From the NCBI GenBank assembly GCA_012959965.1, contig DUCF01000026.1, forward strand, positions 1 to 64,000: 64,000 nt of DNA, in the 5' to 3' direction. How positions within the stretch are numbered: the stretch's first letter is position 1; the number at the start of each line of letters is the position of its first letter. The position numbers and the translations under genes were made by a program. The stretch comes from Candidatus Thioglobus sp. Lineage in GTDB: Bacteria > Pseudomonadota > Gammaproteobacteria > PS1 > Pseudothioglobaceae. Of the stretch, positions 1 through 64,000 are shown one piece after another. Under the pieces are notes generated by a model that was given only the letters and a program-made list of their open reading frames with translations, had not been told where the DNA came from and made no database searches.

Positions 1-550
1 TGATCGCGTCAATTGCAACGGCCGTTTTGCCCGTTTGACGGTCACCAATGATCAACTCACGCTGACCACGACCAATTGGAACCATCGCGTCAATCGCCTT
101 AATACCTGTTTGGATTGGCTGATCAACCGACTTTCTTTCAATAACGCCTGGAGCAACAACCTCTAGAGGGTGCGAACTGGATGCGTTAATATCGCCTTTA
201 CCGTCAATTGCCTTTCCAAGAGGGCTAACAACACGACCAAGAAGTTCAGTGCCAACCGGCACTTCCATGATTCGGTTTGTGCATTTAACTGTGTCGCCTT
301 CTGAAATATGAAGGTAATCACCCAGCACTACCGAGCCAACTGAATCTTGCTCAAGGTTAAGAGCCATACCGAATGTATTGCCCGGGAATTCTAGCATCTC
401 ACCGAACTGTGCATCAGCCAAGCCGTGAATACGGACAATGCCGTCACTCACACTGATAACTGTGCCTTCTGTACGAGCTTCTACTGAAAAGTCAAAACCC
501 TCTATTTGTTTTTTAATTAAATCACTGATTTCAGAAGCGTTTAATTGCAT
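1..550 (-). CDS. atpA: ATP synthase F1 subunit alpha (N-terminal part, runs off window)
   Basis: Reverse strand translates [31 protein letters not shown]...[15 protein letters not shown] with the Walker A region; start CAT at 548-550; upstream of atpH in the canonical order. Confidence 0.96.
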
Positions 551-570
551 GACTAACCTCTCTTATAAAA

Positions 571-1119
571 TTAATTTACAGACAAACAAACGCCTAATGC
601 GTCCACTTTTGCCTTAATTGATGTATCGATTACTTTATCGCCTTCTCTAATGACAACGCCACCCGTGAGTGTGTCGTCTACAAGTGTGTCGACATTTACT
701 GTTGTATTGTGCTTAGATGACAAGTCATCAACGATTGCCTTAACTTCTGCATCAGTTAACTCGTATGCACTAACAACAGTGAAGTTCTTACCTTGGTTCG
801 CAGCAAGTACCGCAGCCTCAAAGGTTTCAGCAATATTGCTCATCGCCTCTGTACGGTCGTTGCTAAGAATAAGGTTGATGAACGCAGATTCTTGCGTGCT
901 TAGGCTTCTAGCCATTGCTTTTTCAAGCAGCGTACAGATCAATTGAATCTTTTGATCCTTGCCTGTACTAGGAGAAGCCACAAAAGCTTGTGTTGCCTCA
1001 TCAGACATAATTGCACTAGCAGCGCTAAGTAGGTTGCTCCACTCAGAGTGTGAGCTGCCCTGCTCTGCAATGTCAAAAATCGCTTGTGCGTAAGGCTTGG
1101 CAATTGTTGATAATTCCAT
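571..1119 (-). CDS. atpH: ATP synthase F1 subunit delta
   Basis: 182 aa ORF, typical delta-subunit sequence, operon position. Confidence 0.95.
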   Translation of the reverse strand: MELSTIAKPYAQAIFDIAEQGSSHSEWSNLLSAASAIMSDEATQAFVASPSTGKDQKIQLICTLLEKAMARSLSTQESAFINLILSNDRTEAMSNIAETFEAAVLAANQGKNFTVVSAYELTDAEVKAIVDDLSSKHNTTVNVDTLVDDTLTGGVVIREGDKVIDTSIKAKVDALGVCLSVN

Positions 1120-1128
1120 CGTCTAGAC

Positions 1129-1599
1129 CTATAGTGATTGAGACAATTTAGAAAGCATGTCTTTGTGCGCTTTCGCGTCAACTTCTTTCTCTAGCACTGA
1201 GTTAACGCCCTGCATAACCAAAGTCGAAACTTGGTCCTTTAGGTCGTTACGCGCTCTAACAACTTCTTGATCAAGCTCAGATTTAGCATGTGCTTTGATC
1301 TTGTCAGCCTCTTCAACTGCAGCGCCTTTGGCGTTGTCAATCATTACGTTAGCTTGCTTATCAGCGTTATCAATAATCTCTTTCGCTTGGTTTTTAGTGC
1401 TCGCAATAAGCTCTTCAGCTTTCTGCTGCGCTTGTGCGTGCTCTGCTCTACCTTGCTCTGCTGCCAATAGACCTTCTTCGATGCTCTTCTTACGTGCAGC
1501 CATCGCCTCAACAAGTGGCGGCCAGACAAACTTCATGCAAAACCAGACAAAAAGTCCAAACATGATTAGTTGTCCAAATAGCGTAGCGTTAATATTCAT
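1129..1599 (-). CDS. atpF: ATP synthase Fo subunit b
   Basis: 156 aa [31 protein letters not shown], operon position. Confidence 0.96.
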
Positions 1600-1634
1600 A
1601 GCAAATACCCTTATTTAGGTGAAAAAGAAATAAA

Positions 1635-1877
<243 letters not shown>

Positions 1878-1908
1878 TTACTCCTACTTGTAAAAATTAT
1901 TAAAAAAA

Positions 1909-3086
<1,178 letters not shown>

Positions 3087-3150
3087 CCACTCTGGCCATA
3101 CACAAACGAAACATTATACCGTTTTAGCGATTTTAATCAAGTCACAAGTG

Positions 3151-3225
3151 TATGATTTTTTGTTGTTATTCTCTATATGATTTTTTGTTGTTATTCTCTA
3201 TATGATTTTTTGTTGTTATTTTCTA
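3151..3225. repeat. 25-bp tandem repeat, 3 copies (TATGATTTTTTGTTGTTATTCTCTA)
   Basis: Copies start at 3151, 3176 and 3201; third copy has one substitution. Confidence 0.97.
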
Positions 3226-3499
3226 GTTGGTATGAAAACCCCTTAAGGAACATGCGCGCAACGGGTTGTCTGTCGGTAAATATTGCATGCCTTAGCTAAG
3301 CCGATCTCACCATCCATACAATTCATTAAAACTTGCTTGCCGGGCTTAGGTAATTTCAGTAGAACTTACGGAATTTAATGGAAAAATCTTAATATTTACC
3401 TTTATTTTCTTTTATAGCTGTTTATTGGAAAAAAAACTTTAAAAAGCCTTTTATAATAGTCTATCATCCAGCCCTTTATAATTATGCACATCAATTGAA

Positions 3500-6400
3500 A
3501 TGATAGCGATTATTGAAGATCTTGCAAAGCAAGGCGTTGCCCTCAGTGAGCAAAATAAGCAATATCTAACTCATTATTATCACGGTCTACACCCCTCAGA
3601 CTACAACAACTCCGAAGCAGAATATCTGCTGCAATGCGCAAACATCCACTTAGCGCTTGGTGCCTCAAAACATTGTGACGAAACACTCATTGAGAGCTCC
3701 AACATCGCTAGCCCAAACTCAACAGCGACCAATACCGTTATCAGCGTTATTACTAAAGATACGCCCTTTATTCGGGACACTCTTATTATGTGCATCAATG
3801 GCTTTGGTGCAAACATTATCTTTACTCACGCTTCCTTACTAGAGGCTGGGCGTGACGAAAAAGGCAATATTCGCCACCTCTCGCCTTACAAAAAAGGCGA
3901 ATGCCATGAAGACGAGATTGAGTCTTTTATGCAGTTTCACCTTGAGTTCATGTCGCCCGAGAGTGTCGACACGCTCAAAGGAAAAATGCGCAGACGAATT
4001 GATGCAATTCACTATGTGGTTAGTGACTGGCCTATCGCGCGCAACCGTTTACTGCAGATTGCCGAACTTCTCGGCGCTGAAAAAGCACCCACCTCCAGCA
4101 GCGACTTTATTCGCTGGATAGAAAATCATAACTTTGCCGTTCTTGGTAGTGCAGAGATTGAGCAAGACACGGCACTGAAAACGATTGTCGACGAAAGCGC
4201 CACCGGTCTATTCCGCTACTTGCTAGAGAGCGATCAAGAGGTCGCGCCATTTATCCCCAATCTTTCATTTGGCCCCTCATCACTTATTGTAACCAAACTA
4301 TCGGTTACCTCTAAGATTCACCGCTCTCGACAAATGGACGTTATTGCGATCCGTGTTGATGGTCGTTATTATTGCTTTGTCGGCTTTTTATCTGGCACGT
4401 CTTTTAACCAAAGTGTGTTTCAAGTGCCGCTAATCAAAGAAAAGGCGGAACGGGTCCTAGAGCGCTCCGGACTGCGCTCAACCAGTTGCAACCATAAAGC
4501 AATGCAAAATCTGTTAGAAAGCTTTCCACGTGCGCTTATGTTTCAAATCAAAACAGACCGATTATTGGAAATTGGCAGCAGTGTTTTAAGCCATCAAGAG
4601 CGACGTAAAACACACGTATACTTGACCAAAGACCGTTGTGGCCATTTTTATACCAGCTTGGTGTATTTGCCTCGTGATATTTTCGACTCAGAGCTGCGCC
4701 AAAAAATTCAACAACGACTGCACAGCCTATTTGAAGCTGATTTTGTTTTATTCGATGTGCGTTTTTTCGACTCTGTCTTATGTCGCATTGAGTTTAATAT
4801 CTTTACCCAATCAGGCATCGAAATAAGCGAGGAAGAACTTGCAACAGAGGTTAAATCGATTGCTTATGATTGGTACGCAGAACTGCGTCACGTGATGCAA
4901 GTGGGTGGCGCTGATTCGTCCTTGTTTAATGATTATCAAAACGCGTTTCCACGAACTTACACTAACGACTACGGCGTAGATCGTGGTTTTGAAGACATTC
5001 TCAAACTCGAGTCTTTATCGCCAAACAATTTCGCCAGTGACTTATTTGTTGGCTCGGGGCGCTCCGCCGACAGTGTCAATTTTAGAATTTACAGCAAAGA
5101 TCACTCGCTAACACTGTCCGACATTGTGCCCGTCTTTGAAAACCTGGGCGTCAATGTGGTTTCCGAGCACCCTTACAAAATTAATACCAGCGGCAGCCAT
5201 CGAATCAAAATTCGCAATATCGAATTATTACGAAAAGACCAGAAAGATTTTGACCTTAAGGTTGATAAAGACAGATTTCTCCAAGCATTTGAGCAGATTT
5301 GCATGGGCGCAATTGAGAATGACGGCTTTAACCAGCTTGTTCTTTGTGCGGGTATAGATGTTAGACAAGCCAATCTATTTCGCGCCATTTATGTTTATCT
5401 AAAGCAAATAAATTTTAGTTACAGCCAAAACTTTATTACCAACACACTAACCAACCATGTTGAGTTGAGTAAAGCGCTTTTTGCCTTATTTGAAGCCAAG
5501 TTCGATATCAACAACAAAGAGCATGTGAGCGCGCAAGAGCCAATAAAAGCAAGAATTACAGAGCGACTCGAAGCGGTCTCATCGCTGGACGAAGACAGAG
5601 TGATCAGCGGCTATTTAGAAGTTATAGAAGCCATGGTTCGAACCAATTACTACCAGGATAATGAGGATTATCTGTGCTTTAAAATCCAATCTCAAAAAAT
5701 TTCTTTTCTGCCAAAGCCCGCGCCATTATACGAAATATTCATGTATTCGGCACGAGTTCAAGGTGTGCATTTACGCGGCGGCAAAATTGCCCGTGGCGGA
5801 TTGCGCTGGTCAGACCGCTCCGAGGACTTTAGAACCGAAGTGCTGGGCTTAGTCAAGGCACAACAAGTCAAAAATACGGTCATTGTGCCGGTCGGCTCCA
5901 AAGGCGGCTTTGTCCCAAGAAGCCTGCCTGCCGAGCGAGACAAAATGCTCGCTGAAGGCGTTGCCTGTTATAAGTTGTTTATTCAATCGCTGCTTGATCT
6001 AACAGACAATATTGTCGACGGCATTATTGTTCCGCCAAAAAATGTTGTGCGTCATGACGACGACGATCCGTACTTGGTTGTGGCTGCCGATAAAGGCACC
6101 GCCAGCTTTTCTGATATTGCCAATGAAATTTCTACGAATAATAACTTCTGGCTTGGGGATGCGTTCGCTTCGGGCGGCTCGGTGGGTTATGATCATAAAA
6201 AAATGGGGATTACCGCACGAGGCGCTTGGGAATGTGTCAAGCGTCACTTCCGTGAAATGGGCAAAGACATCCAGTCTGAGGCCTTTAGTGTTGTCGGCGT
6301 GGGCGACATGGGTGGCGATGTTTTCGGCAATGGCATGCTGCTTTCAAAGCACATTCGCTTGCTTGCGACCTTTAACCACCTCCATATTTTTATCGACCCA

Positions 6401-8119
6401 AACCCAGACACAAGCATCAGTTTTACCGAAAGACAGCGGCTTTTCACCACTGAAAACACCACTTGGCAAGATTATGACAAAAAATTAATCTCAAAGGGTG
6501 GTGGTGTTTTTGAGCGCAGCGCTAAATCCATTGAGTTGTCGCCAGAAGCGATGAAAGCACTAGGCACAACACAAAATACATTCAGCCCCGATGCCTTGAT
6601 AAATACCATTTTAAAAGCGCCGGCAGAATTATTCTGGAATGGCGGCATTGGTACTTACGTTATTGCCAGTTACGAGTCTCATCTTGATGCCCAGGACAAG
6701 GCCAATGATTCGACGCGCGTTAAAGCGAGCGAGCTTCGCTGTAAAGTGATTGGCGAAGGTGGCAATTTAGGCATGACGCAAAATTCACGCATTGAGTTTG
6801 ATCAGCTAGGCGGGCGTTGCTATTCTGACGCCATTGACAATTCTGCCGGCGTAGACAGCTCTGACCATGAAGTCAACCTAAAAATTCTACTGAACACGCT
6901 TGAAACCAAACAACGTAACAAAACGCTTGCAAAAATGGAGACCGAGGTGGCAGCGCTGTGCCTACAAAACAATTACCAGCAGTCGGCAGTAATTAGCATT
7001 CACACTCGACCAAGCCCAGAGAATCTGGCTGGCCAAGCAGAGGCCATAAATTATTTAGAAAAAGCCGGCCTCTTGGATCGTGAACTTGAGTACTTGCCGA
7101 GCAAGAAAGAGCTAAAGGGTCGCTTGATCGGCAGCAAATGCTTGACCAAACCAGAACTTGGTGTATTACTTGCCTATAGTAAAATGGATTTATACCAAAA
7201 CTTGTTAGAGTCTGGTCTGACTACTGGCAAAGGGCTTTACCCTCATCTTATAAATTACTTCCCTACGCTTGTTGCCAATGAATATTCGAATCTGCTTGAT
7301 AGCCACAGACTGAAAAACGAGATTATCTTAACCGTTGTTATTAATAAGATTATTAACACTATGGGGCCCGTCTTTCACATCCGCATGCACAATTTAACAG
7401 GTGCTAGCTACGCCCAAATAAGTCGTGCTTATCTAATCAGCGCTGACCTTTTAGATATTGACGGCCTGCTTGAGGCTGTTCATGGGCTGGATAATAAAGT
7501 TGCTAGTAATATACAATATGAGGCTATTAGCGCATTAACAAAAGTTGTTCGCGCAAACGTTATTTGGCTGCTTAGCAGCAGGGCCGAGCTCGATGTAAGT
7601 GACGCGCTAGACAACTATCGGACGAAGTACAACGACGTTAAAGACAGCGTTCAAAAACTCAGCGGTGAAGGCCTGAGTCGCAAAACACTCAAGCTCAATG
7701 AGCAAGGCTTGCCTCAAAAGCTTGCCGAAAAAATTGCCCTAACCACCAGCTTGTACCACACACTTGATGTGATTGCCATTACCGAGAAAAGCCAAAGCAG
7801 AACAAATGATGCACTTGCAACGTATTTAGCTATTTCTCAAGACTTGGATATTCGCTGGCTCAGTTTAAAAATAAACGCCCTAGAGGTGACTAATGCTTGG
7901 CATGCAAGTGCAAAGTTTAAACTGCAAAATCAGCTGAGGGATGTTCACGCTCGCATTACCGAGACGGCGCTTGCCTTGGGCTCCACGACACAATTCCACC
8001 AAGCCTACACAGCTAAAATTGAACGGTTGCAGCTGATGATTCAATCCATCAAAGAAGAGAAACAAACGGACTTTACGACGCTTCACGTCATTGTTGGTGA
8101 GTTAGAGGGAATTTTGTAA
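3500..8119 (+). CDS. gdhB: NAD-specific glutamate dehydrogenase, large type
   Basis: 1539 aa ORF; catalytic region HLRGGKIARGGLRWSDR...VPVGSKGGFV and GVGDMGGDVFGNGML typical of the large NAD-GDH family. Confidence 0.95.
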   Translation: MIAIIEDLAKQGVALSEQNKQYLTHYYHGLHPSDYNNSEAEYLLQCANIHLALGASKHCDETLIESSNIASPNSTATNTVISVITKDTPFIRDTLIMCINGFGANIIFTHASLLEAGRDEKGNIRHLSPYKKGECHEDEIESFMQFHLEFMSPESVDTLKGKMRRRIDAIHYVVSDWPIARNRLLQIAELLGAEKAPTSSSDFIRWIENHNFAVLGSAEIEQDTALKTIVDESATGLFRYLLESDQEVAPFIPNLSFGPSSLIVTKLSVTSKIHRSRQMDVIAIRVDGRYYCFVGFLSGTSFNQSVFQVPLIKEKAERVLERSGLRSTSCNHKAMQNLLESFPRALMFQIKTDRLLEIGSSVLSHQERRKTHVYLTKDRCGHFYTSLVYLPRDIFDSELRQKIQQRLHSLFEADFVLFDVRFFDSVLCRIEFNIFTQSGIEISEEELATEVKSIAYDWYAELRHVMQVGGADSSLFNDYQNAFPRTYTNDYGVDRGFEDILKLESLSPNNFASDLFVGSGRSADSVNFRIYSKDHSLTLSDIVPVFENLGVNVVSEHPYKINTSGSHRIKIRNIELLRKDQKDFDLKVDKDRFLQAFEQICMGAIENDGFNQLVLCAGIDVRQANLFRAIYVYLKQINFSYSQNFITNTLTNHVELSKALFALFEAKFDINNKEHVSAQEPIKARITERLEAVSSLDEDRVISGYLEVIEAMVRTNYYQDNEDYLCFKIQSQKISFLPKPAPLYEIFMYSARVQGVHLRGGKIARGGLRWSDRSEDFRTEVLGLVKAQQVKNTVIVPVGSKGGFVPRSLPAERDKMLAEGVACYKLFIQSLLDLTDNIVDGIIVPPKNVVRHDDDDPYLVVAADKGTASFSDIANEISTNNNFWLGDAFASGGSVGYDHKKMGITARGAWECVKRHFREMGKDIQSEAFSVVGVGDMGGDVFGNGMLLSKHIRLLATFNHLHIFIDPNPDTSISFTERQRLFTTENTTWQDYDKKLISKGGGVFERSAKSIELSPEAMKALGTTQNTFSPDALINTILKAPAELFWNGGIGTYVIASYESHLDAQDKANDSTRVKASELRCKVIGEGGNLGMTQNSRIEFDQLGGRCYSDAIDNSAGVDSSDHEVNLKILLNTLETKQRNKTLAKMETEVAALCLQNNYQQSAVISIHTRPSPENLAGQAEAINYLEKAGLLDRELEYLPSKKELKGRLIGSKCLTKPELGVLLAYSKMDLYQNLLESGLTTGKGLYPHLINYFPTLVANEYSNLLDSHRLKNEIILTVVINKIINTMGPVFHIRMHNLTGASYAQISRAYLISADLLDIDGLLEAVHGLDNKVASNIQYEAISALTKVVRANVIWLLSSRAELDVSDALDNYRTKYNDVKDSVQKLSGEGLSRKTLKLNEQGLPQKLAEKIALTTSLYHTLDVIAITEKSQSRTNDALATYLAISQDLDIRWLSLKINALEVTNAWHASAKFKLQNQLRDVHARITETALALGSTTQFHQAYTAKIERLQLMIQSIKEEKQTDFTTLHVIVGELEGIL

Positions 8120-8149
8120 GGGGCCTTTATGCATAGACCTCTATAGGCT

Positions 8150-9811
8150 TTATGCGACTGTCTTAATCATTTCTGCGGCGGCTATGCGAGTCTTTTGAGT
8201 AATCTTGATGCCGCCTAAAATGCGCGCCACCTCGTCCGTACGTTCCTTGTCTCCCAGTGCATGAACCTCGGTAAAGGTTTCACCGTCTTGCTCACTCTTA
8301 ACCACTTTCATATGTGCGTGGCCTTGCACTGCAACCTGCGCGAGGTGAGTGACGCACAGCACTTGATAGCGCGATGAAAGCCCTCGCAATAAGCGCCCAA
8401 CCACTTCGGCAACGGCGCCACTGATGCCCACATCTACTTCATCGAAGACAATACTTGGTGCCAGATCCGATTTACTGGTGACAACCGAGAGTGCTAATGA
8501 AATGCGCGACAACTCACCACCAGAGGCAACCTTATTGAGCGCCTTAAAGGCTTGGCCCATATTGGTTTTCACCTGAATAACAACCTCTTCATTGCCGTTC
8601 AACTGCACCCTATCGTCAATCGAGTTGAGTACAAACCGCACCTCACTGCCCGGCATTCCGAGCTCCTGCATCACCTTGCTCACCAGTTTTGAGAGTTTGA
8701 TACTGGCACGCTGACGTTGCTTCGACAGCGCCCCAGCCTCACTACTATAAGCACTCTTTAATTCGCTCTGTTTTTGTAGCAGACCTTGTATTTTGTCGCT
8801 GGATGCATCCATACCATCTAGAGAGTCTTGAATGGTTTTTTGGGTGTTGAGCAATTTAGGTATTTGGCAGTGGTGTTTTCTACCGAGGTCATGAAGTTCG
8901 TTAATACGCGCCTCTAGATCCGCTGCGCTTTCCTCATCGCCACCAACTTTGCTTAAGTAGTTAGTCAACTCATAAATACTTTCTTGCACTTGCACTTGCG
9001 CACTCGAGAGAAGCGCTTCAACAGATTCTAAACTTTCGTCCACTTGCCGCGCATGACTAATCTGCCCATCAACACCAATAAGCTGTGCGTTAATGCCGGC
9101 ATCGTAGTCAAGCACCCCTAAAATAGCGGATATTTTTTCAATCAATAGACTGGCGTTGCTGCTGATCTTGTACTGCTCTTCAATGCTGTCAAGTTCATCT
9201 TGTTCAAGTTGTGCCTCGACCAACTCACTTAGTTGGTGGGTCAATAATTCTTGCTGTGCAACGAGCAATTCGCCGCCATTTTGAATGCGCTCAATTTCAC
9301 CGCTTATTTGTTGATATTCGCGAACAACACGGTTAAGCAATTTCACTTGAGCCTGCGCCTCTCCGAAATCGTCTAATAAGATTCGGTGCTGCTGCGTACG
9401 CAATAATAGTTGGTGCTCGTTTTGGCCATGCATATCGATCAACTGACAACCGACGCTTCTCAAAATAGACAAGGTTACCGGTGTGCCATTAACGTAAGCG
9501 CGTGAACGACCATCATCGCCAACAATACGGCGCAAAATGCACTCGCCTTCATCGTCCAAGTCTTGTTCTTCTAGGAATTCTTTAAGTTTTGGTTTTTTAT
9601 CCAGCGCAAAAGTTGCAATAATTTCAGCTTTATTTTTATCTTGGCGCACCAGAGAGGCGTCCGAACGGCCGCCAGTCACAAGATGGAGCGCTTGCACCAT
9701 AATCGACTTACCCGCGCCAGTTTCACCGGTCACTACTGTCATTCCGCTTTGAAAATCAACACTGAGATTCTCAACAACTGCTAAATTTTTGATTGAGAGC
9801 TGCTCTAGCAT
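8150..9811 (-). CDS. recN: DNA repair protein RecN
   Basis: 553 aa; MLEQLSIKNLAVVENLSVDFQSGMTVVTGETGAGKSI, FDEVDVGISG Walker B. Confidence 0.97.
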   Translation of the reverse strand: MLEQLSIKNLAVVENLSVDFQSGMTVVTGETGAGKSIMVQALHLVTGGRSDASLVRQDKNKAEIIATFALDKKPKLKEFLEEQDLDDEGECILRRIVGDDGRSRAYVNGTPVTLSILRSVGCQLIDMHGQNEHQLLLRTQQHRILLDDFGEAQAQVKLLNRVVREYQQISGEIERIQNGGELLVAQQELLTHQLSELVEAQLEQDELDSIEEQYKISSNASLLIEKISAILGVLDYDAGINAQLIGVDGQISHARQVDESLESVEALLSSAQVQVQESIYELTNYLSKVGGDEESAADLEARINELHDLGRKHHCQIPKLLNTQKTIQDSLDGMDASSDKIQGLLQKQSELKSAYSSEAGALSKQRQRASIKLSKLVSKVMQELGMPGSEVRFVLNSIDDRVQLNGNEEVVIQVKTNMGQAFKALNKVASGGELSRISLALSVVTSKSDLAPSIVFDEVDVGISGAVAEVVGRLLRGLSSRYQVLCVTHLAQVAVQGHAHMKVVKSEQDGETFTEVHALGDKERTDEVARILGGIKITQKTRIAAAEMIKTVA

Positions 9812-9853
9812 AAGTCAGAAATTATCATACTTGTCAAGGTTGGGCTTATTCAG

Positions 9854-10672
9854 CTAAACCTTCCTACCCCAATGCAATTTAGTGCGAATAATTTTGAAAT
9901 AATCATAGCGCTTAGGGTGTATCAAATGGACAAAATTCTCATTCTGCTTAACCCGTAGCTTATCACCCAACTGATTCGGCATCGTAGATTGGCCATCAAA
10001 ACTGACTGTTGCTCGCTCAACCGAATCTAACACATGTACTAACACTTCGCTTTGGCCGTGCAAGACAATGGGACGATGGCTCATAGTATGTGGACAAATG
10101 GATACCAAGGTTATCGCATTAACACCAGGGTGCACAATAGGGCCGCCACTTGAAAGCGAGTAAGCCGTTGAGCCTGTTGGCGTGGCAATAATGATGCCGT
10201 CCGAGCGCTGATTATTAACAAAAATACCGTCAACATACAAATCGAAATCAAGCATTCTTGGGGTGTGGTTACGATGAATAACCACCTCATTAAAAGCCAA
10301 ATGGTGAGACAAAACCTTATTGCCTCGCTCAACTTGACAGGACAATAACGCGCGCCTTTCTTTGATGTATTTGCCCTCTAATATTTCCGCAACTGCTTCA
10401 GTCATACCCTCCACTGCTAGGTCTACTAAAAAGCCAAGATAGCCTAAATTGATCCCAAGAATAGGGATGCCATTATCAACAAAAGTACGCGCAGTGTTAA
10501 GAATTGTGCCGTCACCACCAACCACAATAATAAGATCTGCACTCTCTTTTATTGCGTCAGCGCCTTCGACAAGGGTGATGCCTCGTTTTTCAAGGAAAAC
10601 ACTTAGCCTGCTACCTGTCTGTTCGCTGGTAAAATCTTTTGGTTTGGTAATAATGCCAATTGTATTAAACAT
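9854..10672 (-). CDS. nadK: NAD kinase
   Basis: VGGDGTILNTAR, NQRSDGIIIATPTGSTAYSLSSGGP; start chosen at internal Met MFNTIG. Confidence 0.95.
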   Translation of the reverse strand: MFNTIGIITKPKDFTSEQTGSRLSVFLEKRGITLVEGADAIKESADLIIVVGGDGTILNTARTFVDNGIPILGINLGYLGFLVDLAVEGMTEAVAEILEGKYIKERRALLSCQVERGNKVLSHHLAFNEVVIHRNHTPRMLDFDLYVDGIFVNNQRSDGIIIATPTGSTAYSLSSGGPIVHPGVNAITLVSICPHTMSHRPIVLHGQSEVLVHVLDSVERATVSFDGQSTMPNQLGDKLRVKQNENFVHLIHPKRYDYFKIIRTKLHWGRKV

Positions 10673-10762
10673 AGGCCTTGAAATATTATAAAAAGTGACC
10701 ACATATCAATGAAATCAACACGAACAATGGTTCCCTGTAATATACATTAGTTGGACAATAAA

Positions 10763-11308
10763 ATGACAAAAAAGAAAGAGCAAGACATCGAGCAAGAGCA
10801 AGCCCCTGAAGAGCAAGAAGTAGAGACAACAGAGACCGAAGAAGGGCTCGATATTGAGGCGCAACTCGCTGCCGCACAACAGTCCGCTAAAGACAATTGG
10901 GACAAAGTTCTACGCGCGCAAGCAGAAATGGAAAACCTTAAACGGCGCTCAGCAAGAGACTTGGAAAACGCCCACAAATACGCCCTAGACGGCTTTGTTA
11001 AGGCCTTACTTGAAGTTAAAGACTCTCTGTCTATGGGATTAAAGTCAGCCACCGAAGATGGTGCAACCGTCGAGCACATCGTTGAAGGCCTTGAAATGAC
11101 CGATAAGGTTTTCGCCTCAACGCTGGAAAAATTTGGTGTTGAAACGCTCAACCCTGTCGGCGATAAATTCAATCCCGAACTTCACGAAGCAGTGACCATG
11201 ATTCCAATGCCAGACAAAGAATCAAATTCAGTACTTGACGTGGTGCAAGTAGGCTTCACCCTAAACGGTCGCCTTGTTCGCCCTGCAATGGTGGTGGTTG
11301 TTCAGTAA
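10763..11308 (+). CDS. grpE: Heat-shock nucleotide exchange factor GrpE
   Basis: Acidic N-terminus, [23 protein letters not shown]-terminal [12 protein letters not shown]; divergent from nadK-recN as in other gammaproteobacteria. Confidence 0.96.
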
Positions 11309-11383
11309 ATCGAAAATTTGCTAAATTTTGTAAAATAAGGCCAAAACACACGTTTTTTGGACAAATATTGGCTGTATTTCACA

Positions 11384-11411
11384 CAAAAAGGCACTTTTTA
11401 GTGTCTTTTTT
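11384..11411 (+). terminator. Rho-independent terminator after grpE
   Basis: Hairpin AAAAAGGCACT-TTTT-AGTGTCTTTTTT. Confidence 0.75.
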
Positions 11412-11567
11412 ATTACCTTCTCGCCAATCTTTGCTTTTTCGCAGAGGATTTCAACAGCATACCAACGGACAAATAGAAACGAATTAATTTGTCCTTTCGA
11501 TTAATATTTTTCGTTTATCTTCGTTATTAACTCTATAAAATTTCTTGGAGTTTATTAAGCATTACCA

Positions 11568-11617
11568 AACTGTTCTTATTAGGAAAAAACTGTTCTTATT
11601 AGGAAAAAACTGTTCTT
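11568..11617. repeat. 20-bp direct repeat, about 2.5 copies (AAACTGTTCTTATTAGGAAA)
   Basis: CTGTTCTT recurs at exactly 20-bp spacing three times, upstream of TATAAT at 11635-11640. Confidence 0.92.
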
Positions 11618-11711
11618 TGAGTAGTCAAAGTGTTTATAATGTTTTGCTGTGATTAGTGTTCTAAAATCACCGCCAAAAAATTGTATCGTCAATTATTAGC
11701 CTTAGCCCATT

Positions 11712-12944
11712 ATGTATTTAGCCAACCCATTCAAAGGATTAAGACCCAAAGGAGCAGAAGCTTCGTCTGTATCTCTTCCTAGTACGGACCACTTGTCTGA
11801 AGAAATGATCAGCGATTACAAGGGCAACAACCCTTGGAGTTATCTGAATATCTTTAGTCCGGAAGATCCTTGTTCAAAAACGGATAGTGAGCTAGAAGCT
11901 GAAGCAAGAGAAAAGTTCGGGGCAATGAAAAGCAGCTCGGCTATTGCAAAAGACCTTGAGAAAGCATTTTATATTTATAAAATTTCGACAGAAGGGCATT
12001 CTCAAGTTGGCATGATTGCTACGGCAAAAATATCCGACTATGACGATCTACATATTCGTGGACATGAGAAAATTTATGTCGAGAATTCTCAAAAAAGATT
12101 TGAACAAATCAAAAACCTAAACGCTCAAATAGGCCCTATTTATGTCGTCTACCCTGACGAAGCTAAATTGGCCAGCTTATTAGAAGAGCAAATCACTGTC
12201 GAGCCAACCTATTCTTTTGATGCTATAGACGGCTGTCAGCATCAACTATGGGTTATAGACGGCGAAGATACTGTGCTACAAATCAGAGAATTGTTTAACG
12301 CGATCCAGCGCACATACGTTGCTGATGGCCACCATAGAATTGCGGCGTTATCCAGATTCGCAGAATACAGAAAGCACCAGAATCACGACCACACGGGTGA
12401 AGAGTCATATAATTTCTTCATGATGGCCCTGTTCCCAGAAAGCCAGGCACGCATACTTGACTACAACAGACTGGTAAAAGACTTGTTTGGTTATTCTCCA
12501 AGCGACTTTATCGAGAAAGTTGAAGAGCACTTTATTGTTGAAAAACAAAACGCACCATACAAGCCAACTGCATTAGAGTCGTTCGGCATGTACCTGGATA
12601 ACACGTGGTACTCAGTTATCCTAAAAGATAAGCCAGAAGAGGCACTTTCAGGACTGATGAACTTAGATATTAATATATTGCATCACTACTTGCTTGACCC
12701 AGTTTTAGACATTGGCGACCCAAGACGCGATACAAGAATTGGTTTTATTGCCGGTTTTCACGGGCTTGAATCAATTGAAAAAAAGGTCGACTCAGGCGAA
12801 GTCGAAGTTGGTTTCTCTTTTTTCCCAACACCAATGGAACACGTAATAAACTTTGCTGACAAAAATTTAACAATGCCACCAAAATCGACATGGTTTGATC
12901 CAAAACCATTAGATGGCTTGGTAGCATACGACTTCGAGGACTAA
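11712..12944 (+). CDS. DUF1015 family protein
   Basis: 410 aa; NPFKGLRP start, TYVADGHHRIAALSRF motif typical of DUF1015; in operon with serC-serA. Confidence 0.88.
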   Translation: MYLANPFKGLRPKGAEASSVSLPSTDHLSEEMISDYKGNNPWSYLNIFSPEDPCSKTDSELEAEAREKFGAMKSSSAIAKDLEKAFYIYKISTEGHSQVGMIATAKISDYDDLHIRGHEKIYVENSQKRFEQIKNLNAQIGPIYVVYPDEAKLASLLEEQITVEPTYSFDAIDGCQHQLWVIDGEDTVLQIRELFNAIQRTYVADGHHRIAALSRFAEYRKHQNHDHTGEESYNFFMMALFPESQARILDYNRLVKDLFGYSPSDFIEKVEEHFIVEKQNAPYKPTALESFGMYLDNTWYSVILKDKPEEALSGLMNLDINILHHYLLDPVLDIGDPRRDTRIGFIAGFHGLESIEKKVDSGEVEVGFSFFPTPMEHVINFADKNLTMPPKSTWFDPKPLDGLVAYDFED

Positions 12945-12950
12945 ATCATT

Positions 12951-14099
12951 ATGATAACTAAGCCAACAACTAAACCGTCAAATCCAAACTTCTCAAGTGG
13001 CCCATGCTCTAAGAGGCCAGGTTGGGATATTAGCGCCCTAAAAAATGCCGATACTGGCAGATCACACAGAGCAAAGCACTGTAAAGCGAAACTTAATGAC
13101 GTTATTGTCAAATCAAGCACGCTTCTTGGCTTGCCTGAAGATTACACTGTAGCCATTATGGCAGGCTCCAACACCGGCGCATTAGAGGCGGCCTTATGGT
13201 CTCTTTTAGGTGCACGAGGTGTTGATGTTTTGGCTTGGGAGAACTTTGGTAAAGACTGGGTCAACGATATTTTGAACGAGTTAAAGCTTGATAACGTCAA
13301 CTCTTACGTTGCCGACTACGGTCAGCTGCCTGATTTGAGTCAAGCCAACTTTGATAACGACGTGATTTTCACGTGGAACGGTACAACAGCCGGCGTTCGT
13401 GTTCCTAATGCAGACTGGATTCCAGACGACAGAGAGGGTTTAACAATTTGTGACGCTACCTCTGCAGTGTTTGCCATGGACATGGACTTTAGCAAGCTTG
13501 ATGTTGTTACTTGGTCTTGGCAAAAAGTTTTGGGCGGCGAAGGCGCTCACGGCATGATTGCATTATCACCACGTGCACTAGAAAGATTAGAGTCGCACAC
13601 ACCTGCATGGCCAATGCCTAAAATTTACAGAATGGCGAGCAAGCTAAAAGTCTCTAAAGGCATCTTTGCAGGCGCCACAATCAACACCCCATCAATGATT
13701 TGTGTTGAAGACGTAATCGACGCACTAAACTGGGTTGAATCTGTTGGCGGCGCAGAAGCGTTAATTAAGCACTCAGACGAAAACCTTAATATTGTTTCTA
13801 GCTGGATTGATGGCAGCGACTCATTTAAGTTTTTATGTGACGACGAAAGCGCAAGATCTTCAACAAGTATCACTGTAGCAATCAAAGACGAATCATTCAC
13901 TAGTATGAGTGAAGACGATCAAAGAGCGCTTGTGAAGAAAGTAGTAACACTACTTGACGACGAAGGTGTGGCATTTGATATTGGCGGTTACCCGAAAGCA
14001 CCAGCTAGCTTTAGATTATGGGGCGGACCAACAGTACAAAACGACGACATGAAGGCAGTATTGCCGTGGATTGAATGGGCTTATCAAGAGGTAAAATAA
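12951..14099 (+). CDS. serC: Phosphoserine aminotransferase
   Basis: 382 aa; [37 protein letters not shown]-Lys region. Confidence 0.93.
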
Positions 14100-15037
14100 T
14101 GTATAAAGTATTAATTTCAGACGCAATGAGTAACGTTGCGGATCAAATCTTCAACGACAAAGGTATTGAAGTTGACGTAACCACAGGACTATCCGAGCAG
14201 GAGTTGATTAACATCATTCCTGAGTACGACGGCCTACTTGTAAGATCAGCTACAACAGTCACAAAAGACATCTTGGCTGCTGCAACAAAGCTTAAGGCTA
14301 TTGCTAGAGCGGGTGCAGGCGTTGATAACATCGACTGCGCGACAGCAAGAGAAAACGGTGTTGTTGTAATGAACACACCGGGCGGCAACACCAACGCAAC
14401 AGCGGAACACGCATTTGCTTTAATAATGGCAGCACTTAGAAAAATTCCTTTCGCAGACGAAACAACGCATAAAGGCGAGTGGCAGAAGAAGGCCATTAAA
14501 GGCATCGAGCTTTCAAAGAAAACTCTTGGCATTGTTGGTTTTGGCAATATTGGCGCAAGACTTAGCCACTTGGTTAGTGGTTTTGATGTCAACGTACTTG
14601 TTTCCTCTAAGTCTTTAGAGTCAAGACAAGCAGAGTTCCCTCATGTTACCAACGTGAGCTTTGACGAGCTACTTGAGCAAAGTGATATTATTAGTTTTCA
14701 TGGCAAAGCGGCAGCCGACGGCAAGCCACTTGTTAGCAAAGAGCATTTCTCAAAAATGAAGTCTTCTGCAATCATCATCAATGCTGCTCGTGGCAACATG
14801 GTTGATGAGAGCGATCTTAATGATGCACTTAACGAAGGTCTAATCGCAGGCGCGGCTATCGATGTTTTCTCAACAGAGCCAGCTAAAGAAAACGTTTTGT
14901 TTGGCAATCCTAAGGCGATTCTAACGCCTCACCTTGGCGCTTCAACTGCTGAAGCATCAATCGTGGTTGCTGAAATGGCGGCCAATCAGGTTGCTGATGT
15001 ATTGCAAAACAACGTTGAGATTCACGTTGTAAACTAA
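14099..15037 (+). CDS. serA: D-3-phosphoglycerate dehydrogenase, short form without ACT domain
   Basis: 312 aa; NTPGGNTNATAEHAFALIMAALRKI, GFGNIGARL, HLGASTAEA; starts in TAATG overlap with serC stop. Confidence 0.94.
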   Translation: MYKVLISDAMSNVADQIFNDKGIEVDVTTGLSEQELINIIPEYDGLLVRSATTVTKDILAAATKLKAIARAGAGVDNIDCATARENGVVVMNTPGGNTNATAEHAFALIMAALRKIPFADETTHKGEWQKKAIKGIELSKKTLGIVGFGNIGARLSHLVSGFDVNVLVSSKSLESRQAEFPHVTNVSFDELLEQSDIISFHGKAAADGKPLVSKEHFSKMKSSAIIINAARGNMVDESDLNDALNEGLIAGAAIDVFSTEPAKENVLFGNPKAILTPHLGASTAEASIVVAEMAANQVADVLQNNVEIHVVN

Positions 15038-15060
15038 TCGTTTACAATTCAAGTTGGTCA

Positions 15061-15089
15061 AAAGGCGCTTTTATAGCGCCTTTTTTTTC
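15061..15089 (+). terminator. Rho-independent terminator after serA
   Basis: AAAGGCGCT-TTTAT-AGCGCCTTTTTTTT hairpin plus T-run. Confidence 0.88.
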
Positions 15090-15421
15090 TATTTTTCTAG
15101 CAAGGTTGCGCCGGTTTCCATGCGGATAACTTTACCGCCTTTAAGGGCATTGAATGTAAGAACCGCCTCGGTTGTGCCGTCTGGAAAGTCCATAAAACTA
15201 TGGGTTACCATTACTTTATCGTTCTCAAAAAGACAACGATGCTCTCTTTCCATAAAATCATCACTGGAAAACATATAACTGACCATTTCGCCAAGGTCGT
15301 CCTTGTTATTTGTGCTACCGTCTTGGTGACTGACCATCACGAAATCCTTGTGCATCAAGCTCATAAAAGCCCCTACATCACGGTCTTCGGTGGTTTTTTG
15401 CATTTTTTCGTATACTGACAT
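15089..15421 (-). CDS. SnoaL/NTF2-like small protein
   Basis: 110 aa; YEKMQKTTEDRDVGAFMSLMHKDFVMVSHQDG typical of NTF2-fold proteins. Confidence 0.65.
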   Translation of the reverse strand: MSVYEKMQKTTEDRDVGAFMSLMHKDFVMVSHQDGSTNNKDDLGEMVSYMFSSDDFMEREHRCLFENDKVMVTHSFMDFPDGTTEAVLTFNALKGGKVIRMETGATLLEK

Positions 15422-15675
15422 AATATTTATTCCTTTGGTTGTTGTGCAAAATTGGGTCTTTATGACTCGTTTATACCAGAGCCCCTTACTGCTATTTTCT
15501 TTTTTGATTTTTACTGCAGTTTATGTATATTGCTAATGAAATCACATGCATACTCAGCATTACCTCTGGGGAAGGTTGGCATTTTAAGACCTAAAAAAGA
15601 CTTATAATAATTCTGATTGAAGCGACAAGTTATTCGCTAAACAATGACCCTAATTCACAACTTAAGGAAATCAAC

Positions 15676-16101
15676 ATGATCTGGTTTAAAGACTACACAA
15701 TTGAAGAAGTCAAAGTCTTGGTTGCCAATCAAAGTATTTTGGATCAATTGGGCATAGAGTTTGTTGAGATTGGCAAGGATTATTTAAAAGCTCGCATGCC
15801 GGTCGACAATCGAACACACCAAATTCATGGCATTCTACACGGTGGTGCAACCTGTGTTCTGGCTGAGACTATTGGCAGCATTGCCTCGGTGATGAGTATC
15901 AATTTAAAGCAAAAATACGCGGTTGGATCAGTGATTAGCGCCAACCACCTGCGCTCAGTGATAAATGGCTATGTGACTGCAACCTGCACAGCTATTCACA
16001 TTGGGCGTCAAAAACATGTGTGGCGCATTCTTGTGCGCAGTGACAAGGGAAAGTTAATCTCCACATGTGAACTCACTTGCGCGGTTGTCGATAAATTCTA
16101 G
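15676..16101 (+). CDS. PaaI/hotdog-fold thioesterase
   Basis: 141 aa; HQIHGILHGGATCVLAETIGS hotdog thioesterase motif. Confidence 0.88.
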   Translation: MIWFKDYTIEEVKVLVANQSILDQLGIEFVEIGKDYLKARMPVDNRTHQIHGILHGGATCVLAETIGSIASVMSINLKQKYAVGSVISANHLRSVINGYVTATCTAIHIGRQKHVWRILVRSDKGKLISTCELTCAVVDKF

Positions 16102-19100
16102 AGCGATAGTTGTGCCATTATAGTGTTGTGACTGGCTTTTGCTTTCTCAATATTGGCCGCCTTAACGGGGCCATAACCCTTAATCGCAAGGGGCAAGGAT
16201 AACAATTCCACGCATAATTCATAATTATCCGCAACAAGCCTCTGAATGACGAACTCAACGTCGAACTCAAAACTCTTAATCAGTGCTCGTTCTGCTCGAC
16301 GATCGTGGTGATAACCAAATACATCGAACGCTGTACCACGTAAGATTTTTAAACGCGCCAATAATGACAGAGAGGTTAGCATCCAAGGTCCAAAGGTTCG
16401 CTTTTTAGGGCGCCCTGTAGCAACATCAGTACCTGACAACATTGGTGGCGCCATATGAAGCTTTATTTTATAGTTCCCAGAGAATTGCGCTTTCAGCTCT
16501 TTAATAAAGTCCCCGTTAGTGTAAAGTCGCGCAACCTCGTATTCATCCTTATAAGCCAAAACCTTGTGATAACTTTGTGCAACCACTGTGCTTAAACTCT
16601 CCGCTGCGCCCATTGTTTCAAGCTCGACCTTAATAACACGATCAAGCAAACTCTTATAACGCCTCGCATAAGCCTTATTTTGATAATCTTCTAAGTAGCT
16701 CACACGCTTTGCTATCATCTGCTCAAGCCCAGCAACACTCTCATTAATCTCAGGAGTGCTATCGCCCAAAATCTCATGGAGTAGCTCTGCGAGTTTTTTG
16801 GGGTCATGTGCTGCCAAGCGACCATAAGCAAAAGCTTGCAAGTTCATCTCAATGGCAACACCATTCAAGGTAATTGCGCGCTCAATCGCCTCCAGACCGA
16901 CCGGTATCAAGCCTTTTTGCCAAGCAAAACCAAGCATCAGTACATTGGTGGCGATCTCGTCCCCTAGCAATGTCATCGCAAGCGGTGTAGCAGAAACGAA
17001 ATACTGTGAGCCGGCTTGAGTTGCTCCCATCAGAACGCTGCTCACTTGCTCATGACTAAGGTTAATCTCGTTATTAATAACAAAATCGGCGACGGGTGTA
17101 TTTTCTGTGTTGATAACTGCCCTAGTGCGCTCGGTATGGAGAGTTTCATAAGAAGTTTTGCCAGCCGCTGAAACCATGTCACAGGCCAGCAATAAATCAG
17201 CACCGCCTGCAATAATGTGTCCCGTGCGTAAATCATCACGCACCGGGCTAATACGCACATGACTGAGAACCTCACCACCTTTTTGCGCAAGTCCTGCAGC
17301 GTCAAGATTACGACAAAATTTCCCTTCCATATGTGCGGCAATACCCAGCAAGGCACCAATCGTTGTGACACCCGTACCGCCAATACCTGTGACCATAATA
17401 TTGTAAGCTTTATCTATTTTCATCACCTTCGGCTGAGGAATATTGGCCAACACATCATCAAAACTATTGTCCGCTTTAGTTTTGCGAAGCTCGCCGCCTT
17501 CAATTGTTACAAAAGACGGGCAAAAACCTTTTAAGCAACTAAAATCTTTATTGCACGCTGATTGGTTAATCTTGCGCTTACGACCGTATTCAGTCTCGAC
17601 CGGCTGTACAGCAACACAATTGGACTGTTCAGAACAATCGCCACAACCCTCGCACACCGCCTGATTAATCATAACGCGTTTCGCCGGATTAGAGAATTCG
17701 CCGCGTTTACGGCGACGACGTTTTTCTGCCGCACAAGTTTGATCGTAAATAATAACCGTCGTACCCTTTGTCTCTTGACATTGTTTAGCGACCTTATCAA
17801 GGTAATCACGGCTCAATATTTCAACCTCGCTCGGAAAGAGGCTACGATCTTTGTAATTCTCCAGAGTTTCAGTGAGTATCCACACCTTGGTGACGCCCTC
17901 TGAAACAACTTGTTGAGCCACACGATAAACGGGTAAATCACCATCCACAGTCTGGCCGCCGGTCATTGCTACAGCATCATTGTAGAGAATTTTATAAGTG
18001 ATATCAATTTTGGACGCTACCGCTGCGCGAATCGCAAGCGAACCTGAGTGGAAATAAGTGCCGTCACCTAAATTGGTAAAAATGTGTTTTTGCTTTGTAA
18101 AGGCAGATGAGCCAACCCATGGGATGCCTTCGCCGCCCATATGTGTCGGCAAAGCCGTATTACGATCCATCCACTGCACCATAAAATGACAGCCAATACC
18201 GGCCATAGCAAAACTGCCCTCAGGTACCTTGGTGGATGTATTATGCGGACAGCCTGCACAATAAAATGGTCTGCGCAGCATCGGTGGAACGTAGCTAGCC
18301 ATTGCCGCTTCTCTACCTTCAAAGAACTGTAAACACGCTTCAACTTGTTCATTATGATAAAAATGTCCAAGACGTTTTGCAATTACGTGCGCAACCAACC
18401 CTACAGACTGATCATTCTCCAGAGGCAATAATATTGCACTATTTTCATCGTATTTACCAACAACGACGGGGCGTGTCTCTGAAGGCCAGTTAAAGATTTG
18501 TTGCTTGAGCTGATACTCGATCATTTCGCGCTTTTCTTCAACAATCAGAATCTCTTCCAGTCCTTGAACAAAGTTTTGCACGCCTTGCGGCTCCAACGGC
18601 CACACCATACCAACCTTGTAAACCCGCAAGCCTATTTTTGCAGCAACCTCTTCAGTAATTCCAAGCTCAACCAGTGCTTGCATAACATCGCCATAGGATT
18701 TACCCGAGGTAATAATACCAAAACGTGGATTAGGGCTGTCCATGACTGTTTTATCAATTTTGTTCTTACGACAAAAGGCGTGACAAGCAAAAGCTTTATA
18801 GTTTTGCAATCGATCATCAATTTCACGTGGAACGTCATTAAGACGTATGTGAACACCGCCCTCTGGCATGCTAAATTCGTCTGCATTCGGCTGCAAGATT
18901 TCTTGCTTTTCTATTGACAAGTCCACAGTGCCTGTTGTTTCTACGGTTTCGCTCGTCACCTTAAGTGCAGTCCAGCATCCTGAGTAGCGTGACATCTCGA
19001 TACCGAGCAATCCGTACTCTACAAACTCATTAATACTGGATGGATACAAAACTGGAATAATCATCGATGCCAGAACATGATCACTCTGACATGACAATGT

Positions 19101-19583
19101 CGAAGATTTGCAGCCATGGTCGTCGCCAACAATCGCAAGCACGCCGCCATATGGCGCCGTACCGTGAGCGCTTGCATGGCGCAACGCATCAATCGAGCGA
19201 TCAACGCCGGGCGCTTTTCCATACCAAATACCAAACACACCGTCATAATCAGAGCCGCCTGGCATCAAATTAACCTGCTGTGTACCCCAGATCGATGTTG
19301 CCGCTAAATCCTCGTTCAAGCCTGGATGAAACTTAATGTCTAAATCTTCTAGATATTTATTGGCACGCGTTAATTCGGCGTCATAGCCACCTAAAGGCGA
19401 GCCTCGATAGCCAGAAATAAATCCCGCTGTTTTGAGGCCGGCCGCCTTATCTCTACGGCGCTGAACAATTGGAATTCTGGTTAAGGCCTGCAGCCCCGAC
19501 ATAAAGGCAACCCCATCACTTAGCTCATACTTGTCACTAAGAGATATATCTCCATATTGAATAGATTTAAGTTGTTGCGTCAT
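16098..19583 (-). CDS. Indolepyruvate (2-oxoacid):ferredoxin oxidoreductase, fused alpha/gamma subunits
   Basis: 1161 aa; GYRGSPLGGYD N-terminus, TPP region LGDGTYFHSGSLAIRAAV, Fe-S segment CEGCGDCSEQSNC, C-terminal gamma domain GIGGTGVTTIGALLG. Confidence 0.92.
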   Translation of the reverse strand: MTQQLKSIQYGDISLSDKYELSDGVAFMSGLQALTRIPIVQRRRDKAAGLKTAGFISGYRGSPLGGYDAELTRANKYLEDLDIKFHPGLNEDLAATSIWGTQQVNLMPGGSDYDGVFGIWYGKAPGVDRSIDALRHASAHGTAPYGGVLAIVGDDHGCKSSTLSCQSDHVLASMIIPVLYPSSINEFVEYGLLGIEMSRYSGCWTALKVTSETVETTGTVDLSIEKQEILQPNADEFSMPEGGVHIRLNDVPREIDDRLQNYKAFACHAFCRKNKIDKTVMDSPNPRFGIITSGKSYGDVMQALVELGITEEVAAKIGLRVYKVGMVWPLEPQGVQNFVQGLEEILIVEEKREMIEYQLKQQIFNWPSETRPVVVGKYDENSAILLPLENDQSVGLVAHVIAKRLGHFYHNEQVEACLQFFEGREAAMASYVPPMLRRPFYCAGCPHNTSTKVPEGSFAMAGIGCHFMVQWMDRNTALPTHMGGEGIPWVGSSAFTKQKHIFTNLGDGTYFHSGSLAIRAAVASKIDITYKILYNDAVAMTGGQTVDGDLPVYRVAQQVVSEGVTKVWILTETLENYKDRSLFPSEVEILSRDYLDKVAKQCQETKGTTVIIYDQTCAAEKRRRRKRGEFSNPAKRVMINQAVCEGCGDCSEQSNCVAVQPVETEYGRKRKINQSACNKDFSCLKGFCPSFVTIEGGELRKTKADNSFDDVLANIPQPKVMKIDKAYNIMVTGIGGTGVTTIGALLGIAAHMEGKFCRNLDAAGLAQKGGEVLSHVRISPVRDDLRTGHIIAGGADLLLACDMVSAAGKTSYETLHTERTRAVINTENTPVADFVINNEINLSHEQVSSVLMGATQAGSQYFVSATPLAMTLLGDEIATNVLMLGFAWQKGLIPVGLEAIERAITLNGVAIEMNLQAFAYGRLAAHDPKKLAELLHEILGDSTPEINESVAGLEQMIAKRVSYLEDYQNKAYARRYKSLLDRVIKVELETMGAAESLSTVVAQSYHKVLAYKDEYEVARLYTNGDFIKELKAQFSGNYKIKLHMAPPMLSGTDVATGRPKKRTFGPWMLTSLSLLARLKILRGTAFDVFGYHHDRRAERALIKSFEFDVEFVIQRLVADNYELCVELLSLPLAIKGYGPVKAANIEKAKASHNTIMAQLSL

Positions 19584-19674
19584 TATATTTCCTTAATAAA
19601 TCTTAGTGCGAACGGCAGAATTCAAGATGTGGCAAACAATAGGAGTGAGACTGATAATCTGCCACATACAAATT

Positions 19675-19745
19675 ATTATACTGAAATATTTACTTATAAC
19701 CGAATTAAATACATAATATATCGTAATAATCAAAACTATATTATG
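19675..19745 (-). promoter_or_regulatory. 71-bp shared promoter/operator element, copy A (upstream of IOR)
   Basis: Ungapped alignment with 20890-20960 and 27810-27880; minus-strand TATAAT at 19675-19680; CAAAACTATATTATG at 19731-19745. Confidence 0.85.
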
Positions 19746-19875
19746 TTTATAATAAAAAGGAGTTACAATTATCAACACCTCCTGATGGTACAAGGGGGCG
19801 GACTTTTCTTACTTCACGCTAGACTATAAAGTAGGTCATACCCACCGCTCTAAACCGCGACTTTTGTATACAGCT

Positions 19876-19975
19876 TTAAAATCTTAAACCGCCCTCTAGT
19901 TCAATTAAGCAACCATTCATGTGGTGTTTTCGATAGCAAACAAAGCACAAGCGTCATCAGAAATGAAACTGGCGT
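19876..19975 (-). pseudogene. Decayed 3' end of a short-chain dehydrogenase (paralogue of the SDR at 27936-28688)
   Basis: Reverse strand reads ...DDACALFAIENT(-1 frameshift)HMNGCLIELEGGLRF*, versus ...QAILFVIENDYMNGRLIELDGGLRF* in the intact SDR. Confidence 0.8.
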
Positions 19976-20385
19976 TGGCGGTAGTCAGGAGGACGCCTGT
20001 ATTAAATGTAGAGACAGTATCGAAATTTGTCTATTTGTAGTTAGTCGGACGCCCTTCAGTCGTAACTATTATCGAGCGTTTGCGGCTGGTGGATTTGCCG
20101 GCCCTTCTTCAGGGTTTGAGTCAACATTGCTAATAGGTGGCAAAGCCCACAATAGTTGTTTGCATGGCAGGACCATACGTCTTATTTACCGTTGCACATG
20201 GCGTACTTATAGGCGGGCACACCTCAAGTTTTGCCTGACGAGCTAGCATTTAGCCCCAGCTTACCAACCCAAGCTGTCCATCGAGAGTGCGACCACTTAA
20301 ACCAACAAAAACTTTATGACTCACGTATCAGGGTGATTGATATTGTGTTGTGTGTATGATGTTGCTTTTTGCCTCTGTTGGCTAA

Positions 20386-20853
20386 TTAAGTTTTGTTGAT
20401 CGGTATTTTGGTTTCTTGCTTTAAAGTAGAAAGTACTACTAATGTTTTTAAGTGCTGGATATCTTGAATGTCTGTCAACTTATGAATGAGAAAATCCTCA
20501 TAGCCACTAATATTTTGGGTAGCAACTTTCAAGAGAAAATCTGCACCGCCAGTAATACGGTGACACTCCAGAACTTCTTGTAAATCAGTTATTTCTTCCG
20601 TAAATCGAAGTAGTGCGTCTTTGCCGTGTCGCGCTAGAGTCACTTCAACATAAGTAAAACAGTTGGTATTAACTTTAGCAGGGTCGACTATGGCAACAAA
20701 CCTTTTAATGTAACCATTGCTTTCCAGTTTTTTAACCCGCTCTAACGTTGTTGGTGGGGACAAGTTGACCATTACTGCGAGGTCACGATTTGTGAGACGG
20801 CCATCGTCTTGAAGAGCGTCTAGGATTTTTCTGTCAATGTTATCGAGCTGCAT
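20386..20853 (-). CDS. Lrp/AsnC family transcriptional regulator
   Basis: 155 aa; LDNIDRKILDALQDDGRLTNRDLAVMVNLSPPTTLERVKKLE wHTH plus RAM domain. Confidence 0.95.
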   Translation of the reverse strand: MQLDNIDRKILDALQDDGRLTNRDLAVMVNLSPPTTLERVKKLESNGYIKRFVAIVDPAKVNTNCFTYVEVTLARHGKDALLRFTEEITDLQEVLECHRITGGADFLLKVATQNISGYEDFLIHKLTDIQDIQHLKTLVVLSTLKQETKIPINKT

Positions 20854-20889
20854 GTTGGTTCTATAATGTTAAGTGAGAATTAACAAAAT

Positions 20890-20960
20890 ATTTTACTTCA
20901 ATGTTTAGGTATTGCCGAATTATATAAACAATACTTCAATTTAACCAAAACTATATTTTG
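20890..20960 (-). promoter_or_regulatory. 71-bp shared promoter/operator element, copy B (upstream of Lrp gene)
   Basis: Aligns without gaps to copies A and C; CAAAACTATATTTTG at 20946-20960; minus-strand -10-like TAAAAT at its gene-proximal end. Confidence 0.8.
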
Positions 20961-21044
20961 TTCGTTTAATTATAGCCGGGGAGAATTGCGTCTACACCAT
21001 CAAACCTTGCCCCAGCAACAAAACACCAGGTGCCAGGTTTTGAA

Positions 21045-22211
21045 TCATTTTGTCTCCGAAAACAACTCGCGACCAATCAGCATGCGCCGTATTTCGGAAG
21101 TACCCGCCCCTATTTCGTAGAGTTTGGCGTCTCGCAATAGGCGTCCAGCTGAAAACTCATTGGTATAGCCATTTCCACCTAAAGTTTGGATTGTTTGCAA
21201 GGCCATTTGAGTTGCGGCTTCTGCGCTCATTAAAATACATCCGGCAGCATCCTTACGTGTTGTTTCGCCTCGATCACAAGCCTGAGCGACTGCATAGACA
21301 TATGCACGTTGTGATGATAGGGTGGTATACATGTCAGCAATTTTTCCTTGCATTAGCTGGAATTGGCCAATAGGGCGATCAAATTGTTCGCGTTCATGAA
21401 TGTAAGGCACAACAACATCCATACACGCTTGCATTATTCCAAGGGGGCCGCCAGACAACACCAGGCGCTCATAATCCAGCCCACTCATCAGAACTTTGAC
21501 GCCCCCACCAACAACCCCAAGCACGTTCTCCGCCGGCACTTCGCAGTTTTGAAATACCAATTCACAAGTATTCGAGCCCCTCATCCCAAGCTTGTCAAGT
21601 TTTTGCGAAGTTGAAAATCCTGCCATCGCTCTTTCAACAATAAATGCAGTAATTCCCTTTGAGCCTGCCGCCATATCGGTTTTTGCATAAACCACTAATG
21701 TGTCTGCATCTGGGCCATTCGTAATCCACATTTTGCTACCATTTAAGATGTAGGTGTCGCCATTTTTTTTTGCTGACAAACGCATATTTACAACATCAGA
21801 TCCGGCACCTGTTTCACTCATAGCCAGTGCGCCAACATTCTCACCAGTTATTAATTTTGGCAAATATCTCTGGCGTTGTTCCTCAGAACCATTGCGCTGA
21901 ATTTGATTAATACATAAATTAGAATGAGCGCCGTAACTCAAACCTACAGAGGCCGAAGCTCTAGATATTTCCTCCACTGCTATAACGTGGGCTAGATAGC
22001 CCATCCCCGCTCCACCATAGCACTCTGAGGCAGTAATTCCAAGCAAACCCATGTCGCCCATTTTTTTCCACAAATCTTGTGGAAATTCGTTCTCCTTATC
22101 AATTTGTGCTGCGCGAGGCGCTATTTCTTCTTGTGCAAACTTGAAGAGTTCATCACGCAACATTTCAATTTCTGCTGAGTGGTTAAATTGTAATTTTGGA
22201 TAAGAAATCAT
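21045..22211 (-). CDS. liuA: Isovaleryl-CoA dehydrogenase
   Basis: 388 aa acyl-CoA dehydrogenase; [16 protein letters not shown], in liu operon. Confidence 0.92.
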
Positions 22212-22261
22212 AAATAATGCCTCGTAATTTAATTTGAAATTTTTGAAATACTAAATGCCGC

Positions 22262-23122
22262 TTATCGCCCAAGATACGAAGAAATAAACTGACTTGTCTC
22301 TTCAACAGCAGCCACGTCAACCCCGGTTTCAATTCCAAGCCGATGAAGCATATTAAGCACATCCTCACTTGCAACATTGCCACTAGACCCTGGCGCATAA
22401 GGGCAGCCACCCAAGCCTGCAACAGAGGAGTCGACAACACTCACACCCATCTCAAGGCCAGCATATATATTGTCAAGAGCGCGGCCATAAGTATCATGAA
22501 AATGTAGCGCCAAATTTTTTACCGGCACAACCTTTGTAACTGCATCGAGCATGGCTCGCACCCCCTCAGGCGTACCTACACCAATTGTGTCGCCCAATGA
22601 TATTTCATAACATCCTGCTTCGTATAATTCGCTCGCTACCTTAGCAACAGCGCTGGGTGCGGTATCGCCCTCATAGGGGCAGCCAACAACACACGACACA
22701 TAACCACGCACGGGTATGTTCGCCTTTTGCGCCATCTCCATAATAGGTGCAAACCGAGCAAAACTCTGTTCAATTGAGCAATTAATATTTTTTAAAGAAA
22801 ACGTCTCGGATGCGGCAGCAAAAACAGCTACTGTTTGAACGCCCGCACTGAGTGCTGCCTCCATGCCGCGAACATTAGGTACCAACACGGGATAAACAGT
22901 GCCTTTTTTGCGCTTAATGCCTGCCATAACCTCTGCGTGATCGGCCATTTGTGGCACTGCTTTTGGCGAAACAAAACTGGTCGCCTCAACATGAGTAAAA
23001 CCTGCATTTGCCAACCGCTCTATCAAGTCAATCTTTACCGAAGTGGCTATGGATTGCGATTCATTTTGTAAACCATCACGCGGCCCCACTTCGTATATCT
23101 GTACGTATTTAGGCAGCATCAT
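22262..23122 (-). CDS. liuE: Hydroxymethylglutaryl-CoA lyase
   Basis: [30 protein letters not shown] signature. Confidence 0.95.
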
Positions 23123-25097
23123 TCTCACCTTCTTCTTGCTCAATCTCAATCAATAAAGTGCCTTCTTGAACTTGATCGCCCGGTGCGATATGCACACCTT
23201 TGACCCCACCATCGCAATTCGCTGCAAGGGTTGTCTCAACCTTCATGCTGTCCATCACAAGTAGTGGCTGACCTTTGCTAACAAAAGACCCTGTTTCTAC
23301 CATGACCTGCACAATCGAACCCGGCATGGGCGCAACAATGCGCCCACCGTTTGCGTCAACAATATCACCATCCAGCTCCGGGGCGAACAAGTGCAGATCA
23401 ACAACGCGGCCATTAGAGAAAATGGTGATGTTTTTCTTGTGGGATAGAACCACAGCATACGCCTCAACTCCGTCAATCAAGGCCTTGAGTGCGCCCTCGT
23501 GATAAGACAACAGCTTAACTTGGCCAATACCCTCCACATCTAAAGATTCGCCATGACATGTCGCCAACACATGAATGACTTCGCCTTTATTCACCAAACT
23601 CAGGCTGCGCTGCATAGCACTATCACCTATTCGCCAGTTATCGTGGGTATTCCACGGGCTCACTGCTGAGGATTGAGCGTCCAGTCCCAATAAATAAAAC
23701 AAAGCAGCTAAGGCTATTTCATTCTCGGTTGTTCTGGCATAAGTTTCTGGAATCAAATCTTGCTCATAACGCGCAATAAAGCCGGTATCGATCACGGCGT
23801 CTATAAAAACATTGTGGTCAAATACGCTCGCTACAAATTCTTGGTTACTTGGCAAGCCGCCCATATAAGTACGACGCAACAATTCAGCCATGTTTAGTGC
23901 TGCGCTAGTGCGGTCTTCACCCCATGTCACCAATTTAGCCACCATCGGGTCGTAATGAACGCTCACAGAGTCGCCAGTCTCAATGCCTGTGTCAACACGC
24001 ATGTATTGATTCTGCTGAGGATAAGAAAAATGATGAACACGGCCAGTTTGGGGCATAAAGCCCTTTGACGGGTCTTCGGCATAAAGTCTCGATTCAAAAG
24101 CATGGCCATTAATGGCAATATCGTCTTGAGGCAGCGGCAACACCTCTCCGCAGGCAACGCGCAACTGCCATTCAACTAGATCTTGCCCAGTAATCATTTC
24201 AGTCACTGGATGCTCAACCTGTAAACGAGTGTTCATTTCCATAAAATAAAAAGTATCGCCCTGAACAATGAATTCAACCGTTCCCGCGCCATAGTAATCA
24301 ATCGCTTGGGCAGCCCGTACAGCGGCGTTGCATATTTCAATGCGAAATTTATCTGATATGTTTGGTGCAGGCGCCTCTTCCACTACCTTTTGATGGCGCC
24401 TTTGTAAGGAGCAATCACGTTCGAATAAATGCACCACGTTGCCCTGCCTATCGCCAAAAACCTGAACTTCGATATGGCGTGGCTGGATAAGATATTTCTC
24501 GATTAGGAGGTGGTCATTAGCAAAGGCTGCACTTGATTCGCGCCTGCATGTTGCTAAGGCCCCAATAAAATCAGACGCGTGTTCAACTAAGCGCATACCC
24601 TTACCGCCACCGCCAGCAACCGCCTTAATCAAAACTGGATAGCCTATCTCTTCGGCCTTTTCGGCAAGAAAATTATCGTCCTGCTGCTCGCCTTGATACC
24701 CTGGCACAACCGGCACGCCGGCCTTACTCATAATATCTTTGGCGCAATCCTTTAGCCCCATCGCAGAAATAGAATCCGCAGAAGGTCCAATAAACACCAG
24801 TCCAGAGGCGACGCATGCACGCTCAAAATTGGCATTTTCTGATAAAAACCCGTAGCCTGGATGAATAGCCTCTGCACCACAATCTAGCGCAGCTTTAATG
24901 ATAGTATCGCCCCTAAGGTACGATTCACTGGACGCCGGCTCACCAATACAAACAGCCTCATCTGCCATTCGCACATGTAGTGCTCGCCTATCAGCAGTGG
25001 AATAAACCGCGACACTTTTGACGCCCATTTTTCGGGCTGTTTTTATAACGCGACAAGCAATTTCTCCGCGATTAGCTATCAGTATTTTTTCAAACAT
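23109..25097 (-). CDS. liuD: 3-methylcrotonyl-CoA carboxylase alpha (biotin carboxylase + BCCP)
   Basis: 662 aa; [22 protein letters not shown], biotin site VMDSMKVE. Confidence 0.94.
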
Positions 25098-25130
25098 AAA
25101 ATATTAATACCTCCACAGCATATATCAAGC

Positions 25131-25913
25131 TCAAAACTTTGCCTTACGTTTTTCCAAGAAGGCCGACAAGCCTTCTTTTGCCTCATCGCTTGCTCGAACT
25201 GCAGCAACGCGATTAGCACTATCTTTAATCAGTTCGGCATTGATGGCTTTTCCAGTGAAATCTAAACAAAGCCTCTTTGCCTCTGCGACAGCCAAAGGCC
25301 CATTCGACTTTACTTCTTTTAAAATACCTTGAAGCTGCTCGGACATGTCGTCTTGATCTTCGGCTGCAATATGCACTAAGCCAATCTTGTGTGCTTGTTC
25401 AACACCAAAGCGCTCGCCAGTCTGGAAGTAGCGGCGCGCTTGACGCATACCAATTGCTGCTAGAACATAAGGCGAAATCGTCGCTGGTATTAAACCTAAC
25501 TTTACTTCCGACAATGAAAATTTTGCCGTATTATCGGCAATTACAATATCACAACAACAAACCAGCCCCATACCGCCACCCATGGCCGCTCCCTGTACAC
25601 AGGCAATCGTTAATTTTGGTAAGCGGTTCAGCTTATCCAGCATACTCGCCAAGCCGAGGGCGTCGGCCTGATTCTGTTCTTGGCTAAAAGTCGCTGCACG
25701 CTTCATCCAGTTTAAATCTGCACCGGCAGAAAAACTCTTTCCCGAGCCCCGTAATACTAGGGCAATAACATCTTTTCGTTCAGAGAGCTCATCAAATACC
25801 TCGCTGAGTCGTGCAATCATCGCTTCATCAAAGGCATTGTGCACGACACCGCGATTAAGGGTGACACTTGCCACGCCGCTGTCAATATTAAGTACTACAA
25901 CATCATTGCTCAT
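25131..25913 (-). CDS. liuC: Methylglutaconyl-CoA hydratase (enoyl-CoA hydratase family)
   Basis: 260 aa crotonase fold, position between liuB and liuD. Confidence 0.9.
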   Translation of the reverse strand: MSNDVVVLNIDSGVASVTLNRGVVHNAFDEAMIARLSEVFDELSERKDVIALVLRGSGKSFSAGADLNWMKRAATFSQEQNQADALGLASMLDKLNRLPKLTIACVQGAAMGGGMGLVCCCDIVIADNTAKFSLSEVKLGLIPATISPYVLAAIGMRQARRYFQTGERFGVEQAHKIGLVHIAAEDQDDMSEQLQGILKEVKSNGPLAVAEAKRLCLDFTGKAINAELIKDSANRVAAVRASDEAKEGLSAFLEKRKAKF

Positions 25914-25933
25914 AAGTTATCCATATACATTGT

Positions 25934-27541
25934 CTACATTCTGAATACACCGTAACTTGTCTCGTCTATTGGCGCATTTAAACTCGCTGCGAGTGCCAAG
26001 CTCAAAATGCGTCGTGTATCAGCCGGATCGATCACACCATCATCCCACAGTCGTGCTGAGGCGTAATAAGGATGTCCTTCACGCTCGTATTTTTGCGTTA
26101 TAGGTGCTCTAAATTTCGCCTCATCTTCGGCAGACCAGCTGCTGCCATCGCGCTCCATTTTGCTGCGCGTCACCGTGGCCATAACACCTGCTGCCTGCTC
26201 ACCACCCATTACCGAAATACGTGCGTTCGGCCACATCCACAAAAAACGTGGATCGAAAGCTCTGCCACACATGCCATAATTTCCAGCGCCGAAAGAGCCG
26301 CCGATAATCACCGTAAATTTAGGTACACGCGAGCAAGAGACAGCGGTTACCATCTTTGCTCCATCTTTTGCAATACCGCCAGTTTCGTATTTTTCACCAA
26401 CCATAAAGCCAGTGATATTCTGCAAGAAAACAAGCGGGATTCCGCGCTGATTGCACAGCTCTATAAAATGAGTGCCTTTTAAGGCGCTCTCGGAAAACAG
26501 TACGCCATTATTTGCAATAATGCCTACAGGCATTCCTTCGATATGCGCAAAACCTGTGATCAGCGTTATACCGTAACGCGCCTTGAATTCATCAAATTCA
26601 CTGCCGTCCACCAAGTGGGCAATAATATCGCGCACATCAAATGCCGTTTTCAATTCAGTTGGAATGACCCCGTAAACGTCCTGCGGATCATACAAAGGCT
26701 CTTGCGGCTCTATTTCTGCAACAGATCCCAGCTTCTTACGATTTAAATTAGTAATAGCGCTACGTGCCAAGTCCAGTGCGTGCTCATCATTGTCTGCCAA
26801 ATGATCGGCCACACCCGAAACCCTAGTGTGTACATCACCACCACCCAAAGCCTCTGCTGTTACCTCTTCTCCAGTAGCCGCTTTCACCAGAGGTGGACCA
26901 GCGAGAAATATGGTCGCCTGATTCTTAACAATAATACTTTCATCGCTCATTGCAGGAACATATGCACCGCCAGCAGTGCAAGAGCCCATAACAACAGCAA
27001 CCTGTGGAATGCCTCTGGCTGACATATTGGCTTGATTATAAAAAATTCGACCAAAATGATCACGGTCTGGAAAAACCTCATCTTGATTAGGTAAGTTAGC
27101 ACCGCCAGAATCCACTAGATAAATACAAGGTAAATTATTTTGCAGTGCAATTTCTTGAGCTCGCAGATGTTTTTTTACAGTAAGTGGGTAGTAGGTTCCG
27201 CCTTTCACTGTTGCGTCGTTACAAACAATCACAACCTCAAGGCCAGACACCCGGCCAAGACCTGTAATCACTCCTGCCGCTGGTATTTCAACATCGTAGA
27301 ACTCGTGAGCCGCCAAAGGCGAAAATTCCAAAAAGGGAGAGCCGGCATCTAACAGTCGGTCAATACGCTCACGTGGTAATAATTTGCCGCGCCCCGTGTG
27401 GCGTTCTCTTGCGGCTTCGCCGCCACCCAGTGCAATGCGTGCAAGCAGGGTGTTAAGGTCAGCAACCAATGCGATCATCGCATCGCGATTTACCTTAAAG
27501 GCGTCACTTGCAGAATCAATGGTTAAACGAAGTTGTGGCAT
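25934..27541 (-). CDS. liuB: 3-methylcrotonyl-CoA carboxylase beta
   Basis: 535 aa carboxyltransferase; [56 protein letters not shown]. Confidence 0.95.
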
Positions 27542-27809
27542 CAGAGATCCCCTCGTAATTGAGTGCCAGCAGCGCTTAAGTCGGCAAATTTAAGATGCTG
27601 CTCTGCAAAAAAATTTATGTCAATATTTTTTAATTTCATGGCGAATTCAGTCCTGTTCATACACTAAAGCCTAGGGCTCTTTTCCTTTGCTAGTTTTCTA
27701 TACAGCCAACGGTCTTAGACATTTGCACAAGACCCTCGAAATTTTTTCTGTTGATTTTTTGTTATCCTTCACGGAGCTAAAAAACTCCACAATCAGTAAT
27801 TAACTAAAT

Positions 27810-27880
27810 ATTATACTGAAATAATTATATATTTCCTAATTAAGTAAATAATATTTAAGTTTAATCAAAACTATATTCTG
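27810..27880 (-). promoter_or_regulatory. 71-bp shared promoter/operator element, copy C (upstream of liuB)
   Basis: Aligns without gaps to copies A and B; TATAAT (minus) at 27810-27815; CAAAACTATATTCTG at 27866-27880. Confidence 0.85.
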
Positions 27881-27935
27881 TCATCAACAAGCTCCTTGTT
27901 GAGATGGGCGCTCCTTTTTTTGTTAGAAAGTAAGC

Positions 27936-28688
27936 TTAAAACCTAAGCCCACCATCCAGTTCAATTAAACGGCCATTCATATAGTCGTTTTCAATAACAA
28001 ATAAGATGGCTTGTGCCAATTCTTTACGATCACCCAAACGCCTTACTGGTATCATTTTTTCTATACGCTCCAACGCTTCTGGCTTCATAGAATCGGTCAT
28101 GTCGGTGGATATAACCCCGGGTGCAATGCCGACTGCACGAATATTAAAGCGTGCAAGTTCACGCGACCAAGTGGTGACTAAAGATGCTACGCCAGCCTTG
28201 CTTGCGGCGTAGTTACTTTGGCCAATATTACCCGACTTGGCAATGCTGGAAATATTAACAATAACCCCGCCGTTACCCGCTTGAGCCATAGCAGAAGCCG
28301 CTTCACGACCACACAAAAAAGTGCCTGTCAGGTTAACGTCAATCACAGATTGCCAGTGACTAAGGCTCATCTTATCCTGAAGCTCGCCATCTTTCACTTT
28401 GATGAGCATGCCATCACGCAGAATACCTGCGTTGTTGACTAGGCCGTCTAAACGGCCAAAATCATTGACTATTTTCGCAAACACTTCCTCTACTTGTTTC
28501 TCGTCTGCAACGTTACAAGCATAACCGCGACTGCTGCTGTTGCAGGATGATGCAGCTTCCTGCGCGACTTTTTCATCCAAATCAATGATAGCGCAGAGAG
28601 CGCCTTTACTGGCAATAAGCTGTCCTATTGCCAAACCCAAACCACGGGCACCGCCGGTAATAACGAAAACACAACCCTGAACTTGCAT
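27936..28688 (-). CDS. SDR family oxidoreductase (3-hydroxyacyl-CoA dehydrogenase type)
   Basis: 250 aa; TGGARGLGLAIG, NNAGILRDGM, YAASKAGVASL. Confidence 0.88.
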   Translation of the reverse strand: MQVQGCVFVITGGARGLGLAIGQLIASKGALCAIIDLDEKVAQEAASSCNSSSRGYACNVADEKQVEEVFAKIVNDFGRLDGLVNNAGILRDGMLIKVKDGELQDKMSLSHWQSVIDVNLTGTFLCGREAASAMAQAGNGGVIVNISSIAKSGNIGQSNYAASKAGVASLVTTWSRELARFNIRAVGIAPGVISTDMTDSMKPEALERIEKMIPVRRLGDRKELAQAILFVIENDYMNGRLIELDGGLRF

Positions 28689-28690
28689 AT

Positions 28691-29578
28691 TTACTCCTTG
28701 TTGTAATACTTGAAAATACTTGAAAAATCACATTTGCCGTTGTTAGCCTTTGCATGAGCCTCAAATAAAGCTGCGGCCTGCTCACCCATAGGCACTGTTG
28801 AGCTGCTTTCTTGAGCCACTCCCAACGCTAAGTTTAAATCTTTATTCATTAAATCAACCATAAACCCGCCTTGATAGTTGTTACAGGCTGGCGTACCAGG
28901 CATCACGCCGGGCACGGGGTTGTAAACTTCTAACGCCCAATTGCGGCCAGAACTTTTCACCATAATGTCCGATAAGATTTTGGGATCTAAGCCGTTTTCA
29001 ATCCCCATTTGTAGCGCTTCCGCAGTGCCAGCCATTAAAACGCTTAGCAGCATATTATTGCACGTCTTGGCAATTTGCCCTGAACCCACGCCGCCTGCGT
29101 GAAAAATATTCTTGCCCATGGCTTCTAGGATGGGTTTTGCACGAGCGAAGCATGCGGCTTCGCCACCAACAATGAAACTCAAAGTTCCTGCTTCCGCACC
29201 ACTGACTCCACCAGAAACAGGGGCGTCGATAAAGTCAATTCCTGCCTTGAATGCTGTTGCTCCGACTTGGCGCGCGGTTGTTGCATCAATGGTGCTTGAG
29301 TCAATGACTAAGCAGCCCTTAGGAAGTTGAGCCAGCAAACCATCTTCTGATCTATATAGTTCGTTGACGTGCTTTCCAGCGGGCAACATGCTAATCACCA
29401 CTTCAGCGTCCTCAGCCGCCTCTTTTGCCGAGCTGGCCTGTTTGCCGCCTGCGGCTACAAAGCTTTGTATTGACGCAGGTATTAAATCAAAAGCCTTTAC
29501 CCGGTAACCGGCTTTAACAAGATTAACAGCCATGGGAAGCCCCATGTTGCCAAGACCAATAAATGCAATTTTTGTCAT
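28691..29578 (-). CDS. mmsB: 3-hydroxyisobutyrate dehydrogenase
   Basis: KIAFIGLGNMGLPMAVNLVKAGY, DAPVSGGVSGAEAGTLSFIVGG. Confidence 0.93.
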   Translation of the reverse strand: MTKIAFIGLGNMGLPMAVNLVKAGYRVKAFDLIPASIQSFVAAGGKQASSAKEAAEDAEVVISMLPAGKHVNELYRSEDGLLAQLPKGCLVIDSSTIDATTARQVGATAFKAGIDFIDAPVSGGVSGAEAGTLSFIVGGEAACFARAKPILEAMGKNIFHAGGVGSGQIAKTCNNMLLSVLMAGTAEALQMGIENGLDPKILSDIMVKSSGRNWALEVYNPVPGVMPGTPACNNYQGGFMVDLMNKDLNLALGVAQESSSTVPMGEQAAALFEAHAKANNGKCDFSSIFKYYNKE

Positions 29579-29602
29579 CGTATTTTCCATATAGTAAAAG
29601 AA

Positions 29603-30700
29603 TTAAACTTCAAAGTCTGGTTTCATTATTTTGTGGCGTTGATAAAAACCCTCCAACCAAGCTAGAGGGACATCCTTCACTTTGGAGTAACGCCACTTAG
29701 GCTGGTGATCTTTATCAATTAATAACGCTCGAACACCTTCTTGAAACTCACCTTTACGTGTACTATTAACGGCTAACACATATTCTTGAACAAACCCTTG
29801 TACTAAATCTTGTGGTGCTTGTCGCAATTGTCGAAAAGTTAAATGCAAACTTGTCGGTGAGCCGTTTTCCATAGTCTCAATAGCTTTATCAAGCCACTTA
29901 CTGAGCCCCTTAAGCTTCTGTAAATTAGCAAAAACAGTGTTTAAGTCTTGCGCGGCTAACGCATTGATAATTGATTGTTTGTGAGGCGAAATATTCGATG
30001 ACGGTGCGTTATTAGCCTTAGACTCAAGGTTTTGTACAAGGTTTTGTATAGATTTGAGGTGCTCGGTATTTGTTTGCTTCTTAAGATTTTGTAATTGCTG
30101 TAATAAAACTGAATAATCAGAATCGGCTAACAAAGCGTCCACTAGATTTAATTTTCGTGCATCGGTACCGTTAACCGCAGCACCTGTCAGACCTAAAAAC
30201 AAACCAAGACCATCGGGGACTTTTTGCAAGAAAAAGCTGGCACCCACGTCTGGAAATAGGCCAATACTGACCTCAGGCATTATCAAACGACTGGAATGCG
30301 TTGCAATACGCAAGCCGGCTCCTTGAAGTAAACCCATGCCTCCGCCGATAACATAGCCTTGCCCCCATACCAGCAAAGGTGTTTGCATGCTGTGCATGAC
30401 TACAATAAGACTGTATTCGAGATTAAAGAAGTCCTGACCATGTTCGATTTCACCTCTCTGCATGGCTTGGTAAAGGTGTCGAATATCACCTCCAGCACAA
30501 AAAGAACGATCCCCCATGCCTCGCATAACAACGGCAGCGACACTTGGATCGGACTCCCACAAAGGCAGCTGCGCCAACAATATATTGATCATTTCAGCGG
30601 ATAACGCATTAAGTGACTTGGGCGCATTGAGAGTTACTTCAATAATTTTTTGCCCGGCCTGTGTCGAGTGGCTGGCGACGAGAATAGCTGCTTCAGTCAT
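29603..30700 (-). CDS. 3-hydroxyisobutyryl-CoA hydrolase (enoyl-CoA hydratase/isomerase family)
   Basis: FCAGGDIRHLYQ, MPEVSIGLFPDVGASFFL, HIBYL-CoA-H type. Confidence 0.9.
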   Translation of the reverse strand: MTEAAILVASHSTQAGQKIIEVTLNAPKSLNALSAEMINILLAQLPLWESDPSVAAVVMRGMGDRSFCAGGDIRHLYQAMQRGEIEHGQDFFNLEYSLIVVMHSMQTPLLVWGQGYVIGGGMGLLQGAGLRIATHSSRLIMPEVSIGLFPDVGASFFLQKVPDGLGLFLGLTGAAVNGTDARKLNLVDALLADSDYSVLLQQLQNLKKQTNTEHLKSIQNLVQNLESKANNAPSSNISPHKQSIINALAAQDLNTVFANLQKLKGLSKWLDKAIETMENGSPTSLHLTFRQLRQAPQDLVQGFVQEYVLAVNSTRKGEFQEGVRALLIDKDHQPKWRYSKVKDVPLAWLEGFYQRHKIMKPDFEV

Positions 30701-30711
30701 GGTAGAGATAC

Positions 30712-31488
30712 TTAGGTGTTGGTCCAATTTGGCTTGCGCTTATCTAAGAAGGCTTGCACCCCTTCTTTGCAATCGTTACTATCAAACAGGCGTACAAATG
30801 CATCACGCTCATAGGCCATTCCTGCAAACATGGGCTCTTTACGAGCGGTTTGAATAAGGCGTTTGCACGCTGTAATACTGGTAGGGCTTTGGCGTTCGGC
30901 TTTCTCAGCCCACTCAATAGCTCTCTCTACCGCCTGTCCTTGTTCTACCACGGCTTCGACTAAGCCGATTTGCAACGCCTGTTCGGCGTTTACTTTCTCA
31001 CCACACAGAATCATACGCTTAGCCCAGCCCTCGCCCACTAGCCAAGCAAGATTTTGAGTGCCGCCGGCACAAGGCAACAAACCCACCGATGCTTCAGGAA
31101 GCGCCATCACAGCTTGTTGTTCGGCAATACGCAAATCACAAGCAAGGGCAACCTCCAAACCACCGCCCATGGCATAACCATTAATAGCGGCTATACTGAG
31201 ACCACGAAATTGACTTAGTGTTTCAAAAGCACGACCAAAGGCCGTAGACATTTCCGCGGCTATTTGTTTGTCGCCTTCGGCGAATAACTTAAGATCGGCG
31301 CCCGCACTGAAGAATTTTTCACCCTTGCCGGTGATAATCAGACTGTAAACTTCTTTATTGGCATTAAGTTCGTCAACGAGCTCCACCAATGCGTCCAAGC
31401 TCTCACGAGTCCAAGTGTTCGCCGGTGGGTTGTCTATGGTTACTAAGGCCAAATGACCCTGAATATCTACTTTAAGGATGTCGCTCAT
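30712..31488 (-). CDS. Enoyl-CoA hydratase
   Basis: 258 aa crotonase family; FSAGADLKLFAEGD, INGYAMGGGLEVALACDLRIA. Confidence 0.92.
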   Translation of the reverse strand: MSDILKVDIQGHLALVTIDNPPANTWTRESLDALVELVDELNANKEVYSLIITGKGEKFFSAGADLKLFAEGDKQIAAEMSTAFGRAFETLSQFRGLSIAAINGYAMGGGLEVALACDLRIAEQQAVMALPEASVGLLPCAGGTQNLAWLVGEGWAKRMILCGEKVNAEQALQIGLVEAVVEQGQAVERAIEWAEKAERQSPTSITACKRLIQTARKEPMFAGMAYERDAFVRLFDSNDCKEGVQAFLDKRKPNWTNT

Positions 31489-31541
31489 TATATTGTCCTG
31501 CTGATGATTATTTTTTGGCCTCTGTTTGCCTTAAGGTTGCG

Positions 31542-32699
31542 CTACAAAATGGCCTGATGATCGGCCAGTAAAATACGTCGTGCGATAATGACTCGCATAA
31601 TTTCATTAGTGCCCTCTAGAATACGGTGTACACGTGAATCACGTAGGTATCGCTCCATGGGGAACTCTTTGATATAGCCGTTACCACCAAAACACTGCAG
31701 CGCCTCGTCACACACTTGATAGCCAATATCGGTAGCAAAGCGCTTGGCCATGGCGCAATAGGTGCTTGCATCTGGGTCTTGCGAATCCAACTTAAATGCC
31801 GCTAAACGCACCATTTGCCTAGCTGCAACAAGTTCGGTATTCATATCAGCAAGCTTAAATTGAATGCCTTGAAACGCTGCAATAGGTTTGCCAAATTGCT
31901 TACGCTCATTGACATAAGCTAGCGCATCTGCCATTGCTTGTTGGGCCGTACCGATACCGACAGTGGCGATATTAATCCGCCCACCGTCGAGACCTTTCAT
32001 GGCAATGGCAAAACCCTCGCCCTCTTGACCCAAAAGATTTTCGACGGGTACCCGAACACGATCAAAATTGATCGTCCGAGTCGGTTGGGCATTCCAGCCC
32101 ATCTTGCTCTCTTTTCGGCCGTAACTAATGCCATCACTATCCGCGTTGACCACAAATGCTGAGATGCCCTTAGAGCCAGCGCCACCTGTACGGGCCATCA
32201 CCACCAGCACGTCGGTTTCACCCGCACCGGAGATAAACGCTTTATTGCCAGTAATAACGTAATGATCGCCATCAAGCAAAGCTTTGGTACTAAGGGCTGC
32301 TGCGTCAGAGCCAGCGCTTGATTCAGTCAGGCAGTAAGATGCTAGCAACTCACCGCTGGTTAGCTTTTCGCCGAAAGTTTGACGAGTCGCTGAGCTGCCG
32401 AAATCAGTCACCATCCAAGAAGCCATATTGTGAATAGTAAGCATCGCGGTGGTGGTAGTACACCCCATAGCCAGCTGTTCAAAGATCAACGACGAATCCA
32501 AACGAGACAGGCCCAAACCGCCAATTTCTGGGTCACAATAGAGACCACAAAAACCTAATTCACCCGCTTGTTTTAAGGTTTTTACAGGAAAGATTGCCTC
32601 TGCATCCCAACGCGCCGCATTAGGTGCAAGCTCGTTAGTGGCAAACTGTTGCGCTAAATCTATATAAGCACGTTGATCTTCATTTAAATCAAAATTCAT
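31542..32699 (-). CDS. Acyl-CoA dehydrogenase (isobutyryl-CoA dehydrogenase-like)
   Basis: MNFDLNEDQRAYIDLAQQFA; CFGGNGYIKEFPMERYLRDSRVHRILEGTNEIMR. Confidence 0.9.
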   Translation of the reverse strand: MNFDLNEDQRAYIDLAQQFATNELAPNAARWDAEAIFPVKTLKQAGELGFCGLYCDPEIGGLGLSRLDSSLIFEQLAMGCTTTTAMLTIHNMASWMVTDFGSSATRQTFGEKLTSGELLASYCLTESSAGSDAAALSTKALLDGDHYVITGNKAFISGAGETDVLVVMARTGGAGSKGISAFVVNADSDGISYGRKESKMGWNAQPTRTINFDRVRVPVENLLGQEGEGFAIAMKGLDGGRINIATVGIGTAQQAMADALAYVNERKQFGKPIAAFQGIQFKLADMNTELVAARQMVRLAAFKLDSQDPDASTYCAMAKRFATDIGYQVCDEALQCFGGNGYIKEFPMERYLRDSRVHRILEGTNEIMRVIIARRILLADHQAIL

Positions 32700-32713
32700 G
32701 TCACACTCCTGAG

Positions 32714-33892
32714 TTAAACCAATTCTACGGCCATAGCTGTTGCTTCGCCACCACCGATACACAAGCTCGCTATTCCGCGTTTTAATCCTTTGTTTTTAAG
32801 CGCTGTAATGAGGGTTAAGATAATACGAGAACCGGTAGAGCCAATAGGGTGTCCTTGGGCGCAAGCTCCACCGTATACATTGACCTTTCTCGCATCCAAG
32901 TTAAGCTCTTGTATGGCCAGCATAGTTACCATGGCAAAGGCTTCATTTATTTCAAACAGATCCACGTCTTCTACTGTCCAGTTCATTTTATCTAACAGCC
33001 CTTGCATCGCGCCAATAGGCGCAATGGTAAACTCACCCGGCTCACGGGCAAAACTGTGTACTCCGAGAATTTGCGCCATCGGTTGCCAGCCAGTCTCCAC
33101 AACAGCCTTACCGCTGGCCAACACTAAAGCCGAAGCACCATCAGAAATAGAGCTGGCATTAGCTGCGGTTATGGTGCCGTCTTTTTTAAACGCAGCGCGC
33201 AGTTGTGGTATTTTGTCAAGCCGCGCCTGACCCGGCTGCTCATCAATCACAACCGTCACTACGCCTTTTCGATTACTAATAACGACAGACTCTATTTCGC
33301 TCTCAAGGTCGCCGTTTTTAATGGCGGCGTTGGCTTTCGATAAAGAACCTATAGCAAACTCATCCATAGCCTCACGACTTAGGCCGTAATCGTCTGCTGT
33401 TGTCTGGGCAAAAGCGCCCATCAAGCCACCTTCGTAGGCGTCTTCCAAGCCGTCAAAAAACATATGATCGAGCATTTTTCCGTGGCCCATACGCATACCT
33501 TGTCGCACCTTGGGCAATAAGTAGGGCGCATTGGTCATACTTTCCATGCCGCCGCACAGCATGACGTTAGCCGACCCTGCTTTGATGGCATTAAAACCCA
33601 TAATAGTGGTTTGCATGCCCGAGCCGCACATCTTGTTAACAGTGGTGCAAGGAACACTTTTTGCCAACCCTGCGCCTAATGCTGCCTGACGTGCTGGCGC
33701 TTGGCCTTGGCCTGCGGCCAATACACAGCCCATGTAGACTTCATCAATTTGATCGGCGTTGACGCCACCTCGTTTGAGTGCGCCCGCAATAGCAACAGCA
33801 CCCAGTTGGGCTGCATTTTGGCTACCTAAACTGCCGTCTAGAGCTCCCATTGGGGTGCGACTACCGGAAATAATATAAACTTCTTCACTCAT
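32714..33892 (-). CDS. Acetyl-CoA C-acetyltransferase (thiolase)
   Basis: NKMCGSGMQTTIMG, GGACAQGHPIGSTGSR, CIGGGEATAMAVE. Confidence 0.94.
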   Translation of the reverse strand: MSEEVYIISGSRTPMGALDGSLGSQNAAQLGAVAIAGALKRGGVNADQIDEVYMGCVLAAGQGQAPARQAALGAGLAKSVPCTTVNKMCGSGMQTTIMGFNAIKAGSANVMLCGGMESMTNAPYLLPKVRQGMRMGHGKMLDHMFFDGLEDAYEGGLMGAFAQTTADDYGLSREAMDEFAIGSLSKANAAIKNGDLESEIESVVISNRKGVVTVVIDEQPGQARLDKIPQLRAAFKKDGTITAANASSISDGASALVLASGKAVVETGWQPMAQILGVHSFAREPGEFTIAPIGAMQGLLDKMNWTVEDVDLFEINEAFAMVTMLAIQELNLDARKVNVYGGACAQGHPIGSTGSRIILTLITALKNKGLKRGIASLCIGGGEATAMAVELV

Positions 33893-34063
33893 CAAATGTA
33901 ACTCCAATTTATTTTTGTGTAACGCATTTTTCTCTGGTTGGTTTTTTTCATCAACAACAAAGACAATTGCAATATGCAATTATTATACATACCCCTAAAT
34001 CCTACAAACTGGCTGGTGGCTTTTGCGGTAATAACAGCAATCAATAATTATTCAAATCATCAG

Positions 34064-34109
34064 TATTATTAATCTGCAATAAGAATGCTTTGATTGCAGA
34101 TTAATAATA
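34064..34109. repeat. 17-bp perfect inverted repeat with 12-nt spacer
   Basis: TATTATTAATCTGCAAT - aagaatgctttg - ATTGCAGATTAATAATA. Confidence 0.95.
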
Positions 34110-34150
34110 TTGCTAATTTTCAATTTTTTATAATCCTTTAAATGAAAAAT

Positions 34151-34171
34151 GCCAGTGGCAAAAGCCACTGA
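34151..34171 (-). terminator. Terminator-like hairpin after the Liv binding protein gene
   Basis: CAGTGGC-AAAA-GCCACTG; minus strand continues into CATTTTTCATTT. Confidence 0.65.
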
Positions 34172-34197
34172 CATTAGTCAATTAAACAAAACTATGT

Positions 34198-35523
34198 TTA
34201 ATTACAGCTTCTAGGTGTAATACCTTTTTCTGCTGCGTACTGAGCGGCTGAAGCCTTATACAAATCCCATAGGAGTTCGTCGTTAGGCTCTATCCAATCA
34301 GTTATATTTTGCCAAGCATTGCCGTCCCACTGGGTTACCTTCGCACGACCTTGTCCAGCGTGATCCGCACAACTAAGCTTTATAGGATCCATCATGCCTG
34401 TAGCTCCAAGCTCATCGATACGGGACGCGGTAAGATCTAAACGATCAAGTGCCCACTGCATTTGCTTACCTGTTACCGGTGCATTGACAGATGCGTTCAT
34501 TGCTGAACTCATTGCTTCAGTCAATAAAATACCCGCCATCACGCCTCGGTTATAGGCCTGTTGACCAACCTTATCAACTGAATCAGCAGAACCAAGACCT
34601 TTGGAGTACAAGACTTCTTTGATTTCAGCATGGATAGGGAATGTTCCTGAGCCAGTAAACTGCATTGATTTATAACCAATAGCTGCATCACCAGCAGGGA
34701 TCACATCAGGCTCGTTACCAGACCACCAGATGCCGATAAACTTATCCCTAGGGAAGTTAACAGCAGCAGCCTCTTTAATCGCTGTTGCGTTCATAACGCC
34801 CCAGCCCCACATCAAGACATAATCAGGACGCAATTGACGACCGATTTTCAACCAAGTTGATTTTTGCTCTAAACCAGGGTGAGGAACCGGGAATAACGAC
34901 AACTCGAAACCGTGTTCTGCCGCAAGATACTCAAGCGTTTTAATAGGCTCTTTACCATAAGCAGACTGATGATAAACTAGGGCAATTTTCTTGCCATTTA
35001 GTTGGTCATAGCCGCCTTCTTCGCTGGCAATATAGTTAATGCCAATATCTGCACCAGCCCAGTAAGTGGTTGGTGGTACGAATACCCATGGAAATACCGT
35101 TCCATCAGCAGCATCAGCACGACCATAGGCCGAGGTGATCAATGGAATCTCGTCTGCTACGACGCGATCCAGCAATGCGTAAGTTACACCTGTTGATAAT
35201 GGCATAACTGCCGGCATACCTGTAGGGCCGTTATTTTTCATGCGCTCATAGCACTCAACACCTTTGTCGGTGTTGTAGCCGAAATCGCACTCTTCCAGAT
35301 CCAAGTGGACACCGTTGACACCACCATCGCGTTCGTTAAGCATATTAATATAGTCAGAAAAACCATCAGCGTAAGGAACGCCGGCTGGTGCATATGGACC
35401 AGAACGGTAAACCAGTGCGCCGACAAACTGCGACTCGGCTGCAACAGCTGCTGTTGCAGCCGTCAGACTGGTCGCAGCAATTGATGCGGCAATCAGTCCT
35501 TGTGTTATGTGTTTCATTTCCAT
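34198..35523 (-). CDS. Branched-chain amino acid-type ABC transporter substrate-binding protein
   Basis: 441 aa with signal peptide; FVGALVYRSGPYAPAGVPYADGFSDYINMLNERDGGVNG. Confidence 0.9.
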   Translation of the reverse strand: MEMKHITQGLIAASIAATSLTAATAAVAAESQFVGALVYRSGPYAPAGVPYADGFSDYINMLNERDGGVNGVHLDLEECDFGYNTDKGVECYERMKNNGPTGMPAVMPLSTGVTYALLDRVVADEIPLITSAYGRADAADGTVFPWVFVPPTTYWAGADIGINYIASEEGGYDQLNGKKIALVYHQSAYGKEPIKTLEYLAAEHGFELSLFPVPHPGLEQKSTWLKIGRQLRPDYVLMWGWGVMNATAIKEAAAVNFPRDKFIGIWWSGNEPDVIPAGDAAIGYKSMQFTGSGTFPIHAEIKEVLYSKGLGSADSVDKVGQQAYNRGVMAGILLTEAMSSAMNASVNAPVTGKQMQWALDRLDLTASRIDELGATGMMDPIKLSCADHAGQGRAKVTQWDGNAWQNITDWIEPNDELLWDLYKASAAQYAAEKGITPRSCN

Positions 35524-35602
35524 CTTTAAACTCTCCTATTTTTATTAGTAGTTTTAACGCCCTTTTTTGTTCACCAAAGTAAATACAAAAGGCGCGAATT
35601 TG

Positions 35603-35632
35603 ATAATACGCCTAATTTATACTAATTGTCAA
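35603..35632 (-). promoter_or_regulatory. Sigma70-like promoter of the substrate-binding protein gene, -35 overlapped by operator TTGTCAACAA
   Basis: Minus strand TTGACA (35627-35632) - N18 - TATTAT (35603-35608); TTGTCAACAA at 35626-35635; second site TTGTTAACAA at 35698-35707. Confidence 0.72.
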
Positions 35633-35798
35633 CAATTTATTCAAATAATTCATATAATTCAATTATTTATGCATATTTGGTCCTAAAAACAATATTATTG
35701 TTAACAACATTACAAATTTGTAGGGTCTTGGCTACAATAGCCAACAATCAGAGTGAATTAGTTAAAAAACACCAGTTTGGAGTCTTTATACTCACTCT

Positions 35799-36629
35799 TC
35801 AGTTGGGCGTACTAGGCTTAGTGGCAACAAATTCAACCACACTTAGCCTATCATTCTGAAGGGCTTCTAGTAAATTTTCCATCATGGTTAAAAAGCTCTC
35901 GCCAAGAATGATTTCAAGGCCCGGCTCTTTTTTTCCTCCTTGTTTTATTCTCTCAATCACTCTCTGAATGCTGACTATTGCTGTCGAACTGACATCCTGT
36001 AGATGATTAAGCTCAAATCCACAATTATGGATTAATGCGCCATAATTATGGATATTGTCAAGAAAACTATCTTTCGACTCTTTCGCCCAAGGCAGGGGAT
36101 AGTTGACGCTGTCATTGGCCCGTGTTGTACAGAGCACTTCGTACATTAACAGCTGCCCGGCTGGTTTTAAAACTCGATAAAACTCTGTCATCAGCGCTTT
36201 TTTATCGCAAATATTCATGGTTATATGCTGAGTCCATAATGCACTATAACTATTTTTTTTAAATGGCATCTTAAGCGCATTAGCTCTTATGAATTTAGTT
36301 TGATTGCCCATGTTCAATTGCTTGGAAATCAATCTTGCTGCCTGGCAATAGTCTTCACTCAAGTCAACTCCAGTAACATGGCAATTACTCGTACAAGCTA
36401 TGGTTCGTGCAGCGCCGCCGATACCACAGCCAACATCCAACACCTTATCTTGTGGATTAAAACCTGCTAATTCAATCATCTTAAGCGTTGCAGCTAACCC
36501 GCCAATGTGAAATTGATCGACAGCAGCAATAATCTTATGGTCAAACGGTTTGTTGAGTTGCTTTGCATGGTTTAACGCAGCGCGAACCAATTGCTCCAAG
36601 TTGTGACGACGATAATGGCTTGAAGTCAT
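35799..36629 (-). CDS. Class I SAM-dependent methyltransferase
   Basis: KVLDVGCGIGGAARTIA motif I; ATGA overlap with upstream CoA-transferase gene. Confidence 0.88.
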   Translation of the reverse strand: MTSSHYRRHNLEQLVRAALNHAKQLNKPFDHKIIAAVDQFHIGGLAATLKMIELAGFNPQDKVLDVGCGIGGAARTIACTSNCHVTGVDLSEDYCQAARLISKQLNMGNQTKFIRANALKMPFKKNSYSALWTQHITMNICDKKALMTEFYRVLKPAGQLLMYEVLCTTRANDSVNYPLPWAKESKDSFLDNIHNYGALIHNCGFELNHLQDVSSTAIVSIQRVIERIKQGGKKEPGLEIILGESFLTMMENLLEALQNDRLSVVEFVATKPSTPN

Positions 36630-37717
36630 TTTTCGAAGGCTTGCCATCGCGGCTGTTCTTCAGCTTTGAATTCAAAGATGCCTGCTCTAAGCGCGACGCT
36701 GTCGTTATTGATATGAGCAGGATAAGCAGGCCCATCTCTTGTGAGCGCTCTTCTGGCTTTAATTTGTGGGTGAGAAGACATTTGTTCACCCAGCATCAAA
36801 GCTTCATAGCAACAGTCAACAGGTTCAAAAAATTGGTTCCAATGGTTGCGTGGCTGCTGCCTGAAAAGCTTGGTTACTTTGGCTATCAGCTGTTTTTGCG
36901 GCATTTCACTGTATTGTAAATCAAGCCACGCAGGCTTATCAACAGCAGCGCAAAAATTTTGCCAGAAATGTTTTTCCAGTGCCGCAAGGCTAATGAAATG
37001 ACCGTCACTGCATTGATAAATATTGTAACAGGCAGCGCCGCCGTTGAGCAATAATTCAGAACGCATATTATCTGACTCGAAAAAAGGCAGGTATTGCCAC
37101 GACAGACAAGACTCAAACAAGCTGACATCGATATAAGCGCCTTTTCCACTGCGGCGTCGTGCATGCAGTGCCGCTAAGATGCACACACTGGCCTGCATCG
37201 CACCTGCGTGATCTGCCAAAGGAGGATAAGTTATCACAGGTTGATTCTCAGAGCTGTTCAGCCCAAGTGCGCCACTGGCAGCACAATAGTTTAAATCGTG
37301 GCCTGCACGATGAAGATAAGGCCCACTTTGACCATAGCCTGACAAAGCACAATGGATGAGCTGAGGGTTGATTGAGTTGAGTGTTGTACGATCAAACCCC
37401 AATCGCTGCAACACACCAGGGCGAAAAGATTCCAGCAATACATCGGCATCCTTTAGCAGTTGGCGCAAATTTTGTTGTCCAGCGGATGATTTTAAATCGA
37501 GACGGCAAATTCTTTTACCGCGGTTTAAATGCCGGTAAACCGGCGAAGTTTCACTGTCGCCGGCATACATGAATCGACGCATCGGATCACCATCAGGAGG
37601 CTCAACCTTGATAACCTGCGCACCCAAGTCGGACAGCTGTCGTGTGGCAAAAGGTCCAGGAATGTATTGCGATAAATCCAGAATTTTAATGTCATCTAAA
37701 AACTCACTGGATTTCAT
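36626..37717 (-). CDS. CaiB/BaiF family CoA-transferase
   Basis: KILDLSQYIPGPFATRQLSDLGAQVIKVEPPDGDPMR. Confidence 0.93.
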   Translation of the reverse strand: MKSSEFLDDIKILDLSQYIPGPFATRQLSDLGAQVIKVEPPDGDPMRRFMYAGDSETSPVYRHLNRGKRICRLDLKSSAGQQNLRQLLKDADVLLESFRPGVLQRLGFDRTTLNSINPQLIHCALSGYGQSGPYLHRAGHDLNYCAASGALGLNSSENQPVITYPPLADHAGAMQASVCILAALHARRRSGKGAYIDVSLFESCLSWQYLPFFESDNMRSELLLNGGAACYNIYQCSDGHFISLAALEKHFWQNFCAAVDKPAWLDLQYSEMPQKQLIAKVTKLFRQQPRNHWNQFFEPVDCCYEALMLGEQMSSHPQIKARRALTRDGPAYPAHINNDSVALRAGIFEFKAEEQPRWQAFEK

Positions 37718-37732
37718 GCTGTTTAACCAATC

Positions 37733-38968
37733 TTAGTCATATTTGCGTATATCGTCGATAACTATGCCATCATTGGGCAGTGAACCGGGTTCAAGCAGTT
37801 CTACCTCGCCACGCAGTTTACAAATTTCACGAATGCTGTCACGAATCGCTGCATTGAGTGATTGATCAGCGCACGAGGTTTCGCATTGTAGGGTTATCTG
37901 ATCAGCCTCATCAATCCAGTTTATTGTGAGTCGGGCACGACTGATTTCAGGATAGCGCTGAACAATTTTATTGACCTGCTCCGGGTGAATAAACATACCG
38001 CGTACTTTTGCGGTTTGATCGGCTCGTCCCATCCAGCCTTTGATGCGCTTATTGGTTCGTCCACACGGGCTTTCCCCCGACATAATGGTAGAAAGATCGC
38101 CGGTTGCAAATCGTATCAGCGGGTAGTCTGGGTTCAAACTGGTGACTACTACTTCGCCAACTTCACCGTCTGCCACCCTGTCACCAGTACCGGGACGCAC
38201 GATTTCAAGATAAACGCCTTCATCAATAATCAAACCTTCCTGGGCTTTTGATTCGTAGGCAATAACGCCGAGGTCGGCAGTTGTATAACATTGCTGCACA
38301 CGAATTCCCCGCTCGATAAGGCCTGTACGAATAGAGGGTGGTAGCGCCTCACCACTGACCATAGCCTTTTTAATCGAACTAACATCAAGATTCAGCTCGT
38401 GGGCCTTATCAAGAATAATTTTCAAAAAAGAGGGTGTGCCGACATAACCGTTCGGACGCAGGTCCGCAATAGTCTGCGCCTGGAGTTCTGTTTGTCCGAC
38501 TCCGGCCGGAACCACACTACAGCCCAGTGCATGAGCGCCACTATCGACCATGGCTCCTGCTGGGGTAAAATGATACGAAAAACAGTTGTGCAGAAGATCC
38601 CCAGATCTAAAACCAGCTGCGTAGAGAGCTCTCGCGAAGTTAGCGAAATCTGTCCTAGCGGTGCCTGGTTCATATATAGGCCCCGGCGAGGCGAATATAT
38701 GGGTAAGTCGCCCATTTTGCATGGCCTCCATCCCGCCAAAGGGAGGCGTGAGACGTTGCTTTTCAACAAGTTCAGATTTTCTCGTGACAGGCAGTTTACT
38801 GATAGCATTAACATCCAGCAGGTGTTCCGGCTCAAAATCTTTTAATAGTAGTTTGTAAGCAACAGAATGCTCTTTAGCATGCGCTATCTGCTTACGAATA
38901 GCTTGGCAAAGCGCCTGCTCACGCTGCTCTGCATTTCGAGTTTCTAGGGAATCATAAAATTCACTCAT
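37733..38968 (-). CDS. PaaK-like AMP-dependent acyl/aryl-CoA ligase
   Basis: 411 aa; ASPGPIYEPG, QQCYTTADLGVIAYES, RFATGDLS; phenylacetate-CoA ligase family. Confidence 0.87.
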   Translation of the reverse strand: MSEFYDSLETRNAEQREQALCQAIRKQIAHAKEHSVAYKLLLKDFEPEHLLDVNAISKLPVTRKSELVEKQRLTPPFGGMEAMQNGRLTHIFASPGPIYEPGTARTDFANFARALYAAGFRSGDLLHNCFSYHFTPAGAMVDSGAHALGCSVVPAGVGQTELQAQTIADLRPNGYVGTPSFLKIILDKAHELNLDVSSIKKAMVSGEALPPSIRTGLIERGIRVQQCYTTADLGVIAYESKAQEGLIIDEGVYLEIVRPGTGDRVADGEVGEVVVTSLNPDYPLIRFATGDLSTIMSGESPCGRTNKRIKGWMGRADQTAKVRGMFIHPEQVNKIVQRYPEISRARLTINWIDEADQITLQCETSCADQSLNAAIRDSIREICKLRGEVELLEPGSLPNDGIVIDDIRKYD

Positions 38969-38992
38969 AATAGTTATAGTGCTGCTGCGACT

Positions 38993-39808
38993 TTACGTTA
39001 GCCAGCGTTTACGGCGGCGATAGTTTTTAACATTACGAAAGTTCTTTTTACCTTCTTTTGAAATGCCAAGATAAAATTCTTTTACATCTTCATTTTCAGC
39101 AAGTTCGCTTGCGAGCCCCTCCATAACAATTCGCCCGTTTTCCATAATATAACCAAAATCTGAGTATCTCAATGCAATGTTAGTATTTTGTTCTGCGAGC
39201 AGAAAGGTGACGCCTTCTTGTTCGTTAAGTTGTTTTATTATTTCAAAAATATCTTCTACCAGCTGCGGCGCTAAACCCATAGAAGGCTCATCAAGTAATA
39301 TCATTTCAGGATTGGACATTAAAGCACGGCCAACTGCACACATTTGTTGTTCGCCACCCGATGTGTAACCAGCTTGACTTTTGCGTCGCTCAGCAAGACG
39401 CGGAAAATACTGATAAACCATCTCGAGATTTTTTGCTACTGCTTTACGCCCACCACTAAGGGTATAGGCCCCGGTGAGAAGGTTTTCTTCGATGGTCAAA
39501 TGCTCAAAACAATGGCGACCCTCCATGACCTGTATCACACCATGATCCACCAAATCGGCAGGGCTTTGACTCTCTACTTGCTGATCCTTATACAAAATAT
39601 TGCCTTTAGTCACAACACCTCTTTCCGCCCCAAGCAGGCCTGAAATTGACTTCAATGTGGTGCTCTTTCCAGCGCCATTAGCGCCCAGCAAAGCAATGAT
39701 ACTACCTTTAGGGACATTCAGTGAAACGCCTTTAAGAACAAGGATGACGTGATCATATATAACTTCAATATTGTTGATTTGCAATAAAGGGGTGTCTTGA
39801 TTGCTCAT
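38993..39808 (-). CDS. livF: ABC transporter ATP-binding protein, LivF family
   Basis: GANGAGKSTTLKSISGL, YTSGGEQQMCAVGRALM, LLDEPSMGLAP. Confidence 0.92.
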   Translation of the reverse strand: MSNQDTPLLQINNIEVIYDHVILVLKGVSLNVPKGSIIALLGANGAGKSTTLKSISGLLGAERGVVTKGNILYKDQQVESQSPADLVDHGVIQVMEGRHCFEHLTIEENLLTGAYTLSGGRKAVAKNLEMVYQYFPRLAERRKSQAGYTSGGEQQMCAVGRALMSNPEMILLDEPSMGLAPQLVEDIFEIIKQLNEQEGVTFLLAEQNTNIALRYSDFGYIMENGRIVMEGLASELAENEDVKEFYLGISKEGKKNFRNVKNYRRRKRWLT

Positions 39809-39881
39809 TTTAAGCTTTCCTTTTTATTATTTAACAGCGTTTATTTTCTACAGAGGTGCTTCTCATAGTCAATGCCCCATA

Positions 39882-40961
39882 TCAGTGGGGGAATGGCCAG
39901 AGCCTCAATTTTTCCTTCAACAATGACCAGAGCCGCGCTAAACCGTGAGGCTCAACAATGAGGAAGAAGACAATAAGTGCGCCAAAGATCATGTATTCCA
40001 TATGCGAAATCATATCGGTTCTAATATTTAACCCTAGCATGGTTGGGAGGTTATTAAGCAGAATCGGTAACAATATAATAAAAGCCGCACCTAGGAATGC
40101 GCCCATAATCGAACCCAAGCCGCCGATAATAATCATAAACAACACCTGAAAAGAGCGATTGACATCAAACGCCAATGGCTCAACCGACCCAGTGTAGAGA
40201 AAAGCCCACAGCGCACCAGCGACTCCGCAGAAAAAAGAGCTAACAGCAAATGCTTTGAGTTTTGTTCTCAACATAGGAATGCCGATAATTTCAGCGGCTA
40301 TATCCATATCGCGAACAGCCCTCCATTCACGACCAATATTAGACCGTACTAGGTTTTTTGCCACGAGCGCCAACAAGACCACAACACTCAGCGTAAACAT
40401 ATATTTTGCGACTAAAGAGGCTTCCGGCCCGGTGATAAAGACATCGCCAAAAATAGTCATTGGTGGGGCGCTAATAACTCCTGAGGCACTGTAATTGGTG
40501 AACCAGCCAAATTTATCAAACATCCAGATCAGAAAGAATTGTGAAGCAAGGGTTGCAACAGCCAGATAAAAGCCTTTAATTCGCAAAGAGGGAATACCAA
40601 ACAAGATACCAACAGCAGCCGCTATGAGACCCGCCCCGAAGATCACCAAGACAATGTGCATGTCGGGAAAAGAAGTGGCAAGCTTATAAGCGGAAAAAGC
40701 ACCAGTTGCCATAAATCCACCCGTACCCAAACTGAGCTGGCCGCAATAGCCCGTCAATATATTCAGCCCCAGTGCTGCCAGTGCTAGAATCAGGAATGGC
40801 AGCATGATTGCACCCAACCAGTATTCACTGCCAACTGCCGGGATTAGCAAAAATGCAATCGCAAAAATACCAATCATGGACCAACGATCTTGGGGAATAG
40901 TAAAAATCGCATGGTCTGCGCGATATGTTGTCTTATAAACCCCTGCTTCACGATAGATCAT
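39882..40961 (-). CDS. livM: ABC transporter permease, LivM family
   Basis: GYCGQLSLGTGGFMATGAF; start at MIYREAG just past livH stop. Confidence 0.91.
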   Translation of the reverse strand: MIYREAGVYKTTYRADHAIFTIPQDRWSMIGIFAIAFLLIPAVGSEYWLGAIMLPFLILALAALGLNILTGYCGQLSLGTGGFMATGAFSAYKLATSFPDMHIVLVIFGAGLIAAAVGILFGIPSLRIKGFYLAVATLASQFFLIWMFDKFGWFTNYSASGVISAPPMTIFGDVFITGPEASLVAKYMFTLSVVVLLALVAKNLVRSNIGREWRAVRDMDIAAEIIGIPMLRTKLKAFAVSSFFCGVAGALWAFLYTGSVEPLAFDVNRSFQVLFMIIIGGLGSIMGAFLGAAFIILLPILLNNLPTMLGLNIRTDMISHMEYMIFGALIVFFLIVEPHGLARLWSLLKEKLRLWPFPH

Positions 40962-40963
40962 TA

Positions 40964-41956
40964 CTATACCCTCTCGATAATTTTTTCGCCAAACAAACCT
41001 TGCGGACGAAATACTAAAAATAACAGTGCCAGCATATACGCAAACCACTCTTCGATGCCGCCTCCTATCATCGGAGCGAGAAAGACTTCAGCCAGTTTTT
41101 CACCAGCACCTATTATCAAACCTCCAATGATGGCCCCGGGGACCGAGGTGAACCCGCCTAGAATCAAAACTGGCAGCGCTTTTAATGCGATCAGGGAGAG
41201 TGCAAACTGCACCCCCATCTTACTGCCCCACATCATGCCGGCAACCAGACCAACCAGGCCAGCGACCGTCCACACAATAATCCAGATGTGCTTCAGTGGA
41301 ATGCCCACGCTGAGCGCTGCCTGATGGTCATCGGCTACCGCACGTAATGCACGACCTATACGGGTGTACTGAAAGAAAATACTCAGCCCGACTACCATGA
41401 CAGCGGCAATCCCAGCGGCGAATAGGTCAAAATCATTGATTAATATTTGTCCGTCAAAGTAAAAACCGGGTGCTTCTGAAATCCCAAGACTCAACACTTT
41501 AACCTCTGACCCCCACAAAGTCTGACCAAAGCCATCAAGAAAATAAGCGATGCCGATTGTGGCCATGAATAGGATAATAGGCTCCTGATTAACCAACTTA
41601 CTAAGCACCAGTCTTTCAATAGATACCGCCAACAGGAACATCACACCCATGGTAGCAACTATTGCCAGCCACATCGGCAAACCGAGCCCATGGAGCCCGA
41701 CCAGAGTCAATGCAGCAAACAGCACAATTGCTCCCTGCGAAAAATTGAACACTCCAGAGGCTTTAAAAATTAGTACAAAACCCAGTGCAATCAGTGAATA
41801 CATCACACCAGAAAGCAAGCCGCCTATAGCCACTTCAAAGAAAAATGGCCAGTTGAAAAAAATCTGATCCGATAATTGGCCAGCTGTCCACGGGACAACA
41901 ACCATTAGCACAATAAAGGCCAGAATAATATAAATAATATCTCGTTCTATGCGCAT
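40964..41956 (-). CDS. livH: ABC transporter permease, LivH family
   Basis: GLLSGVMYSLIALGFVLIFKASGVFNFSQGA. Confidence 0.93.
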   Translation of the reverse strand: MRIERDIIYIILAFIVLMVVVPWTAGQLSDQIFFNWPFFFEVAIGGLLSGVMYSLIALGFVLIFKASGVFNFSQGAIVLFAALTLVGLHGLGLPMWLAIVATMGVMFLLAVSIERLVLSKLVNQEPIILFMATIGIAYFLDGFGQTLWGSEVKVLSLGISEAPGFYFDGQILINDFDLFAAGIAAVMVVGLSIFFQYTRIGRALRAVADDHQAALSVGIPLKHIWIIVWTVAGLVGLVAGMMWGSKMGVQFALSLIALKALPVLILGGFTSVPGAIIGGLIIGAGEKLAEVFLAPMIGGGIEEWFAYMLALLFLVFRPQGLFGEKIIERV

Positions 41957-41967
41957 GTTCTTTTTCC

Positions 41968-42759
41968 TTAGTGAGAAACGCCAAGATAGGCGTCGATAAC
42001 AGTTTGGTTACTACGAACCTCATCCGGAGGTCCATCGGCTAGTTGCAGCCCATAATCGAGCACAACAACTCTATCCGACAAATCCATGACTACACCCATA
42101 TCGTGCTCAATAAGAATTATGGTGGTACCAAATTCATCGTTTATGTCGAGAATAAAGCGCGACATATCTTCTTTTTCTTCAACATTCATGCCGGCCATAG
42201 GTTCGTCAAGTAGCAAAATATCAGGCTCAGCGGCAAGGGCACGCCCCAACTCGACACGTTTTTGAAACCCGTAAGGTAGGCGACCCACCGGGGTTTTACG
42301 AATATTCTGAATTTCAAGAAAATCGATAATTTCTTCGACTTTTTGACGGTGTTCGATTTCTTCTTTTTGTGCTTTACCCCAATACCAACCCTGTTGGAAA
42401 ATATTGCATTTCATTTTCAGATTGCGTCCGGTCATAATATTATCCAAAGTACTCATACCTTTAAATAAGGCAATATTCTGAAAAGTACGAGCAATGCCGG
42501 ATGCAGCCGCCTTATGCACATCCATCTCCTTGCGTTTTTCCCCGCGAAAAGTAATACTGCCCTCTTGGGGGTGGTAAAAACCATTAATCACATTTAGCAT
42601 GGAACTTTTACCCGCGCCATTGGGTCCGATAATCGAGCGTATTTCACCTTGTCTAACATCAAAACTGATGTCGTCCAATACTTTCATTGCGCCAAAAGAC
42701 AGGCTAATGTTATCGAGGGCGAGAATCACGTCTCCAATTTTACGTTCGTTCATATCCAT
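41968..42759 (-). CDS. livG: ABC transporter ATP-binding protein, LivG family
   Basis: GPNGAGKSSMLNVINGFYHPQEG, LLDEPMAGMNVEEKEDM. Confidence 0.93.
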   Translation of the reverse strand: MDMNERKIGDVILALDNISLSFGAMKVLDDISFDVRQGEIRSIIGPNGAGKSSMLNVINGFYHPQEGSITFRGEKRKEMDVHKAAASGIARTFQNIALFKGMSTLDNIMTGRNLKMKCNIFQQGWYWGKAQKEEIEHRQKVEEIIDFLEIQNIRKTPVGRLPYGFQKRVELGRALAAEPDILLLDEPMAGMNVEEKEDMSRFILDINDEFGTTIILIEHDMGVVMDLSDRVVVLDYGLQLADGPPDEVRSNQTVIDAYLGVSH

Positions 42760-42763
42760 AGTA

Positions 42764-44725
42764 TTAAACCTCGCTCGCTGCGGTTAAATTGTCAATCGAG
42801 TAAACCTCGGCATTGCTGATTTTTACATCTGCCTCTAACAGCCCTGTACGACCATCTTCAAAGGTAACTTGGGTTTTAACGTGACATTCATCTAAGTTAG
42901 AGTAAAGGGCATCGATTAAAACTTTATAACGATCACCAACAAAATTTCGTTTTACCTTGCGGGTACGCGTTAACTCACCATCGTCGGCATCCAGCTCTTT
43001 ATGTAGAATAATAAACCTATGTATTTGTGAACCTCCTAAGCGTGAATCTTTTGAAAGATCCTTGTTAACCTTGTTGACGCATTCCTTGATTAAGCCATAA
43101 ACTTCACTTTGTGCGGCTAAGTCAATATAGCCGGAATAGGCTAGGTTACGACGTTCGGCCCAATTTCCAACCGCTTCTATATCAATATTTATAAACGCAC
43201 AACTGTGATCGCGCTCGTTGCCAAATAAAACAGCTTCTTTGATAAACGAGTAAAACTTCAATTTATTTTCAATGTACTTAGGTGCAAACATTGTGCCGTT
43301 GTTTAGTTTGCCCACGTCTTTGGCACGATCAATGATCTTTAAGTGGCCATTCTGTTCATCAAAAAAACCAGCGTCGCCAGTAAGAACCCAGCCATCAGCT
43401 GTTTTTGTACTGGCGGTTGATTCCGGATTTTTATAATAAGAATGAAATACGCCCGGACTGCGATATAAAATTTCTCCGTTATCATCGATTTTTATCTCCA
43501 CATCGATGGCCGGAGTGCCAACAGTATCGGCAAAAACCTCGCCATCTGGCTGGACACAAAGGAATACCATGCACTCAGTTTGACCGTACAGCTGCTTGAT
43601 ATTAATACCGAGCGAGCGATAAAATTCAAAAATTTCTGGACCAATAGCTTCACCGGCAGTATACGCAAGTTTGATACGGCCTAGTCCAAGTGCGTCTTTA
43701 AGTGGCCCGTAAACCAAAAAACTTCCCAGCTTATACAACAGCGAGTCTGTAACTGAAACTTTTTCTCCATTAAGAATTTTGACACCGTTCTTACGTGCAT
43801 GCTCCATAAAGTAGTGAAACATGCTGCGTTTTAACTTGCCAGCATCCTCCATACGAATCATCACTTGGGTCAAAATGTTTTCGTACACGCGTGGCGGTGC
43901 AAAATAATAAGTTGGCCCTATCTCTCTCAGGTCATTAGTGACTGTTGAGCCGTTTTCAGGGCAACTGACACAGAAACCAGCAACAAGGGATTGGGCGTAT
44001 GAAAACAGATTGTCGCCCACCCAAGCCATTGGTAAATAAGCCAACACGTCCTCGTCGGCTGTCAAGCCTTCACGCACAATTCCATTGTGTGCGGTAATAA
44101 TAACGTTGTCATTAGTTAGCACAACCCCTTTGGGCTGGCCAGTAGTGCCAGAAGTATAGAGCATAATAGCAATCTCATCACCATCAGATTGTGCCATTTC
44201 GTTGTTAAGGTAATCACCGTGCTGTTGATTGTACTCTTGGCCCTGGCGCTGAATATCTTCGAAATTATGCAAAAATGGTTGGTCGTAATGGCGCAAGCCG
44301 CGAGGATCATCAAAAATAATATGCTCTATTTGAGGGCAACGATCTCGTATTTCGAGCAATTTATCAACCTGCTCTTGGTCTTCTACCAATGCAATTTTTG
44401 CATCAGCATTATCGAGAATATAAGCCATTTCATCAGCAACCGAATCCTGATATAACGGCACCGGTATGGCACCCAATGTTTGGGCTGCAGTCATACCCCA
44501 GTAAAGGCGAGGGCGATTGTCACCGATGATAGCCAGTTTTTCGCCACGTTTCAGACCCAGCGACGCCAGGCCGCCGGCCAGTGTTTGAACCTCTTTACTC
44601 ACTTGCGACCAAGTCCAGGATTGCCAGATGCCCAAGTCTTTCTCACGCATGGCGGTATGATTGGGGCGCAGTTTTACGTGACTTGCAAGTAATCTTGGAA
44701 AAGTATCGTGTGGCTTGTTGCTCAT
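42764..44725 (-). CDS. AMP-dependent synthetase (long-chain acyl-CoA synthetase type)
   Basis: IMLYTSGTTGQPKGVVLTNDN, LYGQTECMVFL, GWVLTGDAGFFDE. Confidence 0.92.
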   Translation of the reverse strand: MSNKPHDTFPRLLASHVKLRPNHTAMREKDLGIWQSWTWSQVSKEVQTLAGGLASLGLKRGEKLAIIGDNRPRLYWGMTAAQTLGAIPVPLYQDSVADEMAYILDNADAKIALVEDQEQVDKLLEIRDRCPQIEHIIFDDPRGLRHYDQPFLHNFEDIQRQGQEYNQQHGDYLNNEMAQSDGDEIAIMLYTSGTTGQPKGVVLTNDNVIITAHNGIVREGLTADEDVLAYLPMAWVGDNLFSYAQSLVAGFCVSCPENGSTVTNDLREIGPTYYFAPPRVYENILTQVMIRMEDAGKLKRSMFHYFMEHARKNGVKILNGEKVSVTDSLLYKLGSFLVYGPLKDALGLGRIKLAYTAGEAIGPEIFEFYRSLGINIKQLYGQTECMVFLCVQPDGEVFADTVGTPAIDVEIKIDDNGEILYRSPGVFHSYYKNPESTASTKTADGWVLTGDAGFFDEQNGHLKIIDRAKDVGKLNNGTMFAPKYIENKLKFYSFIKEAVLFGNERDHSCAFINIDIEAVGNWAERRNLAYSGYIDLAAQSEVYGLIKECVNKVNKDLSKDSRLGGSQIHRFIILHKELDADDGELTRTRKVKRNFVGDRYKVLIDALYSNLDECHVKTQVTFEDGRTGLLEADVKISNAEVYSIDNLTAASEV

Positions 44726-44801
44726 GTAAAGTGTCGTTTTATATTTAAAAAGTGGCATTATTATTTAATTATCGATGCAGCAATTAAATTACAATGATGA
44801 A

Positions 44802-44831
44802 ATAATACACTTGAATTTCATACATTGTAAA
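44802..44831 (-). promoter_or_regulatory. Sigma70-like promoter of the FadD/Liv operon, -35 overlapped by operator TTGTAAACAA
   Basis: Minus strand TTTACA (44826-44831) - N18 - TATTAT (44802-44807); TTGTAAACAA at 44825-44834; second site TTGTTAACAA at 44887-44896. Confidence 0.72.
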
Positions 44832-45157
44832 CAATTTATGGAAATATAATCAGTATTTCCCTTTAATTAATTATTTACGGCATATATTGTTAACAAAATA
44901 TAGATACCAGGTGGGAATCTTTGCCACAAAACCTCAATAATGCAAAAATCACCATACACCAAACTCAAAATAGGGCGTCCCCATTCATGCCAATATTTTG
45001 AGCAACGACTTGAAGCTACCGGTTGTGCGGCAATAATCAAGCACTCTATTCAAAAAAAAACTATACCGAAAAACAGCGGAATGTTAATTTATAAAAGACT
45101 GTACTGAAGTATTGTATTTGCACCTCTACCCCCCTTAGTAAGCCGTAAACTGCTTGC

Positions 45158-45186
45158 TTGACAGCTACAGAACAATACACTATATT
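45158..45186 (+). promoter_or_regulatory. Near-consensus sigma70 promoter of the monooxygenase operon
   Basis: TTGACA (45158-45163) - N17 - TATATT (45181-45186), 78 nt before the ATG at 45265. Confidence 0.75.
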
Positions 45187-45264
45187 AGTACGCCTCAAGT
45201 CGGCAGGCAGTGAGTGAAAACGGTGTGTGCCATTAATGACTTTTAAAGCGTTGTAAGGATTACA

Positions 45265-46101
45265 ATGATTGACTTGAGTACCGACCTAACTCTATCCTTT
45301 CGAAAATTTACCGCCGATGGCACGGCGTATACCATATCTGACGCGCCCTTGCCTACGCTTGTATTTATCCACGGTGTTGGAATGAATGCCGATGTATGGC
45401 AGTCACAGTTAGAATACTTCAGTGGTTCTTATCAAGTTATCGCCTATGATTTTCTAGGTCATGGCCAGAGCCCTCTGCCCAACGACAACCCCACATTGGA
45501 TGACTACGTAGAGCAGCTTAATCGTCTCATTGAGCATGTTGGTGTATCGTCTCTTTCTCTGGTGGGTCACTCGATGGGCGCCCTGCTTAGTGTTGCCTTT
45601 ACACTGAAATATCCCGACAAAGTGCAAAGCCTAATACCTATTAATATTGTCTTTAATCGAACTCTGACGGAACAAAATCGAGTCCTGCAAAGGGCCGAGC
45701 AAGTCATTGAGTCTGGCGAAATTGGCAATACCACTCCAGCCCTAAGGCGCTGGTTTGAAGGCAAAGATAGCACTGAAGAGTTAATAAAAATAGCAAAAAT
45801 TAAACAGTGGCTGATGGGTGTTTCGCCCTATGGTTACGGGCGCACTTATCGTTTATTTGCACTTTCTGACAAGGTGTTCGTTAATAAACTCTCGCTCTTA
45901 ACCGCCCCTGTTTTATACTTAACGGGTGATAACGACCCGAACTCCACTCCAGCAATGTCTAAACAAATGGCAGACTTAACACCTCTGGGTGAATATTGCT
46001 CGATTGCCAATGAAGCGCATATGATGGCTTACATTGCCCACGATAAGACCAATGAAGTCATTGAGTCTTTTCTAAACAAACACCACTCAACTAATGATTA
46101 G
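45265..46101 (+). CDS. Alpha/beta fold hydrolase
   Basis: LVFIHGVGMNADVW, GHSMGA nucleophile elbow, NEAHM His region. Confidence 0.92.
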   Translation: MIDLSTDLTLSFRKFTADGTAYTISDAPLPTLVFIHGVGMNADVWQSQLEYFSGSYQVIAYDFLGHGQSPLPNDNPTLDDYVEQLNRLIEHVGVSSLSLVGHSMGALLSVAFTLKYPDKVQSLIPINIVFNRTLTEQNRVLQRAEQVIESGEIGNTTPALRRWFEGKDSTEELIKIAKIKQWLMGVSPYGYGRTYRLFALSDKVFVNKLSLLTAPVLYLTGDNDPNSTPAMSKQMADLTPLGEYCSIANEAHMMAYIAHDKTNEVIESFLNKHHSTND

Positions 46102-47035
46102 CGAAGAAACTAGAAAATTTCGTCACGCCCTGGGTGCCTTCCCAACCGGCGTAACAATCGTCACCACAATTGATGCAAATGGCGAGCCGATTGGCTTTAC
46201 CGCCAACTCGTTTAGCTCGGTATCACTTGATCCAAAACTTATTCTTATATGTATCGACAAAGCCTCCATCAATCTTACGACTTTCACAGAAAGCGGGCAT
46301 TTCGCTGTCAGCATCCTTTCTGAAAAGCAGCAACAAATTTCCACCACTTTTGCCAGTCCAGTTGAAGACAGATTCTCCAATGTCAACTGGCAAACAAAAA
46401 CCACAGGAAGTCCAATTATCAGTGGCGCTGTTGCTTGGTTTGATTGCGCCAAAGACAAGTGTGTAGATGCGGGCGATCACTACATTCTTTTGGGCAGGGT
46501 GCTAGAATTTAACAGCAACATCGCCACGCCATTGGTGTTTTTGCGAGGAAATTATGTCAACCTCACCCTTGAGCAAAAAATGCTTCGCGCCATGGAGGAC
46601 AACAGCACCAAGGTATTGGTTGGTGCGCTCATTGAATGCCGCAGTAAAATCTTCCTCAACGAAAAAGCCGATGGTTATTTAGATTTTCCAACGGCCAGTA
46701 GTCTTGGCTCGCTTGACAACAATAGCAGCCTGCTCGGCAAATTGAATTTGATGGGTATTGATGCCTCAGAGCACTATCTATTTTCAGTATTCGAAAGCGA
46801 TGACGACAAAACCAGTTTAATTTACTATCGTGCACAAGTTGAAAACACCGGTAACGCAAAGGAGGGAGGGTTTTATGCCTTTGACGAAGTGCCTTTTGAG
46901 CGCATTAGAGATGAGTGGAGTAGAACAATGCTGAAACGTTATATTGCTGAACGCGCCTTAAGCGCTTTTGGCATTTATGTCGGCAATGAAACAGACGGCG
47001 CAGTTGAGGCCGTCACCAAGCCAAATGATTATTGA
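46094..47035 (+). CDS. Flavin reductase domain protein with C-terminal Nudix-like extension
   Basis: N-term FRHALGAFPTGVTIVTTIDANGEPIGFTANSFSSVSLDP (flavin reductase); C-term about 150 aa extra domain. Confidence 0.87.
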   Translation: MISEETRKFRHALGAFPTGVTIVTTIDANGEPIGFTANSFSSVSLDPKLILICIDKASINLTTFTESGHFAVSILSEKQQQISTTFASPVEDRFSNVNWQTKTTGSPIISGAVAWFDCAKDKCVDAGDHYILLGRVLEFNSNIATPLVFLRGNYVNLTLEQKMLRAMEDNSTKVLVGALIECRSKIFLNEKADGYLDFPTASSLGSLDNNSSLLGKLNLMGIDASEHYLFSVFESDDDKTSLIYYRAQVENTGNAKEGGFYAFDEVPFERIRDEWSRTMLKRYIAERALSAFGIYVGNETDGAVEAVTKPNDY

Positions 47036-47047
47036 CAGGGGTTTGTA

Positions 47048-48085
47048 ATGGATTTTTCATTTTTTGCTCATATGGAGCGCATTGACAAAAACCAATGCCA
47101 AAAACAACTTTACGAAGAATACATTGAGCTGTGCTTAATCGCTGAAAAAGGTGGCTTTACTACTATTTGGACGGGTGAGCACCACGGCATGAACTTTACC
47201 ATTGCACCCAATCCTTTTACTAATCTAGTGGACTTATCGCATAGAACAAAAAACGTAAGGCTAGGCACAGCAACGATTGTGGCGCCGTTTTGGCACCCTA
47301 TTAAGCTTGCGGGTGAGGCCGCCATGGCTGACTTAATAACCCAAGGTCGCTTGCAACTTGGCATTGCCAGAGGCGCCTATTCGTTTGAGTATGAGCGTGT
47401 TGGCTGCGGTATTGATGCTTATGGCGCCAGTGGCGCTCTGCGTGAAATAGTGCCGGCAGTACAAGGACTTTGGCAAGGAAATTACGCCCACGACGGTGAC
47501 AAGTGGTCCTTTCCAAAAACAACCAGCTCGCCCAAACCCTTTCAAGACAACGGTCCGCCAATTTGGATTGCTGCGAGAGATCAAAGCTCTCATGACTTTG
47601 CACTAGAAAATGATTGCAATGTTCAAGTGACACCACTATGGCTAGGCGACGAAGAAGTGATTTCATTGATAGCGCGCTTCAACCAGGCTTGCGAAACGCA
47701 CAGCGACAAACCAAGACCAAAAATTATGTTGCTTCGCCATACTTTTGTCGGAGAAACGGAAGAAGAAATCCTACAAGGCGCCAAAGATATTTCTAGATTT
47801 TATTGTTATTTCGGCGCTTGGTTTAAGAACGAGCGACCAATTGACCAAGGCCTAATAGAGCCGTTAAGCGAAGAAGAAATGGCAAAAATTGAGATGTACT
47901 CGCCTGAGAACATGCGTAAAAACAGTATTATTGGAACGCCAGAAGAGGTTGTGCGTCGCGTCAAAGATTGCGAGGCGCTCGGTTATGATGAGTACAGTTA
48001 TTGGATTGATAGCTCAATGAGCTTTGATAATAAAAAACGCTCATTAGAACTCTTTATTGAAAAAGTTATGCCTGAATTTAACTAG
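47048..48085 (+). CDS. LLM class (luciferase-like) flavin-dependent monooxygenase
   Basis: 345 aa; TIWTGEHHG...LGTATIVAPFWHPIKLAGEAAMADLITQGRLQLGIARG. Confidence 0.93.
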   Translation: MDFSFFAHMERIDKNQCQKQLYEEYIELCLIAEKGGFTTIWTGEHHGMNFTIAPNPFTNLVDLSHRTKNVRLGTATIVAPFWHPIKLAGEAAMADLITQGRLQLGIARGAYSFEYERVGCGIDAYGASGALREIVPAVQGLWQGNYAHDGDKWSFPKTTSSPKPFQDNGPPIWIAARDQSSHDFALENDCNVQVTPLWLGDEEVISLIARFNQACETHSDKPRPKIMLLRHTFVGETEEEILQGAKDISRFYCYFGAWFKNERPIDQGLIEPLSEEEMAKIEMYSPENMRKNSIIGTPEEVVRRVKDCEALGYDEYSYWIDSSMSFDNKKRSLELFIEKVMPEFN

Positions 48086-48105
48086 GTAATTATTGAGAGA
48101 GAAGT

Positions 48106-49575
48106 ATGCAACACTTTAAACACTATATTAACGGCGAATTTTCAGACGGGTCTGAGCATTTTGAAAGCACAAACCCCGCTAATGGCGAACCCTGGGCGAC
48201 CTTCCCTGCGGCCACTGAACAAGAGTCAAACTATGCCATTGAGTCTGCCCATGAGGCCCTATTTAACGGACCTTGGGCCGATTATAGCGCTACCGAGCGC
48301 GGAAAGCTGCTGCATAAACTGGGTGATTTAATCGCCAAAAATGCCCACACACTGGGTGAGCTGGAAACTACAGATTCGGGCAAGTTGGCGATTGAGACCA
48401 AAACCCAGTCAAGCTATGTCGCTGACTACTACTATTACTATGCAGGCCTTGCTGATAAGATTCAAGGCGAGGTGCTGCCTATAGACAAGCCTGACATGTG
48501 TGTTTTCACAACAAGAGAGCCTATTGGTGTTGTTGTTGCGATTGTGCCGTGGAATGCACAATTGTTTTTATCGGCAACGAAGATTGCGCCGGCACTGGCC
48601 GCTGGCAATACAGTGGTTATTAAGGCATCTGAACAGGCGCCTGCCGCACTGTTTAAGTTTGCTGAGCTTGTTGATGAGGCCGGCTTTCCGCCGGGTGTTG
48701 TTAATATTATTACTGGCTTTGGTGATCCTTGTGGGCGTGTAATTACCTCCCACCCAAAGGTTACCAAAGTTGCCTTTACTGGCGGTTGTGACGTGGCAAA
48801 ACACATTGTCCGTAATACTGCTGAAAATTTTGCCCATGTCAGCCTTGAGCTTGGCGGCAAGTCGCCGATGCTTATATTTGATGATTGTGATATCGAAGGT
48901 GCGGTTAATGGCATTATTGCCGGCAACTTTGGTGCCTCGGGTCAAAGCTGTGTGGCTGGCTCTCGTGTTTTGATCCAAAAATCCATTCACGCTGAAGTGG
49001 TTGCACGGATTTCAGAGCGCGCAAAAACGATTGTTATCGGCGACCCGCTAGATGCCAAGACACAAGTTGGACCACTGGCTACAGCGCATCAAGTTGATCG
49101 TGCATACAATGTAATTACTGAATCTGTTAAACAAGGCGCCAAGTTAATTTTCGGCGGGAAAAAGCCCGAAAATATGCACCAAGGAAACTATTTTGAGCCA
49201 ACATTGCTCGATTGTCCAGACCAATCCATTGAGTGCACCCGCACCGAGTTTTTTGCACCGGTAATCAGTATTATTCCGTTTGAAACCGAGGAAGAGGCCA
49301 TTGCCATGGCCAACGACTCAGAATTCGGACTGGGTGCTGGCGTCTTCACTCAAAACCTAGCACGGGCGCATCGCGTATCACAAAAAATTCGATCTGGAAT
49401 TGTCTGGGTCAACACCTATCGAGTCATTTCACCCATTGCGCCGTTTGGCGGCTTTAAAAACAGTGGCGGCAGTCGTGAGGCCGGTATTGATGCAATACAC
49501 GAATACACGCGCACCAAAACAACATGGATAAACACCTCGACCGAGCCAATGGCGAACCCTTTTGTTGTACGATAA
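48106..49575 (+). CDS. Aldehyde dehydrogenase
   Basis: VPWNAQLFLSATKIAPALAAGN, SLELGGKSPMLIF, NFGASGQSCVAGSR. Confidence 0.95.
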   Translation: MQHFKHYINGEFSDGSEHFESTNPANGEPWATFPAATEQESNYAIESAHEALFNGPWADYSATERGKLLHKLGDLIAKNAHTLGELETTDSGKLAIETKTQSSYVADYYYYYAGLADKIQGEVLPIDKPDMCVFTTREPIGVVVAIVPWNAQLFLSATKIAPALAAGNTVVIKASEQAPAALFKFAELVDEAGFPPGVVNIITGFGDPCGRVITSHPKVTKVAFTGGCDVAKHIVRNTAENFAHVSLELGGKSPMLIFDDCDIEGAVNGIIAGNFGASGQSCVAGSRVLIQKSIHAEVVARISERAKTIVIGDPLDAKTQVGPLATAHQVDRAYNVITESVKQGAKLIFGGKKPENMHQGNYFEPTLLDCPDQSIECTRTEFFAPVISIIPFETEEEAIAMANDSEFGLGAGVFTQNLARAHRVSQKIRSGIVWVNTYRVISPIAPFGGFKNSGGSREAGIDAIHEYTRTKTTWINTSTEPMANPFVVR

Positions 49576-49603
49576 TTTAACAAAAACCACTGAGGAGACA
49601 CAA

Positions 49604-49984
49604 ATGGACAAAAAACTATTTGAATTAGGACTGGAAAAGCGCAGAGCAACACTGGGCGAAGACTACGTCAATAAAAACTTAGCAGCTGCGGATGATTTTA
49701 ATCGACCTTTTCAAGAGCAGATGACACAGTGGTGCTGGGGATTTGGCTGGGGAGATGACACTATTGACGAAAAAACGCGATCAATGATGAATCTTACGAT
49801 GATTGCCGCACTTGGCAAAATGCACGAGTGGGAGTTGCACTGCAAAGGTGCACTGACAAACGGCGTGACCAAGGAAGAGTTGCGAGCCATTATTCATGCC
49901 ATTGCCATTTATTGCGGTGTGCCGCAGGGCGTTGAGTGCTTTAGAATTGCTCGAGGCGTGCTTGAAGAGGCGGGAGAGCTTTAA
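49604..49984 (+). CDS. Carboxymuconolactone decarboxylase family protein
   Basis: ARKMHEWELHCKGALTNGVTKEEL-type CMD motif; start at MDKKLFELG. Confidence 0.9.
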   Translation: MDKKLFELGLEKRRATLGEDYVNKNLAAADDFNRPFQEQMTQWCWGFGWGDDTIDEKTRSMMNLTMIAALGKMHEWELHCKGALTNGVTKEELRAIIHAIAIYCGVPQGVECFRIARGVLEEAGEL

Positions 49985-50093
49985 GCCCAAACCAGCTACA
50001 GCAGCCCGTTATGGGTCTTAAATCTTCATTAAATCTTCATTAAACAACTGGGGCAGTTGATATAATTGTCCGAATCATGATTCAGGAACTCAC

Positions 50094-52328
50094 ATGAAAC
50101 GTCTTCTGTCGTTTTTCTTACTGCTGCTTTTGGGGCCATTTTCGCAGGCCAATGCCTCTTTATTGCCCGCAAATGAGGCTTTTCAGCTCAACGCCCAGAT
50201 TGTTGAGGACAAGGTCGAGCTAACTTGGTCGATTGCTTCTGGCTATTTTGTCGTCAAAGAAAGCATTGAGATTTCTACTGCAGAATCAAACCAACTTGGC
50301 GCCTCCATATTTCCGCAGGCCATCCCTACTGTTGACGCCTTCTTAGGCAACATCAATATCTACCGTGGCGAACAAAGTGTTGTGCTGCCAATATCCAGCG
50401 AAAACACATCCGACTTAGCGCTTTCTGTTGTGTTTGATGGTTGCGCCGATCTCGGCATTTGTTACCCGCCGATTACAAAGAACATCACCCTTTCTACCCC
50501 TATTAAAACACAGGTGCAAGTTGTGTCTGAAGCACCTGCACTTGACTCTAGTGCCACTGCTGAGCCGTCGACACAAGTCAGCTTGTTGCAAGCGGGCGGT
50601 CCGCTGCCTGCCGATGAGGCTTTTAACCTAGACGTTATTGCAATTGACGAGAAGACACTTAACGTCAGATGGCTGGTCCATAAGGATTACTATCTTTACA
50701 AAGATAAAATATCGATTAGCGTTGAAGGCGCTAGCATTGCCAACATCGCCTATCCAGATGCAACCTTAAAAAACGACGAGTTTTTTGGTCAAGTTAGCAT
50801 CTACGATCGACCAATCGAAGTTTTACTTTCCCTTGCGAACATTAGCAGTGGCAAGGTAACGCTGAGCATAGAATATCAAGGCTGCTGGAAAGGCGGAGTT
50901 TGTTACCCACCCCAACAGGCTAATTACAGTATTAGCCTACCAGGCAGCGAAAGAAACAATGTCGCCGTTGATCCAGAAAGCGACATAGAGGCGCCAACAA
51001 ACTCCTTACCTGCTGCCTTTGAGCAAATGAACAACGAAGAGCTAACAGCTCAAGAACTGTTCCAAAAGGGTGGTCTGGCTTTGTTTATCGGCGCCTTTCT
51101 TGCCGGACTTGCACTATCGTATACGCCGTGTATTTATCCGATGGTGCCAATTCTCTCGGGCATCATTGTCGGTCAAAAAGACTCACCCAGCACGCTTAAG
51201 GCTGTTTTAATGTCGCTGGCTTTTGTGCTGTCGATGTCGATTGCTTACGGCCTAATCGGCGCCACTGCGGGGTATTTTGGCGCCGGCGTTAACATTCAGG
51301 CAATATTGCAAACGCCGTGGGTTCTTGTACTCTTTGGTCTTATCTTTATCTTTTTAGCTTTTTCAATGTTTGGTTACTACGACATTCAACTACCTAAAAA
51401 ACTGCAAAGTAAAATCACTCAAATTAGCAACAAACAAAACGGCGGCAGCTTTATTGGTGTCGCTATTATGGGCTTTCTATCCGCTCTCATCATCGGCCCT
51501 TGCGTAACGCCATTCCTCGCTACCGCGTTAAGCTACGTCATTGCTGATGGCAGTGCCACGAAAGGCGCAATCGGCTTATTTGCGATGGGGCTGGGCATGG
51601 GTGTGCCTCTCATTATTATTTGCGGCTGGGGTATTAATGCTCTGCCTAAATCCGGGCTTTGGATGGAGACCGTCAAGCATGTGTTTGGCGTGCTCATGCT
51701 GGCCGTTGCGCTTTATCTGCTTGATCGCATCATTTCACCGTTTGCCTCACTGGCACTTTGGGCGAGTTTATTAACAATCGCACCAATCGCGCTGGGTGCA
51801 ATCACGCCGCTAGACAAGCAAAGCAGCTCTTGGCGACGCATCTTCAAGGCAGTAAATTTAATTGTTTTAGGTTACGGCATCCTGCTGTGGCTGCTTGTTG
51901 CTCGAGGAGGAGGTGACATGCACCAACCTCTTGCAGACTGGGACTATAACGCCAACAACCAAACCGTGCAAAGCATTGACTTTGAGTTGCTGCAATCCGA
52001 GGAGCAATTAGATCGCCTTATTGCCAACACCCAGGGCAGCGACAACCTCATTGTGCTCAAGTTTTATGCAGACTGGTGCGTTTCATGCAAAACACTTGAA
52101 AGAAAGGTCTTTTCCGATCGTGAGGTCATTAAAAATTTAGACAATGCCCTTGCCTTAACGGCGAACGTCACGGATAATACCGAGGCCAATAAATCCTTGC
52201 TTGCAAGGTTTGATATTGCCGGACCACCAGCCATCCTCTTCTTTAAAAACGGAAAAGAGGCCAGATCACAAAGAATCATTGGCGAAATCAGCGCAAAAGA
52301 CTTTCTCAAACGTCTTAAAAGTATATAG
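50094..52328 (+). CDS. dsbD: Thiol:disulfide interchange protein DsbD with duplicated N-terminal domain
   Basis: Signal peptide, two DsbD-alpha-like domains, transmembrane region, C-terminal FYADWCVSCK thioredoxin motif. Confidence 0.94.
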   Translation: MKRLLSFFLLLLLGPFSQANASLLPANEAFQLNAQIVEDKVELTWSIASGYFVVKESIEISTAESNQLGASIFPQAIPTVDAFLGNINIYRGEQSVVLPISSENTSDLALSVVFDGCADLGICYPPITKNITLSTPIKTQVQVVSEAPALDSSATAEPSTQVSLLQAGGPLPADEAFNLDVIAIDEKTLNVRWLVHKDYYLYKDKISISVEGASIANIAYPDATLKNDEFFGQVSIYDRPIEVLLSLANISSGKVTLSIEYQGCWKGGVCYPPQQANYSISLPGSERNNVAVDPESDIEAPTNSLPAAFEQMNNEELTAQELFQKGGLALFIGAFLAGLALSYTPCIYPMVPILSGIIVGQKDSPSTLKAVLMSLAFVLSMSIAYGLIGATAGYFGAGVNIQAILQTPWVLVLFGLIFIFLAFSMFGYYDIQLPKKLQSKITQISNKQNGGSFIGVAIMGFLSALIIGPCVTPFLATALSYVIADGSATKGAIGLFAMGLGMGVPLIIICGWGINALPKSGLWMETVKHVFGVLMLAVALYLLDRIISPFASLALWASLLTIAPIALGAITPLDKQSSSWRRIFKAVNLIVLGYGILLWLLVARGGGDMHQPLADWDYNANNQTVQSIDFELLQSEEQLDRLIANTQGSDNLIVLKFYADWCVSCKTLERKVFSDREVIKNLDNALALTANVTDNTEANKSLLARFDIAGPPAILFFKNGKEARSQRIIGEISAKDFLKRLKSI

Positions 52329-52423
52329 ATTTAGGGGCTATCTTCTCCGAAAATTCTGGAAATGCACGCTAACTTTAGCTAAATAGATGTTAAAATTCAT
52401 TTTATTTGATGAAGGATAACTTT

Positions 52424-52867
52424 ATGTCTGACGTCCTTTTACTTAACGGTCCAAACCTAAATTTATTGGGTGTAAGAGAGCCTGATCATTACGGCGCTGA
52501 GACATTGGACGATATCGTTGGGAGACTAGCAAAGCAATGTGGCGATGCCGGTCTGAGCTTTGATCATCATCAAAACAATGGCGAGGTTGGCCTCATTGAG
52601 CGAATTCATCAGGCACACAGGGATCAAACTCGCTACATTATTATTAATCCTGCCGCCTTCACGCACACCTCGGTTGCTTTGAGAGACGCGCTATTGGCAG
52701 TTGACATACCTTTTTGCGAAGTCCACCTTTCTAACGTTTACAAGAGGGAAGATTTCCGCAAAAAATCCTATTTTTCGGATGTTGCCGTTGGCGTCATTTC
52801 TGGCTTGGGCGCACAAGGCTACGAGTTTGCACTGAGTGCGGCAATTAAACACATTAATTCAAACTGA
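52424..52867 (+). CDS. aroQ: 3-dehydroquinate dehydratase type II
   Basis: [44 protein letters not shown]. Confidence 0.96.
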
Positions 52868-52904
52868 ATACTATTGAACTTTAAAAACAAGGGGAAACAA
52901 ACTA

Positions 52905-53348
52905 ATGGATATTAGAAAAGTTAAAAAACTCATGGAACTGCTAGAGCAGTCTGGCATGGCAGAAATCGAAATTAAAGAGGGCGAAGAGTCGGTTCGAATT
53001 TCTCGTTATGGCGACGCTCCACAAATGATGGCGCCACAAATGATGGCAGCACCTTTAGCCGCGCCAGCTGCCGCGCCAGTCGCAATCGCCGAAACATCGG
53101 AGCCGGTCATTGATGGCCACCCTATCGCTTCACCAATGGTGGGCACATTCTATTCTGCCCCGTCTCCAAGCGCAAAAGCATTTGTCAGTGTCGGTCAACA
53201 CGTTAACCAAGGCGATACCGTTTGTATCATTGAGGCGATGAAAATTATGAACCAAATTGAGGCCGACCAATCTGGCACCGTAGTTGAAATATTAATTAAT
53301 GACGGCGATGCCGTCGAATTTGGTCAAACGCTTATCGTAATCAAATGA
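52905..53348 (+). CDS. accB: Acetyl-CoA carboxylase biotin carboxyl carrier protein
   Basis: Biotin motif EAMKIMN; Ala/Pro-rich linker. Confidence 0.97.
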
Positions 53349-54697
53349 GTTCAATAAAAAAAGTATTAATTGCCAATCGCGGCGAGATTGCACTAAGGAT
53401 TTTGCGCGCTTGTAAAGAGTTGGGCATCCAAACGGTTGCGGTTTATTCCACTGCCGACAAAGACCTAAAGCACGTCCGTCTTGCTGACGAAGCTGTATGT
53501 ATCGGCCCACACCCTTCAGCTCAAAGTTATTTGAATATTCCGGCCATTCTCAGCGCCGCTGAAGTGACACATGCAGACGCTATTCACCCAGGCTATGGCT
53601 TTCTTTCTGAAAATGCCGATTTTGCAGAGCAAGTTGAAGAAACTGGCTTTATATTCATCGGCCCAAGACCCGACAATATTCGCGTCATGGGCGATAAAGT
53701 TGCCGCTATTGAGGCAATGCAAAAATCTGGCGTCCCTTGTGTGCCAGGTTCTGACGGCGCCCTAGGTGAAGACGACGCAGAAAATATTCGTCTAGCCCAT
53801 AAAATTGGATTTCCAATCATTATTAAAGCTTCTGGCGGTGGCGGTGGCCGCGGCATGCGTGTTGTTGAGCGCGAAGAAGATCTGGCCAGCTCAATTGAAT
53901 TGACAAAAACCGAAGCCTTGAGTTTCTTTGGCAACGGCGAAGTCTATATGGAGAAGTTCCTAACCACACCTAGACACATTGAAATACAAATACTTGCCGA
54001 TCAGCACGGCAATGCCGTTCATTTGGGTGAGCGAGATTGCTCAATGCAACGTCGCCATCAAAAAGTTGTTGAAGAGGCGCCTGCACCAGGCATCTCCGAA
54101 AAATTGCGTAACAAAATTGGCAGTGTTTGCGCCGATGCTTGCAAAGTAATCAACTACCGCGGCGCTGGCACCTTCGAGTTTTTATTCGAAAACGACGAAT
54201 TTTATTTTATCGAAATGAACACGCGTATTCAGGTCGAACACCCAGTGACCGAGATGATTACCGGGGTCGACATCGTCCGTGAACAAATACTGATTGCAGG
54301 CGGCGATAAGCTTTCAATTGAACAAAAAGATGTGCAAATCAAGGGTCATTCGATAGAGTGTCGTATTAATGCCGAAGACCCTAACAACTTTATGCCTTCG
54401 CCTGGCACCATTACCCAATATCACACTGCTGGTGGACTCGGTGTAAGGGTTGACTCCCATATTTATAACGGCTACAGAGTGCCGCCTCATTATGACTCAA
54501 TGATTGGCAAGTTAATCACTTTTGCCGACTCTCGCGATGAAGCTATTATGAAAATGAGAAACGCACTGGACGAGATGGTGATTGACGGCATCAAGACCAA
54601 CATCCCACTGCAAAGAAAAATCATGCAAGATGAGGTCTTCTGTAAGGGCGGCATGAACATTCATTACCTAGAGAAAAAGCTGGGAGAGTCTAATTAA
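53345..54697 (+). CDS. accC: Acetyl-CoA carboxylase biotin carboxylase
   Basis: 450 aa; [34 protein letters not shown] overlap with accB. Confidence 0.97.
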
Positions 54698-55731
54698 TGA
54701 CGATTAAAGCGGGCATTATTGGCGGTTCTGGCTATACCGGTGTTGAGCTAATACGGCTGCTTCACGCCCACCCCGAGGCTGAAGTCATTGCCATTAGCTC
54801 TAGAGGGCTCAATGGCAAAAAAGTGGGCGAGGTATTCCCAAGTTTAATTGGCGTCTCAGACCTCGTTTTTTCGCTGCCGACCGACAACATTCTTAACGAA
54901 TGCGACATTATTTTCTTTGCCACGCCACACGGTGTCGCCATGGAAGGTGCTGGCGCGTTTATCGAAAAAGGCATTAAGGTGGTCGATCTCGGTGCCGATT
55001 TCCGCATCGACGATGCCGAGAACTGGTCTGACTGGTACGGCATGGAACACACCCAACCAGAATTGCTTGCAGAGGCTGTTTATGGCTTGCCCGAGGTGCG
55101 CCGAGAGGCTGTAAGCAAAGCGCGCCTTATCGCCAACCCCGGCTGCTATCCAACCGCCGTCTTGTTGGCATTAAAGCCATTATTGGAAAACAACCTTATT
55201 GATTGCTCCAATATTATTGCCGATTGCAAATCGGGCACCAGTGGTGCTGGGCGTACTGCAAACCAAGCAACTTTGTTCTGTGAAGTAACCGAATCATTTA
55301 AGGCTTACGGTGTCAGTGGCCACCGCCACCTGCCGGAAATCAAACAAGAGCTGTCGTTAATGGCAGGCGAACCAGTTGGGCTAACATTTGTACCGCATTT
55401 GTTACCGATGATTCGCGGCATTGAGGCGACCATCTATGTGGACTTACTCGACACCGGTGTTGATGCAAGGCCATATTTTGAAAAAGCCTATGCAAATGAA
55501 GAATTTGTTAAAATACTGGATGAAGGGGTTTACCCTGAAACACGCTCGGTTAAATCGACCAACTATTGCCAGATTGGCATTCAGTACGTGAAGCACAGCA
55601 ACAAGCTGGTGATCATGTCTGTTATCGACAACTTAGTAAAGGGCGCAGCCGGACAGGCGATTCACAATATGAATTTAATGTTTGGAATTGAAGAAAACGC
55701 TGGCTTATTGCAAGTTGGCTTATTACCATAA
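54697..55731 (+). CDS. argC: N-acetyl-gamma-glutamyl-phosphate reductase
   Basis: GGSGYTGVELIRLLHAHPEAE; NPGCYPTAVLLAL; TAATG overlap with accC. Confidence 0.96.
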   Translation: MTIKAGIIGGSGYTGVELIRLLHAHPEAEVIAISSRGLNGKKVGEVFPSLIGVSDLVFSLPTDNILNECDIIFFATPHGVAMEGAGAFIEKGIKVVDLGADFRIDDAENWSDWYGMEHTQPELLAEAVYGLPEVRREAVSKARLIANPGCYPTAVLLALKPLLENNLIDCSNIIADCKSGTSGAGRTANQATLFCEVTESFKAYGVSGHRHLPEIKQELSLMAGEPVGLTFVPHLLPMIRGIEATIYVDLLDTGVDARPYFEKAYANEEFVKILDEGVYPETRSVKSTNYCQIGIQYVKHSNKLVIMSVIDNLVKGAAGQAIHNMNLMFGIEENAGLLQVGLLP

Positions 55732-55737
55732 TGTAAA

Positions 55738-56091
55738 ATGAATACTGCAGAAATTATTGATGAAGCTGAAATAACTTTTAGCGACAGTGCCGCAAATCGC
55801 GTCTCTCAGCTCATCAAAGAAGAGAAAAATCCAGACCTAAAACTACGAGTGTATATCACTGGTGGTGGCTGTTCGGGGTTTTCTTACGGCTTTACCTTTG
55901 ATGAGAATATCAAAGAGGGTGACAGTGGTGTCAAAAACCAAGGTGTTCAGTTGGTCATTGATCCAATGAGCTACCAATATCTTATCGGCTCAACTGTCAA
56001 CTATTTAGAAGATTTGCAAGGCGCGCGCTTCGTTGTGAGCAATCCAAATGCCAAAACGACTTGCGGCTGCGGATCTTCGTTTTCTATTTAA
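55738..56091 (+). CDS. erpA: Iron-sulfur cluster insertion protein (A-type carrier)
   Basis: [19 protein letters not shown] and C-terminal [10 protein letters not shown]. Confidence 0.95.
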
Positions 56092-56102
56092 AAGGAGTAA
56101 AA

Positions 56103-57239
56103 ATGATAGACTACATTCCAGGACTGGCAAATGTGCCGGCAACCGAATCATCCATTTCATCTATTGATGGTCCAAACGGCGTTCTAGCTTATCGAGGCTA
56201 CTCAATTCAAGACCTGTGTAAGTATTCTTCTTTTGAAGAAACTGCGCTACTACTACAAAACGGCGAACTTCCAAACACTAAAGAACTGGAAGAGTTCAAA
56301 GATTTGCTTCATAAAAAATACGAGGTAAAGCGCAACATTCGAGCGCTTCTTTGGTCGCTACCTTCAAGCGGCCACCCGATGGACGTATTGCAAACAGCGA
56401 TTGCAGCCATGGCGACTTTCTACCCTGATGCAGGCGCAAGTCAACCAGATTCTGCCTACACACAAAACGCTCTAGTAAAAATTATCTCAAGCATGAGCAC
56501 TTTGGTGGCAATGTGGACGCGTATTTCTCGTGGTTACGACCCTATTAAGCCAGCAAGCAACCTCGGCTACGCAGAAAACTTTATGTATATGTGCTTTGGC
56601 GAAAAGGCCGATCCCGACCTCGTTAAACTTTTCGATGTGTGTTTAATTCTCCATGCAGAGCACACTATTAACGCCTCAACCTTCTCAACAATGGTAACCG
56701 CCTCAAGTTTGGCCAACCCATTCTCTTCCATTTCAGCTGGCGTAGGAACGCTAGCGGGTCCGTTGCACGGCGGCGCAAATGAAAGTGTTTTAAAAATGCT
56801 TGACGAAATTGGTTCACCAGAAAACGCAAGATCATGGATTGAAGGCCGCCTTAAGAACAAACAGGTGATTTGGGGCATGGGACATCGCGAATACAGAACC
56901 AAAGATCCAAGAGCAACCATTTTAGAAAAAATGATTAAAGACTACGTTGCAAAGACTGGCATCACTCTTTCGAACCGCTTCGAAACGGCCTTAGAGGTTG
57001 AATCTATCTGTGAAGAGCTGCTAAGCCATAAAGGCGTTTACCCAAATGTCGACTTCTACTCAGGCGTACTTTATTCTGAAGTATTTAAGTTTACGCCAGA
57101 ACACTTTACGCCAATTTTTGCGATGTCGCGTTCTGCTGGTTGGGCCGCTCACTGGCACGAACAAGTGTCAAACAACCGCATCTTTAGACCAACGCAAATC
57201 TATACCGGCCATGACTTTAGGGACTACCCTACAAGCTAG
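56103..57239 (+). CDS. gltA: Citrate synthase (short type)
   Basis: 379 aa; [39 protein letters not shown] before ATG at 56103. Confidence 0.88.
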
Positions 57240-57241
57240 CC

Positions 57242-57982
57242 ATGAATAAAGCCACGCACTTTGGCTATCAACAAGTAGACGCCGCTGACAAGCAAGGCTT
57301 GGTCAAAGGTGTCTTCGACTCAGTAGCGAACAACTACGACCTAATGAACGACGTCCTTTCTATGGGTGCTCATCGCCTGTGGAAGCGTTACGCGATTGGC
57401 CTTAGCAATGTCGGCACAGGCGACAAAGTGCTGGATATTGCCGGTGGTACAGGCGATTTAGCGATTAAATTTAGAAAAAAGGTTGGCGCAACCGGTCAAG
57501 TCATTTTGTCGGATATCAACGGCGCCATGCTTGAAGAGGGCAGAAAAAACCTCATTAATCGTGGTTTAGTGGATGTTGAGTTTGTCCAGGCCAATGCCGA
57601 ATCCCTGCCTTTCGAAGACAACACTTTTGATTGCGTCAGTATTGCTTTTGGCCTAAGAAATGTCACCGATAAAGATGCTGCGCTTAAGCAAATGCACCGC
57701 GTACTAAAAAAAGGTGGCTGCTTGTTGGTGTTGGAATTTTCAAAAGTTGATAATGCTTTTTTAGAAAAATTCTACGATTTTTATTCCTTCAGCGTTATGC
57801 CAAAACTTGGCGGCCTGATTGCCAACGACGAGGAAAGCTACCAATACCTAGCAGAATCTATTCGCAAACACCCAGACCAGGAAACATTAAAGCAAATGGC
57901 GCTTGATGCCGGCTTTGCCTTCTGCGAATACCACAATCTTTCTGGCGGCATTGTTGCGCTTCACAAGGCCGTTAAGGCTTAG
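57242..57982 (+). CDS. ubiE: Ubiquinone/menaquinone biosynthesis C-methyltransferase
   Basis: [47 protein letters not shown]. Confidence 0.97.
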
Positions 57983-57988
57983 ACCAAC

Positions 57989-58504
57989 ATGCTTCGCCTT
58001 GCCCTTGAAAAAACCTTGAATTTATTAATCGCCAACGGCGTGGTAAAGCTGGGCAAGCTTGAAGGTCAAAACATCGCCCTGCACGTGCCAGAGCTTGGCT
58101 TGAGCCTGTACTTCGTCTGCATCAACTCGCGCATTTATGTGCTTGAAACACAACAACAAAGCGCAGACGTTGACATTACGCTGAACCAGTCAGCCTTTTT
58201 GTCGCTGTTTAAGGGTAAAGAGCTCAAAGAATTACTCGCCAACGACGAAGTTGTCATTAGTGGCAATGTCAAGGTTGCACAAGCCCTCTCTGATTTATTT
58301 GCAGAAACGTCAGTCGATGTTGAAGAGTTGATATCGCAGCACACTGGCGACATTGTGGCGCACCAACTAGGCAAAGCAATTCGTTTTGCCAAAAAAAGAC
58401 CCTGCGACAACGTAAGCGACATTGTTGAAACAATGAAAGACGACCTCTCAACCTTACTGGTCAACCCCTCTCGTTCACGTTTTTTTAATGGCGGGGCAAA
58501 ATAG
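57989..58504 (+). CDS. ubiJ: Ubiquinone biosynthesis accessory factor UbiJ (SCP2 domain)
   Basis: 171 aa between ubiE and ubiB; conserved synteny. Confidence 0.85.
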   Translation: MLRLALEKTLNLLIANGVVKLGKLEGQNIALHVPELGLSLYFVCINSRIYVLETQQQSADVDITLNQSAFLSLFKGKELKELLANDEVVISGNVKVAQALSDLFAETSVDVEELISQHTGDIVAHQLGKAIRFAKKRPCDNVSDIVETMKDDLSTLLVNPSRSRFFNGGAK

Positions 58505-60109
58505 ATGAGAAGCCTACTGCGCTTTATTCGCATTTCTCGTGTACTGGTTCGTTATCGACTTGATAACCTCATTCTCTCAACGCCTTTACTAAAAAGCTTT
58601 AAGCCGTTGATATATCTGACACCATGGCACTATTTTCCTTCTAGCAAACTCTCTCGAGGCGAGCGAATCCGCCGAGCACTAGAAGAACTGGGGCCGATTT
58701 TTATTAAATTTGGCCAAACTTTGTCGACGCGTAGAGACTTATTGCCAGACGATATTGGCGATGAACTCGCCAAATTGCAAGACAAGTGCCCGCCATTTCC
58801 AGCATCAGAATCCAAGACCATTATTGAAAAAGCACTGGGTGCTAGCGTCGCCGAGCTTTTTACTTCTTTTGATGACGCACCACTTGCCTCCGCCTCTATC
58901 GCACAAGTGCATAGCGCTGTGAGCCTTGACGGCGAAGAAATCATTATTAAGGTTGTTCGCCCCGACATTAAAAAGAAAATCAAGCGCGACCTCAGGCTGC
59001 TTTACGCCTTTGCGGCGCTAGCTGAAAAACACCCCGACGGCAAAAGACTGTGTCCAGTTGAGGCTGTGGCCGAATTTGAGGGCATTATTTACAACGAACT
59101 CAATATGATGACAGAGGCTGCAAACGCCTCCTTGCTTAGAAAGAACTTCGAGGGTTCGGACCTCTTATATGTGCCTAAGGTGCATTGGGATTTATGCCGT
59201 GCAAATGTGCTGGTAACAGAGCGCATCTATGGCACACCTATTAGTAAAATCGAGACTCTTAAAGAAAACAATGTTGACTTAAAGGTGCTTGCTGAGAATG
59301 GTGTTGTTATCTTTTTCACCCAGGTGTTTGAGCACAATTTCTTCCATGCAGACATGCACCCAGGCAACATTTTTGTCGGTGAAGGCGAGCAATACATAGG
59401 CATTGATTTTGGCATCATGGGCAGCCTAAGTGACGAGGATCAATACTACTTAGCACAAAACTTTTTGGCCTTTTTTAACCAAGACTACAAACGCGTGGCT
59501 CAGGTGCACCTTGAGTCTGGCTGGGTGCCAGAGGGCACCAATATCTTGGAATTTGAAAACGCCATTCGCAGTGTTTGTGAGCCCATTTTTCAAAAACCTC
59601 TTAGCGAAATATCTTTTGGCTTGGTGCTTTTAAGCCTGTTTAAAGAGGCCAGACGATTTAACATCTCCATTCAACCGCAGTTGTTGCTTTTGGACAAAAC
59701 CCTGCTAAATATTGAAGGCCTTGGCCGTACGCTTTATCCCGATTTAGACCTGTGGGCAACCGCCAAACCGTTCCTGGAAAATCTGGTCAAAGAAAAGTAC
59801 AGCTTTAAAAACTCGGTCAAACAGATATCCGAGCAACTGCCTGAGCTGTTGGCCGAATTACCGCAACTGCCTATGCTTGCCATTAAAGCACTGAAACAGC
59901 TTGAAAAAGGTGCGGAAGGACAAAAAATCGCCAAACAACAAACCGAGATTATTGTTAAGCAATTAAAAGAAAACGCAGCCAAACAAAGCGCTGTTATTAT
60001 TGCAGGCACACTGATCATTCTTTCGGGCATTTTCATTGCCCAATCCCTTGTGCTCTACGCCTGCGTGAGTGGTGCAGCCGGTGTTTTGTTTTGGCTCAAA
60101 TCCCGGTAG
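58505..60109 (+). CDS. ubiB: Ubiquinone biosynthesis regulatory kinase-like protein UbiB
   Basis: FIKFGQTLSTRRDLLPDDI; FFHADMHPGNIFV. Confidence 0.95.
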   Translation: MRSLLRFIRISRVLVRYRLDNLILSTPLLKSFKPLIYLTPWHYFPSSKLSRGERIRRALEELGPIFIKFGQTLSTRRDLLPDDIGDELAKLQDKCPPFPASESKTIIEKALGASVAELFTSFDDAPLASASIAQVHSAVSLDGEEIIIKVVRPDIKKKIKRDLRLLYAFAALAEKHPDGKRLCPVEAVAEFEGIIYNELNMMTEAANASLLRKNFEGSDLLYVPKVHWDLCRANVLVTERIYGTPISKIETLKENNVDLKVLAENGVVIFFTQVFEHNFFHADMHPGNIFVGEGEQYIGIDFGIMGSLSDEDQYYLAQNFLAFFNQDYKRVAQVHLESGWVPEGTNILEFENAIRSVCEPIFQKPLSEISFGLVLLSLFKEARRFNISIQPQLLLLDKTLLNIEGLGRTLYPDLDLWATAKPFLENLVKEKYSFKNSVKQISEQLPELLAELPQLPMLAIKALKQLEKGAEGQKIAKQQTEIIVKQLKENAAKQSAVIIAGTLIILSGIFIAQSLVLYACVSGAAGVLFWLKSR

Positions 60110-60187
60110 TGCAATTGCGTTGCAAGGCCTTCATTTTCGGGTAAAATTACCTCCCAGTCTGCTTGGTCGCAAAGCAGCATAAAAGCG

Positions 60188-60210
60188 ACATCACATTTGT
60201 GATGTTTTTT
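60188..60210 (+). terminator. Hairpin plus T-run in the rplY leader
   Basis: ACATCAC-ATTT-GTGATGT followed by TTTTT, 22 nt before the rplY ATG. Confidence 0.6.
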
Positions 60211-60231
60211 GCATTTAATGGAGAACCCAAA

Positions 60232-60912
60232 ATGAGTATTACTGTAAACGCCATTGCGCGTGAAGACCAGGGCAAAGGTGCGAGCCGCCGCCTGCGTAAA
60301 GAAGAAAAAGTACCAGGTATTGTTTATGGTGGCAAAGATGCCCCGTCAATGCTAACTGTTGACTTTCATGAAATTACCCACTTACTAGAAAACGAAGATT
60401 CTTTTACTTCGGTGCTGGATCTAGTTGTTGGCAAAAACAAAGAGTCGGTTATTATTAAAGACTTGCAACGCCACCCTTCGAAAAACACCATCAGTCATAT
60501 TGACTTTTTGCGTGTTGATGCGAAGCATGCGCTTGTCACAACATCACCACTTCACTTTATTGGCGAAGAAGAAAACGAAGCGTTACGCCTTGGTGCTCTT
60601 TTGAACCAGTTTGTCGTTGCGGTTGAAATTTCATGCCTACCTAAAGACATGCCTCACGGCATTGATGTAGATATTAGTGGCCTAGCGATTGGCGACCATA
60701 TCAGTCTTACAGGCCTAGTATTGCCTAAGGGTGTTACTATTACAGCCCTTCAGCACGAAGATGTTGAAGCACACGACCAAACGGTTGTTTCAATTTCTGA
60801 AGCTAAAGTTGTTACTGAGGAAGAGGAAGACTTTTCAGAGGCGCCTGTCGCTCCTGAAAGCGACGACGCCGAGAGCGACGCTGCCTCTGAAGATGGAGAC
60901 AACGAAGCCTAA
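60232..60912 (+). CDS. rplY: 50S ribosomal protein L25 (Ctc type)
   Basis: ITVNAIAREDQGKGASRRLRKEEKVPGIVYGG; acidic tail. Confidence 0.95.
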   Translation: MSITVNAIAREDQGKGASRRLRKEEKVPGIVYGGKDAPSMLTVDFHEITHLLENEDSFTSVLDLVVGKNKESVIIKDLQRHPSKNTISHIDFLRVDAKHALVTTSPLHFIGEEENEALRLGALLNQFVVAVEISCLPKDMPHGIDVDISGLAIGDHISLTGLVLPKGVTITALQHEDVEAHDQTVVSISEAKVVTEEEEDFSEAPVAPESDDAESDAASEDGDNEA

Positions 60913-60953
60913 TGTGATTGGTCTTTTTGACTCAATAAACACATCAAAGCATT

Positions 60954-61547
60954 GTGGCTATTAAGCTGATTGTTGGCCTGGGCAACCCGGGCAAAGACTA
61001 TCAAGCACACCGTCACAATGCTGGCTTCTGGTTTGTTGAAGCATTGGCGCACCAACTGGGCGCCAGCTTCAACAAACAATCTAAATTTTTTGGCGAAACA
61101 AGCGAAGCCTTGCTGGCCAATAAAAAGGTACGTTTTTTAAAGCCTCAAACCTTCATGAACTGTTCGGGCCAAGCCATTCAATCGCTGGCCAACTATTTCA
61201 ATATTGAAGCTGAGGAAATACTCGTTGTACACGACGAGCTGGATCTTAATCCGGGAACAACAAAATTAAAAAAAGGCGGCGGCCACGGCGGCCATAACGG
61301 CCTAAGAGACACAATCAAGGCGCTAGACAGTAAAGAGTTTTACCGCCTGAGAATCGGCGTTGGCCACCCGGGCAACAAAAACGAAGTGGTCAACTTTGTT
61401 CTAAACCAACCAAGCGCAAAAGAACTAACCCTAATTGAAGACAGCATGGGTGACGCTATAACCGTCATAAGCCAAATCGTCGAGGGTAAATTTGAAGAAG
61501 CAATGAAGAAGCTGCACACAGCACAAGGAGAAGTAAATGGGATTTAA
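60954..61547 (+). CDS. pth: Peptidyl-tRNA hydrolase
   Basis: [32 protein letters not shown] start. Confidence 0.97.
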
Positions 61548-62628
61548 ATGTGGCATTGTAGGCCTGCCAAACGTCGGCAAATCAACCCTTTTTAACGCAC
61601 TTACTATGGCGGGTATTGATGCCGCGAACTACCCTTTTTGCACCATTGAGCCGAACGTGGGCGTTGTGCCTGTCAACGACATCCGTCTAAGTCAGTTAGC
61701 GGCCATTGTCTCACCTGAAAAAATCTTACCAACTACAATGGAGTTTGTTGATATTGCCGGCTTGGTCGAAGGCGCCTCAAAAGGCGAAGGCCTTGGCAAT
61801 CAATTTTTGTCCAATATTCGTGAAACCGACGCAATTTTGCACGTTGTGCGCTGTTTTGAAAACGAGGACGTTATCCATGTCGCTGGCAAAGTGTCGCCAC
61901 TCGATGACATTGAAATCATTAATACAGAATTAGCACTGGCGGATATGTTGGCCGTAGAAAAACTCTATCAAAAGGCACTGAAAAACACCAAATCTGGCCA
62001 GAAAGAGGGTTTGCCCCTTAAAAGCCTGCTTGAAAAAATCATGCCAGCGCTTGAGGATGGCCTGCCGGTTAGGTTGCTTGAGTTTAATGAAGAAGAGACT
62101 AAGCTGCTTAAAGGTTTACAGCTTTTAACCTCAAAACCGGTGCTCTACGTTGCCAACGTAAGCGAGAGTGGCTTTTCAGACAATCCATACCTAAATGCAG
62201 TTGAGGACTTTGCTGGCCAAGAAAACTCGCAAGTTGTGAGTATTTGTGCCGACATTGAGTCCGAAATTGCCGAGCTGGACGACGAAGACAAGCAAAGTTT
62301 TTTGGATGAAATGGGACAAACAGAATCAGGCTTGGACCGTTTAATTCATGCAGGCTATAAGTTACTTGGTTTACAAACATACTTTACCGCTGGCGTTAAA
62401 GAAGTCCGTGCATGGACAATCAACATTGGCGACAGTGCGCCTGTTGCGGCTGGTAAAATTCATGGTGACTTTGAAAAAGGCTTTATTCGAGCAGAAACGG
62501 TAGCCTTTAATGACTTTCTTGAGTGTGAGGGCGAGAAGGGCGCAAAAGACGCAGGTAAATTGAGATCCGAAGGAAAAGAATATATTGTTAAAGATGGAGA
62601 TGTCGTTCACTTCCTATTTAACGTCTAA
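61537..62628 (+). CDS. ychF: Redox-regulated ATPase YchF/OLA1
   Basis: [23 protein letters not shown]; downstream of pth. Confidence 0.97.
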
Positions 62629-62648
62629 TAAACAACCATACGCAGGTA

Positions 62649-64000
62649 ATGAAACAAACAAAATTACTCATCATCCTTGACGGCTGGGGCCATTCAGAAA
62701 ATAGCGAAAACAACGCAATAGCGCTTGCCGACACGCCGGTTTGGGACTCTCTTATAAGTCAATACCCAAACACACTGATTGGCACTTCTGGTGTAAGCGT
62801 TGGCCTTCCTGACGGACAAATGGGCAACTCTGAAGTGGGCCACCTAACCATTGGCTCCGGCAGAATCATTGAGCAAAACTACACCCTTATCCAAAACGAT
62901 ATTGACTCGGGCGCCTTTACTGACAACACTACCTTGTGCTTGGCATTAAATACTGTCAACGATAACGGCAAGGCAGTCCACATTATGGGTCAATTGTCTG
63001 ATGGTGGTGTGCATTCACACCATAACCAAATTTTAGCAATGCTTGAAATGGCCAGTCAAAAAGGTTGTGCAGAAATTTACCTTCACATCTTCACCGATGG
63101 CAGGGACACACCACCGAACAGCGCTAACGAATTTATAGCCGATTTAGAAGAAAAAATAGTCGCTCTTGGCAAGGGTCGAATCGCCTCTGTTGTTGGCCGT
63201 TTCTATGCAATGGACAGAGACAACCGCTGGAATAGAGTTGAAAAAGCCTACAACCTCCTTGTCAATGGAAAAGGCGCGTACGGCGCAACTACTGCAGCTG
63301 AGGCTGTCGAAGCAGCCTATGAGCGCGGCGAAACTGACGAGTTTATCAAGCCGACCACTATTGGCGAAGCGGTAACAGTCAATGAAGGTGATGCGGTTAT
63401 TTTTATGAATTTTCGCGCCGATCGTGCGCGCGAATTGACCCAAGCAATGACAGCTGCTGATTTTTCAGGGTTTTCACGTGAAACATTTACGCCAATACAC
63501 TTTGTTTGCTTAACCGAATACAAAGAAGCCTTTAACTTGCCTTGTGCATACCCACCAAAAACCATCGACAATACGCTGGGTAGATACATCTCAGATTTGG
63601 GCATGAGCCAGCTACGAATAGCCGAGACAGAAAAATATGCACACGTTACTTTTTTCTTTAATGGCGGCCTTGAAGACCCCCTGCTAGGAGAAGACAGAAC
63701 GCTTATTCAATCGCCCGATGTGGCCACTTATGATCTTCAGCCTGAAATGAGTGCGCCTGAATTAACCAACGCTCTTGTCGCTTCAATTGAGTCCGGCAAA
63801 TACGATTTAATTATTTGTAATTATGCCAACACCGACATGGTCGGACACAGCGGCAAACTTTCTGCCGCTATTAGCGCAGTTGAGGCCGTTGACATCTGCC
63901 TAGGAAGAATTCACAAGGCTTGTCAAAATACTGGCGCAGAAATACTTATCACTGCAGATCACGGCAACGCCGAACAAATGGTTAATCCAAAAACCAACAA
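62649..64000 (+). CDS. gpmI: 2,3-bisphosphoglycerate-independent phosphoglycerate mutase (partial, runs off window)
   Basis: MKQTKLLIILDGWGHSENSENNAIALADTPVWDSL...GQMGNSEVGHLTIGSGRI. Confidence 0.96.
   Translation, partial: MKQTKLLIILDGWGHSENSENNAIALADTPVWDSLISQYPNTLIGTSGVSVGLPDGQMGNSEVGHLTIGSGRIIEQNYTLIQNDIDSGAFTDNTTLCLALNTVNDNGKAVHIMGQLSDGGVHSHHNQILAMLEMASQKGCAEIYLHIFTDGRDTPPNSANEFIADLEEKIVALGKGRIASVVGRFYAMDRDNRWNRVEKAYNLLVNGKGAYGATTAAEAVEAAYERGETDEFIKPTTIGEAVTVNEGDAVIFMNFRADRARELTQAMTAADFSGFSRETFTPIHFVCLTEYKEAFNLPCAYPPKTIDNTLGRYISDLGMSQLRIAETEKYAHVTFFFNGGLEDPLLGEDRTLIQSPDVATYDLQPEMSAPELTNALVASIESGKYDLIICNYANTDMVGHSGKLSAAISAVEAVDICLGRIHKACQNTGAEILITADHGNAEQMVNPKTN

Follow-up and report, generated by a model that had tools for sequence, protein, structure and literature searches.

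Genes and repeated elements of the locus

The window analysed here comprised 64,000 nucleotides of Candidatus Thioglobus sp. (GCA_012959965.1, contig DUCF01000026.1, positions 1-64,000, forward strand); searches of its own genome covered the 1.79-Mb draft of 95 contigs, and the genus comparison included the window species and 28 congeners (29 genus genomes), G043 and G019 among them. A branched-chain amino acid island between serA and an alpha/beta hydrolase gene (15037-45265) was present in the window species and in G043 only. On the minus strand were located a fused indolepyruvate ferredoxin oxidoreductase family protein (IOR, 16098..19583; NF009589, E 0), an Lrp/AsnC-family regulator (asnC, 20386..20853; Pfam HTH_24 and AsnC_trans_reg) and a liuA-like acyl-CoA dehydrogenase (21045..22211). 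An intact operon followed from 33979 to 27936 in the order thiolase, acyl-CoA dehydrogenase, enoyl-CoA hydratase, a second enoyl-CoA hydratase-family protein of the 3-hydroxyisobutyryl-CoA hydrolase type, 3-hydroxyisobutyrate dehydrogenase and SDR. Its thiolase (32714..33892, minus strand) probably starts at MSEEV, although the listed reading frame reaches 33979; the SDR (27936..28688, minus strand) was named by family assignment. Among the reading frames between IOR and the acyl-CoA synthetase (ACS) gene the Lrp/AsnC protein was the sole regulator recognized, a MerR-family regulator of the LiuR type being absent from these. An inverted repeat of 66 nt and 85 % identity (24186-24251 and 54200-54265) has one arm in liuD and the other in an accC-like gene, by its G043 orthologue a biotin carboxylase, and therefore probably reflects a conserved domain.

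An earlier note on this DNA had reported a 71-bp element before IOR and liuB. The element is real, the two copies sharing 78-79 % over 79 bp, and a third copy, missing from that account, precedes asnC. All three were read on the minus strand: E(IOR), the putative promoter/operator of IOR (19663..19746, with CAAAACTATATTATG at 19731-19745), E(asnC), a putative autoregulatory promoter/operator (20878..20961, with CAAAACTATATTTTG at 20946-20960), and E(liuB) (27798..27881, with CAAAACTATATTCTG at 27866-27880), of which 77 of 79 positions are identical in G043. Exactly these three copies, before asnC, liuB and IOR, and no fourth were found in the 1.79-Mb genome. The 15 best-conserved bases, CAAAACTATATTNTG, form a near-palindrome with three genome occurrences even when one mismatch is allowed; judged by sequence, the 15-mer CAAAACTATATTTTG has 5-bp arms, and a repeat, ACAAAATAT, lies at the opposite end of the element. 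The coding-strand end is a TATAAT-like hexamer, at asnC TAAAAT with TCGGCA 17 bp upstream. At the discriminating sites E(IOR) shares eight with E(liuB) and four with E(asnC), a weak preference. ACAxAATAT and its inverted repeat bound each element (19663-19746, 20878-20961, 27798-27881) about 60 bp apart, equal to six helical turns, a spacing that might be that of phased sites of a wrapping regulator. The Lrp/AsnC gene is encoded beside the elements and one of them stands at its own promoter; we infer that the element is probably the operator/promoter of this adjacent regulator, autoregulation included. The leader of IOR (19584-19672) has AAGGA ahead of the ATG and an 11-bp hairpin (TGTGGCA...TGCCACA), which is no more stable than shuffled sequences (z -0.78). 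No Rfam family was found over 19500-21100.

Relics of thiolase and SDR between asnC and IOR

The earlier note had recognized the decayed 3' end of an SDR gene upstream of IOR, and this was borne out. The relic SDR' (19876..19943, minus strand) is 77 % identical over 69 bp to the end of the intact SDR (27936-28004), with E values of 5e-8 when the remaining window was searched and 5e-7 for the own genome; the 1-nt deletion that had been noticed is present, and the DNA identity to the SDR of G043 is 78 %. With the element left out of the scored region, the relic region reached a local alignment score of 72, clearly above the background of 500 dinucleotide-preserving shuffles (27.8 +- 3.5, maximum 51). 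On the protein level, HMNGCLIELEGGLRF matched YMNGRLIELDGGLRF at 12 of 15 positions (E 3e-5). The peptide quoted in the note as SDR is a fusion: FAIENT and the following MNGCLIELEGGLRF do belong to the SDR, but DDACAL, read as part of SDDACAL, is derived from a thiolase (SDGASAL).

Directly upstream of SDR', on the same strand and in collinear order, three blocks of a thiolase gene were detected (thiolase', 20324-19941, minus strand). Block C (19941..20134) matches thiolase codons about 190-257, with 60.8 % identity over 199 nt to the thiolase of G019 (E 1.5e-10) and a score of 77 compared with 27.5 +- 3.3 in shuffles; against the thiolase of the window itself the DNA match covers 20031-19942 (E 7.6e-6), and the G019 gene extends it to 20134-19941. 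Block B (20142..20255), encoding STPCATVNKTYGPAMQTTIVGF, is 64.9 % identical over 114 nt to 33593-33706 (E 2e-8), and in tblastn STPCATVNKTYGPAMQTTIVGF aligned to VPCTTVNKMCGSGMQTTIMGF with 59 % over 34 amino acids (E 1.6e-8). Block A (20278..20324), about 62 nt past the asnC stop, corresponds to the gene start, identical to that of the window thiolase at 29 of 47 positions; it is weak by itself (E 1.1), and collinearity supports it. The thiolase' fragment joins SDR' at TTTG, where both parent genes have TTTG or TTTA. Between the two ends of the relic about 5.1 kb are missing, and inside thiolase' about 117 and about 263 nt. These deletions, the 1-nt deletion in SDR' and stops in all frames have destroyed the coding capacity. 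Overall, thiolase' is about 60-65 % identical to the intact thiolase copies and SDR' 77 % to the intact SDR.

Because thiolase' and SDR' follow each other collinearly on one strand, we read 19876-20324 as what a collapse has left of a second thiolase...SDR operon, a copy of the valine/isoleucine degradation operon that is intact at 33979-27936. The note's relic is real as an SDR end, but incomplete as a description, for what lies here behind a relocated asnC is a collapsed operon with thiolase and SDR. Chance similarity or an assembly chimera has a practically negligible probability. The genome is a draft of 95 contigs and a second partial serA is present on contig C34, but the collinear matches are independent of each other (E 8e-6 to 5e-8), and the relic cannot be a mis-joined copy because it is 23-40 % diverged from every copy found. 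The short contig itself (L158, G000:C34:1-4217, of the same bin) carries serA-pucG-g11712-g10751 again with 81-98 % protein identity to the window and probably comes from a second species in the bin. It is highly improbable that the relic belonged to an unrelated two-gene thiolase-SDR operon of the PhaA/PhaB type which was never part of the cluster: the two fragments do adjoin directly and the four intervening genes left no trace, but SDR' has 77 % DNA identity to this very SDR, the same element comes after it, and asnC stands in front as it does at the cluster head of G043. Paralogous copies of the relic genes and of the element were found within the own genome.

The order of SDR end, spacer, element and catabolic gene is alike at IOR and liuB, as had been proposed, and the region before IOR is homologous, in decayed form, to the SDR-element-liuB junction. 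Shared traces claimed for the two spacers were less convincing. The spacer between SDR' and E(IOR) (19747..19875, minus strand) has only weak homology to the SDR-liuB spacer, since 38 of 2000 shuffles scored as high against the spacer of the window and 503 of 2000 against that of the congener. Likewise, the spacer between asnC and thiolase' did not match the SBP-thiolase intergenic region. The 82 nt between liuA and E(asnC), at the border of the extra segment (20963..21044), were without significant match to the hydrolase flank or the region upstream of liuB.

Related genomes and exchange of the intact block

IOR, asnC and an SDR of this kind occur among the 28 congeners in G043 only and are absent from the other 27. 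In G043 (IOR contig L015) the stop codon of liuA and the start codon of IOR overlap as ATGA, neither relic nor element being present between the two genes, and liuA directly precedes IOR also in L016, L017 and L018, three of the nearest loci beyond the genus. Because liuA directly precedes IOR in all four, the liuA-IOR gap of the window, occupied by element-asnC-thiolase'-SDR'-element, is derived. The putative IOR promoter, and not that of liuB, is likewise the derived copy, since IOR in G043 has no promoter of its own at this place and stands at the end of the liu operon. The best IOR relatives outside the genus are MAGs labelled as Alphaproteobacteria (68-73 %), hinting at a transfer between classes.

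An intact SDR gene directly upstream of IOR, for which the earlier note had suggested a look at relatives, was present in none of the 72 IOR loci whose upstream sequence reached 700 bp or more, and no SDR of this kind lay in the 3 kb before IOR at any of the IOR loci surveyed. An AsnC-type gene was found within 3 kb upstream of the fused IOR in 22 of 80 IOR loci. These genes are mostly divergent in orientation and 28-38 % identical, whereas the asnC of the window has the same orientation as IOR and arrived together with the relic. Its G043 orthologue is located at the cluster head beside the hydrolase, in the order hydrolase<-element->asnC->acyl-CoA synthetase->transporter->thiolase...SDR->element. 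For this order the G043 contigs C21 and C40 were joined, because their 55 terminal bases are identical (L101 10506-10560 and L103 1-55, an assembler k-mer overlap). Where G043 carries element and asnC, the window has 197 nt without detectable homology (44949..45145). A decayed asnC in this stretch, as the scar of a reciprocal loss, was seen by eye only and rejected, since its scores did not exceed those of shuffled sequences (z 1.0-2.2). In deeper congeners no part of the cluster is present next to the hydrolase.

The genes of the block livG...thiolase...SDR-E(liuB) (27797..42650) share 92-98 % identity with G043, well above the 70-91 % of their neighbours (acyl-CoA synthetase, liu genes, asnC and flanks). 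Because of this difference, the intact catabolic and transport block of about 15 kb must be the product of a recent exchange with the lineage of G043, unless both acquired it from a common donor. Relic and element differ from the present block by 20-40 %; thus today's SDR-liuB junction is probably not their source, and the relic probably derives from an older copy. The proposal that the IOR promoter arose by a duplication of the SDR-liuB junction, or the reverse, holds in so far as the IOR side is the derived copy. As a simple segmental duplication of the present junction to the upstream region of IOR it is quite improbable: SDR end, spacer, element and gene do follow in the same order at both sites, but the relic also contains a thiolase and is preceded by asnC, and the present junction was recently exchanged, its SDR being 97.6 % identical to that of G043 compared with 77 % for the relic.

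Proposed origin of the putative IOR promoter and its regulatory meaning

Operon duplication followed by differential loss leaves gene relics in bacteria. For the present locus it is moderately probable that two tandem copies of the cluster existed, of which the IOR-side copy collapsed and left asnC and an element as IOR promoter, with the regulon being kept. Two copies of [element-asnC-...-thiolase...SDR-element] would have stood in tandem. The IOR-side copy would have lost about 117 and about 263 nt in the thiolase and about 5.1 kb between the middle of the thiolase and the final 20 or so codons of the SDR, closed at the TTTG join; a deletion of everything from the second element to the IOR start codon, the liu copy included, would have placed the element directly before IOR. 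The asnC gene and the element that formerly served the liu operon would be the survivors of the collapsed copy, while the asnC copy at the cluster head would have been lost. IOR, in the ancestral state itself the terminal, overlapping gene of the liu operon, would thereby have become a separate transcription unit under the same operator. The collinear same-strand thiolase' and SDR', the gene order of G043, the position of liuA right before IOR in L016, L017 and L018, the count of three elements, the eight versus four shared element sites and the AAGGA of IOR were counted in favour of tandem copies. Against them were counted the informative sites of thiolase', 20 shared with window/G043 and 23 with G019 so that it sides with neither, the weak preference of E(IOR) for E(liuB), and the fact that a single congener has the cluster. 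Before IOR there was no sign of a second liuBCDEA, and a first asnC at 44949-45145 was not above background (z 1.0-2.2); because both traces are missing, we infer the tandem stage from gene order alone.

A rather unlikely course, without any tandem duplication, starts from a cluster that had already shrunk to hydrolase-E-asnC-thiolase...SDR-E-IOR, or similar, in the ancestor that the window species shares with G019; a new ACS...liuA block would then have been acquired between the hydrolase and E-asnC, and the old thiolase-SDR, now redundant, would have decayed in place. Such a shrunken cluster is suggested by G019, in which the thiolase alone is left between hydrolase and serA, preceded by an AAAACA-n-TATAATT stretch similar to the outer end of the element in G043. 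The distance of only about 62 nt from asnC to thiolase' also fits, as does the mixed affiliation of the genes: thiolase...SDR is 94-98 % identical to G043 (thiolase 97 %), and the window thiolase is 81 % identical to that of G019, although most of the flanking genes are closer to those of G019. But ACS and the measured liu genes are only 78-86 % identical to G043, so one recent import cannot account for the whole block, and liuBCDEA would have to be lost and regained beside IOR, where the outgroups have it. Decay in place and collapse of a tandem copy lead to the same final anatomy, and in both the IOR promoter is the liuB-type element of a collapsed operon.

A tentative view sees the wreck as the vehicle that would have brought the Lrp/AsnC regulator and its operator into the middle of the liu-IOR operon, which was split but would remain in the same three-site regulon, the surviving operon being later replaced by interspecies exchange. 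The Lrp/AsnC protein is expected to bind all three elements (asnC, liuB, IOR), so that the degradation of leucine, isoleucine and valine would stay one regulon together with IOR. In the regulons of LiuR and LiuQ, MerR and TetR regulators of branched-chain amino acid degradation (PMC5343134), such genes also have a dedicated local regulator, whereas the candidate here is an Lrp/AsnC protein with its own putative site. Tandem duplications are known to activate transferred genes by promoter capture (PMC11111574). In these cases, as here, a structural change sets an existing promoter before a gene, but the IOR promoter would originate from the former operon of the gene itself, and regulon membership would be kept and not changed.

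A literature search revealed no description of this arrangement. The event is real and informative but of an ordinary type, in which an operon is duplicated or displaced and decays, and a promoter is captured. Like other relics of duplication and loss, the locus contains collinear pieces of a paralogous operon with broken reading frames, not far from the copy that survived, and its gene order is rearranged; it differs in that the wreck holds a regulator gene and leaves its operator as the putative promoter of a gene downstream. The surviving pieces are a regulator and its putative operator, and the split operon probably remains one regulon. The locus may be seen as a readable fossil of an operon that was split, probably without loss of co-regulation, the regulator gene and the old promoter being the sole living parts of the collapsed copy. 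It presents a compact candidate regulon of three sites (asnC, liuB, IOR) for an Lrp/AsnC regulator of leucine, valine and isoleucine degradation, and an exchange of a catabolic block of roughly 15 kb between species of a small-genome lineage.
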